Assembly (NCBI GenBank): GCA_032622095.1
Contig: CP136062.1
Span: forward strand, 5,518,001-5,582,000
DNA length: 64,000 bases
Direction: 5' to 3'
DNA from: Siphonodentalium dalli
Lineage: Eukaryota > Mollusca > Scaphopoda > Gadilida > Siphonodentaliidae
The position numbers and the translations under genes are program-made. Shown in pieces: positions 1-64,000 of this stretch (its first letter is position 1; each line of letters begins with the position of its first letter). The notes below the pieces were generated by a model. That model worked only from the letters and a program-made list of their open reading frames with translations, was not told the origin of the DNA and did no database searches.

Positions 1-1119
1 TAAATGTTTTCTCGATCTATGCATTACCGGTCAATACTCAATTCGGATCAAAAAGTACTCCAATATCTCTATTCTGCAAAATGGTATACCAGATGACAAT
101 ACTGTTACAGAAGAGACATAATTTCCAGACATCCACCATTCATAGCAACATAAAATATCAGACCTGTATGTTTAAGCTCGAACTTCAGTCGTTTCTTCCA
201 GTTCAATAGCTATATATCTCGAAATGATAACAACTTTCCCCATTATCGGAACTAAAAAAATGCCATGTGGCATATCTGTAATTTTTACCAAAATTGATAT
301 TGACTCTATATGAGTAAGGCTCCCTGTGTGAGACTCGCGTAATGACGCATATGTCTAAGAGAATACACCGACCGACACATGATCTCTAACCCTACACCAG
401 CGCAGCTACCATTATGAAAGGGATAACTAAATACATGTATCAATTAACTAATTCGCATGGTATGTATTGACTATATGTTTAGTAACAGTTAATATGCTTA
501 AAATATTCCTGCCAGCGAGCAACTTTCGGAAATTTGATTATCCCCTCACTGGTCTCATATCAGCGACATGCCCACACCCAAATGTGGACAATACATCGAC
601 AGAAACGGAAATGTCATGCTTGTCATGGTTTTGTGGCTACTGACTATTTTGGATAAATATTGTAATGGAAAAAATAATAAAAGAAATTATGCGCCACTCG
701 AGCCGAGATCAATTTGCCTACATCCGTACATGGGTTCAGTTGGGCACGAGCAATGATAGACGCTTGTAAGTTGTAGATCTAACCAAAGACAAAATGTAAA
801 GCGAACTCAATTGCAATTAAATTAAATACAATAAAAACATATAGGTAGCTCAAATTTTTCAAGAAACGCGAACGCGACGTATATGTAATCGAGCATATAA
901 ATATGTGTTACTAGTCAATTCGACTAAGGAAGTATGAATAACTTTGTGCGGAACCACATAACAATCAATTAATTTGACTTAACAACTGACGGAAGCACTT
1001 TGTGCATTAATCTGATTAATGCACATCGGGAAACTTGAGTGTCAATTAGAGATGAATGTGTCTATTTATTGAAAATGAAACCGAAATAAAACCGAGAATT
1101 TGGTAAACCGAACATCACT
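1..1119. other. AT-rich stretch with no recognised gene
   Basis: No reading frame here is longer than about 60 codons and no splice-flanked exon stood out. A 62-codon plus-strand frame at 568-756 has no recognisable motif and is what AT-rich DNA yields by chance. I see no tandem repeat, SINE head or long inverted repeat. Confidence 0.5.
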
Positions 1120-1850
1120 AGTGACGATCGGATGAGAGATGTTGCCTGTATGGGGTGCCAAAGGATTTACAATAGTCTTAGTGTAAAATCCAAGCCATAT
1201 TTAATTTTTTACAAAATTCGGATACAATGGCAAGCCCTCATCTAGAGGTCACTCCGAGGATACATTTGAAATGTTGTGATGATTGGATGAGAGATGTGGC
1301 CTGCATGGTGTGCCAAATAATTTAGTGATGCAAAGAGTAAACCACAAGACGGCTGCCAGTGGCCATGTTTTTCATCGAATATCGTTCAACTTCAATAGCT
1401 CCCATCTAGAGTTTATCCCAAACATGCATGTACATGTACATTTTCAAAACAGCTCACTAATAGTTGTGGGCTGCATGGTGTGCCAATTGATTCAAATTTG
1501 AAATTTAATATGGTTAGATCCCATAATGATGTCACCCGACGATCCATAAGAAGTTTGCTGACTATTGGATGAGAGGTGTTATATGTAGGGTGTGCTAAAA
1601 GATTTAGTCGTACATAGAGTAAAATCCAGGATGGCCGTTAGAAGCTATGTTTTTTAACAGAATAACAAAAAAATGTAAAGCCACCGCGATGATCTATATG
1701 AAGTTTGGTGACGATCGGATAAGAGATGTGGCCTGTGGGTGTGATAAAGCAATTGTGAAAGCCCTCCTGGTGCCAAACCTCCAACAAAATTTCGACAGAG
1801 TCCAATAACCCTTGTTGAGATATATGAGCGGACGGACGGAATTCCAACAT
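1120..1850 (+). repeat. Degenerate tandem module array, about 150-180 bp per module
   Basis: A phrase of the type GGATGAGAGATGTGGCCTGC, followed by a GTGCCAAA/GATTTAGT/AGAGTAAA string, recurs near 1127, 1279, 1557 and 1709, with a shorter echo near 1460. The phrase 'aagatggc(t/c)gccagtggccatg' follows in the better copies. The same module appears in reverse orientation at 24.6-26.0 kb, so this is a dispersed family present here in four to five diverged copies. The short frames across it are by-products of the repeat. Its class (transposon-derived or satellite-like) cannot be told from this copy. Confidence 0.65.
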
Positions 1851-1859
1851 GTTCAGATA

Positions 1860-4225
1860 TACAAAGAGTGAACAATGTCAATGTACCCTCTTTTGAAAGC
1901 CCCCCCCCTGATAACAAACCTGCATACCTAATTTCAACTAAATCCGATGTCCCCAAGGCACGGACAGATTCATGTAGTCCAATATACCCCCATCTTGTGG
2001 GAGGGTATAAAAATACTTTTGTAGAATTATGGGGGCATGCCCAGTTATGCGACTAGCTGATTTATTTGAAAGCATTGGTAATATGTAAGCCTATAATAGG
2101 CCCGGCCCAAACTGACATGGAACAATTATCAGATATGTAGTAAACATGAGGTACCCCACCCCAGGGGTCAACTAAAATATCATAAATAAGATACTAATAT
2201 TGCAAACTTGTTATAGCAAGGGTTATCAATTACAACATTTAAGAAGTGTTGACATTATATTTTCCAAATAAAAGTCTGAAGAAACCAGGAAGTTTAATGA
2301 TGAAACTTACACATTAATACAATTTATGTTCAATTTTAAGGGTGCAAAAAAATGGACATTTTATTTGTCTGTACCCTTTTATTTTAACAGTAGCATTAGA
2401 ACTTATGAAAGTTAAATGTGTATGAACAAAACAAGTACACAATAAAGTTATGTGCATGTTGGAAAATCAAATATTTAAGCTTAATTTTGCTCAGCTCTTT
2501 ATTCAAGACAGGCAGCATTAAATTTTCTTTCTAGGAGAACAGGCAGCATTACATTTTCTTTATAGGATAACTGCAGGTTCCTAGTGATTCCTCAATAGGC
2601 TAGTGGATTGATAGCCCATTCTCTTGCATGATTGGCTTTTACAATTAAATTTTTGGTTCCGTTTTCTCTCCTCTCAGCTTTCATTCTCATTACCGGTAGT
2701 CACATGTCGCTGTAAAGAGAGAATACAATTGTGTTAATATTGAACAAAATTATATGCCCAGAACAATAACTTCATATTAACTTGATATAAATTTTAAGAT
2801 AACCCCCAATGTGATAATGGATACATGTCATGACTACATTTGTTAACTATGGAATATTCAGCCCTTTTCAAGATTATTTGTCTCACACAAAGATCCCATT
2901 TGTTCACTATGTGTAGACATATCTGTGGTTGTCACTACCCCCCCCCCCCTACACCATGAATCATGAATACCAGTTGATGGATTGTGGTGGTTTATGCACA
3001 CCGGTTAAGAAAATATATAATTATTTGCAATATGTGCAAATTTCTTCAGTCATGATATTGAAGAAAAAACACCAAAATGAGTCAGCATGGTTAAGAAATA
3101 ATAAAATTGTTACAGTTTGATGCTATAACAGCTGTTTGCCAGTCGTTTTTGAGTCATGAACATATGTTAAAACCTAAAATGAATATGAATCCCATTTACC
3201 AGTTTTCAGAGGGGGTATGAATTATATGAATTATAGGTACCGTAGGTAGTAGGCTCTTACTGATGTAATAGTTTGTCCCCCACCCATATCATTTCTTTTC
3301 TCACTCATCTTATATTATTCTGGCCTGAAAAGTGTCTTCTCATTTCATAACACACTACAGTCAAATAAGTGGGGAAAACATAGCACAGGGGATATACTCA
3401 TGGCGGGGAATATTCCCCAGGGCCCGGGGAGGTATCATTGTACACCAGTATCACTTTAAAATCCCCTTTGTCATATCATGCATGCCATTTATAAGTGGGA
3501 GTGTCAAGCCTCATATCTCAACTATGCAGCAGGGTAGCATTACTAAGTTTACCCTCTGGGGAGTTCATTCTGCAAATGAAAGACACACTATTTCAAGGCG
3601 TGTTCATTCAACATGGAGCACAATGTTGCATGATAAACTGTCATTTTGTTTAGAAGTTGCAACTAATTCAATTTGATGATTGCAATTCCAATACTACCTG
3701 CCAGAGGAAGATATACTGGAATTGGGAATGAAGAAACTGTTAAATATCACAGGGGCTGTATAGTTTTGCGCTCTGTTGTACTTTCCACCCCATCCCAATC
3801 GCATTGTCATTGTGCATGGTCCCTATATACATGAACGCTACGCGCATATATCGGGTGGTGTGTAAAGGATATTAAGGGCGAGTGGGGGTCCGGGACAGGC
3901 AATTGGGGGGCTGTAGCAGAGAGCACCACAATCCCCTGTGTTGAATATCAACAAGGAATATTGAGACATTAAATGCACCGAGTTTTGGTATAGAAGGAAA
4001 CTAGCATTTCTAGAGCACAGTTTCCCAAAGTTTAGAGCAAAATGGAGTGTCACAGATTAGCATACACGTGTATGCACGCTTTTTAATAACGTAGTTCTAA
4101 AATAGTAAAATCACCACAAAAGCATAAAACGCCAACCAACACGTTGTTTAATACAAATGTTACAACTATTATGATACACATCTTAGGGTGAAATAAGGAT
4201 ATCCCATATTCATGCAAGGCCATTT
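1860..4225. other. Stretch with no supported gene
   Basis: The longest frame is 114 codons at 3332-3676 (plus) and shows no family motif. There is a poly-C run near 2938-2950. A very pyrimidine-rich acceptor-like tract ends in CAG near 2680, but no convincing exon follows it. A possible 39-nt minus-strand microexon at 3698-3736 is discussed with the exon at 6421-6490. Otherwise I see nothing distinctive. Confidence 0.45.
2511..2572. repeat. Two-copy 31-bp direct repeat
   Basis: The phrase GGCAGCATTAMATTTTCTTT occurs at 2511 and again at 2542, with matching flanks (AGACA or GAACA before, TAGGA after). This is a simple local duplication with no further copies nearby. Confidence 0.7.
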
Positions 4226-4229
4226 TCAC

Positions 4230-4470
4230 ATATATTCCTTATTAGCGCTTAAACGGAAATAAATTAAATTATTTGAGCTTAAGCGCAAATGATCGTTAAG
4301 CGCAAATAATTATTAGTAGTTTCTGATGGGTTGCGCTTAAGTGCAAATACATGTAGGTTTCCATATTTGGGTAAATCCCATCGTATCAATGGGTTGAGCC
4401 ATTTAGTCATGTGGTGATGGGAATATCGAATTAGCCAATTCTATTTGCGATTAAGCGCAATTAATTATCT
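4230..4470. repeat. Cluster of TTAAGCGCAAAT motifs in both orientations
   Basis: Five to six copies of TTAAGCGCAA(A/T) or its complement occur within 240 bp, near 4234, 4277, 4293, 4332 and 4449. Neighbouring copies face each other, so short hairpins can form. The pattern resembles the GATAAATCGC field at 17.9-19.1 kb in style, though the motif differs. No function is implied. Confidence 0.55.
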
Positions 4471-4780
4471 ACACTTATTTATCCGAAAATAATTAAAAAT
4501 TAGGTCAAATAAATACAAAATCTGTATTCTCGGGCACCTCCCTCGTCACTGACATTTTCCTTTAAATAGCATCGTCGAACATTTTTTTCAATATTTTCTG
4601 TTAAAAATATTGGATTGGAACAAGGAAAATTTAAACATTTTCTGAAGTTTGTTTTCCAAATTTTGAGAAAAAAAATACAGCCTCCCTCCCTCTTCTAAAA
4701 AATGAGATATATTTGCTGAGAAGTGAGAACACATATAATGTATATGTATTTTAATCGTCCATAATTTTAATCGTCCATAA

Positions 4781-5204
4781 TTAGTGCTGAAAGGGTCACT
4801 ATCATCACGCGTTGTGTGGTTGAGTACCCTGCTTAATATTGTGTGCGGTCAAGAACCTCGCTTAACAAATCAGTCCGGTTGAGTACCTTGCTTTACAAAA
4901 TATCAAGATTCCCGATACCGTCTGCTAAATTGCTTTTATTTTTGGATAATTCCAATGTCCAAAACAAAATGAAAATGCAAGCTGGTGTGACATAAAGTCT
5001 AAAGACGCACCGTATCCTTACAATTAAATTGTTCTATGGTAGGCCTATATAAAATATCCCAGTAGTAGTGATCCCAGTAAGATATTTCTTAAAGTGCTGT
5101 ACTCAACTGCACTGATTCGTCAAGTGAGGTACTCGACCACACTTATTGTTACGCTGGGTACTCAACCGCAACTCGCGTGTTGATATTGACCCCTTCAGCA
5201 TTAG
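4781..5204. mobile_element. Foldback/MITE-like element with long inverted arms
   Basis: The left arm (4781 to about 4897) and the right arm (about 5089-5204) are reverse complements with roughly 75-80% identity by eye. The outer ends pair as TTAGTGCTGAAAGGGTCA against CTAATGCTGAAGGGGTCA. Within each arm the phrase GGTTGAGTACC is iterated at about 45-bp spacing, giving sub-terminal repeats. The centre is about 190 bp of unrelated AT-rich sequence with no ORF. No clear target-site duplication is visible; a 3-bp TAA is possible. The structure fits a non-autonomous DNA transposon or foldback element; the superfamily is not determined. Confidence 0.65.
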
Positions 5205-5421
5205 TAATATTATATAAGGAGAGGGCCACACCCTCCCAAATGGTAGTACCGGGGTTCAGGTGATTTATAAAGACATGGGAGGCCTTCGCGATGATATTGC
5301 CGCTAAAATAGTCATATCCGTTAAAACCGACAAAAACAGAAAGAATATTATAATATAGACATACTTTGTTCGTACGCTGTAATATGTAAACAGAAGCCAC
5401 ATCATGTTACAGTACATAAAA

Positions 5422-5638
5422 TAAAGAGTGTGCGATAACTCAACACCGGGGAGACCCAATATAGTCAACTTTGGTTAAAACTGCCTGTTTCTGACACCAT
5501 GTTGTTTACAACACACCGTATAGCGATTGCTAATTAATCCTCGCCACTCAAGATTTTGTTGTTGATTGGGTCAACGTGAATCACTCACCCAAAGAAATAG
5601 CCACAACGTTGAGTGTTTTGATTATCGCACACTCTTTA
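5422..5638. repeat. 17-bp perfect inverted repeat spanning 217 bp
   Basis: TAAAGAGTGTGCGATAA at 5422-5438 is exactly reverse-complementary to 5622-5638. Sequence outside and inside the arms shows weaker similarity (ACTCAAC against GTTGAGT). It may be the end pair of a small decayed inverted-repeat element. Confidence 0.5.
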
Positions 5639-5870
5639 CGTGCTGAATTTACACAAAGTGTGTATTGTGTATCGTATTCATACTATCATTTTACTATATG
5701 TTAGTACCACATGTGATTAGTACGTCTATATTTTTAAGGACATTTTCATAATTTGTTAACTTTTATTTATAAATTAGAACCCACAACCAAGGCCACCTGT
5801 GCCTTTAAGAGGTACATGTATGCACAATTCACAAGTTTACCCACCGCATCCATGCCCCTGTTAATATGGT

Positions 5871-6179
5871 TATATGACGCCATGTGCGGCACGCTTTAAG
5901 GTGACTGTAAATGTTGTTTCAACGTTGGATTGAGGATTGCAGTATTTGCTCCTGCAATTCAGAAAGTGGGTGCAAATTATCATCATAAGTTGGGGTTGTT
6001 CTCAAACAAAATGTCCATGTGGATAGACTTACCGGTACTGTATGTCCAGTTAAACTTTATTCACATGCCCATATTAATGGAATGGAGATGGGACAGGATC
6101 TAAGTAAACTATCTGATTGTTCCAACATTTAAACAACAATTACAGTCACATTAAAGCGTGCCGCACATGGCGTCATATA
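5871..6179. mobile_element. MITE-like inverted-repeat element of about 309 bp
   Basis: The first 60 bp (5871-5930) pair with the last 60 bp (6120-6179) as reverse complements, with about five mismatches. The outer 40 bp contain one mismatch. The outer end reads TGACGCCATGTGCGGCACGC, flanked by TATA on both sides. The interior (about 190 bp) has no ORF. High arm identity and non-coding content fit a young MITE. If the minus-strand exon at 6421-6490 is real, the element lies in its first intron. Confidence 0.7.
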
Positions 6180-6420
6180 TGTCGCACGATATTAGACGCA
6201 GACCCTAAAGATCGGTGTGCGCACATGGGGTTACTACCATCGGACCTTAAGCACATGATGCGATCGGATCGTTCGATCTGGTTGTTTGTGTTCTCGTGAA
6301 TGCAGTGGATTATTTTTAAGGTGGTATACACGTAGGTCTACATTTGTGCATTTGTCGGAGGAAATGTAATAAGAATTTCCAATAACTACTAATATTATAA
6401 GTTTTCTACAGTCAACTTAC

Positions 6421-6490
6421 CTGATGTCCACATTGTTTTGTTGTTGTATTCAGCTGTAGCTACTTGAACTTGAAGCACGCTGGACGCCAT
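6421..6490 (-). CDS. Candidate first coding exon, unknown protein
   Basis: On the minus strand an ATG in good context (ATC-ATG-G) opens 23 codons beginning MASSVLQVQVATAEYNN and ending MWTS. The frame then meets a textbook donor, CAG|GTAAGT, at 6421/6420. The exon is 70 nt and leaves phase 1. The ATGGCG start resembles many animal first exons. I do not recognise the protein. A downstream exon is not established. One phase-compatible possibility is 3698-3736 on the minus strand (39 nt, AG acceptor, GCAG|GTAGTA donor), but that may be chance. The perfect donor is the main support. Confidence 0.4.
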
Positions 6491-7633
6491 GATGTTTTTG
6501 AAATAAAACATGTGATCGCATCATGATCATATCATTAGTTGAATCTGATTGGCTACTGGATTCCAGTTCGCATCAATCGAATGTAATCTAAATTATTTGA
6601 TGTAGTCAGTCCGATAGCACGTATTACACTCATCCCTCCTATTTCATATGAACGGGCTCGAGAATGAGACCTGGATCCAGATCCTGGTAATTTTAGGTGT
6701 AAATCCAGCAGTCCATTGGCGTCTATCTCTTCGACATATCGACGATTGAATCATTTGTGTAATAGTGTAACATGATTACCTCAATGATTAATTATGTATC
6801 ACCTAAACTAATTAGAAAACAAAATAGAGACAGCACGTCTGGATATGTGCATTTTAGAAGTATGAAAGGCATTCCAAATATCCATTCCATTCGTACATAC
6901 AGCACAATGTTCTCTAGTCTACTCCGATTAAATTTGTCACAAGTTTGCGGATCAATAATGATGTTGGGCACGTGATTTGAAACCTATTATTTTTGTGTGT
7001 GGTTTATATTCAATTCGCGTGGACTTCTAGAACTAGCAGCATGGACAAGGCAATAATGACCCCCATCCAGAAAGGGAGAACACGGTTAACATGATATTGC
7101 GTAACTGGCGCACGATATCTTGACTGATTGTCTGTCGTGTATAAATTAAAGCGGAGCTCAAAGGTTATCGTTTCCGAAACGATATGCAACAAGTAGTCAG
7201 TTGTACAAATTCTTCATTCGTCGATTTCACTTTACCGTCGAACACCAGGTTCACCAATTAAAACGTACAATGCTAATACAAATCAGAATGTTTAATTAAG
7301 TAAGATGTCCATGCGTGACACCATTTTGGCAAACCCGCCATTGTGCAATTGTGACAGTATATGAATTATGTTTCATCGTCTTGCTGAACGTTTCAAGTTG
7401 CGTCCAATGTTGTGCAAATTTCTTTTGACAAATGGCCACTAGGCTCTATTCAAAATATAAACTGATGTTTCGCGCTATGGAAAATAATGTATCATTTGAA
7501 GGCGTGTTCAATAGCATGACAACGCACACACCCAAAACTAATCAGTATAATTCCACGGTCGCGTCACTATAGTTAGTTGATACACCCTCATGTTCAGGTT
7601 CAGTAAAAATGTAAAGCGATAGTCGAATGCGTC
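6491..7633. other. Interval between two divergent candidate starts
   Basis: This separates the minus-strand candidate exon (start at 6490) from the plus-strand small ORF (start at 7634). If both are real, it would contain a shared or paired promoter region. I see no clear TATA box, CpG-dense segment or tandem repeat. Frames at 6772-6975 and 7010-7192 (60-67 codons) show no recognised motif. Confidence 0.3.
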
Positions 7634-7798
7634 ATGGCTGAAGCACTACACAATGTACTTGAGCCACACATTAACAAGTCTCCAGATCGTGTACTATTCT
7701 GTGTTATGTTAAACGATATTAAGAATAACGACTCTAATTTATTAGGCCGGTACGGATTTAGTTTTCTAGATACTCCGCATGACCCAGCCGTCGAGTAA
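7634..7798 (+). CDS. Small ORF or candidate first exon, unknown protein
   Basis: An ATG at 7634 opens 54 codons, starting MAEALHNVLEPHINKSPDRV and ending in PHDPAVE before TAA at 7796. The residue mix (acidic, basic and hydrophobic residues interspersed, no low-complexity runs) looks more protein-like than its neighbours. A weak donor (GA|GTAAAC) overlaps the stop. Splicing there to an AG near 7920 would extend the frame by about 15 residues, but this is speculative. I do not recognise a family. It could be a short exon, a decayed fragment or chance. Confidence 0.3.
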   Translation: MAEALHNVLEPHINKSPDRVLFCVMLNDIKNNDSNLLGRYGFSFLDTPHDPAVE

Positions 7799-9168
7799 AC
7801 GTGTTTCAGTGGATAAAGGGGTCATTCCCATGTATGTAAGACTAGGCTGGATGCAGTTTTCCCTGAATTCTCACGTAGCAAGAAACGATCTTATTTGTGT
7901 AAAAGTCTCCACATTTCAGTCTTTCCACTGTATTATCGTTGGTTGGCAAACAAAACATGACGTGATATGAATTTATTTGTACCATTTGAGAGTTATGTGG
8001 CGACCCAAAACGAATAAGACAATAAAATCAAATTATATTATGCTTTTTCAACTGAAAATTGTAAACATTACGACAAAACCGAGTTGTTTTCAATTTCTTA
8101 CGGAAACTCAAATAACATTTTCTCCAGACACACGTGAGCATCTACTTCCAGTTAATGATGAAAATTTGTCAAAGTTATTGCAGAGTTAAACAAATATTTA
8201 CCAGCCACGACAAACGTCTTAATCAGCTGTCAGTAATGTTTTCTTAATCGTTGCCACCAAATATGCTAAATTTCAGTATTTGAACCATTCTAGGTGCATG
8301 TAATGCAAATCCTAGACAACATAAATTCGATTGGTATTATTAAAGAACTAAATATAGGACACCTATGTCACGTAGCCTAGTGGTGAACGTATAGTTGGCC
8401 GTATACAGGAACAAATGAAGAGTCCAGAAGATTTGATAACTTCTATATTTTATAAGCCTCTGCCGCCCGGTAAGCACAGTAGGTGGACGAACAGAGGAGT
8501 TGGTTGTTCGGTGGTCTAAGCGGGAGTGTCTCTGTATTTCTCGACACGAGTAGTTAATCCAACGTGTCCAAATAAGGTCTGAAATACCATGATACCCTTG
8601 TTTGTGATGTGTACCATACTATTGTTTACTATAGAATGATACTGGTTTGATCCGTCCTCACTTATACAATGGTTGATACCAGTCATAACCAATTAAGAAT
8701 ATGATCTTGTTAATTATGATTGTGTGTTCTTATACTATATCATTCACATCTCGACGTAATGTGCTTATCTATACAATTAACCCCAACATTACAATCACTG
8801 GAGAAAGGAAGTTTATCCTAGATCCGGAACACATGTAACAATAACTATACTATCGTATGTACTATCGGACAGACTCCCCCATTCAGAAGTTTGCAAGTAT
8901 GGGAAACTAAAGTTTGGGTAAATCCGAGCGTACAGAAGGTAGTTGGATCTAGGATCTATAATCGCAAAACCGAACCTGAAAAATCAACACATGGATATTC
9001 ATACACAAACAATCAACATTAAACGAAAATAGAGTTATTTATCCATGGCGAGTCTGGTAAACATTATGCCACAAGGTCACTGGAGTATCAGCGAACAGTT
9101 AGTTAATTATCCAAGAGGATGAGAATGAAGGCAAGTCCGGCAGGCGAATAGAAAGTGAGATAAATGTC
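7799..9168. other. Stretch with no supported gene
   Basis: Frames of 63 and 70 codons (7779-7970 and 7977-8189, plus) have no recognised motif. The second ends in a plausible-looking tail preceded by a pyrimidine-rich acceptor (TTTTCTCCAG near 8126). No tandem or inverted repeat was noticed. Confidence 0.35.
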
Positions 9169-9930
9169 CTATGTAGAATCATCAAACGAGTGTATCCATG
9201 GTCGGGTAATGAAAACAACATGTAACATCAGAATGTGCCAACTAGAGAAACACACATGAAGTACAGTTAATATCGACAGCAGCAACCAAGGAAGATAAAT
9301 GTCAGTGTCCATGCGGCGTGAGTGTATGCAGCAAACGATAGACAACATAGCTGGCAAGTTATCAGCGTCCATCGAGAGAGCAAGTATACATAGTAGGTCA
9401 TCGTACATAAATATAGAACTGTATGACGAGTGGAAAATGCACATGTTTGTATAGATATATTGTCAAAAACAGCACCAGAGATCGTTGGTACCTGGTCGCC
9501 AGCAGCAAGAGACGTTGAATCAATACGTAACTTGTAATGAGCTATGCAATTGTAATCAAGGTGCATGTGCGATCAAATTTAGTAACATCAACATCAGCGA
9601 TACTGGGAAACGATCCGGCAGCATATGCGTTATGTAGGTAACCATCTGCAGGAGCTATGTCGATGGCAGCGATGAGACGACTATGTGCGAGACATCGAGC
9701 GATGAAATGCAGTAACGAGTGTTCATTTTGTTCAGTCGGTGGAGTAGCTATGTCCGACATGATAGCGAGGACAGTGTCATGAACGGCCAAAGATGATGAG
9801 TATCGGTGGCGCTAGATGCGGTTGAAACACCAATGTCTGGTCGGGTCTGCGTGCCTGGTGTGTCAGCAAAGTGCACATTGGATTGTCCGTCCCGTGTGAC
9901 GTCATTAGATTGACTTACAGTACCAACCAT
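9169..9930 (-). other. Staggered minus-strand ORFs, possible decayed coding relic
   Basis: Four minus-strand frames overlap head to tail in different phases: 9748-9930, 9542-9790, 9267-9566 and 9169-9444 (60-99 codons). This pattern can arise when one longer frame has taken frameshifts. The translations show no motif I recognise, and no reverse-transcriptase, integrase or transposase signature is visible. A GTAAGT follows ATGGTTGGTACT at 9918-9930. This may equally be an open-frame-rich chance region. Confidence 0.2.
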
Positions 9931-10574
9931 TGATCGTGTTTGATGAACCCAAATTGTTCGAACCTAATGTCTGAATAATTTGTTTGTGACAATAACACAA
10001 TAAACCCACGATAGCTAATAAGCATCTGTAACCAAAACATGCGAGTCATGAAACGAAATCATTGACTCGTCGATGCAATTTGCATTTTCAAAAATGTGAA
10101 CGTGTCCGTAGAGCATTCCTGTAATATGTATGGAAGAATGGTCATGCAATAAATGATGGATATGCACATTAGGGAGGGTGGGTATATGATCAATAACATG
10201 TGACCATAGGCTTTAAAAATATATGTCTTGAATCATGACATTAAGGAAACCGCTATATACATATCACGCCATAGAATTCCCCAAAGTGGAATATTCGCTG
10301 AAGACAATTACTATGCGATAACCAAAAATTCCTGTCGCGACTACATTTATAATAAACTGATCATGTATTTATTTTGGTGTGAATTTATTGTTAAAATCGG
10401 GTGGATATCGTCCACCATTCCAGTAATATAACAATTAAATGTTAAATGTTAAATGTGAAATGTGCCACGCCCTGTTACTGAAAGCATACATGTCATTTGG
10501 ACATATATATATATGAAATGCCCTTTTCAACATCACCACCACAAGTATTAACTATACACATACCACAGCTGGAA
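9931..10574. other. No supported feature
   Basis: AT-rich sequence with a small TTAAATGTTAAATGT microrepeat near 10434 and a short TATATATA run near 10505. A 67-codon frame at 10228-10431 has no recognised motif. Confidence 0.4.
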
Positions 10575-10866
10575 ATCACCAAAGAGAGATAACTCTATTA
10601 CACTATCACTAGAAATTTCTATCAACTTGCGTCCCAAAGGGAGGAATTTTGACAGGAAATGTCGCCATTAACCCATGGCTCATTGCCCATTTGGTAGGGT
10701 TCTTTATCATGCACATGTGATTGCCGCTTAATGACACCTCATCAAGGCATACACAGTACAGTTCGGAGCTCCCGACTTGTTTTTGTCGAGAATCGAGATA
10801 AATTGATCCCGGGTCCAAGCGAAGCCTATGGCCGATAGTCGAACACGCTAACCACTTGGCCATCCA
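10575..10866 (-). mobile_element. tRNA-derived SINE
   Basis: Read on the minus strand, the element starts with a tRNA-like head. The A-box-like TGGCCAAGTGGT lies at 10862-10851 and a B-box-like GGACCCGGGATCA near 10816-10804. The head has no matching 3' acceptor strand, so it is not a working tRNA gene. A body follows containing AAGAACCCTACCAAATGGG. The end carries AGAGTTATCTCTCTTTGG, a phrase I associate with mollusc interspersed repeats. The 84-codon minus-strand frame across it is incidental. The SINE subfamily is not assigned. Confidence 0.6.
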
Positions 10867-11440
10867 ACTCCAGCAACGCTTTCACTTTCACCGCTTTCAC
10901 TTTCAAATTATATAATTAAAAATACAAAATTTAATAGCAATGCATGGCAATATTTCTCAATAACTTGAATAATTTCACATTACTAGCATCTCTTTCCTTT
11001 TGTCAAAATCAAGACAAGAGACGAGTTATGTTACTTTAACAAAACTAGCACTAGAAGTATTTACATTCACGTTAACCTAAGGTGAATGTATCTATAATCC
11101 TTGAATTCACGATGTGTAAATGTGATCACGGTAATACGGCATTCACCGGCAATCTAGTAATTATAATCAGATAAGTTTGAACTAAGTAACGGTAAACACC
11201 CGTTGAACAGACGATGTCAGAATAATTCCTCGCTTACGAGATGAAGCCTAATTTAGTAATTACCGCTATACTACTTTCTTAGTAGTAGTACTACTAAAAA
11301 GTTCCACTGTTGTTGAATCATAAAGTCATACACATGCTGCCTACACGATAATCATTCTCTTTTCATTTCAATTTCAATGATTTTCTTCATTTTTGTTTTG
11401 AGAATTGTCCCGACCTTGGAGGTACAACCGGAAATGTGCT
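10867..11440. other. No supported gene; left flank of the minisatellite
   Basis: The sequence includes a small hairpin (TACATTCAC ... GTGAATGTA near 11061-11090) and CTTTCAC repeats near 10880-10900. No open frame of note. Confidence 0.4.
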
Positions 11441-14400
11441 TTGATATATTTGTTTCGGTCTTCGCTAATGACAACTGTTGTTAAGCGTTGATATATTTGT
11501 TTCGGTCTTCGCTAATGACAACTGTTGTTAAGCGTTGATATATTTGTTTCGGTCTTCGCTAATGACATGTTGTTAAGCTTTGATATATTTGTTTCGGTCT
11601 TCGCTAATGACAACTGTTGTTAAGCTTTGATATATTTGTTTCGGTCTTCGCTAATGACGACTGTTGTTAAGCTTTGATATATTTGTTTCGGTCTTCGCTA
11701 ATGACAACTGTTGTTAAGCTTTGATATATTTGTTTCGGTCTTCGCTAATGACGACTGTTGTTAAGCTTTGATATATTTGTTTCGGTCTTCGCTAATGACG
11801 ACTGTTGTTAAGCTTTGATATATTTGTTTCGGTCTTCGCTAATGACGACTGTTGTTAAGCTTTGATATATTTGTTTCGGTCTTCGCTAATGACATGTTGT
11901 TAAGCTTTGATATATTTGTTTCGGTCTTCGCTAATGACGACTGTTGTTAAGCTTTGATATATTTGTTTCGGTCTTCGCTAATGACATGTTGTTAAGCTTT
12001 GATATATTTGTTTCGGTCTTCGCTAATGACAACTGTTGTTAAGCTTTGATATATTTGTTTCGGTCTTCGCTAATGACGACTGTTGTTAAGCTTTGATATA
12101 TTTGTTTCGGTCTTCGCTAATGACGACTGTTGTTAAGCTTTGATATATTTGTTTCGGTCTTCGCTAATGACGACTGTTGTTAAGCTTTGATATATTTGTT
12201 TCGGTCTTCGCTAATGACATGTTGTTAAGCTTTGATATATTTGTTTCGGTCTTCGCTAATGACAACTGTTGTTAAGCTTTGATATATTTGTTTCGGTCTT
12301 CGCTAATGACGACTGTTGTTAAGCTTTGATATATTTGTTTCGGTCTTCGCTAATGACGACTGTTGTTAAGCTTTGATATATTTGTTTCGGTCTTCGCTAA
12401 TGACGACTGTTGTTAAGCTTTGATATATTTGTTTCGGTCTTCGCTAATGACATGTTGTTAAGCTTTGATATATTTGTTTCGGTCTTCGCTAATGACAACT
12501 GTTGTTAAGCTTTGATATATTTGTTTCGGTCTTCGCTAATGACGACTGTTGTTAAGCTTTGATATATTTGTTTCGGTCTTCGCTAATGACGACTGTTGTT
12601 AAGCTTTGATATATTTGTTTCGGTCTTCGCTAATGACGACTGTTGTTAAGCTTTGATATATTTGTTTCGGTCTTCGCTAATGACGACTGTTGTTAAGCTT
12701 TGATATATTTGTTTCGGTCTTCGCTAATGACGACTGTTGTTAAGCTTTGATATATTTGTTTCGGTCTTCGCTAATGACGACTGTTGTTAAGCTTTGATAT
12801 ATTTGTTTCGGTCTTCGCTAATGACAACTGTTGTTAAGCTTTGATATATTTGTTTCGGTCTTCGCTAATGACGACTGTTGTTAAGCTTTGATATATTTGT
12901 TTCGGTCTTCGCTAATGACGACTGTTGTTAAGCTTTGATATATTTGTTTCGGTCTTCGCTAATGACGACTGTTGTTAAGCTTTGATATATTTGTTTCGGT
13001 CTTCGCTAATGACGACTGTTGTTAAGCGTTGATATATTTGTTTCGGTCTTCGCTAATGACGACTGTTGTTAAGCTTTGATATATATGTTTCGGTCTTCGC
13101 TAATGACAATTGTTGTTAAGCTTTGATATATTTGTTTCGGTCTTCGCTAATGACGACTGTTGTTAAGCTTTGATATATTTGTTTCGGTCTTCGCTAATGA
13201 CGACTGTTGTTAAGCTTTGATATATTTGTTTCGGTCTTCGCTAATGACGACTGTTGTTAAGCTTTGATATATATGTTTCGGTCTTCGCTAATGACGACTG
13301 TTGTTAAGCTTTGATATATATGTTTCGGTCTTCGCTAATGACGACTGTTGTTAAGCTTTGATATATATGTTTCGGTCTTCGCTAATGACGACTGTTGTTA
13401 AGCTTTGATATATATGTTTCGGTCTTCGCTAATGACGACTGTTGTTAAGCTTTGATATATTTGTTTCGGTCTTCGCTAATGACGACTGTTGTTAAGCTTT
13501 GATATATTTGTTTCGGTCTTCGCTAATGACGACTGTTGTTAAGCTTTGATATATATGTTTCGGTCTTCGCTAATGACGACTGTTGTTAAGCTTTGATATA
13601 TATGTTTCGGTCTTCGCTAATGACGACTGTTGTTAAGCTTTGATATATTTGTTTCGGTCTTCGCTAATGACGACTGTTGTTAAGCTTTGATATATTTGTT
13701 TCGGTCTTCGCTAATGACGACTGTTGTTAAGCTTTGATATATTTGTTTCGGTCTTCGCTAATGACGACTGTTGTTAAGCTTTGATATATTTGTTTCGGTC
13801 TTCGCTAATGACGACTGTTGTTAAGCTTTGATATATATGTTTCGGTCTTCGCTAATGACGACTGTTGTTAAGCTTTGATATATATGTTTCGGTCTTCGCT
13901 AATGACGACTGTTGTTAAGCTTTGATATATATGTTTCGGTCTTCGCTAATGACGACTGTTGTTAAGCTTTGATATATATGTTTCGGTCTTCGCTAATGAC
14001 GACTGTTGTTAAGCTTTGATATATATGTTTCGGTCTTCGCTAATGACGACTGTTGTTAAGCTTTGATATATTTGTTTCGGTCTTCGCTAATGACGACTGT
14101 TGTTAAGCTTTGATATATTTGTTTCGGTCTTCGCTAATGACATGTTGTTAAGCTTTGATATATTTGTTTCGGTCTTCGCTAATGACGACTGTTGTTAAGC
14201 TTTGATATATATGTTTCGGTCTTCGCTAATGACGACTGTTGTTAAGCTTTGATATATATGTTTCGGTCTTCGCTAATGACGACTGTTGTTAAGCTTTGAT
14301 ATATATGTTTCGGTCTTCGCTAATGACGACTGTTGTTAAGCTTTGATATATATGTTTCGGTCTTCGCTAATGACGACTGTTGTTAAGCTTTGATATATAT

Positions 14401-14892
14401 GTTTCGGTCTTCGCTAATGACGACTGTTGTTAAGCTTTGATATATTTGTTTCGGTCTTCGCTAATGACGACTGTTGTTAAGCTTTGATATATTTGTTTCG
14501 GTCTTCGCTAATGACGACTGTTGTTAAGCTTTGATATATATGTTTCGGTCTTCGCTAATGTTGTTAAGCTTTGATATATATGTTTCGGTCTTCGCTAATG
14601 TTGTTAAGCTTTGATATATATGTTTCGGTCTTCGCTAATGACGACTGTTGTTAAGCTTTGATATATTTGTTTCGGTCTTCGCTAATGACGACTGTTGTTA
14701 AGCTTTGATATATATGTTTCGGTCTTCGCTAATGACGACTGTTGTTAAGCTTTGATATATATGTTTCGGTCTTCGCTAATGACGACTGTTGTTAAGCTTT
14801 GATATATATGTTTCGGTCTTCGCTAATGACGACTGTTGTTAAGCTTTGATATATATGTTTCGGTCTTCGCTAATGACGACTGTTGTTAAGCG
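11441..14892. repeat. 47-bp minisatellite, 74 units, with higher-order structure
   Basis: Head-to-tail copies of a 47-bp unit contain TTTCGGTCTTCGCTAATGAC and usually a HindIII-type AAGCTT. Most units are 47 bp. Six are 45 bp (the AC(A/G)AC-TG segment shortened to ACATG) and two, at 14531-14610, are 40 bp. These lengths account for exactly 74 units over 3452 bp. Unit variants include ACAACT or ACGACT and ATATTTG or ATATATG. The first part of the array uses only ATATTTG; ATATATG appears from about 13080. In the left half the order ACATG-ACAACT-ACGACT x3 recurs every 233 bp (ACATG near 11983, 12216 and 12449). AAGCG replaces AAGCT in the outermost units. Confidence 0.97.
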
Positions 14893-15073
14893 TTGGAGTG
14901 GGAACAGAGACTGTGGATACTTGATAAATTGGACTCTTTTTGCGATTTAATTCATTCAGCTGATGTGCCAAGTCAAATAACGGAAGCCTCAAATCACAGT
15001 AAAAGAAGTGTTTTGGTGACATTTTTCCGTCCGAAACAAGATGTGAAGTTCTATGTTTAGTTAGATCACTCAT
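14870..15073 (-). CDS. Hypothetical ORF ending inside the minisatellite
   Basis: An ATG at 15073 (minus) opens 67 codons beginning MSDLTKHRTSHLVSDGK, with a central stretch LPLFDLAHQLNELNRKKSP and a TAG at 14872-14870. The last six residues (LNNSRH) and the stop come from the final minisatellite unit, while the rest is single-copy. The composition looks protein-like, with no low-complexity bias. A TATATATA lies only about 10-17 bp upstream of the ATG, too close for a TATA box serving this start. I do not recognise the protein. It may be a first exon with a missed donor or a chance frame. Confidence 0.35.
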   Translation of the reverse strand: MSDLTKHRTSHLVSDGKMSPKHFFYCDLRLPLFDLAHQLNELNRKKSPIYQVSTVSVPTPTLNNSRH

Positions 15074-15880
15074 CGTCTATGTATATATAGCTTTCATCTC
15101 ATCCGTTTGTTGTGTGGTAATGGGTAATTTGTGGAAATACTAACGATGATGTGGTGGTTTCTGTATTTGAACTACAAGGCGTAGCAACAACCATGTCAAT
15201 GCAACGTCAAATCTGATTGGTTAAGATACACAATCTGACCAATATGTAAAAGGTTTGTATTGCGCCTTTTCCTAACGAGAGTGCCACTTTACGTTACGTT
15301 AAGCGCGTGCTCTAATATTATTTTTAGGTAACGAACTATATACAGGACACAATAATACAGCTTCATATGTATACGGATATCATGCGAGTTACCTTCATGA
15401 AAACTTTCATTTTTCGCTTGGCGAAATCTGATTAAGTTTTCTATTATTATTGCAAAGTTAACTTATCGCGTGATACTTTCAATTAACTACCAGCACTAGA
15501 GCGAACAAACAAACCATTTGAACGGTTGTTGAACACTTCTGGCACTTCAACAACGCATCCAGCGCAAAGCATCATAAAAGGACGTCTCTTCTCTGGCTGC
15601 TGTACATCGCAAAATTTAAATGACAGTCATATTATGGGATGTGGTCACATAATTATGTCGCACAAAATGGTATCTACAACCGTGCATGTGTTGTTTTGTT
15701 CTTGGTTACGATTCTCAGAGGTACCTTTGCGCTTTGTACACAACGTTATCTATATATATATAACGCGTCGTCTGTGTCTGTGTGTATGTCTCTCTGTGTA
15801 TAACTCGGTCACGCATTTGGCGCGTTTATAACTTTTCAACCATGCGTGTAATGCACACTTATAAATAATAAGCCATATAG
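15074..15880. other. No supported gene
   Basis: A 101-codon plus-strand frame at 15526-15831 ends in a cysteine-, serine- and valine-rich low-complexity stretch derived from a TCTGTGTCTGTGTGT-type microsatellite near 15770-15800, so I do not treat it as coding. A short (TA)n lies near 15752. Confidence 0.4.
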
Positions 15881-16123
15881 GTACTAAGGTAGTGCCAATA
15901 TGTCTGATAGTACCAGACCAACAGGTATTGAGAAGAATTTGGTTCTAAAAATTGATATAGTACCACACCATGTTGGTACTATCCACTCTCGGAACCTGAA
16001 TAGTAGCCACGTGATGGCATCACGTGATAATTCATTTGGCACTAGCGCGATCTCGGTACCCAAGTGTTACCCACGTGATGGCATCACGTGGTAATTCATT
16101 TGGTACTAGGCGATCTCGATAAA
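15881..16123 (+). promoter_or_regulatory. Palindrome-rich putative promoter with two E-box palindromes
   Basis: Two near-identical segments 64 bp apart each carry a palindrome with a CACGTG core in each arm: CACGTGATG/CATCACGTG at 16008-16026 and CCACGTGATG/CATCACGTGG around a single G at 16071-16091. Each is followed by TAATTCATTTGG(T/C)ACTAG. Upstream, TAGTACCA and TGGTACTA form a third palindrome (15958-15981). CACGTG is the core site of bHLH factors such as USF, MYC and MITF. Its position 33-116 bp before the candidate start at 16124 suggests regulation, but no transcription start is visible. Confidence 0.4.
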
Positions 16124-16269
16124 ATGGCGGCGTCCAGCCACTTCAAGTTGATACGATTGAGATTTTTTACAGTATATAAACATGGACGAAGAGACAAACA
16201 AACATCAGACTTAGACATTTTATGTTGGGATCGGACGGGGCTTACATGTTGTAGTATATGCCGGTTTAG
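16124..16269 (+). CDS. Candidate first coding exon, unknown protein
   Basis: The start AAA-ATGGCGGCG has strong Kozak context and also matches the AANATGGCGGC core of YY1 sites that overlap many animal start codons. The frame runs 48 codons, beginning MAASSHFKLIRLRFFTVYKH and containing RRDKQTSDLDILCWDRTG, to an AG|GTACGT donor at 16269/16270 (phase 2). Unspliced, it would continue to a stop at 16351. The protein is basic at the N-terminus and not recognised; a mitochondrial-type presequence is possible. ATGGCGG also occurs in local repeats, so the start alone proves little. Support comes from the donor and the upstream E-box palindromes. Confidence 0.35.
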
Positions 16270-17884
16270 GTACGTTGTTCGCTCGCTGGGTCGATTTAAG
16301 ATTAGGGAAGTAACTTCTCTGAAATTCATCAACATATTTTTGTGTGTGTGAAATTGGACCTAACTGGCTTCTCAATAACCTGGAATATTGTCAGCACTGT
16401 GTGGATTATGGTTGTACATGGACGGGACAAGATGATATATAACCTCCGAAAAAATAACGGGCGTTTACATTATTTTCGGTGAACTGAGCTAGACCATTGA
16501 AAAGTCATTGAGTGCAGTATGGTTTAATACATGCACGACACAAAAGTATTGTGAATTACTAAAGACAGATACTTAAGTTTCACAACATTATAAACCGCTC
16601 AATTAACTCACAAGAGTCAACCACTGGTGACTATGATTACGAGACATCCAATTCTGTAGAAATTAATCAGAGTTATGACGTCACAGATCAGTCATGACTC
16701 CTGAGTCAGTAACAAGTTTTATGGCTACAACGTACAAGTACCTGTGCAAAGGACGACGGATCATATTCTTCAATTTTCATCGAAACGTGATTTAAGAACC
16801 ATGTCGCGATGACATGTCGCCCAGTTACTGTTTCTGCTATTCTTTTGATCGAAACGCCTGTGATGCTATTATATTGTTCTGATATATTTATGGAATGGTG
16901 GATAATCTCGGAGATATGGATCCAATTCAGGGACACACGTTATAACTGAATCAATCGCAAGCTTTTAGTAACGTACTACAGCTATGCTCTAATTAATCAC
17001 CCCCTTTAACAAGGTTGTAGGGCGTTAATGACAGTCAGACACCGGTTATACCATACCGCCGTTCAACCATGGTCAAGTGGTTGATACCGTATGTGGCAAC
17101 CGCAGATAATCTTTATACAGTCTTATTAATAATATTTTGCGACCACTGTACGTCGCACTACTTTTTTACATGGACACCTTGTAAACACCCAGTCCAGCTT
17201 TTCATCAGCGCCATGCACCATATTAACTATACACAAAACAATATTTCAATTAATAATTTGTTTACGGTTTAATTAACATTCAAAGTTGGTCACTGACCGA
17301 CATTCGCAACTACTCGTAATATCGATGGCCATATGTCATTAAGGGGGAGGGGTCAATTAGAGCTTAGCTGTATACATACACGAACATGTAGACCATTCCA
17401 ATGTCCAGATGCTTCATGTTCTTATCAAAACATGTCTGGCTACATGTGTGGTTATCAATCTGAGCGATTCGGCCATTTCCGCTTTGCTAGGAAATAACCT
17501 CATCCATAACTGGAAACCATATTAGCGAAATTCTACATTATATGGCTCTGGTGATCAGGCAATGCCACTGACTTGTTGACGCATAGATGCGAATGGAGAA
17601 TAATTTATTACCTATGGCTTTACCAAACTTTATCATATATTAAATACATTAAACTCTTTTTGTGTTACATGTATCTTAGTATTTGTTCATTTACTGATAC
17701 AGCGCATTGTAAGTGTACGATAAGCAAAACACTGAACACCGTGGCAATTTTTTTGGGAGAGTGATAATAATTCTGGTAACCCATTCAACACCTCTTGTAG
17801 CGAGGACTAGTGAGCGCTATAGCGGTATTTTTCAAACAACAGTTTTAATTAACCAAAGTTAATGGTCTCCCGATTTTTGAGTAT
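16270..17884. other. No supported gene; possible intron or intergenic DNA
   Basis: Frames of 63-76 codons (16706-16936 minus, 17069-17272 plus, 17573-17764 plus) show no family motif. If the exon at 16124 is real, part of this would be its first intron. No tandem or inverted repeats were noticed before 17.88 kb. Confidence 0.35.
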
Positions 17885-19110
17885 TTTGCACACTATTTAC
17901 AAAGGTTTGGGAGTTATCGCAAAGATTTGCTCCCTTGGCTGTGAATGTCCGGGCAATTATAGATTTATAGGTTGGTCACTCAGACATGTTTAATATGTCT
18001 GATTTATAATGTTCACAGAAGCCCATTATCGGCAAAAAGCCTTTGCGACAAATCTCAAACATCTTTGTGATAAATCGCAAAAATATAATCGCCCAGTACG
18101 TAGTCTGAGAGTTATCATAAAGATGTTTGAGATTTATCGTAATGGTTTGTGTGTTATCGCAAAGGTTTGCTCCCTCATCACTCATGCATCTGGCTGTGAA
18201 TGACTGATCGGTCTATTTTAGTCCGACCGGGCATAGATTGATAGGTTGTTCACTCAGACCTGTTTAAGATGTCTGATTTATAATATTCACAGAAGCCCAT
18301 TAGTGCAAAAAAAACCTTTGCGACAAATCTCAAACATCTTTGCGATAGATAAATTTTTTTATTAACACAGTACGCAGTCTGAGATTTATCGTAAAGATGT
18401 TTGAGATGTATCGTAATGGTTTGCGTGTTATCGCGAAAGTTTTTGTGATTTTTCGCAAAGTTTTCCTCCTCTCAACATTCTTGCATCTGGCCGTGAATGA
18501 CTGATCGGTCTATTTTAGCCCGACCGTTCAATTATAAATTAATAGGTTGTTCACTGAGACATGTTCAAGATGGCTGATTTATAATATTTACACACAAATT
18601 AAGAAATATTTAGCACCAAAAAAGTTTGCCACAAATCTCAAACATGTTTGCGATAATTCACAAAATTTAATCACCCACTACGCAGTTTGAGAGTCCTCGT
18701 AAAGATGTTTGAGATTTGTCGTAAAGGTTTGTGAGTTATCGCAAAGGTGTTTGTAATTTTTCGCAAAGTGTTTTGTGATTTATCGCGAAGGTTTGCTCGC
18801 CTTAGCCCACATACATGCTTGCTGCCAAAGAACGATCGGTCTATTTTAGCCCAACCATGCTATTATAGATCGATTGGTGGTTTACCCAGACCTGTTGAAG
18901 ATGTCGGATTATATTTATATGGTTCAAGTCCATTAATGCCAATGCATGGAAATATATCTGCGATAAATCACAAACCATTGCGATTAATCGCAAACCTTTT
19001 GTAATCAATCGAAAACCTTTACACTAAATCGCATATACCGGTACTTATTGCAAAGTTGTTTGCGATTCGCAAAGGTTTGCGATTTATCGCAAGGTAGTTT
19101 TTTATTTATC
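17885..19110. repeat. GATAAATCGC repeat field with internal hairpins
   Basis: Four to five diverged units of about 270-330 bp share a start phrase (GATTGATAGGTTGTTCACTCAGAC near 17962, 18233, 18535 and 18864, fading near 19119). Each unit contains inverted arms, for example 18046-18072 against 18114-18140, built on AAATCTCAAACATCTTT and its complement. The gaps are filled with TTGCGAT/ATCGCAA palindromic words. A related shorter field lies at 29330-29640. The small frames within it are by-products. The organisation suggests a foldback-type element that was tandemly multiplied. Confidence 0.75.
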
Positions 19111-19459
19111 GGGCTATTCTAGATCGATCGGTGTTTCATCCAGACCAGTTCCAAGATGTTTGATTTATGTTTACTTAATATTATTGCACACAAATTAAGA
19201 AATTATTTTTGGACATTCAGACCAATTTTACTCCACATGCAGGGAACAGGGAATCCTGAAATCTAGATCTTAAACTTTGATTTAAGTTCAAAATCACGAT
19301 CAAGGTTATTTACTAATAAAAGTAATGCATGTATAATTCGGATTATTTCATTATCACTATGTAATGGAGTGGTTTTGTACTTTATTCAATGTTTAAACGC
19401 CATGGCTTCATTTGGAATCTAAATTGCCACATTGTTAATTTGCCGTCGGCCATGTTTCG

Positions 19460-19870
19460 TAATTTCGAGTGCTTGGTATCTGGGCAGGTTCTCCGCTTAG
19501 TACCTATATGTTTGGTTCTGTTGAGTACCAAATTGCTATGCTAGGTACTATGCATAGTACCTAAATACTTCAGAGTACCTGTCTTTATATTCGGTACTTC
19601 ATATAATATGATGGGTGTGTATTTCTTGGCACTTCATGTCGTGTGCGTCATGACTTCGGTGACATAAAGGCAGGGTGGGTATTATATGCACAATGCCCGG
19701 ATAGAACCTAAATATTTAGTAGGTAATCCAGAGTACCAATCATATTGGTACTCTAGAGTACCTAAACTTTTGGTACTCCAGAGTACCACTTTTGGTACTC
19801 CAGAGTACCAAACAGTTGGTACTCCCCCTGGGACAAAGCTTAGTACCTACGTAGGCACTCTGAAGTACCT
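19460..19870. repeat. Dense field of GGTAC palindromes
   Basis: About a dozen GGTACT/AGTACC words are arranged as palindromes. These include GGTACTATGCATAGTACC, the core of a perfect 22-bp palindrome at 19542-19563, and GGTACTCTAGAGTACC at 19747-19762. Three GGTACTCCAGAGTACC-like copies follow to about 19830. The same GGTAC words appear at 15.88-16.10 kb. Function is unknown; this may be an expanded binding site or a replication-slippage product. Confidence 0.75.
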
Positions 19871-20716
19871 ATTTTTTAAAGAGTGTGTGGCCCAAATTTG
19901 TACCACGGCCTATATTGTGTCGTAAAAGATGACGCACCAACTTTCAAGTCGATTGGTCAAAGCAAACCTGAGATCTAACATGGTCCCGAAATGCAGTATT
20001 TGCACTCAAGTATATATAGACTATTTCTTATGACGTTTGTTGAAATGACATCATGTGACGTGGCACGCAAACCCACATTAGGTTTGCTATTATCGACGAA
20101 ACTTCCATGCGCGCTAACAGCGTTGTTGGAAATAGGCGCTAAATTAATTTGTCAGTTCAGGTTGAGTGTGAATAGAAGTAACAAATGTTGATTTTGTCAT
20201 GAAAGTGCATGTAGTGGGTGTAGAGTCGAAATTCGAATGCTCTACCATCGTTGGGAATGGGTGCTAATATGGTATTTTAATTTGCCAGTTCGGTGTAAAC
20301 ATACGTAAAGAATGCTGTCTTTGTTATGAAAGTTGTGCGGAAGATGGCGAATGGACACAGTCTGACCTCCTGTCAGTGGGTATACCGTCCAGTAGATTCG
20401 CCGGAACTCGGTTAGAAAAACCACATTCCCGAGCCGGTACTAAAACAGTGTAAACAATACTGCCCACGCTAATTAATGTTTTTTTAATGTTTCAGTTGAG
20501 TGTAAATCTGATGAAAGAATGTTTAAAAGATCAAAATGTGCGCGAAGCGCGCGCTGTTGAAGGTCATATAATGTAAGCGCACAAAGGGGCCGCAGGTCCC
20601 CCCATCGCTAACTAGAGCCTGTTTCAGTTAGGCCCCTCCATCGCTAAATAGAGCCTGATTCAGTTAGTATATGGTAATAAAGTAAAATAGCTTGATTGTT
20701 GCGTTCTGTGTGTGCA

Positions 20717-20720
<4 letters not shown>

Positions 20721-20801
<81 letters not shown>
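20721..20801. repeat. (TA)40 microsatellite
   Basis: A pure TA tract of about 81 bp. The equivalent place in the neighbouring duplicate (near 22505) has only GAATATATG, so the expansion happened after the duplication or was lost from the other copy. The 67-codon frame with an alternating Y-I run at 20692-20895 is an artefact of this tract. Confidence 0.97.
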
Positions 20802-20803
<2 letters not shown>

Positions 20804-20854
20804 GTTGGGGAGAGGGGAGGGGAGAAAATAGAGTTTTATGTCAAATAATGTGTT

Positions 20855-21325
20855 CCCACAAATGGGTATGGAATCCTATTAGGGCCACTTCCTAATGGCG
20901 CTTTCGGCGCGCGCCGAAAGCGACAAAAAGTGCGCCATTAGTAACGCGCCGGAAGCGCCGAAAGCGACAAAATATGCGCCATTACGGCGCACTATTTGTC
21001 TCTTTCGGCGCACTTTTTGTCGCTTTCGGCGCGTTACTAATGGCGCACTTTTTGTCGCTTTCGGCGCGCGCCGAAAGCGCCATTAGACATACTATTAGGT
21101 CCACTCCCTAATGGCGCGCGCCGGAAGCGACAAAAAGTGCGCGATTTGGGTATGTTTCGGCGCGCGCAAAAAGCGCCGAAAGCGCACTTTTTGTCGCTTT
21201 CGGCGCACTTTTTGTCGCTTTCGGCGCTTTCGGCGCGTTACTAATGGCGCACTTTTTGTCGGTTTCGGCGCGCGCCGAAAGCGCTATTAGGAAATGGCCC
21301 TAATATGATTCCATAAATGGGCCTG
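20855..21325. mobile_element. GC- and CpG-rich foldback element with empty-site comparison
   Basis: A segment made almost entirely of nested inverted repeats of GGCGCTTTCGGCGCG and GCGACAAAAAGTGCGCC. The outer arms, from TATGGAATC and ATTAGGGCCACTTCCTAAT on the left to their complements at 21280-21317, pair with few mismatches. An inner near-perfect hairpin spans 20892-21086 with arms of about 60 bp. It is absent from the second duplicate, where AAATAAAGTGA runs straight into TCCTTATGCTGC near 22566-22580. TGTG on both edges may be a short target duplication. No transposase is encoded. The 63-codon frame across it (20895-21086) only reads the repeats. Confidence 0.8.
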
Positions 21326-21670
21326 TGATCCTTAGGCTGCATGCTGAATTCTGGCCCCTAAGGGGATCCGTTTAAGATCAAAATGTGCGCAAGCCCTCTG
21401 CGTCGCTGAATAAACGCTCCCGAATTGAGTATGTTTCAGTTAGTATTAGTAATATTTAAAGTAATATGCTGATTTTGTTTTGTTCAATAAGTGCATGCGT
21501 ATATGTGGGGTGGGTATGTGTACAAATACAGTTTTAGTGAAATAAAGTGTTTCCTCGCGCTTTCAGTGACAATAAAGAGAAGCATGACCATTGCATTTCT
21601 TATATAGAAATGAGAATTTGTTCATGACCGCGGACACTAGAAAGTAACAAAGAACATATGTATACCCGTC

Positions 21671-22885
21671 ATGTCCCCAAATGCAATATTTGCACTCAAG
21701 TATAGACACTATTTCTTATGACGTTTGTCAAAATGACGTCATTGACGTCGCACGAAAACCGACACTTGCTTTGCTATTGTAGACGAAACTTCCATGGGCT
21801 CTACTGACCAACGCGTTGTTGGAAATAGGCGCTAAATAATTTGTCAGTTAAAGTTCAGTGTGAATATAATTAACAAATGTTGATTTTGTCGTGGAAGTGC
21901 ATGTGCTGGTGTCTAGAGTCGAGACTCGAACGCTCTAACATATTTGGGAATGGGTGCTAAAATATGGTATTTCAATTTGCCAGTTCGGTGTGAACATAAG
22001 TACATAATTCTCTCTTTTATATGAAAGTGTGCATTGAGTGTGGAATCGAAGGAGTACAGGTATATCCGGAAGATGGCGAATGGACATTGTCTGACCTCCC
22101 GCCAGTGGGTACCGTTCAGTAGATTCGCCGGAACTCAGTTAGGAAAACCATTCCCGGACCGGGACTAATAATACAGTGTAAACAACTTTGCCGACGCTAA
22201 TTAATGCTCTTTTAATCTTTCAGTTGAGTGCAAATCTGATAAGAATGTTCAAAAAATAAAAACGTGCACGAAGCGCGCGATGTTTCATATCATATCAAAG
22301 CGATATGGCCATTTTATTGTCGGGTGCCGACCAACATTGGGGTTCGCTGTGTCAGACATGAGATAGAAAAGGATTTCATTTATACACACAAAGGGGCCGC
22401 AGCCCCCCCCCCCGCAAAATAAAGGCCACCCACATAATGGAGCCTGTGTCAGTTAGTATATATTTTAATAAAGTAAAATATCTTGATTGTTGCGTTCCAT
22501 ATATGCATGAATATATGTGGGTTGGGGAGAGATCTGGGGGGGCGTAGAAAATACAGTTTTATTGAAATAAAGTGATCCTTATGCTGCATGCTGAATACAT
22601 ACTCCAAATGGGGTCCGTTTATGGTCAAACTGTGCCGCAAGCTCCCTTCGTCGCCGAATAATGGCTCCCGAATTGATTATGTTTCAGTTAGTATGTAGTA
22701 ATATTTAAAGTAATATGCTGATTTTGTTTCGCTCAATATGTGCATGCGCATATGTGGGCTGGGTGTACACATACAGTTTGTAGTGAAATAAATTGTTCCC
22801 TCGCGCTTTCAGCGACAAAAAAAGAAAAGAAAATATGTTCATGACCGCGGAGACTAGAAGGTAACAAAGACCATTTATATACCCG
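21671..22885 (+). repeat. Tandem duplication, copy 2 (uninterrupted)
   Basis: Collinear with copy 1, diverged by eye perhaps 10-15%, and lacking the foldback insertion and TA expansion. It ends near the CCGCGGAGACTAGAAGGTAAC phrase followed by unrelated CCGCCATTTTGTGACGGGC. It serves as the unfilled-site reference for the insertion in copy 1. Confidence 0.8.
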
Positions 22886-24424
22886 CCATTTTGTGACGGG
22901 CAACCCCCTAGTAACGTTATAATGACGAATGGCGATTTTTGTGTTTATTATTTCGCAAATTAAAATACATGCTAATGACAGAACTACTATTTCATATGAC
23001 TAATGTGATGAAATTAATGTAATGAATCGCCATAATACATACCACTGGATACGCCATATGTCCTATTTTCCCGTCTTTGTTCACGAACTGTTATAAATTT
23101 GAGACATGATAAAGTTTCCGTCATGCCGCAAACAATAAATTACCATTTAACAATGGAAACACACACTCTAGCAATACATCGCTATAAATAATACCACATG
23201 AGATGTTCGTTGCCCGCATATCGTATTAGTTGTTCACAAATTGCTGACATAAATCTTAACTGCCATGTTGGCCGCCATTGTGGCGCCATAGTGGATGTAA
23301 TTTAAAACTGTTTTGTTTCTTTATCGTAATGAGCACAAACGAATTCAAAAATGTATGCTCAATTCTGTTTTGGCCTGTACTACAATCCTCAGTGGCGCAT
23401 TTGTGTGGAAGTTTGTGACTGTACGGTGGTTCAGTTTTTGTCTATTGTCTATTATTTCATCAAGTGAGAATATGGATTAATGTTGAATCTAATGTTTGAA
23501 ATGAAATATTATATGTAGTCAGTAAAATGATATAATTATATACCACTGGGGACGTTTCTTCTTTGTATTTGTCGTATGTCCTTTTTAAAATTAAAATTGA
23601 CCCGCCTTATTGAACGTTATCTTGGATTATGATACTCTTCTAATAACAAATCTGGATGTCCAATTTTATTGTCAATTCGTATGTGTATTTTACATTAAAT
23701 TATTATGCGATCATTCGCGGTTTCAATTCCAGGCGATAACTTTAGTTCGAATTTTATGACATTTAATCGGCGGAATACATTTTGGCTATTATTTTACCAA
23801 TTGATAAGATGTATTAATGGTGAAACTAATGTTTGATATGAAATGCCGCGAGCCCACCACAGTTCAATTCACACCACTGATACCAGGTTCTCAGCTAATA
23901 TTTTCTGATGTTCAAACTTTAGTCATATGATTGACTGATCATAACCATGATAATTATGTTATATTCATGTACATCAAAGCCCATGTATATATAATCCTAT
24001 AGCAGACTATGCCAATATCAACTAGCCCTTATAAAAATAGATTCTTTGGTGTTTTGTATGAATTCCCTAGTATTTACATTTATGACTAGTAGTGGAATTA
24101 TCCATTTTCAACTTGCGACATGTGGTCGCTCATTGCAAATATATATTCCCACTGCTAGTCATTCATGAAATAACTAGGCTATTTACTCAAGAACCACATA
24201 TATCCTCTACATGTATCTATATTTGGTCTCAAAACAACACATTTCTCCATAAATATTGGTGGCATATCAAACTGAAATATACAAATAATTTGTAACTCAG
24301 GGTTGGTAGTTTGGTGGGGGGGGGGGGGCAGAAGTATTCAGAAATTTAATGCTGGGTTTGAATGGTTCACAAGATGGGCAATGTCACATACTACAGTAGT
24401 AATCCGGCTCTTTCTGACTATATA
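22886..24424. other. No supported gene; weak 337-bp-spaced repeat and ATGGCGGC site
   Basis: A phrase of the form GATTAATGTTGAATCTAATG is echoed near 23472 and 23809. On the minus strand, in-frame ATGs at 23278 and 23266 open MAANMAVKIYVSNL before a TGA. This hints at an N-terminus, but no convincing donor follows, so it is not called. A poly-G run lies near 24317. The rest is AT-rich with no repeats noticed. Confidence 0.35.
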
Positions 24425-24431
24425 TATACGA

Positions 24432-24529
24432 ATATCTCAATCCACGTTCTGACATGGTATTTTAGTGTGATGATACATATATATCTCAATCCACGTTCTG
24501 ACATGGTATTTTAGTGTGATGATACAGAC
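24432..24529. repeat. Near-perfect 49-bp tandem duplication
   Basis: ATATCTCAATCCACGTTCTG begins at 24432 and again at 24481. The two copies are identical over about 46 bp, which marks a recent duplication. It lies next to a TATATATA run. Confidence 0.9.
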
Positions 24530-24589
24530 ATCTCTCCGAGTGGTGTAGCACAGGTAGTACGTAACATCCTATAATTATTAGCTAAACTT

Positions 24590-25985
24590 TACTTTGTGAA
24601 GTTTGAGCTATTGCCATGGCTTGGAATATGTCGTCCAGGTGTGCGTGTGTGCGTGTGTGTGTGGTGTGTGATTCGTCAACAATAGTTCCTTTAGCACGGG
24701 CTACTACAGGTCGTACCTTTGGTATGATCAGTATAAAATTTGTCAAAGCTGTTGACATTCACATGTAGATGGGAACAATTCATTTTGGGGTAATTCGCAA
24801 AAAGACATGGCTGCTGGCGGCCATCTTGTATTTCAAAATTCAATCCATTAGCACGGGCTACAGGTTGTACTGTTTGTCAGATCATCATGAAATTTGTCAA
24901 GAATGTTAATATTGACATGTAGATGGACGAGTAATTTTGGGTTCGTTCGGCCAAAAAACATGACCGGCAGCAGTCATCTTGGATTTTACTCTTTGTATGA
25001 CTAAATCATTTGGCACGCACTACAGGTCCTACCTTTGTACTGTTTGTCTGATCATTATGAAATTTGTTGTGGATGTTGACAATGACATGTAGATGGGAAT
25101 CAGTCATGTTTATGTCATCCGGCCAAAACATGGCGGCCAGCTGCCATCTTGGATTTGACTCTTTGCATGACTAAATCCATGGGCGACATGTCGTACCTTT
25201 GGTCGGATCAATAGGAAATTTGTCACGGCTGTTGACATTGTCATGTAGATGGGAACGAGTCATTTTGGGGTCATTCGGCCGCAAAACATGGCCACCGGTA
25301 GCCATCTTTGATTTTACTCTTTGCATGACTAAATTGTTTGGCATGGGCTACACGTCGTACCTTTAGTCGGATCATTATGAAATTTGTCACAGATGTTGAC
25401 AATGGGATGTAGATGGGGTCGATTCATTTTGGGTTCATTTGGCCAATAAACATGGTCGCCAGCAGGCATCTTGGATTTTACTCTTCGCACGACTAAGTTG
25501 TTTGGCATGGTAGTCGGATCATCATGAAATTTGTCAAAGATGTTGACAATGAAATGTAGATGGGAACGAGCCAACAGCGGCCATCTTTTATTTCAAAATT
25601 CAATTCATTAGTTTAAACATATTTTATTTGTTCATAATGAATATGACAAAAGGGATTGGAGGACAAGTGCTATAATTCAATCATTAGCATGGGCTTCAGG
25701 CCGGAGTGTTCGTCTGATCATCATGAAATTTGTCTTGGAAGTTAATATTGACATATAGATGGGAAAGAATCGCTGGACACCATCTTGGAATTTACTCTTT
25801 GTGTGACTAACTCTTTTGACAAAGGTTACAGGTCCTATCTGTTGTCGGATCATCATGAAATTATTCATGGATCTTAACATTGACATGTAATTGGCAACGA
25901 GTCATTATGGGGTCATTCGGCAAAAAAAACATGGCTGCCAGTGGCCATCTTAGATTTTACTCTTTGCATAACTAGACCTTTCAAC
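24590..25985 (-). repeat. Eight-copy module array, about 150-200 bp each
   Basis: The phrase GATCATCATGAAATTTGTCA...GTTGACATTGACATGTAGATGGG recurs near 24727, 24882, 25051, 25205, 25370, 25518, 25716 and 25848. Between copies lies an ACATGGC(T/G)GCCAGTGGCCATC-like phrase, then TTGGATTTTACTCTTTGC and a TTTGGCACGGGCTACAGGT phrase. In reverse orientation this matches the array at 1120-1850. Copies differ by roughly 15-25% by eye. Minus-strand frames at 25329-25574 and 25677-25886 are read-throughs of modules, not genes. Confidence 0.85.
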
Positions 25986-26181
25986 TTCCCACATCCCTAA
26001 TCACTCCGTTGACTGTAGCACATAAATAATATTGTTCCCTTTCCTATTTGAGCTACACTTTCATTGTATATTGAACTTGATGATCACATTGGTGTTTGCT
26101 CCATTACGTGTCACGAGGGATCATATTATCTCCAATAGGAACGATCAGATGAGTAGTTAATAAGACACTTCAGGATTTTTT

Positions 26182-26350
26182 GGGAAGATTATGGGGTATC
26201 ACGTGACATACGCCCTTGTGTCGTGTTTACCTATTTCCGGAAATGATAGCGGTACTGCGCCGTAGTGCGTGATATAGGTTACTGTGTCGTACCACGTAGT
26301 ATTGCAGGAGGTCGACGCGCAAATGGGAAGATTATGGGGTATCACGTGAC
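26182..26350. other. 26-bp exact direct repeat flanking a 117-bp block
   Basis: The 26 bp beginning GGGAAGATTATGGGG and ending TCACGTGAC occur exactly at 26182-26207 and 26325-26350. The 117 bp between contain a block (26226-26320) that reappears at about 31231-31326 with roughly 90% identity. The flanking duplication is unusually long for a normal transposon target site. It could mark an insertion with microhomology repair, or a tandem duplication with one copy altered. Confidence 0.75.
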
Positions 26351-28074
26351 TTAATTACTGATTTTTTACGGTTTTTCCGTTAATTATATATTTACGGAAG
26401 ACCATAAAAATTACTGCAGATTCTGTTGGTCCCAAAATTGCCGATACTTTCTGCCATAACATTTTACGGATATTTATAACAGTAATAATATATTATAATA
26501 TTTCATTATCACAGTATTTCAGTTACATGACATTTACAGAAGCTGATAACCTGGTGTGAATCGAACTGTGATGGGGTCTCAATCCTATCTACCCCTCCAC
26601 ATTAGAACAAATGCCAATACATTACAAGTAGCTTGAGAATGGTTGTGAACTATCTTACCACATAAAATTCAACCAGGTCCACGGGTGCTCAATGTCTGCA
26701 ATTACATCTACAATTATAGATCACAAATCAATTTCCATTGCCTAATTGTTATGAAATCGTCCTTTGTCGTACAACATAATTATGGAACAAAGTTACATGC
26801 CTTGAATAATTAGCCTAATTAATGTGGGTACCAACCTGTGCCTTCACCATGCCAACAGATAACAAAGTCAAACTCTGATAATTAACACCCGAACATCAGG
26901 TGATATGCTAGTACAGACAGAGCCCTCAACTACCGGTACATGTATATGCCCCCATCGGACCATCCCCCGTAGGCATAATATGATAATAACATGGGAGGAA
27001 CAGATGAAACACTGACTATACCTACATCTAATTATAATAACATGGGAAGGACAAAGGAAACACGGACTGCCTTCATCTAATTACTAGTATAAATAACATG
27101 AGAATATTAAAAGAGGAAACACATGCTACATGTACCATCATGATGGTCGGTGGTTTACATGCGAGAAGACGGTGCATAAATGACATATATTAATCGAGAG
27201 GCCGATCACGATCGGCAGATGTTAACCCATCCCTTGGCGATACAAATTTACTATGATCGGAATCATAAATGAGAGTTTTGGTGTTGAATTATAGAGTATA
27301 ATGTATGTACTATTATAGACAAATCTACATGACACAAATTATTGGAATTTATGGGTCACTGGCATTTTTATAAGAGAATGCATTGGTACGTGATCTGTAA
27401 TGCTAAACCACCACAGCCTTGGGTTAAATGTGAAAGGTGTGACCTGGACATGGAATACTTGGGTTAAGAGAGTCCAATTTAAGTTTACAATAATAATGTG
27501 TCAAATTCTACCAACAATATAGTATACAGATAAGCCACCTCACTGCTGACCCATTAAGATCAATCATACAGCAGAGCTGTGAACAAATCACAGGAATTGT
27601 TTATGTTGAACACTGACCTCTCTATTAAACCAGTAGCAATTATAATGACATCAGACCATCTGGAGATATAACTCTGCACCACAGATGTCCAAGTCTACTG
27701 CTAATATCATGTGATGTTGATTGTTAAATCTTATTTGAAATTAGATACCATAGCCTTCTTCATCAAATTATTTGCACCTTGGCATAGGAGACATCAGAAA
27801 ATAATATAGCCTTATCAATAGCTAAGTAGTCCAAAGGCATGGCATGGAATTGGTGAATTGGATTTAATGTTGCTCCAAACAGATCTACCAGTACTTAACA
27901 CAAGATTTTGGACCGATTTAAACAAATCTGGTGGTGATTCGGGGTACCCTTGGCAGAGTTATAATGGTGTTAGTTTTTCAAATGTTTTTAATTATTTAAA
28001 AAAATTAAAGGGACACACTGGGAACCTTTTTATCAACTTGTATCATAATCATCAAAATCTAAATGAAAACAAGT
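26351..28074. other. No supported gene; minor repeats only
   Basis: A TTTACGGATATTTATAACAG phrase near 26464 recurs at 31196. Three diverged ATAATAACATGGGAGGA-type copies about 57 bp apart lie at 26977-27150. A 92-codon plus-strand frame at 27858-28136 runs into the repeat that follows and is not treated as coding. Confidence 0.4.
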
Positions 28075-28520
28075 GGTCAATCCGGACATCGACAATATGT
28101 GTACCATATTCACACTCGATCTGTATTTTGAGTTGAGAAACTCACATACAAAATTTGGTTCCTATCAGTTGAAAAATTGTTGATTTATCGAAATATGCAT
28201 TAATTCTATGTCAAAGGATATTAAAAAATATCGGATCAAACCCATATTCGAACTCGATATGTATTTTGGGCGGAGCAACTCGCATACCAAATTCGGTTAC
28301 GATCAGATATTTTTTTTTTAGTTATGGCAGCATGCATGAATTCTAAGTTGAAAAGGGGCCATAACTCCCTAACAAAAACTTGGATCAAACCCATATTCGA
28401 ACTCGATCTGTATTTGGTGCTGAGAAATTCATATACAAAATTTGGTTCCGATAAGATAGAAATTATTTCAGTTATCGCACCATGCGTAAAGTGTCTACAT
28501 GCAGACAGACGGACAGACAG
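28075..28520 (+). repeat. Three-module repeat with GACGGACAGACAGAC tail
   Basis: The phrase CATATTCGAACTCGATCTGT...CATACAAAATTTGGTTCCGAT recurs near 28107, 28250 and 28396, about 145-150 bp apart. AAAAGGGGCCATAACTCCCT sits before the third copy. The array ends in CAGACAGACGGACAGACAGAC at 28500-28521. This combination is one I associate with mollusc interspersed repeats. The 108-codon frame at 28324-28650 reads through it. Confidence 0.75.
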
Positions 28521-28964
28521 ACTAACGACGAGTGGTAAATCCGGACAACGACACTATGTTTACCATACTATGGTATGTGTAAACATAAAAACATTACTGA
28601 ATTGTACACGACTAAGTGTAGCACACATGGTTTCCTCTACCAGCAATTAATCTGGCTTTGCTGTTATATCAGTTAATTATAGGAAGCGATGTAAAATCCA
28701 AAATATAAAATAAATAAATGATAGGCAGTAGCAACATTGAGTATTTTCTAATACACATTTATGTATTTGCGGTGTTGTGTCGCTTTCCACAACTGCTAGT
28801 TAGGCGATATAACAATGAGGCCAGATCATTTGTTGGTGGTGGAAACCATGTGGTCTAGATATGGTTAGTCACCTACAATAGATAGTCATTATGCACCGTC
28901 TGCACATATCATATGCAAACCACTGGTAATCAGAAAATTTTCTTCAGGCAGAAGTTGGAGGATA

Positions 28965-29060
28965 CTAGTAGGTCACCACATAGGATTCGAATCCGTCTGT
29001 CACGAGCTGAGGTCCTACAGTTTGGTGATCGGTGCCGTGCTAATTGGACCACTGACCACC
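28965..29060 (-). mobile_element. tRNA-like SINE head
   Basis: On the minus strand, an A-box-like TGGTCAGTGGTCC (29058-29046) is followed 52 bp later by a B-box GGATTCGAATCC (28994-28983), with a loop region between. There is no paired acceptor stem, so it is not a functional tRNA gene. The 3' body of the element is not clearly delimited. Confidence 0.5.
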
Positions 29061-29329
29061 CCTCCCCCGATAATACACAACATACAATGTACATATAGTG
29101 ATATACACTGATATAGCTACTATTTAAACATGAAAATACTTGACATGTATATGTACTAGTACCGGTAACTCCTTATATGTAGTTATGCAGCCATTCTTAT
29201 TGACCCAGAAACTCAAACCTAACAAAGCGCTTCCATTGGTTTAATATTGTTACTATGGACAAAAAGGCAGTTCACCACACCAACACCCCCCCCCCCAAAT
29301 TTGGGTTCAAGTTTTGAAAACCCGCCTGT

Positions 29330-29640
29330 CGCTTTCCAAAGGTGTATGCTGATAAATCGCAAAAAACTTTCGATAAATTGCAAACATCTTTACGATAGAT
29401 CGCAAAATACTTCGCAAAATAAATCGTAAACATCAAAAACATATTCACGATAAATCGCAAACATACTTGCAATCTTATATAATAGATTAAACAAAATTGC
29501 AAACATCTTTGCGATAACTTTTTTAAATACTTTGCGATAATCACAAACAAATTAACATAACCTATACCTTTGCGATCGCAACGGTATGTCACTATGTGTC
29601 GCAAGTATTTTTTTGTGATTCATCGCAGTCAAAGATATCA
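29330..29640. repeat. Second GATAAATCGC field
   Basis: About a dozen GCGATAA or AAATCGCAA words with spacers such as CAAACATCTTT fill 300 bp, matching the vocabulary of the 17.9-19.1 kb field but without its full unit structure. A poly-C run (29287-29296) sits just before it. The minus-strand 110-codon frame at 29272-29604 only reads the repeat. Confidence 0.75.
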
Positions 29641-30010
29641 CAAAGAATGAAAGTTGGTTGTTGAAGTTTTTTGTATCAATCAAGATTTATCAACTTTCCA
29701 ATTTTAAATTAGAATAAGATTTGGATAAAATTTGTCACTAAACCTAATTTTTGGACAGAAACGGTGGCAACTGAGTATGGGTGGGTCGTCTTCGGGCGGG
29801 TATTCCAGTGCTGCTGTTAGTCTGACTTAACATGTTTACTTGAGTTTAAAATTGGGAAAGTCGAAAATCTTGATTAAAACTAAAAACGGCGGTGATTGAA
29901 CACAGAACAGCTGTTGAACAATATATCAATACATTAGCTGATCGATCACTCGAAAAACTTGGAGCAAATTAGTTGTATGCCAAATTGCGATCATATATAA
30001 GTAAACTTAC

Positions 30011-30058
30011 CAGAATACAACCCTTATTAGAAGCGGCTAGACGAGGAATAATATTCAT
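30011..30058 (-). CDS. Candidate short first coding exon, unknown protein
   Basis: On the minus strand an ATG at 30058 opens 16 codons (MNIIPRLAASNKGCIL) and reaches a strong donor, CTG|GTAAGT, at 30011/30010 in phase 0. The peptide has basic residues and no acidic ones, as in mitochondrial presequences, but it is too short to judge. Upstream sequence includes a GTCACGTGAT E-box-like site near 30101-30110. The next exon is not identified. The donor quality is the main support. Confidence 0.25.
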
Positions 30059-30170
30059 CAAAAATGTCAGCTCTCACAACAATAACGCATGCTGCTAATC
30101 ACGTGACCACCGTAATGGAACATAATCCATCCAGCGCAAAAAAAAAACATCTGTCGTAAATTATGTGCGC

Positions 30171-31090
30171 CTTTCGAATGATGTATAATATGTATTTTTA
30201 CATAGCGTAAAACGCGAGAAATGTGAGCTTATATCTCTGTTCTTGATTCCTGTTAGTCGGATTTTTTCCAGTTTTTAGCTAATTTCTTATTCAACGCTCG
30301 CCGTTCATGGCCAATTGTACGCTTTGTTCGCAACATTGGTGTCTAATTGCTGCAATATTAATGAAGGGAAGATGCTATCCTTTCGAATGATGTATAATAT
30401 GTATTTTTACATAGCGTAAAACGCGAGAAATGTGAGCTTATATCTCTGTTCCTGATTCCTGTTAGTCGGATTTTTTCCAGTTTTTAGCTAATTTCTTATT
30501 CAACACTCGCCGTTCCTGGCCAAATGCACGCTTTGTTCGCAATATTAGTGTCTAAATGGTGCAATATTAATGAAGGGGATATGCTAACCTTTCGAATGAT
30601 GTATAATATGTATCGTTACATAGCGTAAAACGCGAGAAATGTGAGCTTATATCTCTGTTCTTGATTCCTGTTAGTCGGATTTTTTCCAGTTTTTAGCTAA
30701 TTTCTTATTCAACGCTCGCCGTTCCTGGCCAATTGTACGCTTTGTTCACAATATTAGTGTCTAAATGTTGCAATAGTAATGAAGGGGATAGGCTAACCTT
30801 TCGAATGATGTATAATATGTATCGTTACATTGCGCAAAACGCGAGAAATGTGAGCTTATATCTCGGTTCCTGATTCCCGGTACTCGGATTTTTTCGTTTT
30901 TAGCTAATTTCTTATTCAACGCTCGCCGTTCCTGGCCAAGTGTACACTTTGTTCGCAATATTAGTGTCTAAATGTTGCACTATTAATGAAGGGGCTATGC
31001 TAACATTTCGAATGATGTATAATATGTATCGTTACATAGAGCAAAACGCGAGAAATGTGAGCTTATATCTCTGTTCCTCGTTCCTGTTAC
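30171..31090. repeat. 209-bp tandem repeat, about 4.4 copies
   Basis: Units start at CTTTCGAATGATGTATAATA at 30171, 30380, 30589 and 30798, and a slightly shorter step leads to about 31005. Shared landmarks are ACGCGAGAAATGTGAGCTTA, TTAGTCGGATTTTTTCC and CTCGCCGTTCCTGGCC. The last copy breaks off after ATCTCTGTTCCT into a short GTTCCTGTTACTCG iteration (31075-31160). The copies are closely similar, so the array is fairly young. No frame is conserved as protein. Confidence 0.92.
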
Positions 31091-31195
31091 TCGAAATAGT
31101 CATTTTGTTACTCGGAACTCGTTCCTGTTCCTCGCTCCGTTCCTGTTACTCGAAATAGTCAATCCCCATTTTACACCAGAAGCTGCTGTATACTT

Positions 31196-31345
31196 TACGG
31201 ATATTTTTAACAGTGTACGCCATACTGCCGCGTTTACCTATTTCCGGAAATGATAGCGGTACTGCGCCGTAGTGCGTGATATAGGTTACTGGGTCGTACC
31301 CCGTAGTATCGTGGGAGGTCGACGCGCGGGGTCGTGCCCCGCCCC
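31196..31345. repeat. Dispersed block shared with 26.2 kb
   Basis: TTTACGGATATTTTTAACAG at 31196 matches 26464, and the block TTTACCTATTTCCGGAAATG...GGTCGACGCGC (31234-31328) matches 26229-26320 at about 90%. The order of the two blocks is swapped between loci. A GC-rich CGCGGGGTCGTGCCCCGCCC follows, able to form a short hairpin. The element type is unknown. Confidence 0.7.
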
Positions 31346-31529
31346 TTTCCCCTCAATGGGGAGGGGTTTTTTTTAGTTTTAAAAATGACCAGAGTCGGGG
31401 GCTTTTTTTTTTAAGGAAAACGCTTTTTATTTTTTTTAAGGAATATATCGTCTCTCATTTACCAAAATTTAATAATCTTTGTCCTTAGTATACACCGGCG
31501 ATGACCCCTCGTTTCGTACCGTCAAACCC

Positions 31530-31810
31530 CGAAGTGGTAAATGGAGTCCCCGCGCCCGTATTGAAGCTTCAAATTCGAATTCAAATTTATTATACCCCGT
31601 AGTGTATACAACTTTCTGCTTATCCCAAACACACCACCACGTGACAACTTATAACTACACCTATAGGTTAGGTATCTCTCGCGACTGTCGGACTCAAATT
31701 TCCAAATTCAAGCAAACCCGGTACCGACAATGAAGTTTCAAATTCGGATTAAAATTTATTATACCCCGTAGTGTGTCCAACGTGTTGCTTATCGTAAACA
31801 CGACATCATG
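31530..31810. repeat. Diverged 165-bp tandem duplication
   Basis: ATTGAAGCTTCAAATTCGAATT and its partner ATGAAGTTTCAAATTCGGATT, each followed by TTATTATACCCCGTAGTGT, lie about 165 bp apart (31560 and 31725). Both continue into a TGCTTAT...AAACAC...GTGACA string. The plus-strand 84-codon frame at 31479-31733 covers the first copy and is not taken as coding. Confidence 0.7.
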
Positions 31811-31861
31811 TGACACATTGTAACTCCGCGGATATATTTATGTATCTAATCTATAATCACA

Positions 31862-33715
31862 CCTGGCATACTATCGAATTAATATCGCATCACTGTGGAA
31901 TGCGGACGTGCCGGAGGTCAATGAGTTTAGATAAGTGGCCGACCAGAAAACGCTACCTACTAATTATATATACAGTGACGGTGAGCGCGATCGCCGACGT
32001 TGAATATACGCGATAGTAGTGAACTTAGCCGGGTGATGAATACAATGCAAACGAAATGTGAAAAATACTGTAATTTCCGCCAGAAATATCATTCAATTTG
32101 TCCGAATTTTACCGAAAATATATAAAAGTTGACCTGATATGTCAGAATTTTGAGCTTTCGTAACGTTTTTGGTGGGCTGACGCTGTAAAACGACTACTTA
32201 TACAATTTCCAAAACACGAATATGAGATCATACCCGTTATATTCGAATAATTGATAAAAAGTGCAAATGGTGGATCGTAATAAAGAGCAGTTACTGGCAT
32301 ACTATCGAATTAATATCGCAGCACTGTGGAAATGCACACGTGTCGGAGTTAGATGAGTTTAGATAAGTGACTGACCGATAAAGCTACGTACTAATTATAT
32401 ATATGGACGGTGGGCGCGGTCATTAGTTGACGATGAATATACACGATCGATAGTGAGGTCATGTAGCCGGGCGATGAATATAATGCAGCAGAAATGTGAA
32501 AAATACTGTAATTTCCATCAGAAATACCATTCAATTTGTCCGAATTTTATCGAAAATATATAAAATATGCCCTAATTTGTCAGAATATTGAGCTTTCGTA
32601 ACGTTTTTGGTTGGCTGAAATAGTAAAATGACAACTTATACATGTTCCAAAACACGAATATTAGATCATAACCGTTACATTCAAATAATTCACAAAGAGT
32701 GGATCATAATAAAGAGCAGTTACGGTCGCATTGTCTATTTCTGGAGAGTAATAAAGAGCGTTCTCACTATATACATGTAATGCTTATATTGTACTATTAA
32801 TATTAAATTTGAATGCTTGAACATTGAACTCAGAATATACGTTAGTCCCGGAACCACTGACGGTGCGTGTAAATGCCCTATGGTTTAAGGTACAATCGGG
32901 ACAGTCGTAATGTGGGTATGGCCTTCGGCTCAACGACCTACGCGTTACACGATAGAGTTACGGCTGTTTTGTCTATTTCTGGAGAATAACAAAGAGCGTT
33001 CTTATTATATACGTTCATACCTAGTGTATGTCGTTGAGCCGATGGTCACACCACGTTAAGACCGTCCTGATTACACATTAAATCACACGACTTCACACAC
33101 ACCATCGGGAGACTCGAAGACTAGCGGACATTCTGTTTCAATGGCCAAGCAATTCAAATTTACTATTACAATACACAATAGGTATAACATAAGAACGCTC
33201 TTTATTATCCAGAAATTGACAAAACAACCGTAACTGTATCGTGTAACACGTAGGTCGTTGAGCCGAAGGTCATATCCCATTACGACTGCTCTAATTACAC
33301 ATTAAATCATACACCATTCAGACACACCATGCATCGGCGCTCGATGACTAACTGGTATTATAATTTCAATTGTTCAAGTGATTCGATTTTAACATAACAA
33401 TACATAATTGACAATGATTTCGTATATATTGAGAAAGCTCTTTATTATTCGCCACATAACTGCTCTTTATTACGATCCACCATCTGCACTTTTTGTCAAT
33501 TATTCGAATATAACGGATATGATCTCATATTCGTATTTTTGGAAAGTGTATAAATAGTCGGTTTACAGTGTAAGCCCACTGAAAACGTTACGGAAGCTCA
33601 AAATTCAGACAATTTCGAGCAAATTTGCTATATAATATATATTCCTTAAAATTTGAACAAATTGAATAGTATTTCAGGCGGAAATTAGGTAATTTTCATA
33701 TTTCATTTGAATTAT
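31862..33715. mobile_element. Large imperfect palindrome with AATAAAGAGC motifs
   Basis: Two direct copies of about 430 bp (31862-32292 and 32293-32720) are followed by a sequence whose second half is the reverse complement of the first. 32490-32720 pairs with 33466-33712, and 32890-33010 with 33183-33300, giving a palindrome centred near 33100. The motif AATAAAGAGC(A/G)(G/T)T marks segment edges: 32281, 32711, 32748 and 32990 on plus; 33193, 33432 and 33470 inverted. Arms differ by perhaps 20%. There is no ORF of note. This is most consistent with a non-autonomous foldback element or a cluster of them. Confidence 0.7.
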
Positions 33716-34134
33716 ACATATGTTACATCCTGTGACTCATCTGTGACGACACTGTATTCCGTCATTTTGCAGTCATCGTTTAAATAGTGACTATATGGTC
33801 ACACCATCTGTGGCTGGAAGACTAACGAAATTCTGTTTTCAATGTTCAAGTAATTCGAATGTAATATTACAATACACACACAAACACTTCTTTCGTGACG
33901 GCACGATCCACTCACTCAATGGTATCATATAAATTCAACAAACGACACAAACTGAGACACACCCATCTATTTTATATACTGCCCGTTATTTTCCCAAAGA
34001 AGAACGCGAACTTTCCACTCGCTTTCGAATCTACAAACCTGTCACTCCCTAGATGTTTGACGATTTGTACACTTTTCATATTGAAAAATAGATTCGTGTC
34101 GCTCTCGGTCTGACGAGGCTACTATGTTTGGGTC
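33716..34134. other. No supported gene
   Basis: A 72-codon frame at 33895-34113 lacks motifs. The region separates the palindrome from the LTR-like segment. Confidence 0.35.
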
Positions 34135-34650
34135 TCAGCCCACACGGGTCATAACACACCGTAACACTTCCAGCTGTTCGACATGGCGTGAGTAAGGTTA
34201 AACTATAGTATTTCGGGGGTCAGTGTCTGGGATCGGAAGGTTTGCTCTTCACAAGGGAAAGCAAACTCAAGGTTGATAATCTCGCTGTTATTGATCTCGA
34301 GTCGCTAATCTCGCAAACATGGGGGCTATTCTCGTAAATACGAGAGTGTGTGAAGTAGTGTATTGACTCCAACTGACGTTGACCCTTGTGATATATATTC
34401 TGGTCAGAGCTTAGACTCGGAGACTTGTGAATTCTATCTGAGACTTATAGGTAAAGTTATCCACGATGCACGCGTCGTCGTGGTAGCTATAAGTATGTGT
34501 TCACTGTGACTGCCTGGTGTTGAATATTATATACGTCTATTTTATCTTCGTGTATAATAAATGTTTGTCCATGTTCTGAGAGTTCCGACTTAGTGCTAAA
34601 AGAACCTGGGGAGTATTACATCTCCTAAGTGGTGCCCGTGAGCTAGACGC
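34135..34650 (+). mobile_element. Probable solo or truncated LTR with primer-binding-site-like sequence
   Basis: A non-coding segment contains AATAAA at 34556-34561 and ends in GAGTATTACA at 34620. Ten bases on, TGGTGCCCGTGAGC begins at 34630. A TGG-initial sequence complementary to a tRNA 3' end placed just after a CA terminus is the usual retroelement primer-binding site. The 5' edge is uncertain (a TG at 34135, or TGTTCGACATGG at 34175). No gag or pol frame follows and no second LTR is found in the window, so it is a remnant, probably of a Ty3- or BEL-type element (inference). Confidence 0.4.
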
Positions 34651-34798
34651 TTCTTGGAATTTTGGGACATGGACGTGCAGGCGATCACAAGGTATGAGCA
34701 ATTTGCAATTAATTGGCTGGTTCACCAGGTTCACAACCCGTATAGCTATTAGGTCATTTACCTTTGGTTTAAAATTGTTGTGCCAATTTTGTCATTTC

Positions 34799-35470
34799 AG
34801 GTATACTTCTAAACTACTGTTGCGTCAGTATGTTTATTTCGAGTAGTTGTTGTTTCAAAAATCGTTGCGCCGATTTGAAATAAAGGTTTGTTTTTATTTT
34901 CGAGGTATTATTGTTACATGTACGCTCGATGTGAATAGAAATAATAATAGTTACTGGGATAATAGTTTGTGTCCAGGGTTATGGTATCCAAGAATTGGAT
35001 AAGAATTGTTGTCACATTCTACACAAATCAGTCCCAGTGAATTATTAAATTATGCATGATAGAGATATTGTGAAGAAAACAAATTCTCATATCGAGTATT
35101 CTGTCGATCGTATTGGTTTTTTTTTGTATTGAACAAAATGTGGGCAAGGCAAAAAGTTATTAAGGGAATATACAGTTATAGTTGAAATTGTTTTGCAAAT
35201 GTTTCTATAAGGTATGCTTGAAAATTACCGTTTTTCTATGTCGAGTTGTTGTTCAAAATGGTTGCGTAAATTTGTAAAATGTGATCAGCTATAGGAAATA
35301 ATCACTGGAATATAATGTGTGTCTATCGTTATATGGTATCCAATTGGTAAGATTGATTTTACAGTCTACACGTGAAGATTCCAGTGAATTATTCAATGAC
35401 GTATATATACACAGAGGTAGTGAATACGCCGCAGTTGTATGTCTGCTTGTTTTCAAACAAGTTGAGTTTG
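34799..35470. repeat. Diverged tandem duplication of about 390-410 bp
   Basis: GGTATACTTCTAAA...TTTCGAGTAGTTGTT...GTGTCCAGGGTTATGGTATCCAA (34799-35000) is echoed by GGTATGCTTGAAAA...GTCGAGTTGTTGTT...GTGTCTATCGTTATATGGTATCCAA (35211-35345). Both continue to a CCAGTGAATTATT phrase (35034, 35381). Identity is modest, so the duplication is old. Confidence 0.6.
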
Positions 35471-37930
35471 GTTGAACATTTTCAGGGCGAAGAAATTTGT
35501 TACAAGGTTATGGTTAGATAATTTAAACAGTGTGTTTGATGCCTATTATGATCTATATAGTAGGAGTTTGTCAAAATACAAAAGTAGTCCAGTTTGACAT
35601 AAGTTTTGGTTTTGGAAAAGAACTTTATAGATCATTTAGTTTGCTCTGAGCAAGTTGAAAGCGTTTACATATAGTATTAAAGCACTTTTGGTAAACTTGT
35701 TTAAGGTTGAACAAATTATTTTTGAATAATGTGAGTCACTAAACAAAAATGTTCTAGGAAATTCTGGTTATACAAATCGTCACACCATTATGCAAGTTAT
35801 ATAGGTATGGAACATTTACTGATGATTTTAGGATGTTTTCAAGTTAATCAGTATGATTTTAGTCAGTTCTGGTTTTGAACGAATTGTGGGTTCAAGTGTT
35901 GGTTAAGGCTGTTATGTCGGTCAATAAAGCGTATAATGTAGTTTTATTGTGCCTCGGATGATCGATTGGGAAACAGTAGTTATTTATGACAGTTTGTCAA
36001 GAGACTGGTTGCGTCCAGAAGAATATAGGTTTTAGAAAGCAATTAGTTGAAGTGATTCAAGAAATTTCAGATTAAATAATTTGTGGTCAAGATATAGATA
36101 CTTGAAGTTTGAAGCATTCGGAACCAATGTTTTGGAATGTTCAAGTCAGCCCAATAGGTCAAATGTTTTGCAAGAATATCTACACAGATGGTTAGTAGTA
36201 TTTTGGTTATGACACGCCCGGATTGGGTTAAAATGTCTATTTTAAAAATATATAGATTGCTGTACATGTATCGCCATTGTATGTAGGCGTTATACAAGAA
36301 ATCGAAACGGTTTTAATGTGTTCAAGTTTCGAACAAACCAAAGTTGATCAGAGTTGACAAGTCGGAAAGTCGGAAATGTAACTGAATAATCAATTATGGT
36401 GTGCCCATACAAGAAAATAATGGCTAGAAAATTGATTATGCCATAATTACATCTATTACGTGTATTCTGAGAGTGTCTGTAAGTATTTAATCAGACTAAC
36501 ATGCTATCAAGTATGTATAAATGTTTGTGGACGGCACCGAGTACACGTAATAATATACATGTAGAACATAAAAGAAGAAAAACAAAGAACTTACTTTTAA
36601 GGAATTGTCACAGAAAAGAACATGAATTTATCCAGACAATCCTGATAATTCCATTGAAGAAAATACTAGTTCAAGACACACAATTGGAACAATGATTGGT
36701 TCACGGCAATGTAATCTGCAAAAACATGCGAACCATGACATCCATAGTTTAATATTTCGTTGGCGGTGCATGCGCCCCATAGAGAGACAAAAGTGAGGCT
36801 TGTCAACAAAGAGAGAAAGGTTATCTAACCTTATCTCATACAGAAAGGTGCTTTCGACGAAGACATCTGTATTATTGAAGTTATGGGCCCAGTTAAGCGA
36901 ACATTCATACATTTAAAAATATGGGGAATTTTGTTGGTAGTGGTCTCAATGGTTTGTGTACACTGGTGCGAAATCACAGACGTAATATCTCTGTTTATAT
37001 TCTAAATATACGAGGAAGCCCCTCTCAATTGTGGACACTCAATTGTTTATTCACTTGAATGGTCAAATAGGACACAATGGAGCGTGGTGGAATACAGTGC
37101 TTATAATTGCTGTGCACGCTACAAAGGACAACAATTCGTCCCCACCTGGAGAAGTCTATCGGAATCATCTGAGTTAATCCATTCACATTCGGTTAAGGTG
37201 AAATGAGAAATTCGTTCTCGCCTGTTGTTTAACAATACATGCAAAATTACCAGCAGTTCTGATAAGACATATTTCATTATCCCTCATGATTGTCCTAAGC
37301 AAACATTCTACACCACTGCAAACGGTTATGTTTGTCCTGTCGGTCGATGAAGTGGTAAATATGTACATTCATCTGGCTGTTAAACTGTGGTCAGTAAATG
37401 AAGACAAGATGCTGAGATGTTATTTGTTTTAAAGGAACCTGTAATCCGGTGGACGGTCAAGTTAGAATATTTAAATAGAAAGCTATACATTCGTTAAATG
37501 TTGTCTGGAGTCATGTGAAAATATCAGCTGTGCTCGGGCAATTGTCCAGCGATCCGTTTCTCGTGCACTTCAGGTGTGAATAAGAAATAAGCTTAAAAAT
37601 TTCGTCAAGAGTTGTCATAAATTAGCAAAATAAAATTCCTATTGTGACCGAACTATTGATTTCAAGTTTAAAGGGACATGTCAGAATGAAAGGGGAGACA
37701 TATCTTATTTTGATAGCGAGCCATATATAATTAGCTATGTGAACCAATAAGTCAAGCAAATTGTCTCAGGGGTTGTACATTTCATTCCGTTGTTTTACAA
37801 GGAATAACTATATATATAATATATGACATTTATATAAAATGTCCGTAATTGGTATGGGTGTTACATGATAGTTGTTATAATTATTAGCTGACAAGTTATA
37901 GGTAACTCGACGGGTATGCCCAAATACAGG
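35471..37930. other. No supported gene
   Basis: Minus-strand frames at 36067-36297, 36628-36912 (94 codons) and 37183-37368 (61 codons) show mixed, protein-like composition but no motif, and no strong splice pair brackets them. No repeats were noticed. Confidence 0.35.
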
Positions 37931-37934
37931 GCCC

Positions 37935-38340
37935 GTGATATTTAATTTGGTGTTCCAGGTTTATGGGATCGTGCTTTGACACAAACGACGAGATTTGACA
38001 CGTCAACGCTAATGAGTTTGTAAAATGTTATGGTATAGAGCATTGATGTACATGCTGGTATATATTGTGATGTCTAATTTGGCGTTCCAGGTTAACTTGG
38101 ATACTGATTTGACACGGACGACGTGGTTTGACAAATGATGTTGTAAAAGCTTATGTTATAGAGCATTAAAATACATGCTGGTATATATGGAGATGCTTAG
38201 TTTGGCATTCTATGATAATAGATAGCGATTTTTATGTGACAGGCGTGATTCAACATGCCGTGCCAAGGAGTTTCTAAAATCTCAGTTTATAGAGCATTTG
38301 TACAAGAGCATTTGTACATGCTGGTCATTTGAGCCAAATT
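37935..38340. repeat. About 130-bp tandem repeat, three copies
   Basis: TTTGGTGTTCCAGG-like starts lie at 37946, 38077 and 38202. Shared landmarks are TTTGACAC, ATAGAGCATT and TACATGCTGGTATAT. The third copy is the most diverged and contains a small internal duplication of GAGCATTTGTACA near 38292-38318. Confidence 0.8.
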
Positions 38341-38464
38341 AAAATGTGAATCGGTTAAATTGTAATTTCTTAACACAACGTATGAAGTCCTACACACTAG
38401 ACAGTACTATGTTGATATGTATAAACGTGGTGTTACACGCTGATTTCAAAATCATTAGACTAAT

Positions 38465-38680
38465 TATACTTCCATGGTGTAACCAAGGAAGTATATTGTT
38501 TTTCTACTGCGGCCGTTTTCTGTTTAATTGGAAATACTCAGAAACTAATGGGAGGAGGACCGCGAAATCTCTAGAGAATGAAGGCATCTAAGGTCTACTA
38601 AAAATAATGGTATCCGGATGTTGGTCCAATATCTTTTGACAGAGTTATGGCCCTTTTTCGATTATTTTTCATTATTATTA
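38465..38680 (+). repeat. Hairpin-headed module at the left edge of the 1250-bp array
   Basis: The module opens with TACTTCCATGG-TGTAA-CCAAGGAAGTA, an 11-bp-arm hairpin with one mismatch. It runs through CTACTGCGGCCGTTTTCTG and GGAGGAGGACCGC, then ends in GAGTTATGGCCCTTTTTCG and a CATTATTATTATAC linker. Near-identical copies lie at 56411-56624 and 56625-56840, in the second array. Sequence to its left is unrelated, so it marks the array's left boundary. Confidence 0.85.
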
Positions 38681-41600
38681 TACTTCCATATTTTAACATG
38701 GATGTATATTGTTATTCAATTTTTTATTTTTATTTTTCATTATTTATTCTACTTCTTCTTAATATATTTTGTAACCCTTATATCTCAGAAAGTTAAAAAG
38801 ATAAATCATTGAAATTTGGTAGGTATATGCAACTTGCCAAGTTACAACTGAATGAAACATTTAGGTTTATGTCCTAACTTGCTTTCCAGAGTTATGGCCC
38901 TTAATCAAAAATTTTGGAAAAAGTTTGTGCCCAGATCTTCTCCTATAAGAAGCCAAGCAGCTGAATTCGGGTTACGTAACCATGTTAACTGACGAAAGGG
39001 TACGAATCGGGGAAATTTTCACCAAGGTCCGAAATCAATTTGTTGAACTGGGGAGGGGTGCAAAATTTGTCAATTTTTTTCTTGTCACCGATTCCAACCA
39101 TTTTTACTGTCGTGTATCTATACGACGTACTGATGCTACTCGTGAAAGAATTTTGTAAATCGGTTGAGAAATGGCCAAGTTATAACACATCGAAAAATGT
39201 ACTAATAAAGTCCATGTGTAGAAAGTGCTTGTGCCCAGATCTTCTCCTAGACGAAGCGCAACAGCTGGATTTGGTCTATGTGAGCGTCTTAAACATAGAC
39301 AGAAGACCAAACCAGGAAATTTTGACAAAGGTCCGCTCAAATTTTTCCGGGCTAGGGGAGGGGCAAAATTTTTCAATTTTGTTTTTGTCGCCGATTTGAA
39401 CCAAAATGGTTGTGAAGTATCTATATGATGTACTGAGTGTCATTGTGAGTGAATTTTATGAATCGGTTGACAAATGTAGAAATTGTGGCCCCTTCCTTTT
39501 GTTCAAGTTTACAGAAAATGCACTATGAATTTAAATTCCTTCAACCGATCGTCACGTGTTTGGTGTCATTCGATGGGGAATTTCTAGTACTTCAAAACGA
39601 TTACCTACTTGCGGTATTATGACGATGGAGGCCGGAGATATTCGAAAAGTATGTACTGAACAACATACATATTGGCCTACATAGTAGAATATCGCCACAA
39701 TACCTTACCAAAACCCTGCTAAATATTAAAGGGGCATCGAATATGAACACAATGACGCAAAAATTATCTCGATATCGCGAAAATTGGCCGAGATATGGCA
39801 AATTTTCTACCCGCGTCACCAAATTTCGAGGCATGGGTGGGGGTCACACCAGAACGTTCCAACTGAACACAGAAATGTCAATAAACTATACTATAGACAT
39901 TCCATTCAATTCCGCGCGATTCCCTTATTATACTTCCATATTTTAATATGGATGTATATTGTTATTCAATTTTTTATTTTTATTTTTCATTATTTATTCT
40001 ACTTCTTCTTAATATATTTTGTAACCCTTATATCTCAGAAAGTTAAAAAGATAAATCATTGAAATTTGGTAGGTATATGCACCTTGCCAAGTTACAACTG
40101 AATGAAACATTTAGGTTTATGTCCTAACTTGCTTTCCAGAGTTATGGCCCTTAATCAAAAAATTTGGAAAAAGTTTGTGCCCAGATCTTCTCCTATAAGA
40201 AGCCAAGCAGCTGAATTCGGGTTACGTAACCGTGTTAACTGACGAAAGGGTACGAATCGGGGAAATTTTCACCAAGGTCCGAAATCAATTTGTTGAACTG
40301 GGGAGGGGTGCAAAATTTGTCAATTTTTTTCTTGTCACCGATTCCAACCATTTTTACTGTCGTGTATCTATACGACGTACTGATGCTACTCGTGAAAGAA
40401 TTTTGTAAATCGGTTGAGAAATGGCCAAGTTATAACACATCGAAAAATGTACTAATAAAGTCCATGTGTAGAAAGTGCTTGTGCCCAGATCTTCTCCTAG
40501 ACGAAGCGCAACAGCTGGATTTGGTCTATATGAGCGTCTTAAACATAGACAGAAGACCAAACCAGGAAATTTTGACAAAGGTCCGCTCAAATTTTTCCGG
40601 GCTAGGGGAGGGGCAAAATTTTTCAATTTTGTTTTTGTCGCCGATTTGAACCAAAATGGTTGTGAAGTATCTATATGATGTACTGAGTGTCATTGTGAGT
40701 GAATTTTATGAATCGGTTGAAAATGTAGAAATTGTGGCCCCTTCCTTTTGTTCAAGTTTACAGAAAATGCACTATGAATTTAAATTCCTTCAACCGATCG
40801 TCACGTGTTTGGTGTCATTCGATGGGGAATTTCTAGTACTTCAAAACGATTACCTACTTGCGGTATTATGACGATGGAGGCCGGAGATATTCGAAAAGTA
40901 TGTACTGAACAACATACATATTGGCCTACATAGTAGAATATCGCCACAATACCTTACCAAAACCCTGCTAAATATTAAAGGGGCATCGAATATGAACACA
41001 ATGACGCAAAAATTATCTCGATATCGCGAAAATTGGCCGAGATATGGCAAATTTTCTACCCGCGTCACCAAATTTCGAGGCATGGGTGGGGGTCACACCA
41101 GAACGTTCCAACTGAACACAGAAATGTCAATAAACTATACTATAGACATTCCAATCAATTCCGCGCGATTCCCTTATTATACTTCCATATTTTAATATGG
41201 ATGTATATTGTTATTCAATTTTTTATTTTTATTTTTCATTATTTATTCTACTTCTTCTTAATATATTTTGTAACCCTTATATCTCAGAAAGTTAAAAAGA
41301 TAAATCATTGAAATTTGGTAGGTATATGCACCTTGCCAAGTTACAACTGAATGAAACATTTAGGTTTATGTCCTAACTTGCTTTCCAGAGTTATGGCCCT
41401 TAATCAAAAATTTTGGAAAAAGTTTGTGCCCAGATCTTCTCCTATAAGAAGCCAAGCAGCTGAATTCGGGTTACGTAACCGTGTTAACTGACGAAAGGGT
41501 ACGAATCGGGGAAATTTTCAACAAGGTCCGAAATCAATTTGTTGAACTGGGGAGGGGTGCAAAATTTGTCAATTTTTTTCTTGTCACCGATTCCAACCAT

Positions 41601-44600
41601 TTTTACTGTCGTATATCTATACGACGTACTGATGCTACTCGTGAAAGAATTTTGTAAATCGGTTGAGAAATGGCCAAGTTATAACACATCGAAAAATGTA
41701 CTAATAAAGTCCATGTGTAGAAAGTGCTTGTGCCCAGATCTTCTCCTAGACGAAGCGCAACAGCTGGATTTGGTCTATGTGAGCGTCTTAAACATAGACA
41801 GAAGACCAAACCAGGAAATTTTGACAAAGGTCCGCTCAAATTTTTCCGGGCTAGGGAGGGGCAAAATCTTTCAATTTTGTTTTTGTCGCCGATTTGAACC
41901 AAAATGGTTGTGAAGTATCTATATGATGTACTGAGTGTCATTGTGAGTGAATTTTATGAATCGGTTGACAAATGTAGAAATTGTGGCCCCTTCCTTTTGT
42001 TTAAGTTTACAGAAAATGCACTATGAATTTAAATTCCTTCAACCGATCGTCACGTGTTTGGTGTCATTCGATGGGGAATTTCTAGTACTTCAAAACGATT
42101 ACCTACTTGCGGTATTATAACGATGGAGGCCGGAGATATTCGAAAAGTATGTACTGAACAACATACATATTGGCCTACATAGTAGAATATCGCCACAATA
42201 CCTTACCAAAACCCTGCTAAATATTAAAGGGGCATCGAATATGAACACAATGACGCAAAAATTATCTCGATATCGCGAAAATTGGCCGAGATATGGCAAA
42301 TTTTCTACCCGCGTCACCAAATTTCGAGGCATGGGTGGGGGTCACACCAGAACGTTCCAACTGAACACAGAAATGTCAATAAACTATACTATAGACATTC
42401 CAATCAATTCCGCGCGATTCCCTTATTATTCTTCCATATTTTAATATGGATGTATATTGTTATTCAATTTTTTATTTTTATTTTTCATTATTTATTCTAC
42501 TTCTTCTTAATATATTTTGTAACCCTTATATCTCAGAAAGTTAAAAAGATAAATCATTGAAATTTGGTAGGTATATGCACCTTGCCAAGTTACAACTGAA
42601 TGAAACATTTAGGTTTATGTCCTAACTTGCTTTCCAGAGTTATGGCCCTTAATCAAAAAATTTGGAAAAAGTTTGTGCCCAGATCTTCTCCTATAAGAAG
42701 CCAAGCAGCTGAATTCGGGTTACGTAACCGTGTTAACTGACGAAAGGGTACGAATCGGTGAAATTTTCAACAAGGTCCGAAATCAATTTGTTGAACTGGG
42801 GAGGGGTGCAAAATTTGTCAATTTTTTTCTTGTCACCGATTCCAACCATTTTTACTGTCGTGTATCTATACGACGTACTGATGCTACTCGTGAAAGAATT
42901 TTGTAAATCGGTTGAGAAATGGCCAAGTTATAACACATCGAAAAATGTACTAATAAAGTCCATGTGTAGAAAGTGCTTGTGCCCAGATCTTCTCCTAGAC
43001 GAAGCGCAACAGCTGGATTTGGTCTATGTGAGCGTCTTAAACATAGACAGAAGACCAAACCAGGAAATTTTGACAAAGGTCCGCTCAAATTTTTCCGGGC
43101 TAGGGAGGGGCAAAATTTTTCAATTTTGTTTTTGTCGCCGATTTGAACCAAAATGGTTGTGAAGTATCTATATGATGTACTGAGTGTCATTGTGAGTGAA
43201 TTTTATGAATCGGTTGACAAATGTAGAAATTGTGGCCCCTTCCTTTTGTTCAAGTTTACAGAAAATGCACTATGAATTTAAATTCCTTCAACCGATCGTC
43301 ACGTGTTTGGTGTCATTCGATGGGGAATTTCTAGTACTTCAAAACGATTACCTACTTGCGGTATTATGACGATGGAGGCCGGAGATATTCGAAAAGTATG
43401 TACTGAACAACATACATATTGGCCTACATAGTAGAATATCGCCACAATACCTTACCAAAACCCTGCTAAATATTAAAGGGGCATCGAATATGAACACAAT
43501 GACGCAAAAATTATCTCGATATCGCGAAAATTGGCCGAGATATGGCAAATTTTCTACCCGCGTCACCAAATTTCGAGGCATGGGTGGGGGTCACACCAGA
43601 ACGTTCCAACTGAACACAGAAATGTCAATAAACTATACTATAGACATTCCAATCAATTCCGCGCGATTCCCTTATTATACTTCCATATTTTAATATGGAT
43701 GTATATTGTTATTCAATTTTTTATTTTTATTTTTCATTATTTATTCTACTTCTTCTTAATATATTTTGTAACCCTTATATCTCAGAAAGTTAAAAAGATA
43801 AATCATTGAAATTTGGTAGGTATATGCATCTTGCCAAGTTACAACTGAATGAAACATTTAGGTTTATGTCCTAACTTGCTTTCCAGAGTTATGGCCCTTA
43901 ATCAAAAAATTTGGAAAAAGTTTGTGCCCAGATCTTCTCCTATAAGAAGCCAAGCAGCTGAATTCGGGTTACGTAACCGTGTTAACTGACGAAAGGGTAC
44001 GAATCGGGGAAATTTTCAACAAGGTCCGAAATCAATTTGTTGAACTGGGGAGGGGTGCAAAATTTGTCAATTTTTTTCTTGTCACCGATTCCAACCATTT
44101 TTACTGTCGTATATCTATACGACGTACTGATGCTAATCGTGAAAGAATTTTGTAAATCGGTTGAGAAATGGCCAAGTTATAACACATCGAAAAATGTACT
44201 AATAAAGTCCATGTGTAGAAAGTGCTTGTGCCCAGATCTTGTCCTAGACGAAGCGCAACAGCTGGATTTGGTCTATGTGAGCGTCTTAAACATAGACAGA
44301 AGACCAAACCAGGAAATTTTGACAAAGGTCCGCTCAAATTTTTCCGGGTTAGGGGAGGGGCAAAATTTTTCAATTTTGTTTTTGTCGCCGATTTGAACCA
44401 AAATGGTTGTGAAGTATCTATATGATGTACTGAGTGTCATTGTGAGTGAATTTTATGAATCGGTTGACAAATGTAGAAATTGTGGCCCCTTCCTTTTGTT
44501 CAAGTTTACAGAAAATGCACTATGAATTTAAATTCCTTCAACCGATCGTCACGTGTTTGGTGTCATTCGATGGGGAATTTCTAGTACTTCAAAACGATTA

Positions 44601-47600
44601 CCTACTTGCGGTATTATGACGATGGAGGCCGGAGATATTCGAAAAGTATGTACTGAACAACATACATATTGGCCTACATAGTAGAATATCGCCACAATAC
44701 CTTACCAAAACCCTGCTAAATATTAAAGGGGCATCGAATATGAACACAATGACGCAAAAATTATCTCGATATCGCGAAAATTGGCCGAGATATGGCAAAT
44801 TTTCTACCCGCGTCACCAAATTTCGAGGCATGGGTGGGGGTCACACCAGAACGTTCCAACTGAACACAGAAATGTCAATAAACTATACTATAGACATTCC
44901 AATCAATTCCGCGCGATTCCCTTATTATACTTCCATATTTTAATATGGATGTATATTGTTATTCAATTTTTTATTTTTATTTTTCATTATTTATTCTACT
45001 TCTTCTTAATATATTTTGTAACCCTTATATCTCAGAAAGTTAAAAAGATAAATCATTGAAATTTGGTAGGTATATGCACCTTGCCAAGTTACAACTGAAT
45101 GAAACATTTAGGTTTATGTCCTAACTTGCTTTCCAGAGTTATGGCCCTTAATCAAAATTTTTGGAAAAAGTTTGTGCCCAGATCTTCTCCTATAAGAAGC
45201 CAAGCAGCTGAATTCGGGTTACGTAACCGTGTTAACTGACGAAAGGGTACGAATCGGGGAAATTTTCACCAAGGTCCGAAATCAATTTGTTGAACTGGGG
45301 AGGGGTGCAAAATTTGTCAATTTTTTTCTTGTCACCGATTCCAACCATTTTTACTGTCGTGTATCTATACGACGTACTGATGATACTCGTGAAAGAATTT
45401 TGTAAATCGGTTGAGAAATGGCCAAGTTATAACACATAGAAAAATGTACTAATAAAGTCCATGTGTAGAAAGTGCTTGTGCCCAGATCTTCTCCTAGACG
45501 AAGCGCAACAGCTGGATTTGGTCTATGTGAGCGTCTTAAACATAGACAGAAGACCAAACCAGGAAATTTTGACAAAGGTCCGCTCAAATTTTTCCGGGCT
45601 AGGGGAGGGGCAAAATTTTTCAATTTTGTTTTTGTCGCCGATTTGAACCAAAATGGTTGTGAAGTATCTATATGATGTACTGAGTGTCATTGTGAGTGAA
45701 TTTTATGAATCGGTTGACAAATGTAGAAATTGTGGCCCCTTCCTTTTGTTCAAGTTTACAGAAAATGCACTATGAATTTAAATTCCTTCAACCGATCGTC
45801 ACGTGTTTGGTGTCATTCGATGGGGAATTTCTAGTACTTCAAAACGATTACCTACTTGCGGTATTATGACGATGGAGGCCGGAGATATTCGAAAAGTATG
45901 TACTGAACAACATACATATTGGCCTACATAGTAGAATATCGCCACAATACCTTACCAAAATCCTGCTAAATATTAAAGGGGCATCGAATATGAACACAAT
46001 GACGCAAAAATTATCTCGATATCGCGAAAATTGGCCGAGATATGGCAAATTTTCTACCTGCGTCACCAAATTTCGAGGCATGGGTGGGGGTCACACCAGA
46101 ACGTTCCAACTGAACACAGAAATGTCAATAAACTATACTATAGACATTCCAATCAATTCCGCGCGATTCCCTTATTATACTTCCATATTTTAATATGGAT
46201 GTATATTGTTATTCAATTTTTTATTTTTATTTTTCATTATTTATTCTACTTCTTCTTAATATATTTTGTAACCCTTATATCTCAGAAAGTTAAAAAGATA
46301 AATCATTGAAATTTGGTAGGTATATGCACCTTGCCAAGTTACAACTGAATGAAACATTTAGGTTTATGTCCTAACTTGCTTTCCAGAGTTATGGCCCTTA
46401 ATCAAAATTTTTGGAAAAAGTTTGTGCCCAGATCTTCTCCTATAAGAAGCCAAGCAGCTGAATTCGGGTTACATAACCGTGTTAACTGACGAAAGGGTAC
46501 GAATCGGGGAAATTTTCACCAAGGTCCGAAATCAATTTGTTGAACTGGGGAGGGGTGCACAATTTGTCAATTTTTTTCTTGTCACCGATTCCAACCATTT
46601 TTACTGTCGTGTATCTATACGACGTACTGATGCTACTCGTGAAAGAATTTTGTAAATCGGTTGAGAAATGGCCAAGTTATAACACATCGAAAAATGTACT
46701 AATAAAGTCCATGTGTAGAAAGTGCTTGTGCCCAGATCTTCTCCTAGACGAAGCGCAACAGCTGGATTTGGTCTATGTGAGCGTCTTAAACATAGACAGA
46801 AGACCAAACCAGGAAATTTTGACAAAGGTCCGCTCAAATTTTTCCGGGCTAGGGGAGGGGCAAAATTTTTCAATTTTGTTTTTGTCGCCGATTTGAACCA
46901 AAATGGTTGTGAAGTATCTATATGATGTACTGAGTGTCATTGTGAGTGAATTTTATGAATCGGTTGACAAATGTAGAAATTGTGGCCCCTTCCTTTTGTT
47001 CAAGTTTACAGAAAATGCACTATGAATTTAAATTCCTTCAACCGATCGTCACGTGTTTGGTGTCATTCGATGGGGAATTTCTAGTACTTCAAAACGATTA
47101 CCTACTTGCGGTATTATGACGATGGAGGCCGGAGATATTCGAAAAGTATGTACTGAACAACATACATATTGGCCTACATAGTAGAATATCGCCACAATAC
47201 CTTACCAAAACCCTGCTAAATATTAAAGGGGCATCGAATATGAACACAATGACGCAAAAATTATCTCGATATCGCGAAAATTGGCCGAGATATGGCAAAT
47301 TTTCTACCCGCGTCACCAAATTTCGAGGCATGGGTGGGGGTCACACCAGAACGTTCCAACTGAACACAGAAATGTCAATAAACTATACTATAGACATTCC
47401 AATCAATTCCGCGCGATTCCCTTATTATACTTCCATATTTTAATATGGATGTATATTGTTATTCAATTTTTTATTTTTATTTTTCATTATTTATTCTACT
47501 TCTTCTTAATATATTTTGTAACCCTTATATCTCAGAAAGTTAAAAAGATAAATCATTGAAATTTGGTAGGTATATGCATCTTGCCAAGTTACAACTGAAT

Positions 47601-50600
47601 GAAACATTTAGGTTTATGTCCTAACTTGCTTTCCAGAGTTATGGCCCTTAATCAAAAAATTTGGAAAAAGTTTGTGCCCAGATCTTCTCCTATAAGAAGC
47701 CAAGCAGCTGAATTCGGGTTACGTAACCGTGTTAACTGACGAAAGGGTACGAATCGGGGAAATTTTCAACAAGGTCCGAAATCAATTTGTTGAACTGGGG
47801 AGGGGTGCAAAATTTGTCAATTTTTTTCTTGTCACCGATTCCAACCATTTTTACTGTCGTATATCTGTACGACGTACTGATGCTAATCGTGAAAGAATTT
47901 TGTAAATCGGTTGAGAAATGGCCAAGTTATAACACATCGAAAAATGTACTAATAAAGTCCATGTGTAGAAAGTGCTTGTGCCCAGATCTTGTCCTAGACG
48001 AAGCGCAACAGCTGGATTTGGTCTATGTGAGCGTCTTAAACATAGACAGAAGACCAAACCAGGAAATTTTGACAAAGGTCCGCTCAAATTTTTCCGGGTT
48101 AGGGGAGGGGCAAAATTTTTCAATTTTGTTTTTGTCGCCGATTTGAACCAAAATGGTTGTGAAGTATCTATATGATGTACTGAGTGTCATTGTGAGTGAA
48201 TTTTATGAATCGGTTGACAAATGTAGAAATTGTGGCCCCTTCCTTTTGTTCAAGTTTACAGAAAATGCACTATGAATTTAAATTCCTTCAACCGATCGTC
48301 ACGTGTTTGGTGTCATTCGATGGGGAATTTCTAGTACTTCAAAACGATTACCTACTTGCGGTATTATGACGATGGAGGCCGGAGATATTCGAAAAGTATG
48401 TACTGAACAACATACATATTGGCCTACATAGTAGAATATCGCCACAATACCTTACCAAAACCCTGCTAAATATTAAAGGGGCATCGAATATGAACACAAT
48501 GACGCAAAAATTATCTCGATATCGCGAAAATTGGCCGAGATATGGCAAATTTTCTACCCGCGTCACCAAATTTCGAGGCATGGGTGGGGGTCACACCAGA
48601 ACGTTCCAACTGAACACAGAAATGTCAATAAACTATACTATAGACATTCCAATCAATTCCGCGCGATTCCCTTATTATACTTCCATATTTTAATATGGAT
48701 GTATATTGTTATTCAATTTTTTATTTTTATTTTTCATTATTTATTCTACTTCTTCTTAATATATGTTGTAACCCTTATATCTCAGAAAGTTAAAAAGATA
48801 AATCATTGAAATTTGGTAGGTATATGCACCTTGCCAAGTTACAACTGAATGAAACATTTAGGTTTATGTCCTAACTTGCTTTCCAGAGTTATGGCCCTTA
48901 ATCAAAATTTTTGGAAAAAGTTTGTGCCCAGATCTTCTCCTATAAGAAGCCAAGCAGCTGAATTCGGGTTACGTAACCGTGTTAACTGACGAAAGGGTAC
49001 GAATCGGGGAAATTTTCACCAAGGTCCGAAATCAATTTGTTGAACTGGGGAGGGGTGCAAAATTTGTCAATTTTTTTCTTGTCACCGATTCCAACCATTT
49101 TTACTGTCGTGTATCTATACGACGTACTGATGATACTCGTGAAAGAATTTTGTAAATCGGTTGAGAAATGGCCAAGTTATAACACATAGAAAAATGTACT
49201 AATAAAGTCCATGTGTAGAAAGTGCTTGTGCCCAGATCTTCTCCTAGACGAAGCGCAACAGCTGGATTTGGTCTATGTGAGCGTCTTAAACATAGACAGA
49301 AGACCAAACCAGGAAATTTTGACAAAGGTCCGCTCAAATTTTTCCGGGCTAGGGGAGGGGCAAAATTTTTCAATTTTGTTTTTGTCGCCGATTTGAACCA
49401 AAATGGTTGTGAAGTATCTATATGATGTACTGAGTGTCATTGTGAGTGAATTTTATGAATCGGTTGACAAATGTAGAAATTGTGGCCCCTTCCTTTTGTT
49501 CAAGTTTACAGAAAATGCACTATGAATTTAAATTCCTTCAACCGATCGTCACATGTTTGGTGTCATTCGATGGGGAATTTCTAGTACTTCAAAACGATTA
49601 CCTACTTGCGGTATTATGACGATGGAGGCCGGAGATATTCGAAAAGTATGTACTGAACAACATACATATTGGCCTACATAGTAGAATATCGTCACAATAC
49701 CTTACCAAAATCCTGCTAAATATTAAAGGGGCATCGAATATGAACACAATGACGCAAAAATTATCTCGATATCGCGAAAATTGGCCGAGATATGGCAAAT
49801 TTTCTACCTGCGTCACCAAATTTCGAGGCATGGGTGGGGGTCACACCAGAACGTTCCAACTGAACACAGAAATGTCAATAAACTATACTATAGACATTCC
49901 AATCAATTCCGCGCGATTCCCTTATTATACTTCCATATTTTAATATGGATGTATATTGTTATTCAATTTTTTATTTTTATTTTTCATTATTTATTCTACT
50001 TCTTCTTAATATATTTTGTAACCCTTATATCTCAGAAAGTTAAAAAGATAAATCATTGAAATTTGGTAGGTATATGCACCTTGCCAAGTTACAACTGAAT
50101 GAAACATTTAGGTTTATGTACTAACTTGCTTTCCAGAGTTATGGCCCTTAATCAAAATTTTTGGAAAAAGTTTGTGCCCAGATCTTCTCCTATAAGAAGC
50201 CAAGCAGCTGAATTCGGGTTACGTAACCGTGTTAACTGACGAAAGGGTACGAATCGGGGAAATTTTCACCAAGGTCCGAAATCAATTTGTTGAACTGGGG
50301 AGGGGTGCACAATTTGTCAATTTTTTTCTTGTCACCGATTCCAACCATTTTTACTGTCGTGTATCTATACGACGTACTGATGCTACTCGTGAAAGAATTT
50401 TGTAAATCGGTTGAGAAATGGCCAAGTTATAACACATAGAAAAATGTACTAATAAAGTCCATGTGTAGAAAGTGCTTGTGCCCAGATCTTCTCCTAGACG
50501 AAGCGCAACAGCTGGATTTGGTCTATGTGAGCGTCTTAAACATAGACAGAAGACCAAACCAGGAAATTTTGACAAAGGTCCGCTCAAATTTTTCCGGGCT

Positions 50601-51817
50601 AGGGGAGGGGCAAAATTTTTCAATTTTGTTTTTGTCGCCGATTTGAACCAAAATGGTTGTGAAGTATCTATATGATGTACTGAGTGTCATTGTGAGTGAA
50701 TTTTATGAATCGGTTGACAAATGTAGAAATTGTGGCCCCTTCCTTTTGTTCAAGTTTACAGAAAATGCACTATGAATTTAAATTCCTTCAACCGATCGTC
50801 ACGTGTTTGGTGTCATTCGATGGGGAATTTCTAGTACTTCAAAACGATTACCTACTTGCGGTATTATGACGATGGAGGCCGGAGATATTCGAAAAGTATG
50901 TACTGAACAACATACATATTGGCCTACATAGTAGAATATCGCAACAATACCTTACCAAAACCCTGCTAAATATTAAAGGGGCATCGAATATGAACACAAT
51001 GACGCAAAAATTATCTCGATATCGCGAAAATTGGCCGAGATATGGCAAATTTTCTACCTGCGTCACCAAATTTCGAGGCATGGGTGGGGGTCACACCAGA
51101 ACGTTCCAACTGAACACAGAAATGTCAATAAACTATACTATAGACATTCCAATCAATTCCGCGCGATTCCCTTATTATACTTCCATATTTTAATATGGAT
51201 GTATATTGTTATTCAATTTTTTATTTTTATTTTTCATTATTTATTCTACTTCTTCTTAATATATTTTGTAACCCTTATATCTCAGAAAGTTAAAAAGATA
51301 AATCATTGAAATTTGGTAGGTATATGCATCTTGCCAAGTTACAACTGAATGAAACATTTAGGTTTATGTCCTAACTTGCTTTCCAGAGTTATGGCCCTTA
51401 ATCAAAAATTTTGGAAAAGGTTTGTGCCCAGATCTTCTCCTATAAGAAGCCAAGCAGCTGAATTCGGGTTACGTAACCGTGTTAACTGACGAAAGGGTAC
51501 GAATCGGGGAAATTTTCACCAAGGTCCGAAATCAATTTGTTGAACTGGGGAGGGGTGCAAAATTTGTCAATTTTTTTCTTGTCACCGATTCCAACCATTT
51601 TTACTGTCGTGTATCTATACGACGTACTGATGCTATTCGTGAAAGAATTTTGCAAATCGGTTGAGAAATGGCCAAGTTATAACACATCGAAAAATGTACT
51701 AATAAAGTCCATGTGTAGAAAGTGATTGTGCCCAGATCTTCTCCTAGACGAAGCGCAACAGCTGGATTTGGTCTATGTGAGCGTCTTAAACATAGACAGA
51801 AGACCAAACCAGGAAAT
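38675..51817 (+). repeat. 1250-bp tandem array: ten full units plus a 646-bp partial
   Basis: Units begin at TTATTATACTTCCATATTTT at 38675, 39925, 41174, 42423, 43672, 44922, 46172, 47422, 48672, 49922 and 51172. The last stops at 51817, after AGGAAAT. Each starts with a hairpin (TACTTCCATATT / AATATGGATGTA). Each contains GAGTTATGGCCCTT and two diverged sub-modules of about 304 bp, both beginning TGCCCAGATCTTCTCCTA. Units are about 99% identical by eye. Frames of 60-134 codons recur in every unit, on both strands, only because the DNA is nearly identical. They are broken by 1-bp indels (units 2-4) and a stop (units 6, 9 and 10), so no protein is under evident constraint. Confidence 0.98.
43672..51171 (+). 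repeat. Nested three-unit (3.75-kb) duplication within the array
   Basis: Diagnostic variants pair unit 5 with 8, 6 with 9, and 7 with 10. Units 5 and 8 share GCTAATCGTG, CTTGTCCTAG and GGGTTAGGGG. Units 6 and 9 share GATACTCGTG, ACACATAGA and ACCTGCGTC. Units 7 and 10 share GTGCACAATTT. Unit 10 also carries the ACACATAGA and ACCTGCGTC variants of units 6 and 9, so it looks recombinant. Each triplet is 3750 bp: 43672-47421 and 47422-51171. Confidence 0.9.
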
Positions 51818-54192
51818 GCGAATGTCAAAAATTACACCAATGACCACTGTCAATATATTTCAACATCCATTCTTTTTTTCGCGCACTGTGTTAATTGTTA
51901 TGTTGGCTAATGGGTAATCACTCAAAACAATGTCGGCTGTCTGTCTTGTCAATCGGCCATGATTCTGCAGTTTTATCATGATGCGGCTTAAAAATGGCAT
52001 ATTTTGAGACCAAAAACGGTCAAAATTTGCTAGTTTTTAAATAGTAGTTCGTTTTGTTTTCACTTATTTTAAAACGCGCATTTACGAAACTGTGGTGTCA
52101 GCCGGATAATGTTATAACACTTCTCCGCATGGACCACGTTTTCCTAAAGCACAATCCGTCTATGCGCGGACTTTCGCTTGCAGTTCTCAATTCAATTGAA
52201 ACTATTTGATATCCGTTCGCGTACCCGTAAACCATTTTTTTTATATTATATTTTTTAATTGAATGAACGGGAGTCAGCGTGTCCCGACCGACGCCCCAAC
52301 CTTGCCACCCCTTAGTCGCTAATTTTGGTATCATAATTTCGGAACGTGACACTTTGCGGTTTGGTATTGGTTTACCATCTGACATAGTGCATACTTTTGT
52401 CGAATTCAGATCTGACCATTTAAAAACTGTCTCTTTATCATCTGTATGTGTCACGAGTGAAAATATATGACTTTATTGTCCGACTGTTAAGACCGCCGAT
52501 TGCATATTTCGCATTAATTGGACGAGACGTAATGTAAAGTCTTATAACTTACGCATAGGCGACAACGTCGACGTCGTACATTCGTCCGCTAATCGGAAAA
52601 TATACCAAAAATGCCTTAAAGCGCCGTCTAATTCACCACCTGCGTGTATTCAAGAATATGAATCACACCAAAATTAAGCGAATTGCATATGGAATGTGTA
52701 GGTATAAGCTGCCATGTATATATCATTTCCAGAATGCTACCATTTCATGACAATCTATTTGTTAAAATAAAACACCTTAAACTGTTGGGAACATCGCGAT
52801 ATAGGCAAGCGAGCAAAGAGAGTTTAATGTCATCGTACCATACGCTATTTCGCTGTTGCGAAATGGGTGGTCGTTCAATGTAGCATAATTACATTGAACG
52901 ACATATATAAGTATGTTTTTGTGTGAATAATGATTGTTAACTTGGTATTATGAATTTATGCATGACTGTGAAGACTTGCAATAACGTATTAAATGGTAAA
53001 ATACGCGCATTCATATCCGTATATTCCCAAGAATGTCCGTCTATTTTACAAGCTCGACATGCTATATTTGTTTATGGTATACTACCGTTTCAACACATCG
53101 GCTATTTATCATTTTGCTGGTGAGAAGGCGTATGTTCAGTTTGGTGCTATTTATGTGCACAGAAAAGGCACCATTACTCGGGAAAGCAACATACCGAAAT
53201 GCATATAGATATACGCGAATCATGTTACGTTCTCACACAATGCAGCTTTCCCAAATCTGTGCTCTTTAAAATAGAATTGGCTGCATGACTGGCCTACTTC
53301 TGATGGCACAGTGTGTTACGCACCTGTCCGATTAAGTCGCTTTGAACCCAAAATGTATACAAAATTCGCACAAGCTGTGGAAAAGTTCGCGATCTTGGAC
53401 AGTCAGTACAATCGGTATAAACGTTTGTAACGACATAACGTGTCTTGACAGCATTACCTGTTATGCTATATTGATATGTTTATAAATTATATTTAATGCT
53501 TGATTCCTGATACACATATATAGTGACATTTCAGTGATCTTCTAGAACGTTCCCGAGCATGATAGAACTTCAAATAAAACATATTCGCCTTTGTCCCATT
53601 CTGGTGATTTGGGCTCTTTCTTAGCATGTTACTAATTTTATAATAAGACGTAATCAAGACATGTGTTATCAGTTGTGTAAGTGATTGCCATTCGCGCATA
53701 ATTATTTCATAAATAAATATATCCGCTGCACGTAGATATAACCGTCACTTATATTACTAGCCGTTGAAATCACTGACCCGACAAACTGATAAACCAAGAC
53801 TTAACAGTCTTGGCAAATTACAGATCGGCATTGATTTAAAACTTCGCACTTCATTGTGGACAGACTATAACTATCCGTATCTTTCACAGAATATACCATC
53901 CCATGGCATTGCAGTTATAATTTTTAACATTTCAAGTCTTTAATTTGGAATATAGGCACAAGAGATAGTGTACACATGTGTGTATGTATACTAATAAAAC
54001 CGAACTGTGTGTGTGTTCATTTGTTTGTCAGTCTGACCTGCTGTTGGTGACCAACCGGTTGGATCATGACAAAAATAAAATTGGAACACACGGTGAATTG
54101 TTACGTGGAGTGTCATGGGATAGGTACATCTGACATCATGTGATTAAATTTGGAATTCATGAATAATTTAAAAACATTTTTACATCTATATC
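51818..54192. other. Single-copy flank, no supported gene
   Basis: Outside the 118-codon frame described separately, frames are 60-78 codons and not recognised. On the minus strand a short ATG frame (MYDVDVVAYA) near 52557-52586 runs into GC|GTAAGTT, an isolated donor-like site. No tandem repeats were noticed. A (TG)n-like TGTGTGTGTG lies near 54007. Confidence 0.35.
52098..52454 (-). CDS. Unrecognised 118-codon ORF
   Basis: This is the longest frame outside clear repeats. It begins MTHTDDKETVFKWSDLNST and has a Gly/Trp-rich stretch (TKGWQGWGVGRDTL) in the middle and basic residues throughout. No signal peptide, membrane segment or known motif is visible, and no splice sites obviously bracket it. 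It may be chance, or part of an unrecognised transposon. It lies 280 bp beyond the right edge of the 1250-bp array. Confidence 0.15.
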   Translation of the reverse strand: MTHTDDKETVFKWSDLNSTKVCTMSDGKPIPNRKVSRSEIMIPKLATKGWQGWGVGRDTLTPVHSIKKYNIKKMVYGYANGYQIVSIELRTASESPRIDGLCFRKTWSMRRSVITLSG

Positions 54193-54194
54193 TA

Positions 54195-54364
54195 CAGTAT
54201 ACCCTAAGTAATCGACTCCTTAAACATAGCAGAATTATGGGTAACATTTCAGGATTTAGTGGGAAATATAGCCTGTTGACATTCATTCGAAAGCTCTCCT
54301 GAATCCCGAAAAGTTACACATAATTCTGCTGTGTTTAAGGGGTCGATTACATAGGGCATTACTG
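54195..54364. mobile_element. 170-bp MITE with TA target duplication (Tc1/mariner-like)
   Basis: The termini CAGTATACCCTAAGTAATCG and its complement at 54345-54364 form arms of about 50 bp with few mismatches (pairing continues through CTTAAACATAGCAGAATTATG). TA dinucleotides flank both ends (54193-54194 and 54365-54366). A CAGT terminus with TA duplication is the signature of Tc1/mariner-type elements. With no room for a transposase it is a non-autonomous MITE. High arm identity suggests recent activity. Confidence 0.85.
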
Positions 54365-54856
54365 TATATTTCCGAATTTTTGTCTCTCTGCCTGTGTCTG
54401 TCTTCTATAAAAATTACAGGAGACCATCTAGATGATACCAAAGGGGTCTACTAGGGGTCACTTTTTACGAGAAATATAATTTCAAAAGTAGCCTCATTCT
54501 TCATCTTTTATTTTTGCGAACTAATGTGTTTATGATGTTCATGAAGTATGCATGGTTGTAACTAAATAAATACTTCAATAGTTGTGGAACGGATTAATCG
54601 AGATAAACAAAATTACGATCGAAAAGATGAGCCACTACTTATATTCCATGACTTTTTAAAGTTATAGATATAGTTAGAATGATTGTGGTTATGGTTACGC
54701 TAGAGCATGGTTATGCTTATAAAACATTTAGTATTGGGACATGGTACGTGTTGCCGATAGGTATGGTTATGATTAAGGTTTGGGTTATGGGAAAGGTAAT
54801 GATTGAGAGGAGATTTGGATAGGAATATATATGATAATTATATATATGGAAGTATC

Positions 54857-54876
54857 AAACTTCCAATTGGAAGTTT
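54857..54876. repeat. Perfect 20-bp palindrome at the left edge of the second array
   Basis: AAACTTCCAATTGGAAGTTT is exactly self-complementary and sits about 12 bp before the (TTA)n linker that opens the composite array. Its ACTTCC/GGAAGT core is the same as in the hairpin of the 215-bp modules. Confidence 0.85.
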
Positions 54877-55510
54877 AAAACTTCTAGTTATTATTATTAT
54901 TATACTGGACACTTTTGCAACCCTTATTACTCTAAAAGTAACAGGAGTAGCACACTAAAACTTGGTACGTATCTTGTGATCACAGAGTTGTATGCCATCG
55001 TCGCATAACGAATATTGTCCGCATTTTCCCCGAGGAGTTATCTCCCTTTATCTGAAAAAATGTCATTTGATTATCTCGGAAATTATAAGGAGCAGAGCAT
55101 CGAAAATTGGACTGTATGCACATCTCGATATGCCCTACTGCCCACGGGCATCAGAACATGTGTCCGCGCTTTCCCTGAGGAGTTACCGCCCATAGTTGGC
55201 AAACCTCTATTTGATTGTACTCTGTTGTCCTCTTGTATCATTCCAGATAACTGCATGTGGTTTTCATAGTCGTGTTGACCGTTGTCAGTTTAGTCAGAGA
55301 AGGAAAATTTGACAGGGTCGGACATATATTTTGACACTGGGGTGGGGGGCAAATTTTTTGAAAAATAAAATTTTGATTGACATTCATATATTTAAGTTTA
55401 TGTATTTCCCGAACGAAAACAAACTCAAACCGGAAAGGATTTTTGAAATCCGAGAAGAAATGCAAGAGTTACGGGCCCTCAAAGTTTGCAATTTGGGACC
55501 ATGTGCTTGA

Positions 55511-56010
55511 TAACACATCTCCTCCGAAGATATCGAACATAGGATGTCATCTGATACGCCAATGTGTGCGGACTGAAGAGGGCACGCGGTGGGCTAAATT
55601 TTGCCAGTGTCGGTTCATTATTGTGGGTCTGGGGAGGGGTGGTCCGTGGTACCAATTTTTAATTCTTCTCGGAATCAGATGAAACTTGGAATATAACATT
55701 TGCAACATCAGCCGATCTAGAAAGTGAAAGAATTTCGAAAATCCATCAAAAACTGAAAGAATTGCGGCCCTCAAACTTTGCAATTTTGGGCCCGTGTGCT
55801 TGATAACACATCTCCTCCGAAGATATCGAACATAGTATGTCATCTGATACGAAAATGCGTACGGACTGAAGACGGCACGCGGTGGGCCAAATTTTTCCAG
55901 TGTCGGTTCAGTATTGTGGGTCTGGGGAGGGGCGGTCCGTGGTACCAATTTTTAATTCTTCTCGGAATCGGATTAAACTTGGAATATAACATTTGCAACA
56001 TCAGCCGATC
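55511..56010 (+). repeat. 294-bp modules of unit 1 (two copies)
   Basis: TAACACATCTCCTCCGAAGA starts at 55511 and 55804 (293 bp apart). The module continues through GGGCACGCGGTGGGC, GGGTCTGGGGAGGGG, GGTCCGTGGTACCAATTTTT and GATGAAACTTGGAATATAAC. It ends where the more diverged module with ATGGCGGAGATTTT begins. Confidence 0.9.
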
Positions 56011-56410
56011 TGGAAGCTGAAAACAGATCGTAAATCCGTTGAAAAATGGCGGAGATTTTGGCCGTCCAAGTTTTAATTTGGGCCCATATGCTTTCCAATA
56101 ATCAAAGTGTTATCCGTCTCCAAATCAGATGAAATTTATACTATGCAATCTATGTTAGCAGCAAATCACAAAACTGGAAACAATTTTAAAATCCGTTGGA
56201 AACTAACGGAGTTACGGGGCCTCAAACTTAGCATTTTGTGCCAGGGGTTGATGTTTTCCCAATCCCGTCACCCAATTTAGAGGCAGGGGTGGGGTCACGT
56301 CCAAACACTTGAGATCAACCTACACATGTTAGGACAACATATAATCACCATACTTTATATTTTACGTCCATAAAGTGCGATTCTTTTCACTCATGATTGT
56401 TCCTATTATT

Positions 56411-56840
56411 ATACTTCCATGGTGTAACCAAGGAAGTATATTGTTTTTCTACTGCGGCCGTTTTCTGTTTAATTGGAAATACTCAGAAACTAATGGGAGG
56501 AGGACCGCGAAATCTCTTGAGAATGAAGGCATCTAAGGTCTACTAAAAATAATGGTATCCGGATGTTGGTCCAATATCTTTTGACAGAGTTATGGCCCTT
56601 TTTCGATTATTTTTCATTATTATTATACTTCCATGGTGTAACCAAGGAAGTATATTGTTTTTCTACTGCGGCCGTTTTCAGTTTAATTGGAAATACTCAT
56701 AAACTAATGGGAGGAGGACCGCAAAATCTCTAGCGAATGTAGGCATCTAAGGTCTACTAAAAATAATGGTATCCGGATGTTGGTCCAATATCTTTTGACA
56801 GAGTTATGGCCCTTTTTCGATTATTTTTCATTATTATTAT
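56411..56840 (+). repeat. Two tandem copies of the hairpin module
   Basis: Copies at 56411-56624 and 56625-56840 (214 bp apart) are nearly identical to 38465-38680. They differ by scattered substitutions such as CTCTTGAGAATGAAGG, CTCTAGCGAATGTAGG and CTCTAGAGAATGAAGG. The second leads directly into unit 2 through a (TTA)n linker. Confidence 0.9.
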
Positions 56841-57453
56841 TATTATACTGGACACTTTTGCAACCCTTATTACTCGAAAAGTACCAGGATTAGCACACTG
56901 AAACTTGGTACGTATCTTGGGATCAGAGAATTGTATGCCATCGTCGCATAACGAATATTGTCCGCGTTTTCTCCGAGGAGTTATCTCCCTTTATCTGAAA
57001 AAATGTCATTTTATTATCTCGGAAATTATAAGGAGCAGAGCATCGAAAATTGGACTGTATGCACACCTCGATATGTTCTACTTCCCACGGGCATCAGAAC
57101 TTGTGTCCGCGCTTTCCCTGAGGAGTTACCGCCCATAGTTGGCAAACCTCTATTTGATTGTACTCTGTTGTCCTCTTGTATCATTCAAGATAACTGCATG
57201 TGGTTTTCATAGACGTGTTGACCGTTGTCAGTTTAGTCAGAGAAGGAAAATTTGACAGGGTCGGACATATATTTTGACACTGGGGTGGGGGGCAAATTTT
57301 TTGAAAAATAAAATTTTGATTGACATTTATATATTTAAGTTTATTTATTTCCCGAACGAAAACAAACTCATACCGGAAAGGATTTTTGAAATCCGAGAAG
57401 AAATGCAAGAGTTATGGGCCCTCAAAGTTTGCAATTTGGGCCCATGTGCTTGA

Positions 57454-58520
57454 TAACACATCTCCTCCGAAGATATCGAACATAGGATATCATCTGATAC
57501 GCCAACGTGTGCGGACGGAAGAGAGCACGCGGTGGGCCAAATTTTGCCAGTGTCTGTTCATTATTGTGGGTCTGGGGAGGGGTGGTCCGTGGTACCAATT
57601 TTTAATTCTTCTCCGAATCAGATGAAACTTGGAATATAACATCTCCAACATCAGTCGATCTAGAAATTGAAAGAATTTCGAAAATCCATCGAAAACTGAC
57701 ATAATTGCAGGCCCTCAAACTTTGCAATTTTGGACCCATGTGCTTGATAACACATCTCCTCCGAAGATATCGAACATAGGATGTCATCTGATACGAAAAT
57801 ACGTACGGACTGAAGAGGGCACGCGGTGGGCCAAATTTTGCCAGTGTCGGTTCAGTATTGTGGGTCTGGGGAGGGGTGGTCCGTGGTACCAATTTTTAAT
57901 TCTTCTCCGAATCAGATGAAACTTGGAATATAACATCTCCAACATCAGTCGATCTAGAAATTGAAAGAATTTCGAAAATCCATCGAAAACTGACATAATT
58001 GCGGGCCCTCAAACTTTGCAATTTTGGACCCATGTGCTTGATAACACATCTCCTCCGAAGATATCGAACATAGGATGTCATCTGATACGAAATTACGTAC
58101 GGACTGAAGAGGGCACGCGGTGGGCCAAATTTTGCCAGTGTCGGTGCAGTATTGTGGGTCTGGGGAGGGGTGGTCCATGGTACCAATTTTTAATTCTTTT
58201 CCGAATCGGATGAAACTTGGAATATAACATCTGCAACCTCAGCCGATCTAGAAACTGAAAGAATTATGAAAATCCATCGAAAACTGAAAGAATTGCGGGC
58301 CCTCAAACTTTGCAATTTTGGCCCATGTGCTTGATAACACATCTTTTCCGAAGATATCGAACCTAGGATGTAATCTGCTACGATAATCCGTACGGACTGA
58401 AGAGGGCACGCGGTGGGTGTAATTTTTCCAGTGTCGGTTCAGTATTGTGGGTCAAGGGAGGGGTAGTCCGTGGTACCATTTTTGTATTCTTCTCCGAATC
58501 AGATGAAACTTGGAATGTAA
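57454..58520 (+). repeat. 294-bp modules of unit 2 (four copies)
   Basis: TAACACATCTCCTCCGAAGA-type starts lie at 57454, 57748, 58042 and 58335. The first three are the most alike; the fourth reads TCTTTTCCGAAGA and is more diverged. The spacing is 293-294 bp. The extra copies explain why unit 2 is longer than units 1 and 3. Confidence 0.92.
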
Positions 58521-58933
58521 CATCTACCATATACGTTGATCACGAAGCTGAAAACAGATCGTAAATCCGTGTAAAAATGGCGGAGATTTTAGCCATCCAA
58601 TTTTGAATTTGGGCCCATATGCTTTCCAATAACCAAATTGTTATTCGGGTCCAAATCAGATGAAATTTATACTATGAAATCTAGGTCAGCGGCAGATTGC
58701 AAAACTGAAAACAATTTTTAAATCCGTTGGAAACTAACGGAGTTACGGGCCCTCAAACTTCGCATTTTGTGCCAGGGTTGATGTTTTCCCAATCCCGTCA
58801 CCCAATTTCGAGGTAGGGTGGGGTCACGTCCAAACACTTGAGATCAACCTACACATGTTAGGACAACATATACTCACCATACTTCATATTTTCCGTCCCG
58901 AAACTTCGATTCTTTCCACTCATGATTTTCCCT

Positions 58934-59165
58934 ATTATTATACTTCCATGGTGTAACCAAGGAAGTCGATTGTTTTTGTACTGGTGCCGTTTTTCGTTTA
59001 TATGGAAATACCCAAAAAGTAATTGCACTAGAAAGACGAAACCTGTAGTAAATATGTAGGCATCTGAGGTCTACTAATAATAAAGGTATCCGCATGTCGG
59101 TCCAATGTTTCTTGGCGGAGTTATGGCCCTTTTACGATTATTTTTCACTATTATTATTATTATAC
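58934..59165 (+). repeat. Diverged hairpin module closing unit 2
   Basis: TACTTCCATGGTGTAACC then AAGGAAGT at 58940-58968 has the hairpin, but the body reads ACTGGTGCCGTTTTTCG and GTAATTGCACTAGAAAGACG, unlike the 56.4-kb form. The same form recurs at 60650-60859. It again ends in GAGTTATGGCCCTTTTACG and a (TTA)n linker. Confidence 0.85.
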
Positions 59166-59756
59166 TCAACACTTTTGCAACGCCCAAATCTCTGAAAGTA
59201 TTAGGATTAGAAAACTGAAGGTTGGTAAGTATGTTGGGGTAAATGAGTTCTATGCCTTTGGCTCATAACGAATATTGTCCGCGATTACCCCGCGGAGTTA
59301 TCTCCCTTTATATGAAAACATGTCATTTTATTATCTCGGAAATTATAAGGAGCAGAGCATCGAAAATTGGACCGTATGCACAACTCGATATGCCCTACTG
59401 CCCACGGGCATCAAAACTTGTGTCCGCGCTTTACCTGATGAGTTACCGCCCATAAATAGGCAAATCTCTATTTGATTTGCTATGATGTACTCATTCCAGA
59501 TAACTGCATTTGGATTTCATAGTCGTGTTGACCGTTGTCAGTTTAGTCTGAGAAAGAAAATTGAACAGGGTCGGACATATATTTTGACGTTGGGGTGGGG
59601 GCAAAATTTTCGAGAAATAAAGTTTTGATTGACATTCATCTATTTCAGTATGTGGATTCCCCGAACGAAAACAAACCCACACCGGAAAGGAGTTTTGAAA
59701 TCCGAGAAGAAATGCAAGAGTTACGGGCCCTCAAAGTTTGCAATTTGGGCCCATGT

Positions 59757-60240
59757 GCTTGTGACCACATCTCCTCAGATGTCGAAGTTTGGATGTCAAC
59801 TGATACGCCAACGTGTGCGGACGGAAGAGGGCACGCGGTGGGCCAAATTTTGACAGTGTCGGTTCATTATTGTGGGTCTGGGGAGGGCTGGTCCGTGGTA
59901 CCAATTTTGTATTCTTCTCCGAATCAGATGAAACTTGGAATATAACATCTGCAACATCAGCCGATCTAGAAACTGAAAGAACTTCGAAAATCCATCGAAA
60001 ACTGAAATAATTGCAGGCCGTCAAACTTTGCAATTTTGGGCCCATGTGCTTGTGACCACATCTCCTCCGAAGATATCGAACATACGATGTCATCTGAAAT
60101 GCAAATGTGTGCGGACTGAAGAGGGCACGCGGTGGGCCAAATTTTGACTGTGTCGGTTCATTATTGTGGGTCTGGGGAGGGCTGGTCCGTGGTACCAAAA
60201 TCCGAATCAGATGAAACTTGGAATATAACATCTGCAACAT
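59757..60240 (+). repeat. 294-bp modules of unit 3 (two copies)
   Basis: Here the start reads GTGACCACATCTCCTC (59760 and 60051) instead of GATAACACATCTCCTC. The first copy has a short deletion after CTCC, and the second lacks part of the TTTTTAATTCTTCTC stretch. A long minus-strand frame spans both modules without any protein signature. Confidence 0.85.
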
Positions 60241-60649
60241 CAGCCGATCTCGAAGCTGAAAACAGATCGTGAATCCGTTGGAAAATGGCGGAGATTTTAG
60301 CAGTCAAGTTTGAATTTGGGCCCATAATTATGCTTTCCAATAGTCAAAGTGTTATCCGTCTCCAAATGAAATTTACACTATGCAATCTATGTCAGCAGCA
60401 AATCACAAAACTGGATACAATTTTAAAATCCGTTGGAAACTAACGGAGTTACAGGGCCTCAAAATTAGCATTTTGTGCCAGGGGTTGATGTTTTCCCAAT
60501 CCCGTCACCCAATTTCGAGGCAGGGGTGTGGTCACGTCCAAACACTTGAGATCAGCTTACACATGTTAGGACAACATATAATCACCATACTTCATATTTT
60601 CCGTCCATAAACTGCGATTCTGTCCACTCATGATTGTTCCTATTATTAT

Positions 60650-60859
60650 ACTTCCATGGTGTAACCAAGGAAGTATATTGTTTTTGTACTGGTGCCTTTT
60701 TCGTTTATTTGGAAATACCCAAAAAGTAATTGCACTAGAAAGACGAAACCTGTAGTGAATATGTAGGCATCTGAGGTCTACTAAAAATAAAGGTATCCAA
60801 TGTTTCTTGGCGGAGTTATGGCCCTTTTACGATTATTTTTCACTATTATTATTATTATA
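60650..60859 (+). repeat. Diverged hairpin module closing unit 3
   Basis: Matches 58934-59165, with a small deletion (GGTATCCAATGTTTCTTGG instead of a longer GGTATCCGCATG stretch). It is followed at 60860 by the start of truncated unit 4, which stops at about 61149. Confidence 0.85.
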
Positions 60860-61249
60860 CTCAACACTTTTGCAACGCCCAAATCTCTGAAAGTATTAGG
60901 ATTAGAAAACTGAAGGTTGGTATGTATGTTGGGGTAAATGAGTGCTATGCCTTTGGCTCATAACGAATATTGTCCGCGATTACCCCGCGAAGTTATCTCC
61001 CTTTATATAAAAACATGTCATTTTATTATCTCGGAAATTATAAGGAGCAGAGCATCGAAAATTGGACCGTATGCACACCTCGATATGCCCTACTGCCCAC
61101 GGGCATCAAAACTTGTGTCCGCGCTTTACCGGATGAGTTACCGCCCATACATAGAGACACACTATACACCAGGATGAATAAACCAATTTTCTTTTTTCTT
61201 CTTTTTTTTTAGTACAGAGCTCTACATTTTGTATTGCATATTCCGAATT

Positions 61250-62220
61250 GGACGAGTGATGCTGCCCGAATATACCGCGTAAAAATCTTTTTTCCCAGGA
61301 CTTTCCGTGTTACAGGGTAAGGAAATATTGCACCTATTTTTCCCTCCAAATCCAAACTGGCTTATTAAAGAGCAAGATAATGTCGTAGCAGGTACATTGA
61401 CATACTGTATGTACGTCCCAACAGTTTGACCGCTATACTTTAAATTCAAACATCGAGATAAAAAAATTTTGACAAGTTCATCTGATGGGTAGTATTCACG
61501 CGCATCTACAGTGTGATTTTCTATTTTCCAGATGGAACGGTTTACTCGTGACAACGCTATAAACATAAATATGCATACTTCAGTAGTATATCACTAACAT
61601 ATTTTTAGCCCCAAATCCAAACGGGCTAATGAAGGAGCGAGTTTAATGCAGTGGCATGTAAGCCGGTATACTGTAGGTACGCCTCCAAAATTTGACATCT
61701 CTACTATAAACGCAACCCGCTCAATGGAGTGTTTGTGTCGGGGTGGGTTCAGATTTGGCAAATCCACCGAAAATCAAATGGGGAAAATGACTCCGAAAAT
61801 CAGATATTGAGATAAAAACTTTTCGACGAGTGGATGTCATTAGTAGTATCTAAACGCAAGATTAGTATGTTTTTCAAAGTTTCAGAGTGGACGGTTTAAC
61901 CCTTGTAGCGTGTAACGTTAACGGGTGATATATATTACTCAAATTCAAACCCACTCTTCATGACGCAAATGCAAACGGACTTATCAATGAGCAAGGCAAA
62001 TGCATGAATATGTTCACCGATATACTATAGGAATGTCCGCTCTACTATAAAAGTAACCTGTCCAACGGAGAGGTGGCGTACCCCCCGGGGAGGGTCGAGG
62101 CTTTTGGCAAATTACGCCGAAACTCGTAAACGGGGAAAACATGGAAAATCGCGACACAAGTGTTTTATATTTTGAGCACTGCGTGTATTTGGTAGTATAT
62201 ACGGACAACATTAGTTTTAG
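61250..62220 (+). repeat. Three diverged modules of about 265-350 bp
   Basis: AAATCCAAACTGGCTTATTA, AAATCCAAACGGGCTAATGA and AAATGCAAACGGACTTATCA lie near 61348, 61613 and 61966. Each is followed by GAGC(A/G)A, a (A/G)TATACT(G/A)TA phrase, GAGATAAAAA-like and GGTAGTAT phrases, and a GGACGGTTTA/GAACGGTTTA phrase. Identity is low, so the family is old. The minus frame at 61222-61566 reads through it. Confidence 0.65.
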
Positions 62221-62940
62221 AGCAGACGGGTTAGCACTCAGCTAGCATAATCGAGTTTGATATAGTTATCTCTCGATTACAGCTAACTCTATTACAAAGA
62301 CGTCAATGACTATTGTGTAGCGATAACGCATTGAATACTAATTAATTAATTAACCAAGCGGTCTTTCCTCCGCCAATAAAAACTAAAAGATTCTGAATCC
62401 GAAACTGAAAGAACTATCCAATAAACGCGAAATAACAGAGTTATGGTACATTAATATGCTTTACGCCGTTTTGATCTACATGTCGATTACGATATAATCA
62501 GACATTCCAAATGACCGTTGAATATGATATGGGCATCCTGGAGAGGGGTTATAATAGCTCTATAATGTATCCCTACCGAATAAAAATGAATTGTTTGGCT
62601 GGGGTGAATGCTGGCTCAGTTGGTCACGACCATGATGCAATAGCATGTCATTAATCATCCACGGTGGGTCGAACTAAATGACATAAACCTTTGGAATATA
62701 TATCTTATTTATAAATGTCAATGCAAGTCCACCATCAGATCACACAGCACAAATATGAATTCGAATGGAGATGAACACACCTATACGCATAACATTCACA
62801 TGGAATGGGATACCATGGAAGTATATCTGATTCCATGGAATCTGACCTCTAGTTAATTTTAGTTTCTTAACCCAAACACAGCGATATAACCCTCAACAGG
62901 AAGTCATACCCTGGATATTGAACCATACTGACTCTTAATT
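62221..62940. other. No supported gene
   Basis: AT-rich, with an ATTAATTAATTAA run near 62340. No frame above 60 codons and no repeat recognised. Confidence 0.4.
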
Positions 62941-63180
62941 AATCTAGCCAGGATGCCCGGGGATGACCGAGATTACACCGTCATTCCCCAACGTTGGATA
63001 TGGATCAATCATTCATTCGGAATCTAGCCAGGATGCTGGGAATGACCGGGATTGCACCGTCATTCTCCAACGTTGGATATGGACCAATCATTCATTCGGA
63101 ATCTAGCCAGGATGCACGGGAATGACCGGGATTTCACCGTATTTCTCTAACGTTTGATAAGGATCCATCAATCATTCGGA
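62941..63180. repeat. 80-bp tandem repeat, three copies
   Basis: AATCTAGCCAGGATGC starts at 62941, 63021 and 63100. Shared landmarks are GGGAATGACCGGGAT, CACCGTCATT, AACGTTGGATATGGA and CAATCATTCATTCGG. The third copy is slightly more diverged. The copies are similar enough that the array is probably young. Confidence 0.93.
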
Positions 63181-63429
63181 ACGTAGGATCAGAACTGACT
63201 CTGCAGAACTAAAAGCGTATTCTCGGATTATGACATTCCTCTGTTCCGGAACAATGTCTTGATTTGATTCGAATCATCGGCACCAGTTTCATTCTTGTTA
63301 CTTCAATGGTTATTATTCCTTTTTCACGAAAACCAATGAAACATCCTAGAAACAACCTCTGTTGTAGACTGAGTTATAGACCATAGACACATTGCAAGAC
63401 TGGTATAACTGATCTAGAAAATTGGGGGG

Positions 63430-63715
63430 GGGCTTCTGGTGGTTCAGTTGGTAGAGTGTCATATGCATTACCCCGTCACAGATCGCCCAGCTCTGACGAA
63501 GCTGGTTCGAACCCCATCATAAATAGGCTGACATAAATCATGTATCTGGGTAAGTTTGTCAGTTGCCTTCCTAGGGTCGGTAGTTTCTACACGCGGTGGG
63601 ACAATTTTTCGGTGACATTAAACCTCTGCGTGGTCTTTGCTCCACCGGTAAAATTGACACCATCGTGTGTGGTGTAGCGGCTAGAACGATGATAAACCCT
63701 AACAATCCAAACAAA
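63430..63715 (+). mobile_element. tRNA-derived SINE
   Basis: The head has an A box TGGTTCAGTTGG (63440-63451) and a perfect B box GGTTCGAACCC (63504-63514). There is no paired acceptor stem and the A-B distance is longer than in most tRNAs, so it is a SINE head. The body carries GGTGACATTAAACCTCTGCG and GTCTTTGCTCCACCGG, then an A-rich tail (ATAAACCCTAACAATCCAAAC). The ACATTAAAC phrase resembles the ACGTTAAAC that I recall from mollusc SINE bodies. Confidence 0.7.
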
Positions 63716-64000
63716 TCGTTACCAAGAGACTAATTGATGTTGGTATGGTGACTTACTCGAGTGATATAACTACGTCTTCACTCTTGAAACCAGTCATACC
63801 ACTGATGCAATATTTCGATGAGAGATTCGATTGGCTTGACTGATTTGAATCGAGATTCGATTCGAAATGATATTGCTCGATTCGCATATCCCCAAGCATT
63901 ACATATCGTGTATTATATGGTTTTAACACAGACACGCTCGGATTCGTATTAGGCTTTGAATTAGTGTGAACTAATTCCATAGGTATTTACAGTTGCTTCA
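63716..64000. other. No supported gene; ATTCGATT word cluster
   Basis: GATTCGATT, GAATCGAG and ATTCGATTCG words cluster at 63824-63885. A 75-codon minus-strand frame (63753-63980) covers them and has no recognised motif. Confidence 0.4.

Follow-up and report, generated by a model that had tools for sequence, protein, structure and literature searches.

The window, meaning the whole stretch of 64,000 nucleotides analysed here (C2:5518001–5582000), carries two tandem arrays that belong to a rolling-circle transposon family with Helentron-like structure. The 5′ region of these elements is a tandem array of units, which is followed by a tail and by a 3′ end consisting of a subterminal inverted repeat (subTIR), a palindrome and CTAG. 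In the window, one element of the family is nested in another. The best explanation overall, and one that is probably correct, is a Helentron-like family with a nested copy, self-insertion into 5′ linkers and subsequent transposition that lengthens the arrays. Genome searches were over the 2.23-Gb assembly of 9 contigs.

Nested elements in the window

The features of the window are as follows.

38464–62852, + strand: outer Helentron-like element; starts with TTATACTTCCATGGT and ends with CTCTAG; target ...GACTAA^TTAATTTTAG.
38464–38671, + strand: H module, which forms the outer element's 5′ terminus; contains subTIR ATACTTCCATGGT and the complementary arm (hairpin); ends with TTTTTCA.
38672–54887, + strand: inner element, nested, with a length of 16,216 bp; comprises mini-H as 5′ terminus, the 1250-bp array, a tail and a type-B 3′ end; cut at TTTTTCA^TTATT.
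38675–51817, + strand: 1250-bp array (array 1); unit consisting of mini-H and a core with two modules of about 300 bp; the last unit halts at unit base 646.
51818–54845, + strand: 3′ tail of the inner element (the 3-kb gap of the original prediction); in loci L008 and L010 the same tail starts straight after unit base 646.
54846–54887, + strand: type-B 3′ end of the inner element; 3′ subTIR ATGGAAGTATC, palindrome AAACTTCCAATTGGAAGTTT, and AAAACTTCTAG followed by TT.
54888–56407, + strand: outer core, resuming after the inner element; opens with the linker (TTA)5 TACTGGACAC.
56408–56835, + strand: two consecutive H modules, with a 5′ terminus immediately after an H end.
56836–61154, + strand: further outer core units; diverged H copies (80–86%) at 58937 and 60645; the last core stops at A3 base ~314, as it also does in L002.
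61155–62811, + strand: 3′ tail of the outer element; its final ~180 bp share 90% identity with the end of the RepHel element at C2:5319909.
62812–62852, + strand: type-A 3′ end of the outer element; 3′ subTIR ACCATGGAAGTAT, palindrome GATTCCATGGAATC, and TGACCTCTAG followed by TT.

The outer element is a single insertion of 24.4 kb (24,389 bp), which is missing exactly from a near-identical site at C2:3865601–3866600. At this empty paralogous site, which reads ...CATTAGACTAATTAATTTTAG..., the 5′ flank shows 99.8% identity over 466 bp and the 3′ flank 98.6% over 352 bp, and the flanks join at TT. The 3′ flank of the window finds a 99% match at C2:3865710–3866057, beginning exactly after CTAG. 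A second empty site is provided by the 2.25-kb element of L046, which is situated in a repeat; copies of that repeat without the element (L049 and L050) read ...GAGCGTTATTTGTTACTG. Neither site requires a target duplication, but 2–3 bases are ambiguous: the element and its target share TT or TTA as their first letters, so that a duplication of that size may be hidden. The 5′ side at the two sites reads TTATACTTCC or TTATTATACTTCC.

Without the nested element, the outer element measures about 8.2 kb. Its 5′ subTIR ATACTTCCATGGT is complementary to its 3′ subTIR ACCATGGAAGTAT at 13 of 13 positions. The hairpin at 56404–56450 is the same as the 5′-terminal hairpin of H and folds with −9.6 kcal/mol (z = −5.0). 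The original prediction did not recognise H as the actual 5′ terminus.

Array 1 and the gap behind it (38672–54887) make up a second element of the family, located in the T-rich linker between the outer H and its core. After the first H, which ends with TTTTTCA at 38671, the order is mini-H, 1250-bp array, 3-kb tail, type-B end (54887) and TTATTATTATTATTATACTGGACAC. An uninterrupted copy of the linker at 56824 reads TTTTTCA-TTATTATTATTATTATACTGGACAC; since TTTTTCA continues there into TTATTATTATTATTATACTGGACAC, excising 38672–54887 gives an intact linker. The inner element is read as an insertion inside the outer element. The two arrays had been described as lying about 3 kb apart, and the gap between the end of array 1 and the point where array 2 resumes (54888) is indeed about 3.07 kb; the arrays are not neighbours, however, but represent two elements, one nested in the other.

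The inner tail contains only one stop-to-stop open reading frame of 120 aa or more (124 aa, − strand, 52098). Searches for known RNA genes gave no tRNA or tmRNA (ARAGORN) and no Rfam match at gathering scores. The H/mini-H junction of the window has 24 other scored matches spanning at least 225 of its 231 bases, with 40 of 1,533 candidates scored; among these the best other copy is 95% identical, and a recently common H/mini-H composite was not found. The H/H junction at 56408/56622 is read as a candidate accretion scar, with the same form as the outer/inner junction.

Units common to the two arrays

Units of both arrays have a common layout, in which a hairpin module on the 5′ side (H of 215 bp, or mini-H, which is shorter) precedes a T-rich (TTA)n linker and a core made of modules of about 300 bp. 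Array 1 has 10 full units of 1249–1250 bp each and a further 646 bp, with unit starts from 38675 to 51172 and an end near 51817. The hairpin module of about 215 bp that had been said to border array 1 and to occur twice in array 2 is confirmed. The copy at 38463 shows identities of 96.9 and 97.7% by blastn with those at 56408 and 56622, or 100 and 98% by global alignment.

The assignment of both arrays to one modular superfamily also holds. A profile of six array-2 modules gives 22.7–27.9 bits on module a of array 1 (11 of 11 copies; shuffle maximum 14.5, n = 1001) and 10.1–14.1 bits on module b (10 of 10 copies; shuffle maximum 3.0, n = 1010). These controls retained the GGGAGGGG anchor and replaced plain shuffles because the modules had been picked by that shared anchor; the scores are those of whole profiles, not of the single words CTCCT, CCGAAT and GTTGAAAA. 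The reverse profiles are weaker. Module a gives 12.4–20.5 bits on all six array-2 modules and module b 4.5–9.1 bits on five of the six, the lowest score being matched in each case by 1 of 1002 shuffles. Three other GGGAGGGG sites in the window show no profile match. A collinear chain between one 1250-bp unit and two array-2 units scores 274.5 and 281.5 bits, with maxima of 192.1 and 156.2 in 60 shuffles, and at L003 and L011 both unit types are found within one array. The lack of profile similarity that had been named as speaking against a single superfamily is not what was seen, the array-2 profile matching all copies of modules a and b.

Among the fetched array loci, arrays stop at recurrent points, after which common tails follow. 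The stop at unit base 646 is found in the window, L008 and L010, a stop at A2 base 651 in L001, L003, L004, L005 and L006, and a stop at A3 base ~314 in the window and L002; the arrays of L007 and L009 stop at other points. The array of L047 is diverged.

3′ ends and the TT target

The tails close with a 3′ end of type A, B or C; the three types are related and consist of ATGGAAGT(A/G)T, a palindrome, and TCTAG followed by TT. From palindrome to end there are 10 bases in type A (GATTCCATGGAATC), 11 in type B (AAACTTCCAATTGGAAGTTT) and 15 in type C (AAATTGCTGTGCAATT). The type-A 25-mer with a trailing T has 1,208 exact copies in the genome; the reversed pattern has none, and copies with A, C or G as the next base are not found. 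Viral contigs contain no exact copy of the 25-mer. In 20 type-A flanks, hand-picked among 100 places listed, TT opens every one; by eye, 18 of these flanks enter other DNA and two (L017, L019) enter the family's own array.

Type-A ends at most 26 bases from a TTATACT linker end number 272, and the pattern read backwards gives 0; the pattern behind this count omits the first four letters of the 25-mer, so that the 272 are not a strict subset of the 1,208. Exact TTATTATTATTATTATACT is present in 64 of 100 listed type-A/linker junctions. With a 200-kb limit, these 100 fall into 45 loci, of which 18 have more than one junction, each of them on a single strand (hand count). The widest cluster among the places listed covers ~266 kb (C1:265.08–265.35 Mb). 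The 272 junctions do not represent 272 events, because clusters may be local amplification.

Family arrays directly behind a 3′ end were seen in 14 contexts, mostly loci chosen for their arrays, some of which may copy one event; 12 resume with the core side of the linker and two with H. The resolved starts flanked by host DNA (the window, the RepHel locus R1, L046 and L008) are H or mini-H in four of four cases, with a search pattern that itself looks for H.

RepHel partner genes

PF14214 gives at least 151 genome matches, with 150 of 457 candidates scored. Two RepHel loci, R1 and R2, carry open reading frames of 2,739 and 2,691 aa. The first RepHel open reading frame displays OTU, DUF6570, Helitron_like_N (Rep) and PIF1 domains and a sub-threshold endonuclease match. 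R1 and R2 are 98–99% identical from inside the open reading frame to the 3′ end, about 93% identical at its start and only patchily similar further upstream. Family arrays lie upstream of both open reading frames, and downstream of both is a type-C 3′ end situated directly before another family array; the close vicinity of the open reading frames alone shows no family end.

R1 extends from H at C1:214382044 to CTAG at C1:214432328, a length of 50,285 bp. Its array lies ~21 kb before the open reading frame, and these 21 kb are only patchily conserved in R2; when the stretch from the R1 array to the open reading frame was searched for exact matches to short end motifs, no further complete 3′ end or 5′ terminus came up. 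The R1 prefix consists of six A2-type units, and that of R2 of at least nine U1-type units (the fetched sequence ends inside the array) and one A2-type unit. R1 and R2 thus show unlike prefixes ahead of the same body. A third RepHel gene (2,590 aa, C2:5300867–5308636) has a type-A end behind it, located ~0.2 Mb from the window at C2:5319909; no array is present within the 8.9 kb fetched ahead of this gene.

We infer that each RepHel gene belongs to a single element with its array or end, given the order of these parts and since no other recognised end intervenes. The autonomous partner that the original prediction suggested looking for would accordingly be represented by RepHel genes that follow such an array or precede a type-A end. 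Its comparison of the arrays with non-autonomous elements is upheld as to Helentron-type features, but the arrays, as the front part of the 50-kb RepHel element R1, seem not to be confined to non-autonomous copies.

Behind the RepHel 3′ end of R1 lies a core that matches R1's own inner array at 100% and the presumed outer core at 99.5%; an origin by tandem insertion or read-through would explain this no less well than nesting does. The array that follows the RepHel end of R2 is not of the U1 type seen in the R2 prefix, which is at odds with simple nesting in place.

Comparison with known systems

By sequence, the termini, the target and most coding domains resemble those of Helentrons. Helentrons and HINEs (PMC4067079) have subTIRs of about 11–15 bp near both ends, a 3′ palindrome, a TT target without duplication, a RepHel protein with PIF1 helicase, and non-autonomous derivatives with the same ends. 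Here the subTIRs are 13 bp; the palindrome is found in types A, B and C; TT insertion is seen at the two empty sites and in the 20 of 20 flanks, with the ambiguity of 2–3 bases; and the RepHel partner with common ends is represented by the type-A end at C2:5319909 and the arrays before R1 and R2, the unity of gene and end being deduced from order. From the 3′ subTIR to the end there are 28–33 bases, compared with 38–60 in the mite HINEs described in PMC4067079.

Other features differ from that description. The 3′ end is CTAG, the kilobase units repeat the 5′ terminus itself, and the RepHel element reaches 50 kb. Rep motif 2 of Helentrons is reported to have a diagnostic S between G and P (PMC4067079); by eye, this signature before HxH is absent in P0001 (DKFRPHWH) and P0002 (ARGAKHWH). 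Exo_endo_phos is matched in two RepHel proteins with E-values of 2.5e-4 and 4.8e-5, their 21.3 and 23.7 bits being just under the curated Pfam cut-off of 24.5, and solved LINE-1 endonucleases match only at E = 0.06 and above. The family is labelled Helentron-like and is not filed as a member because the Rep signature fails and the endonuclease is under the cut-off. The Helentron-type link suggested earlier is retained as to the 13-bp subTIRs, the 3′ palindrome, CTAG followed by TT, the TT empty sites and the RepHel genes, but not as to the Rep signature.

In Cg_HINE of the Pacific oyster and in pearl (PMC7492417), satellite-like tandem repeats also occur in Helentron-type elements, with a microsatellite near the 5′ module, oligo-T targets and no target duplication, a likeness by description. 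The Cg_HINE repeats are central, between two end modules, whereas the units here include the 5′ terminus; no autonomous element could be related to Cg_HINE in that account, whereas RepHel genes are found here behind the same kind of array. Fusarium FoHeli (PMC5148889) has several 5′ termini and one 3′ terminus in common with the present family. Its duplicated part is typically <200 bp as described, in contrast to the kilobase units, the recurrent linker site and the same-strand clusters of up to about 266 kb (among the places listed) found here. Helraiser (PMC4778049) likewise has a 3′ hairpin near a CTAG end as terminator; it differs in its 5′ TC start and shorter transposase (1,496 aa), and arrays are not mentioned in the portion of that source considered. 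According to these accounts, satellite-like arrays in HINEs (PMC7492417) and multiple 5′ termini on a smaller scale (PMC5148889) are already known. The portions of the open-access literature covered contain neither kilobase 5′-terminus arrays in RepHel-bearing elements nor nesting at a fixed linker of the element's own, which is weak evidence for novelty.

Alternative explanations

Arrays behind 3′ ends would arise without any nesting if rolling-circle concatemers or circle junctions, in which a 3′ end is joined to a 5′ end, inserted head to tail in tandem. Head-to-tail circle junctions are reported for Helraiser (PMC4778049), the R1 core behind the 3′ end is identical to R1's own array, and CTAG directly followed by H is present in the two contexts of this kind (the second end of L002, and L017). 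A circle junction should, however, give CTAG and then a 5′ terminus, whereas the other 12 of the 14 contexts resume with the core side of the linker, and in the window the excision of the inner element restores an intact linker. This origin is unlikely as the general explanation. That the elements are canonical Helitrons (Helitron1) with insertion between A and T is highly improbable. Such a family would agree with 3′ ends that finish in CTAG with an upstream palindrome, like those of Helraiser (PMC4778049), and with a partner that has no Helentron Rep signature; but the 5′ side is TTATACTTCC or TTATTATACTTCC and not TC, the sampled 3′ flanks show TT in 20 of 20 cases, subterminal inverted repeats are present, and the partner open reading frame has OTU and a likely endonuclease.

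The near-identical units of array 1, with their fixed period of 1249–1250 bp, and the duplication of the flanking DNA itself are what would be expected if unequal crossing-over or segmental duplication had spread ordinary satellite DNA that happens to lie close to transposon ends. Against such an origin, which is very improbable, stand the empty sites at element ends, the common stop points and tails, and 1,208 identical 3′ ends with flanks that differ where sampled. For the arrays as insertions the satellite reading is largely refuted; unequal exchange may set the numbers of units. If the DNA is read on the minus strand, LINE- or SINE-like retroposition with 5′ truncation and a (TAA)n tail could account for (TTA)n at module starts and for arrays that halt inside a unit. 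The chance of this is negligible, because the stops recur, three loci halting at unit base 646 and five at A2 base 651, and are followed by a common tail, and because the two empty sites have no long target duplication.

Proposed mechanism and significance

A Helentron-like family with self-insertion, the preferred explanation, may work as follows. The T-rich linker (TTTTTCA^TTATTATT) would be a favoured target. Self-insertions would be locked in orientation, and clusters would be on the same strand, because the linker has TT dinucleotides on the + strand only. The transposase would then start at the leftmost 5′ terminus and stop at the first 3′ end, and the product would keep the outer units as an added prefix. 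Arrays would in this way lengthen and mix subfamilies, with H/H and H/mini-H scars remaining, and unequal exchange might afterwards homogenise the units.

A precedent is FoHeli, whose multiple 5′ termini were attributed to self-insertion and later transposition that runs from the leftmost 5′ terminus up to the first 3′ one (PMC5148889); applied to the present family, this model would add whole array units in each cycle. For Helraiser, the 3′ hairpin is reported to end transposition, and read-through past the hairpin as well as circles are reported (PMC4778049). Nesting, scars and differing prefixes are present in the DNA itself, and a ratchet with composite transposition may lie behind them. 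In its specific form, a self-insertion ratchet in which a favoured linker target of one orientation and leftmost-start, first-stop transposition give a longer mobile array, so that the family grows its own 5′ end, the proposal is tentative and somewhat doubtful. Each 5′ terminus of an array might, under this proposal, also act as a start site of its own.

A single assembly provides the arrays together with empty sites, nested copies and RepHel genes that lie behind such arrays, and a concrete route from self-insertion to array growth thereby becomes testable. This matters for how Helentron-type elements gain tandem repeats and for how satellite-like arrays spread. If true, the ratchet would build same-strand clusters of hundreds of kb and would swap 5′ prefixes between 50-kb RepHel elements.

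Tandem repeats in the window and around RepHel genes

The window carries other tandem arrays besides those of the family, as well as short repeats close to the Helentron-like outer element (window 38464-62852):

11438-14895, 47-bp tandem array, 74 copies, 98% match, strong AT skew
24704-25510, 164-bp tandem array, 5 copies, 73%
30170-31093, 209-bp tandem array, 4.4 copies, 93%
62941-63181, 79-bp repeats, three copies, shortly past the outer element

Portions of the 3′ flank of the outer element are found again at C5:224.25-224.27 Mb with a spacing of approximately 4.35 kb. Tandem repeats also accompany two genomic RepHel gene loci. R1 (L013) displays a repeat of ~174 bp about 2.7 kb past the RepHel open reading frame, within the 10-kb part downstream of it, and in R2 repeats of ~153 bp are situated upstream of the RepHel open reading frame, with matches to these present in R1.

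Host sequences of the insertions

Type-A ends, one of the types of 3′ end of the family, are found at the identical TT of one host repeat family in genomic loci L030/L046 and L048, possibly representing a duplicated insertion. By eye, the flank of a further locus, L032, resembles this host repeat family.

The host flanks of the window have a copy with 98.6–99.8% identity on the opposite strand, approximately 1.7 Mb distant (G000 C2:3865601-3866600), where the outer element is absent. Comparison of the two sequences suggests that duplication of the flanks predates the outer insertion, which would be the younger event.
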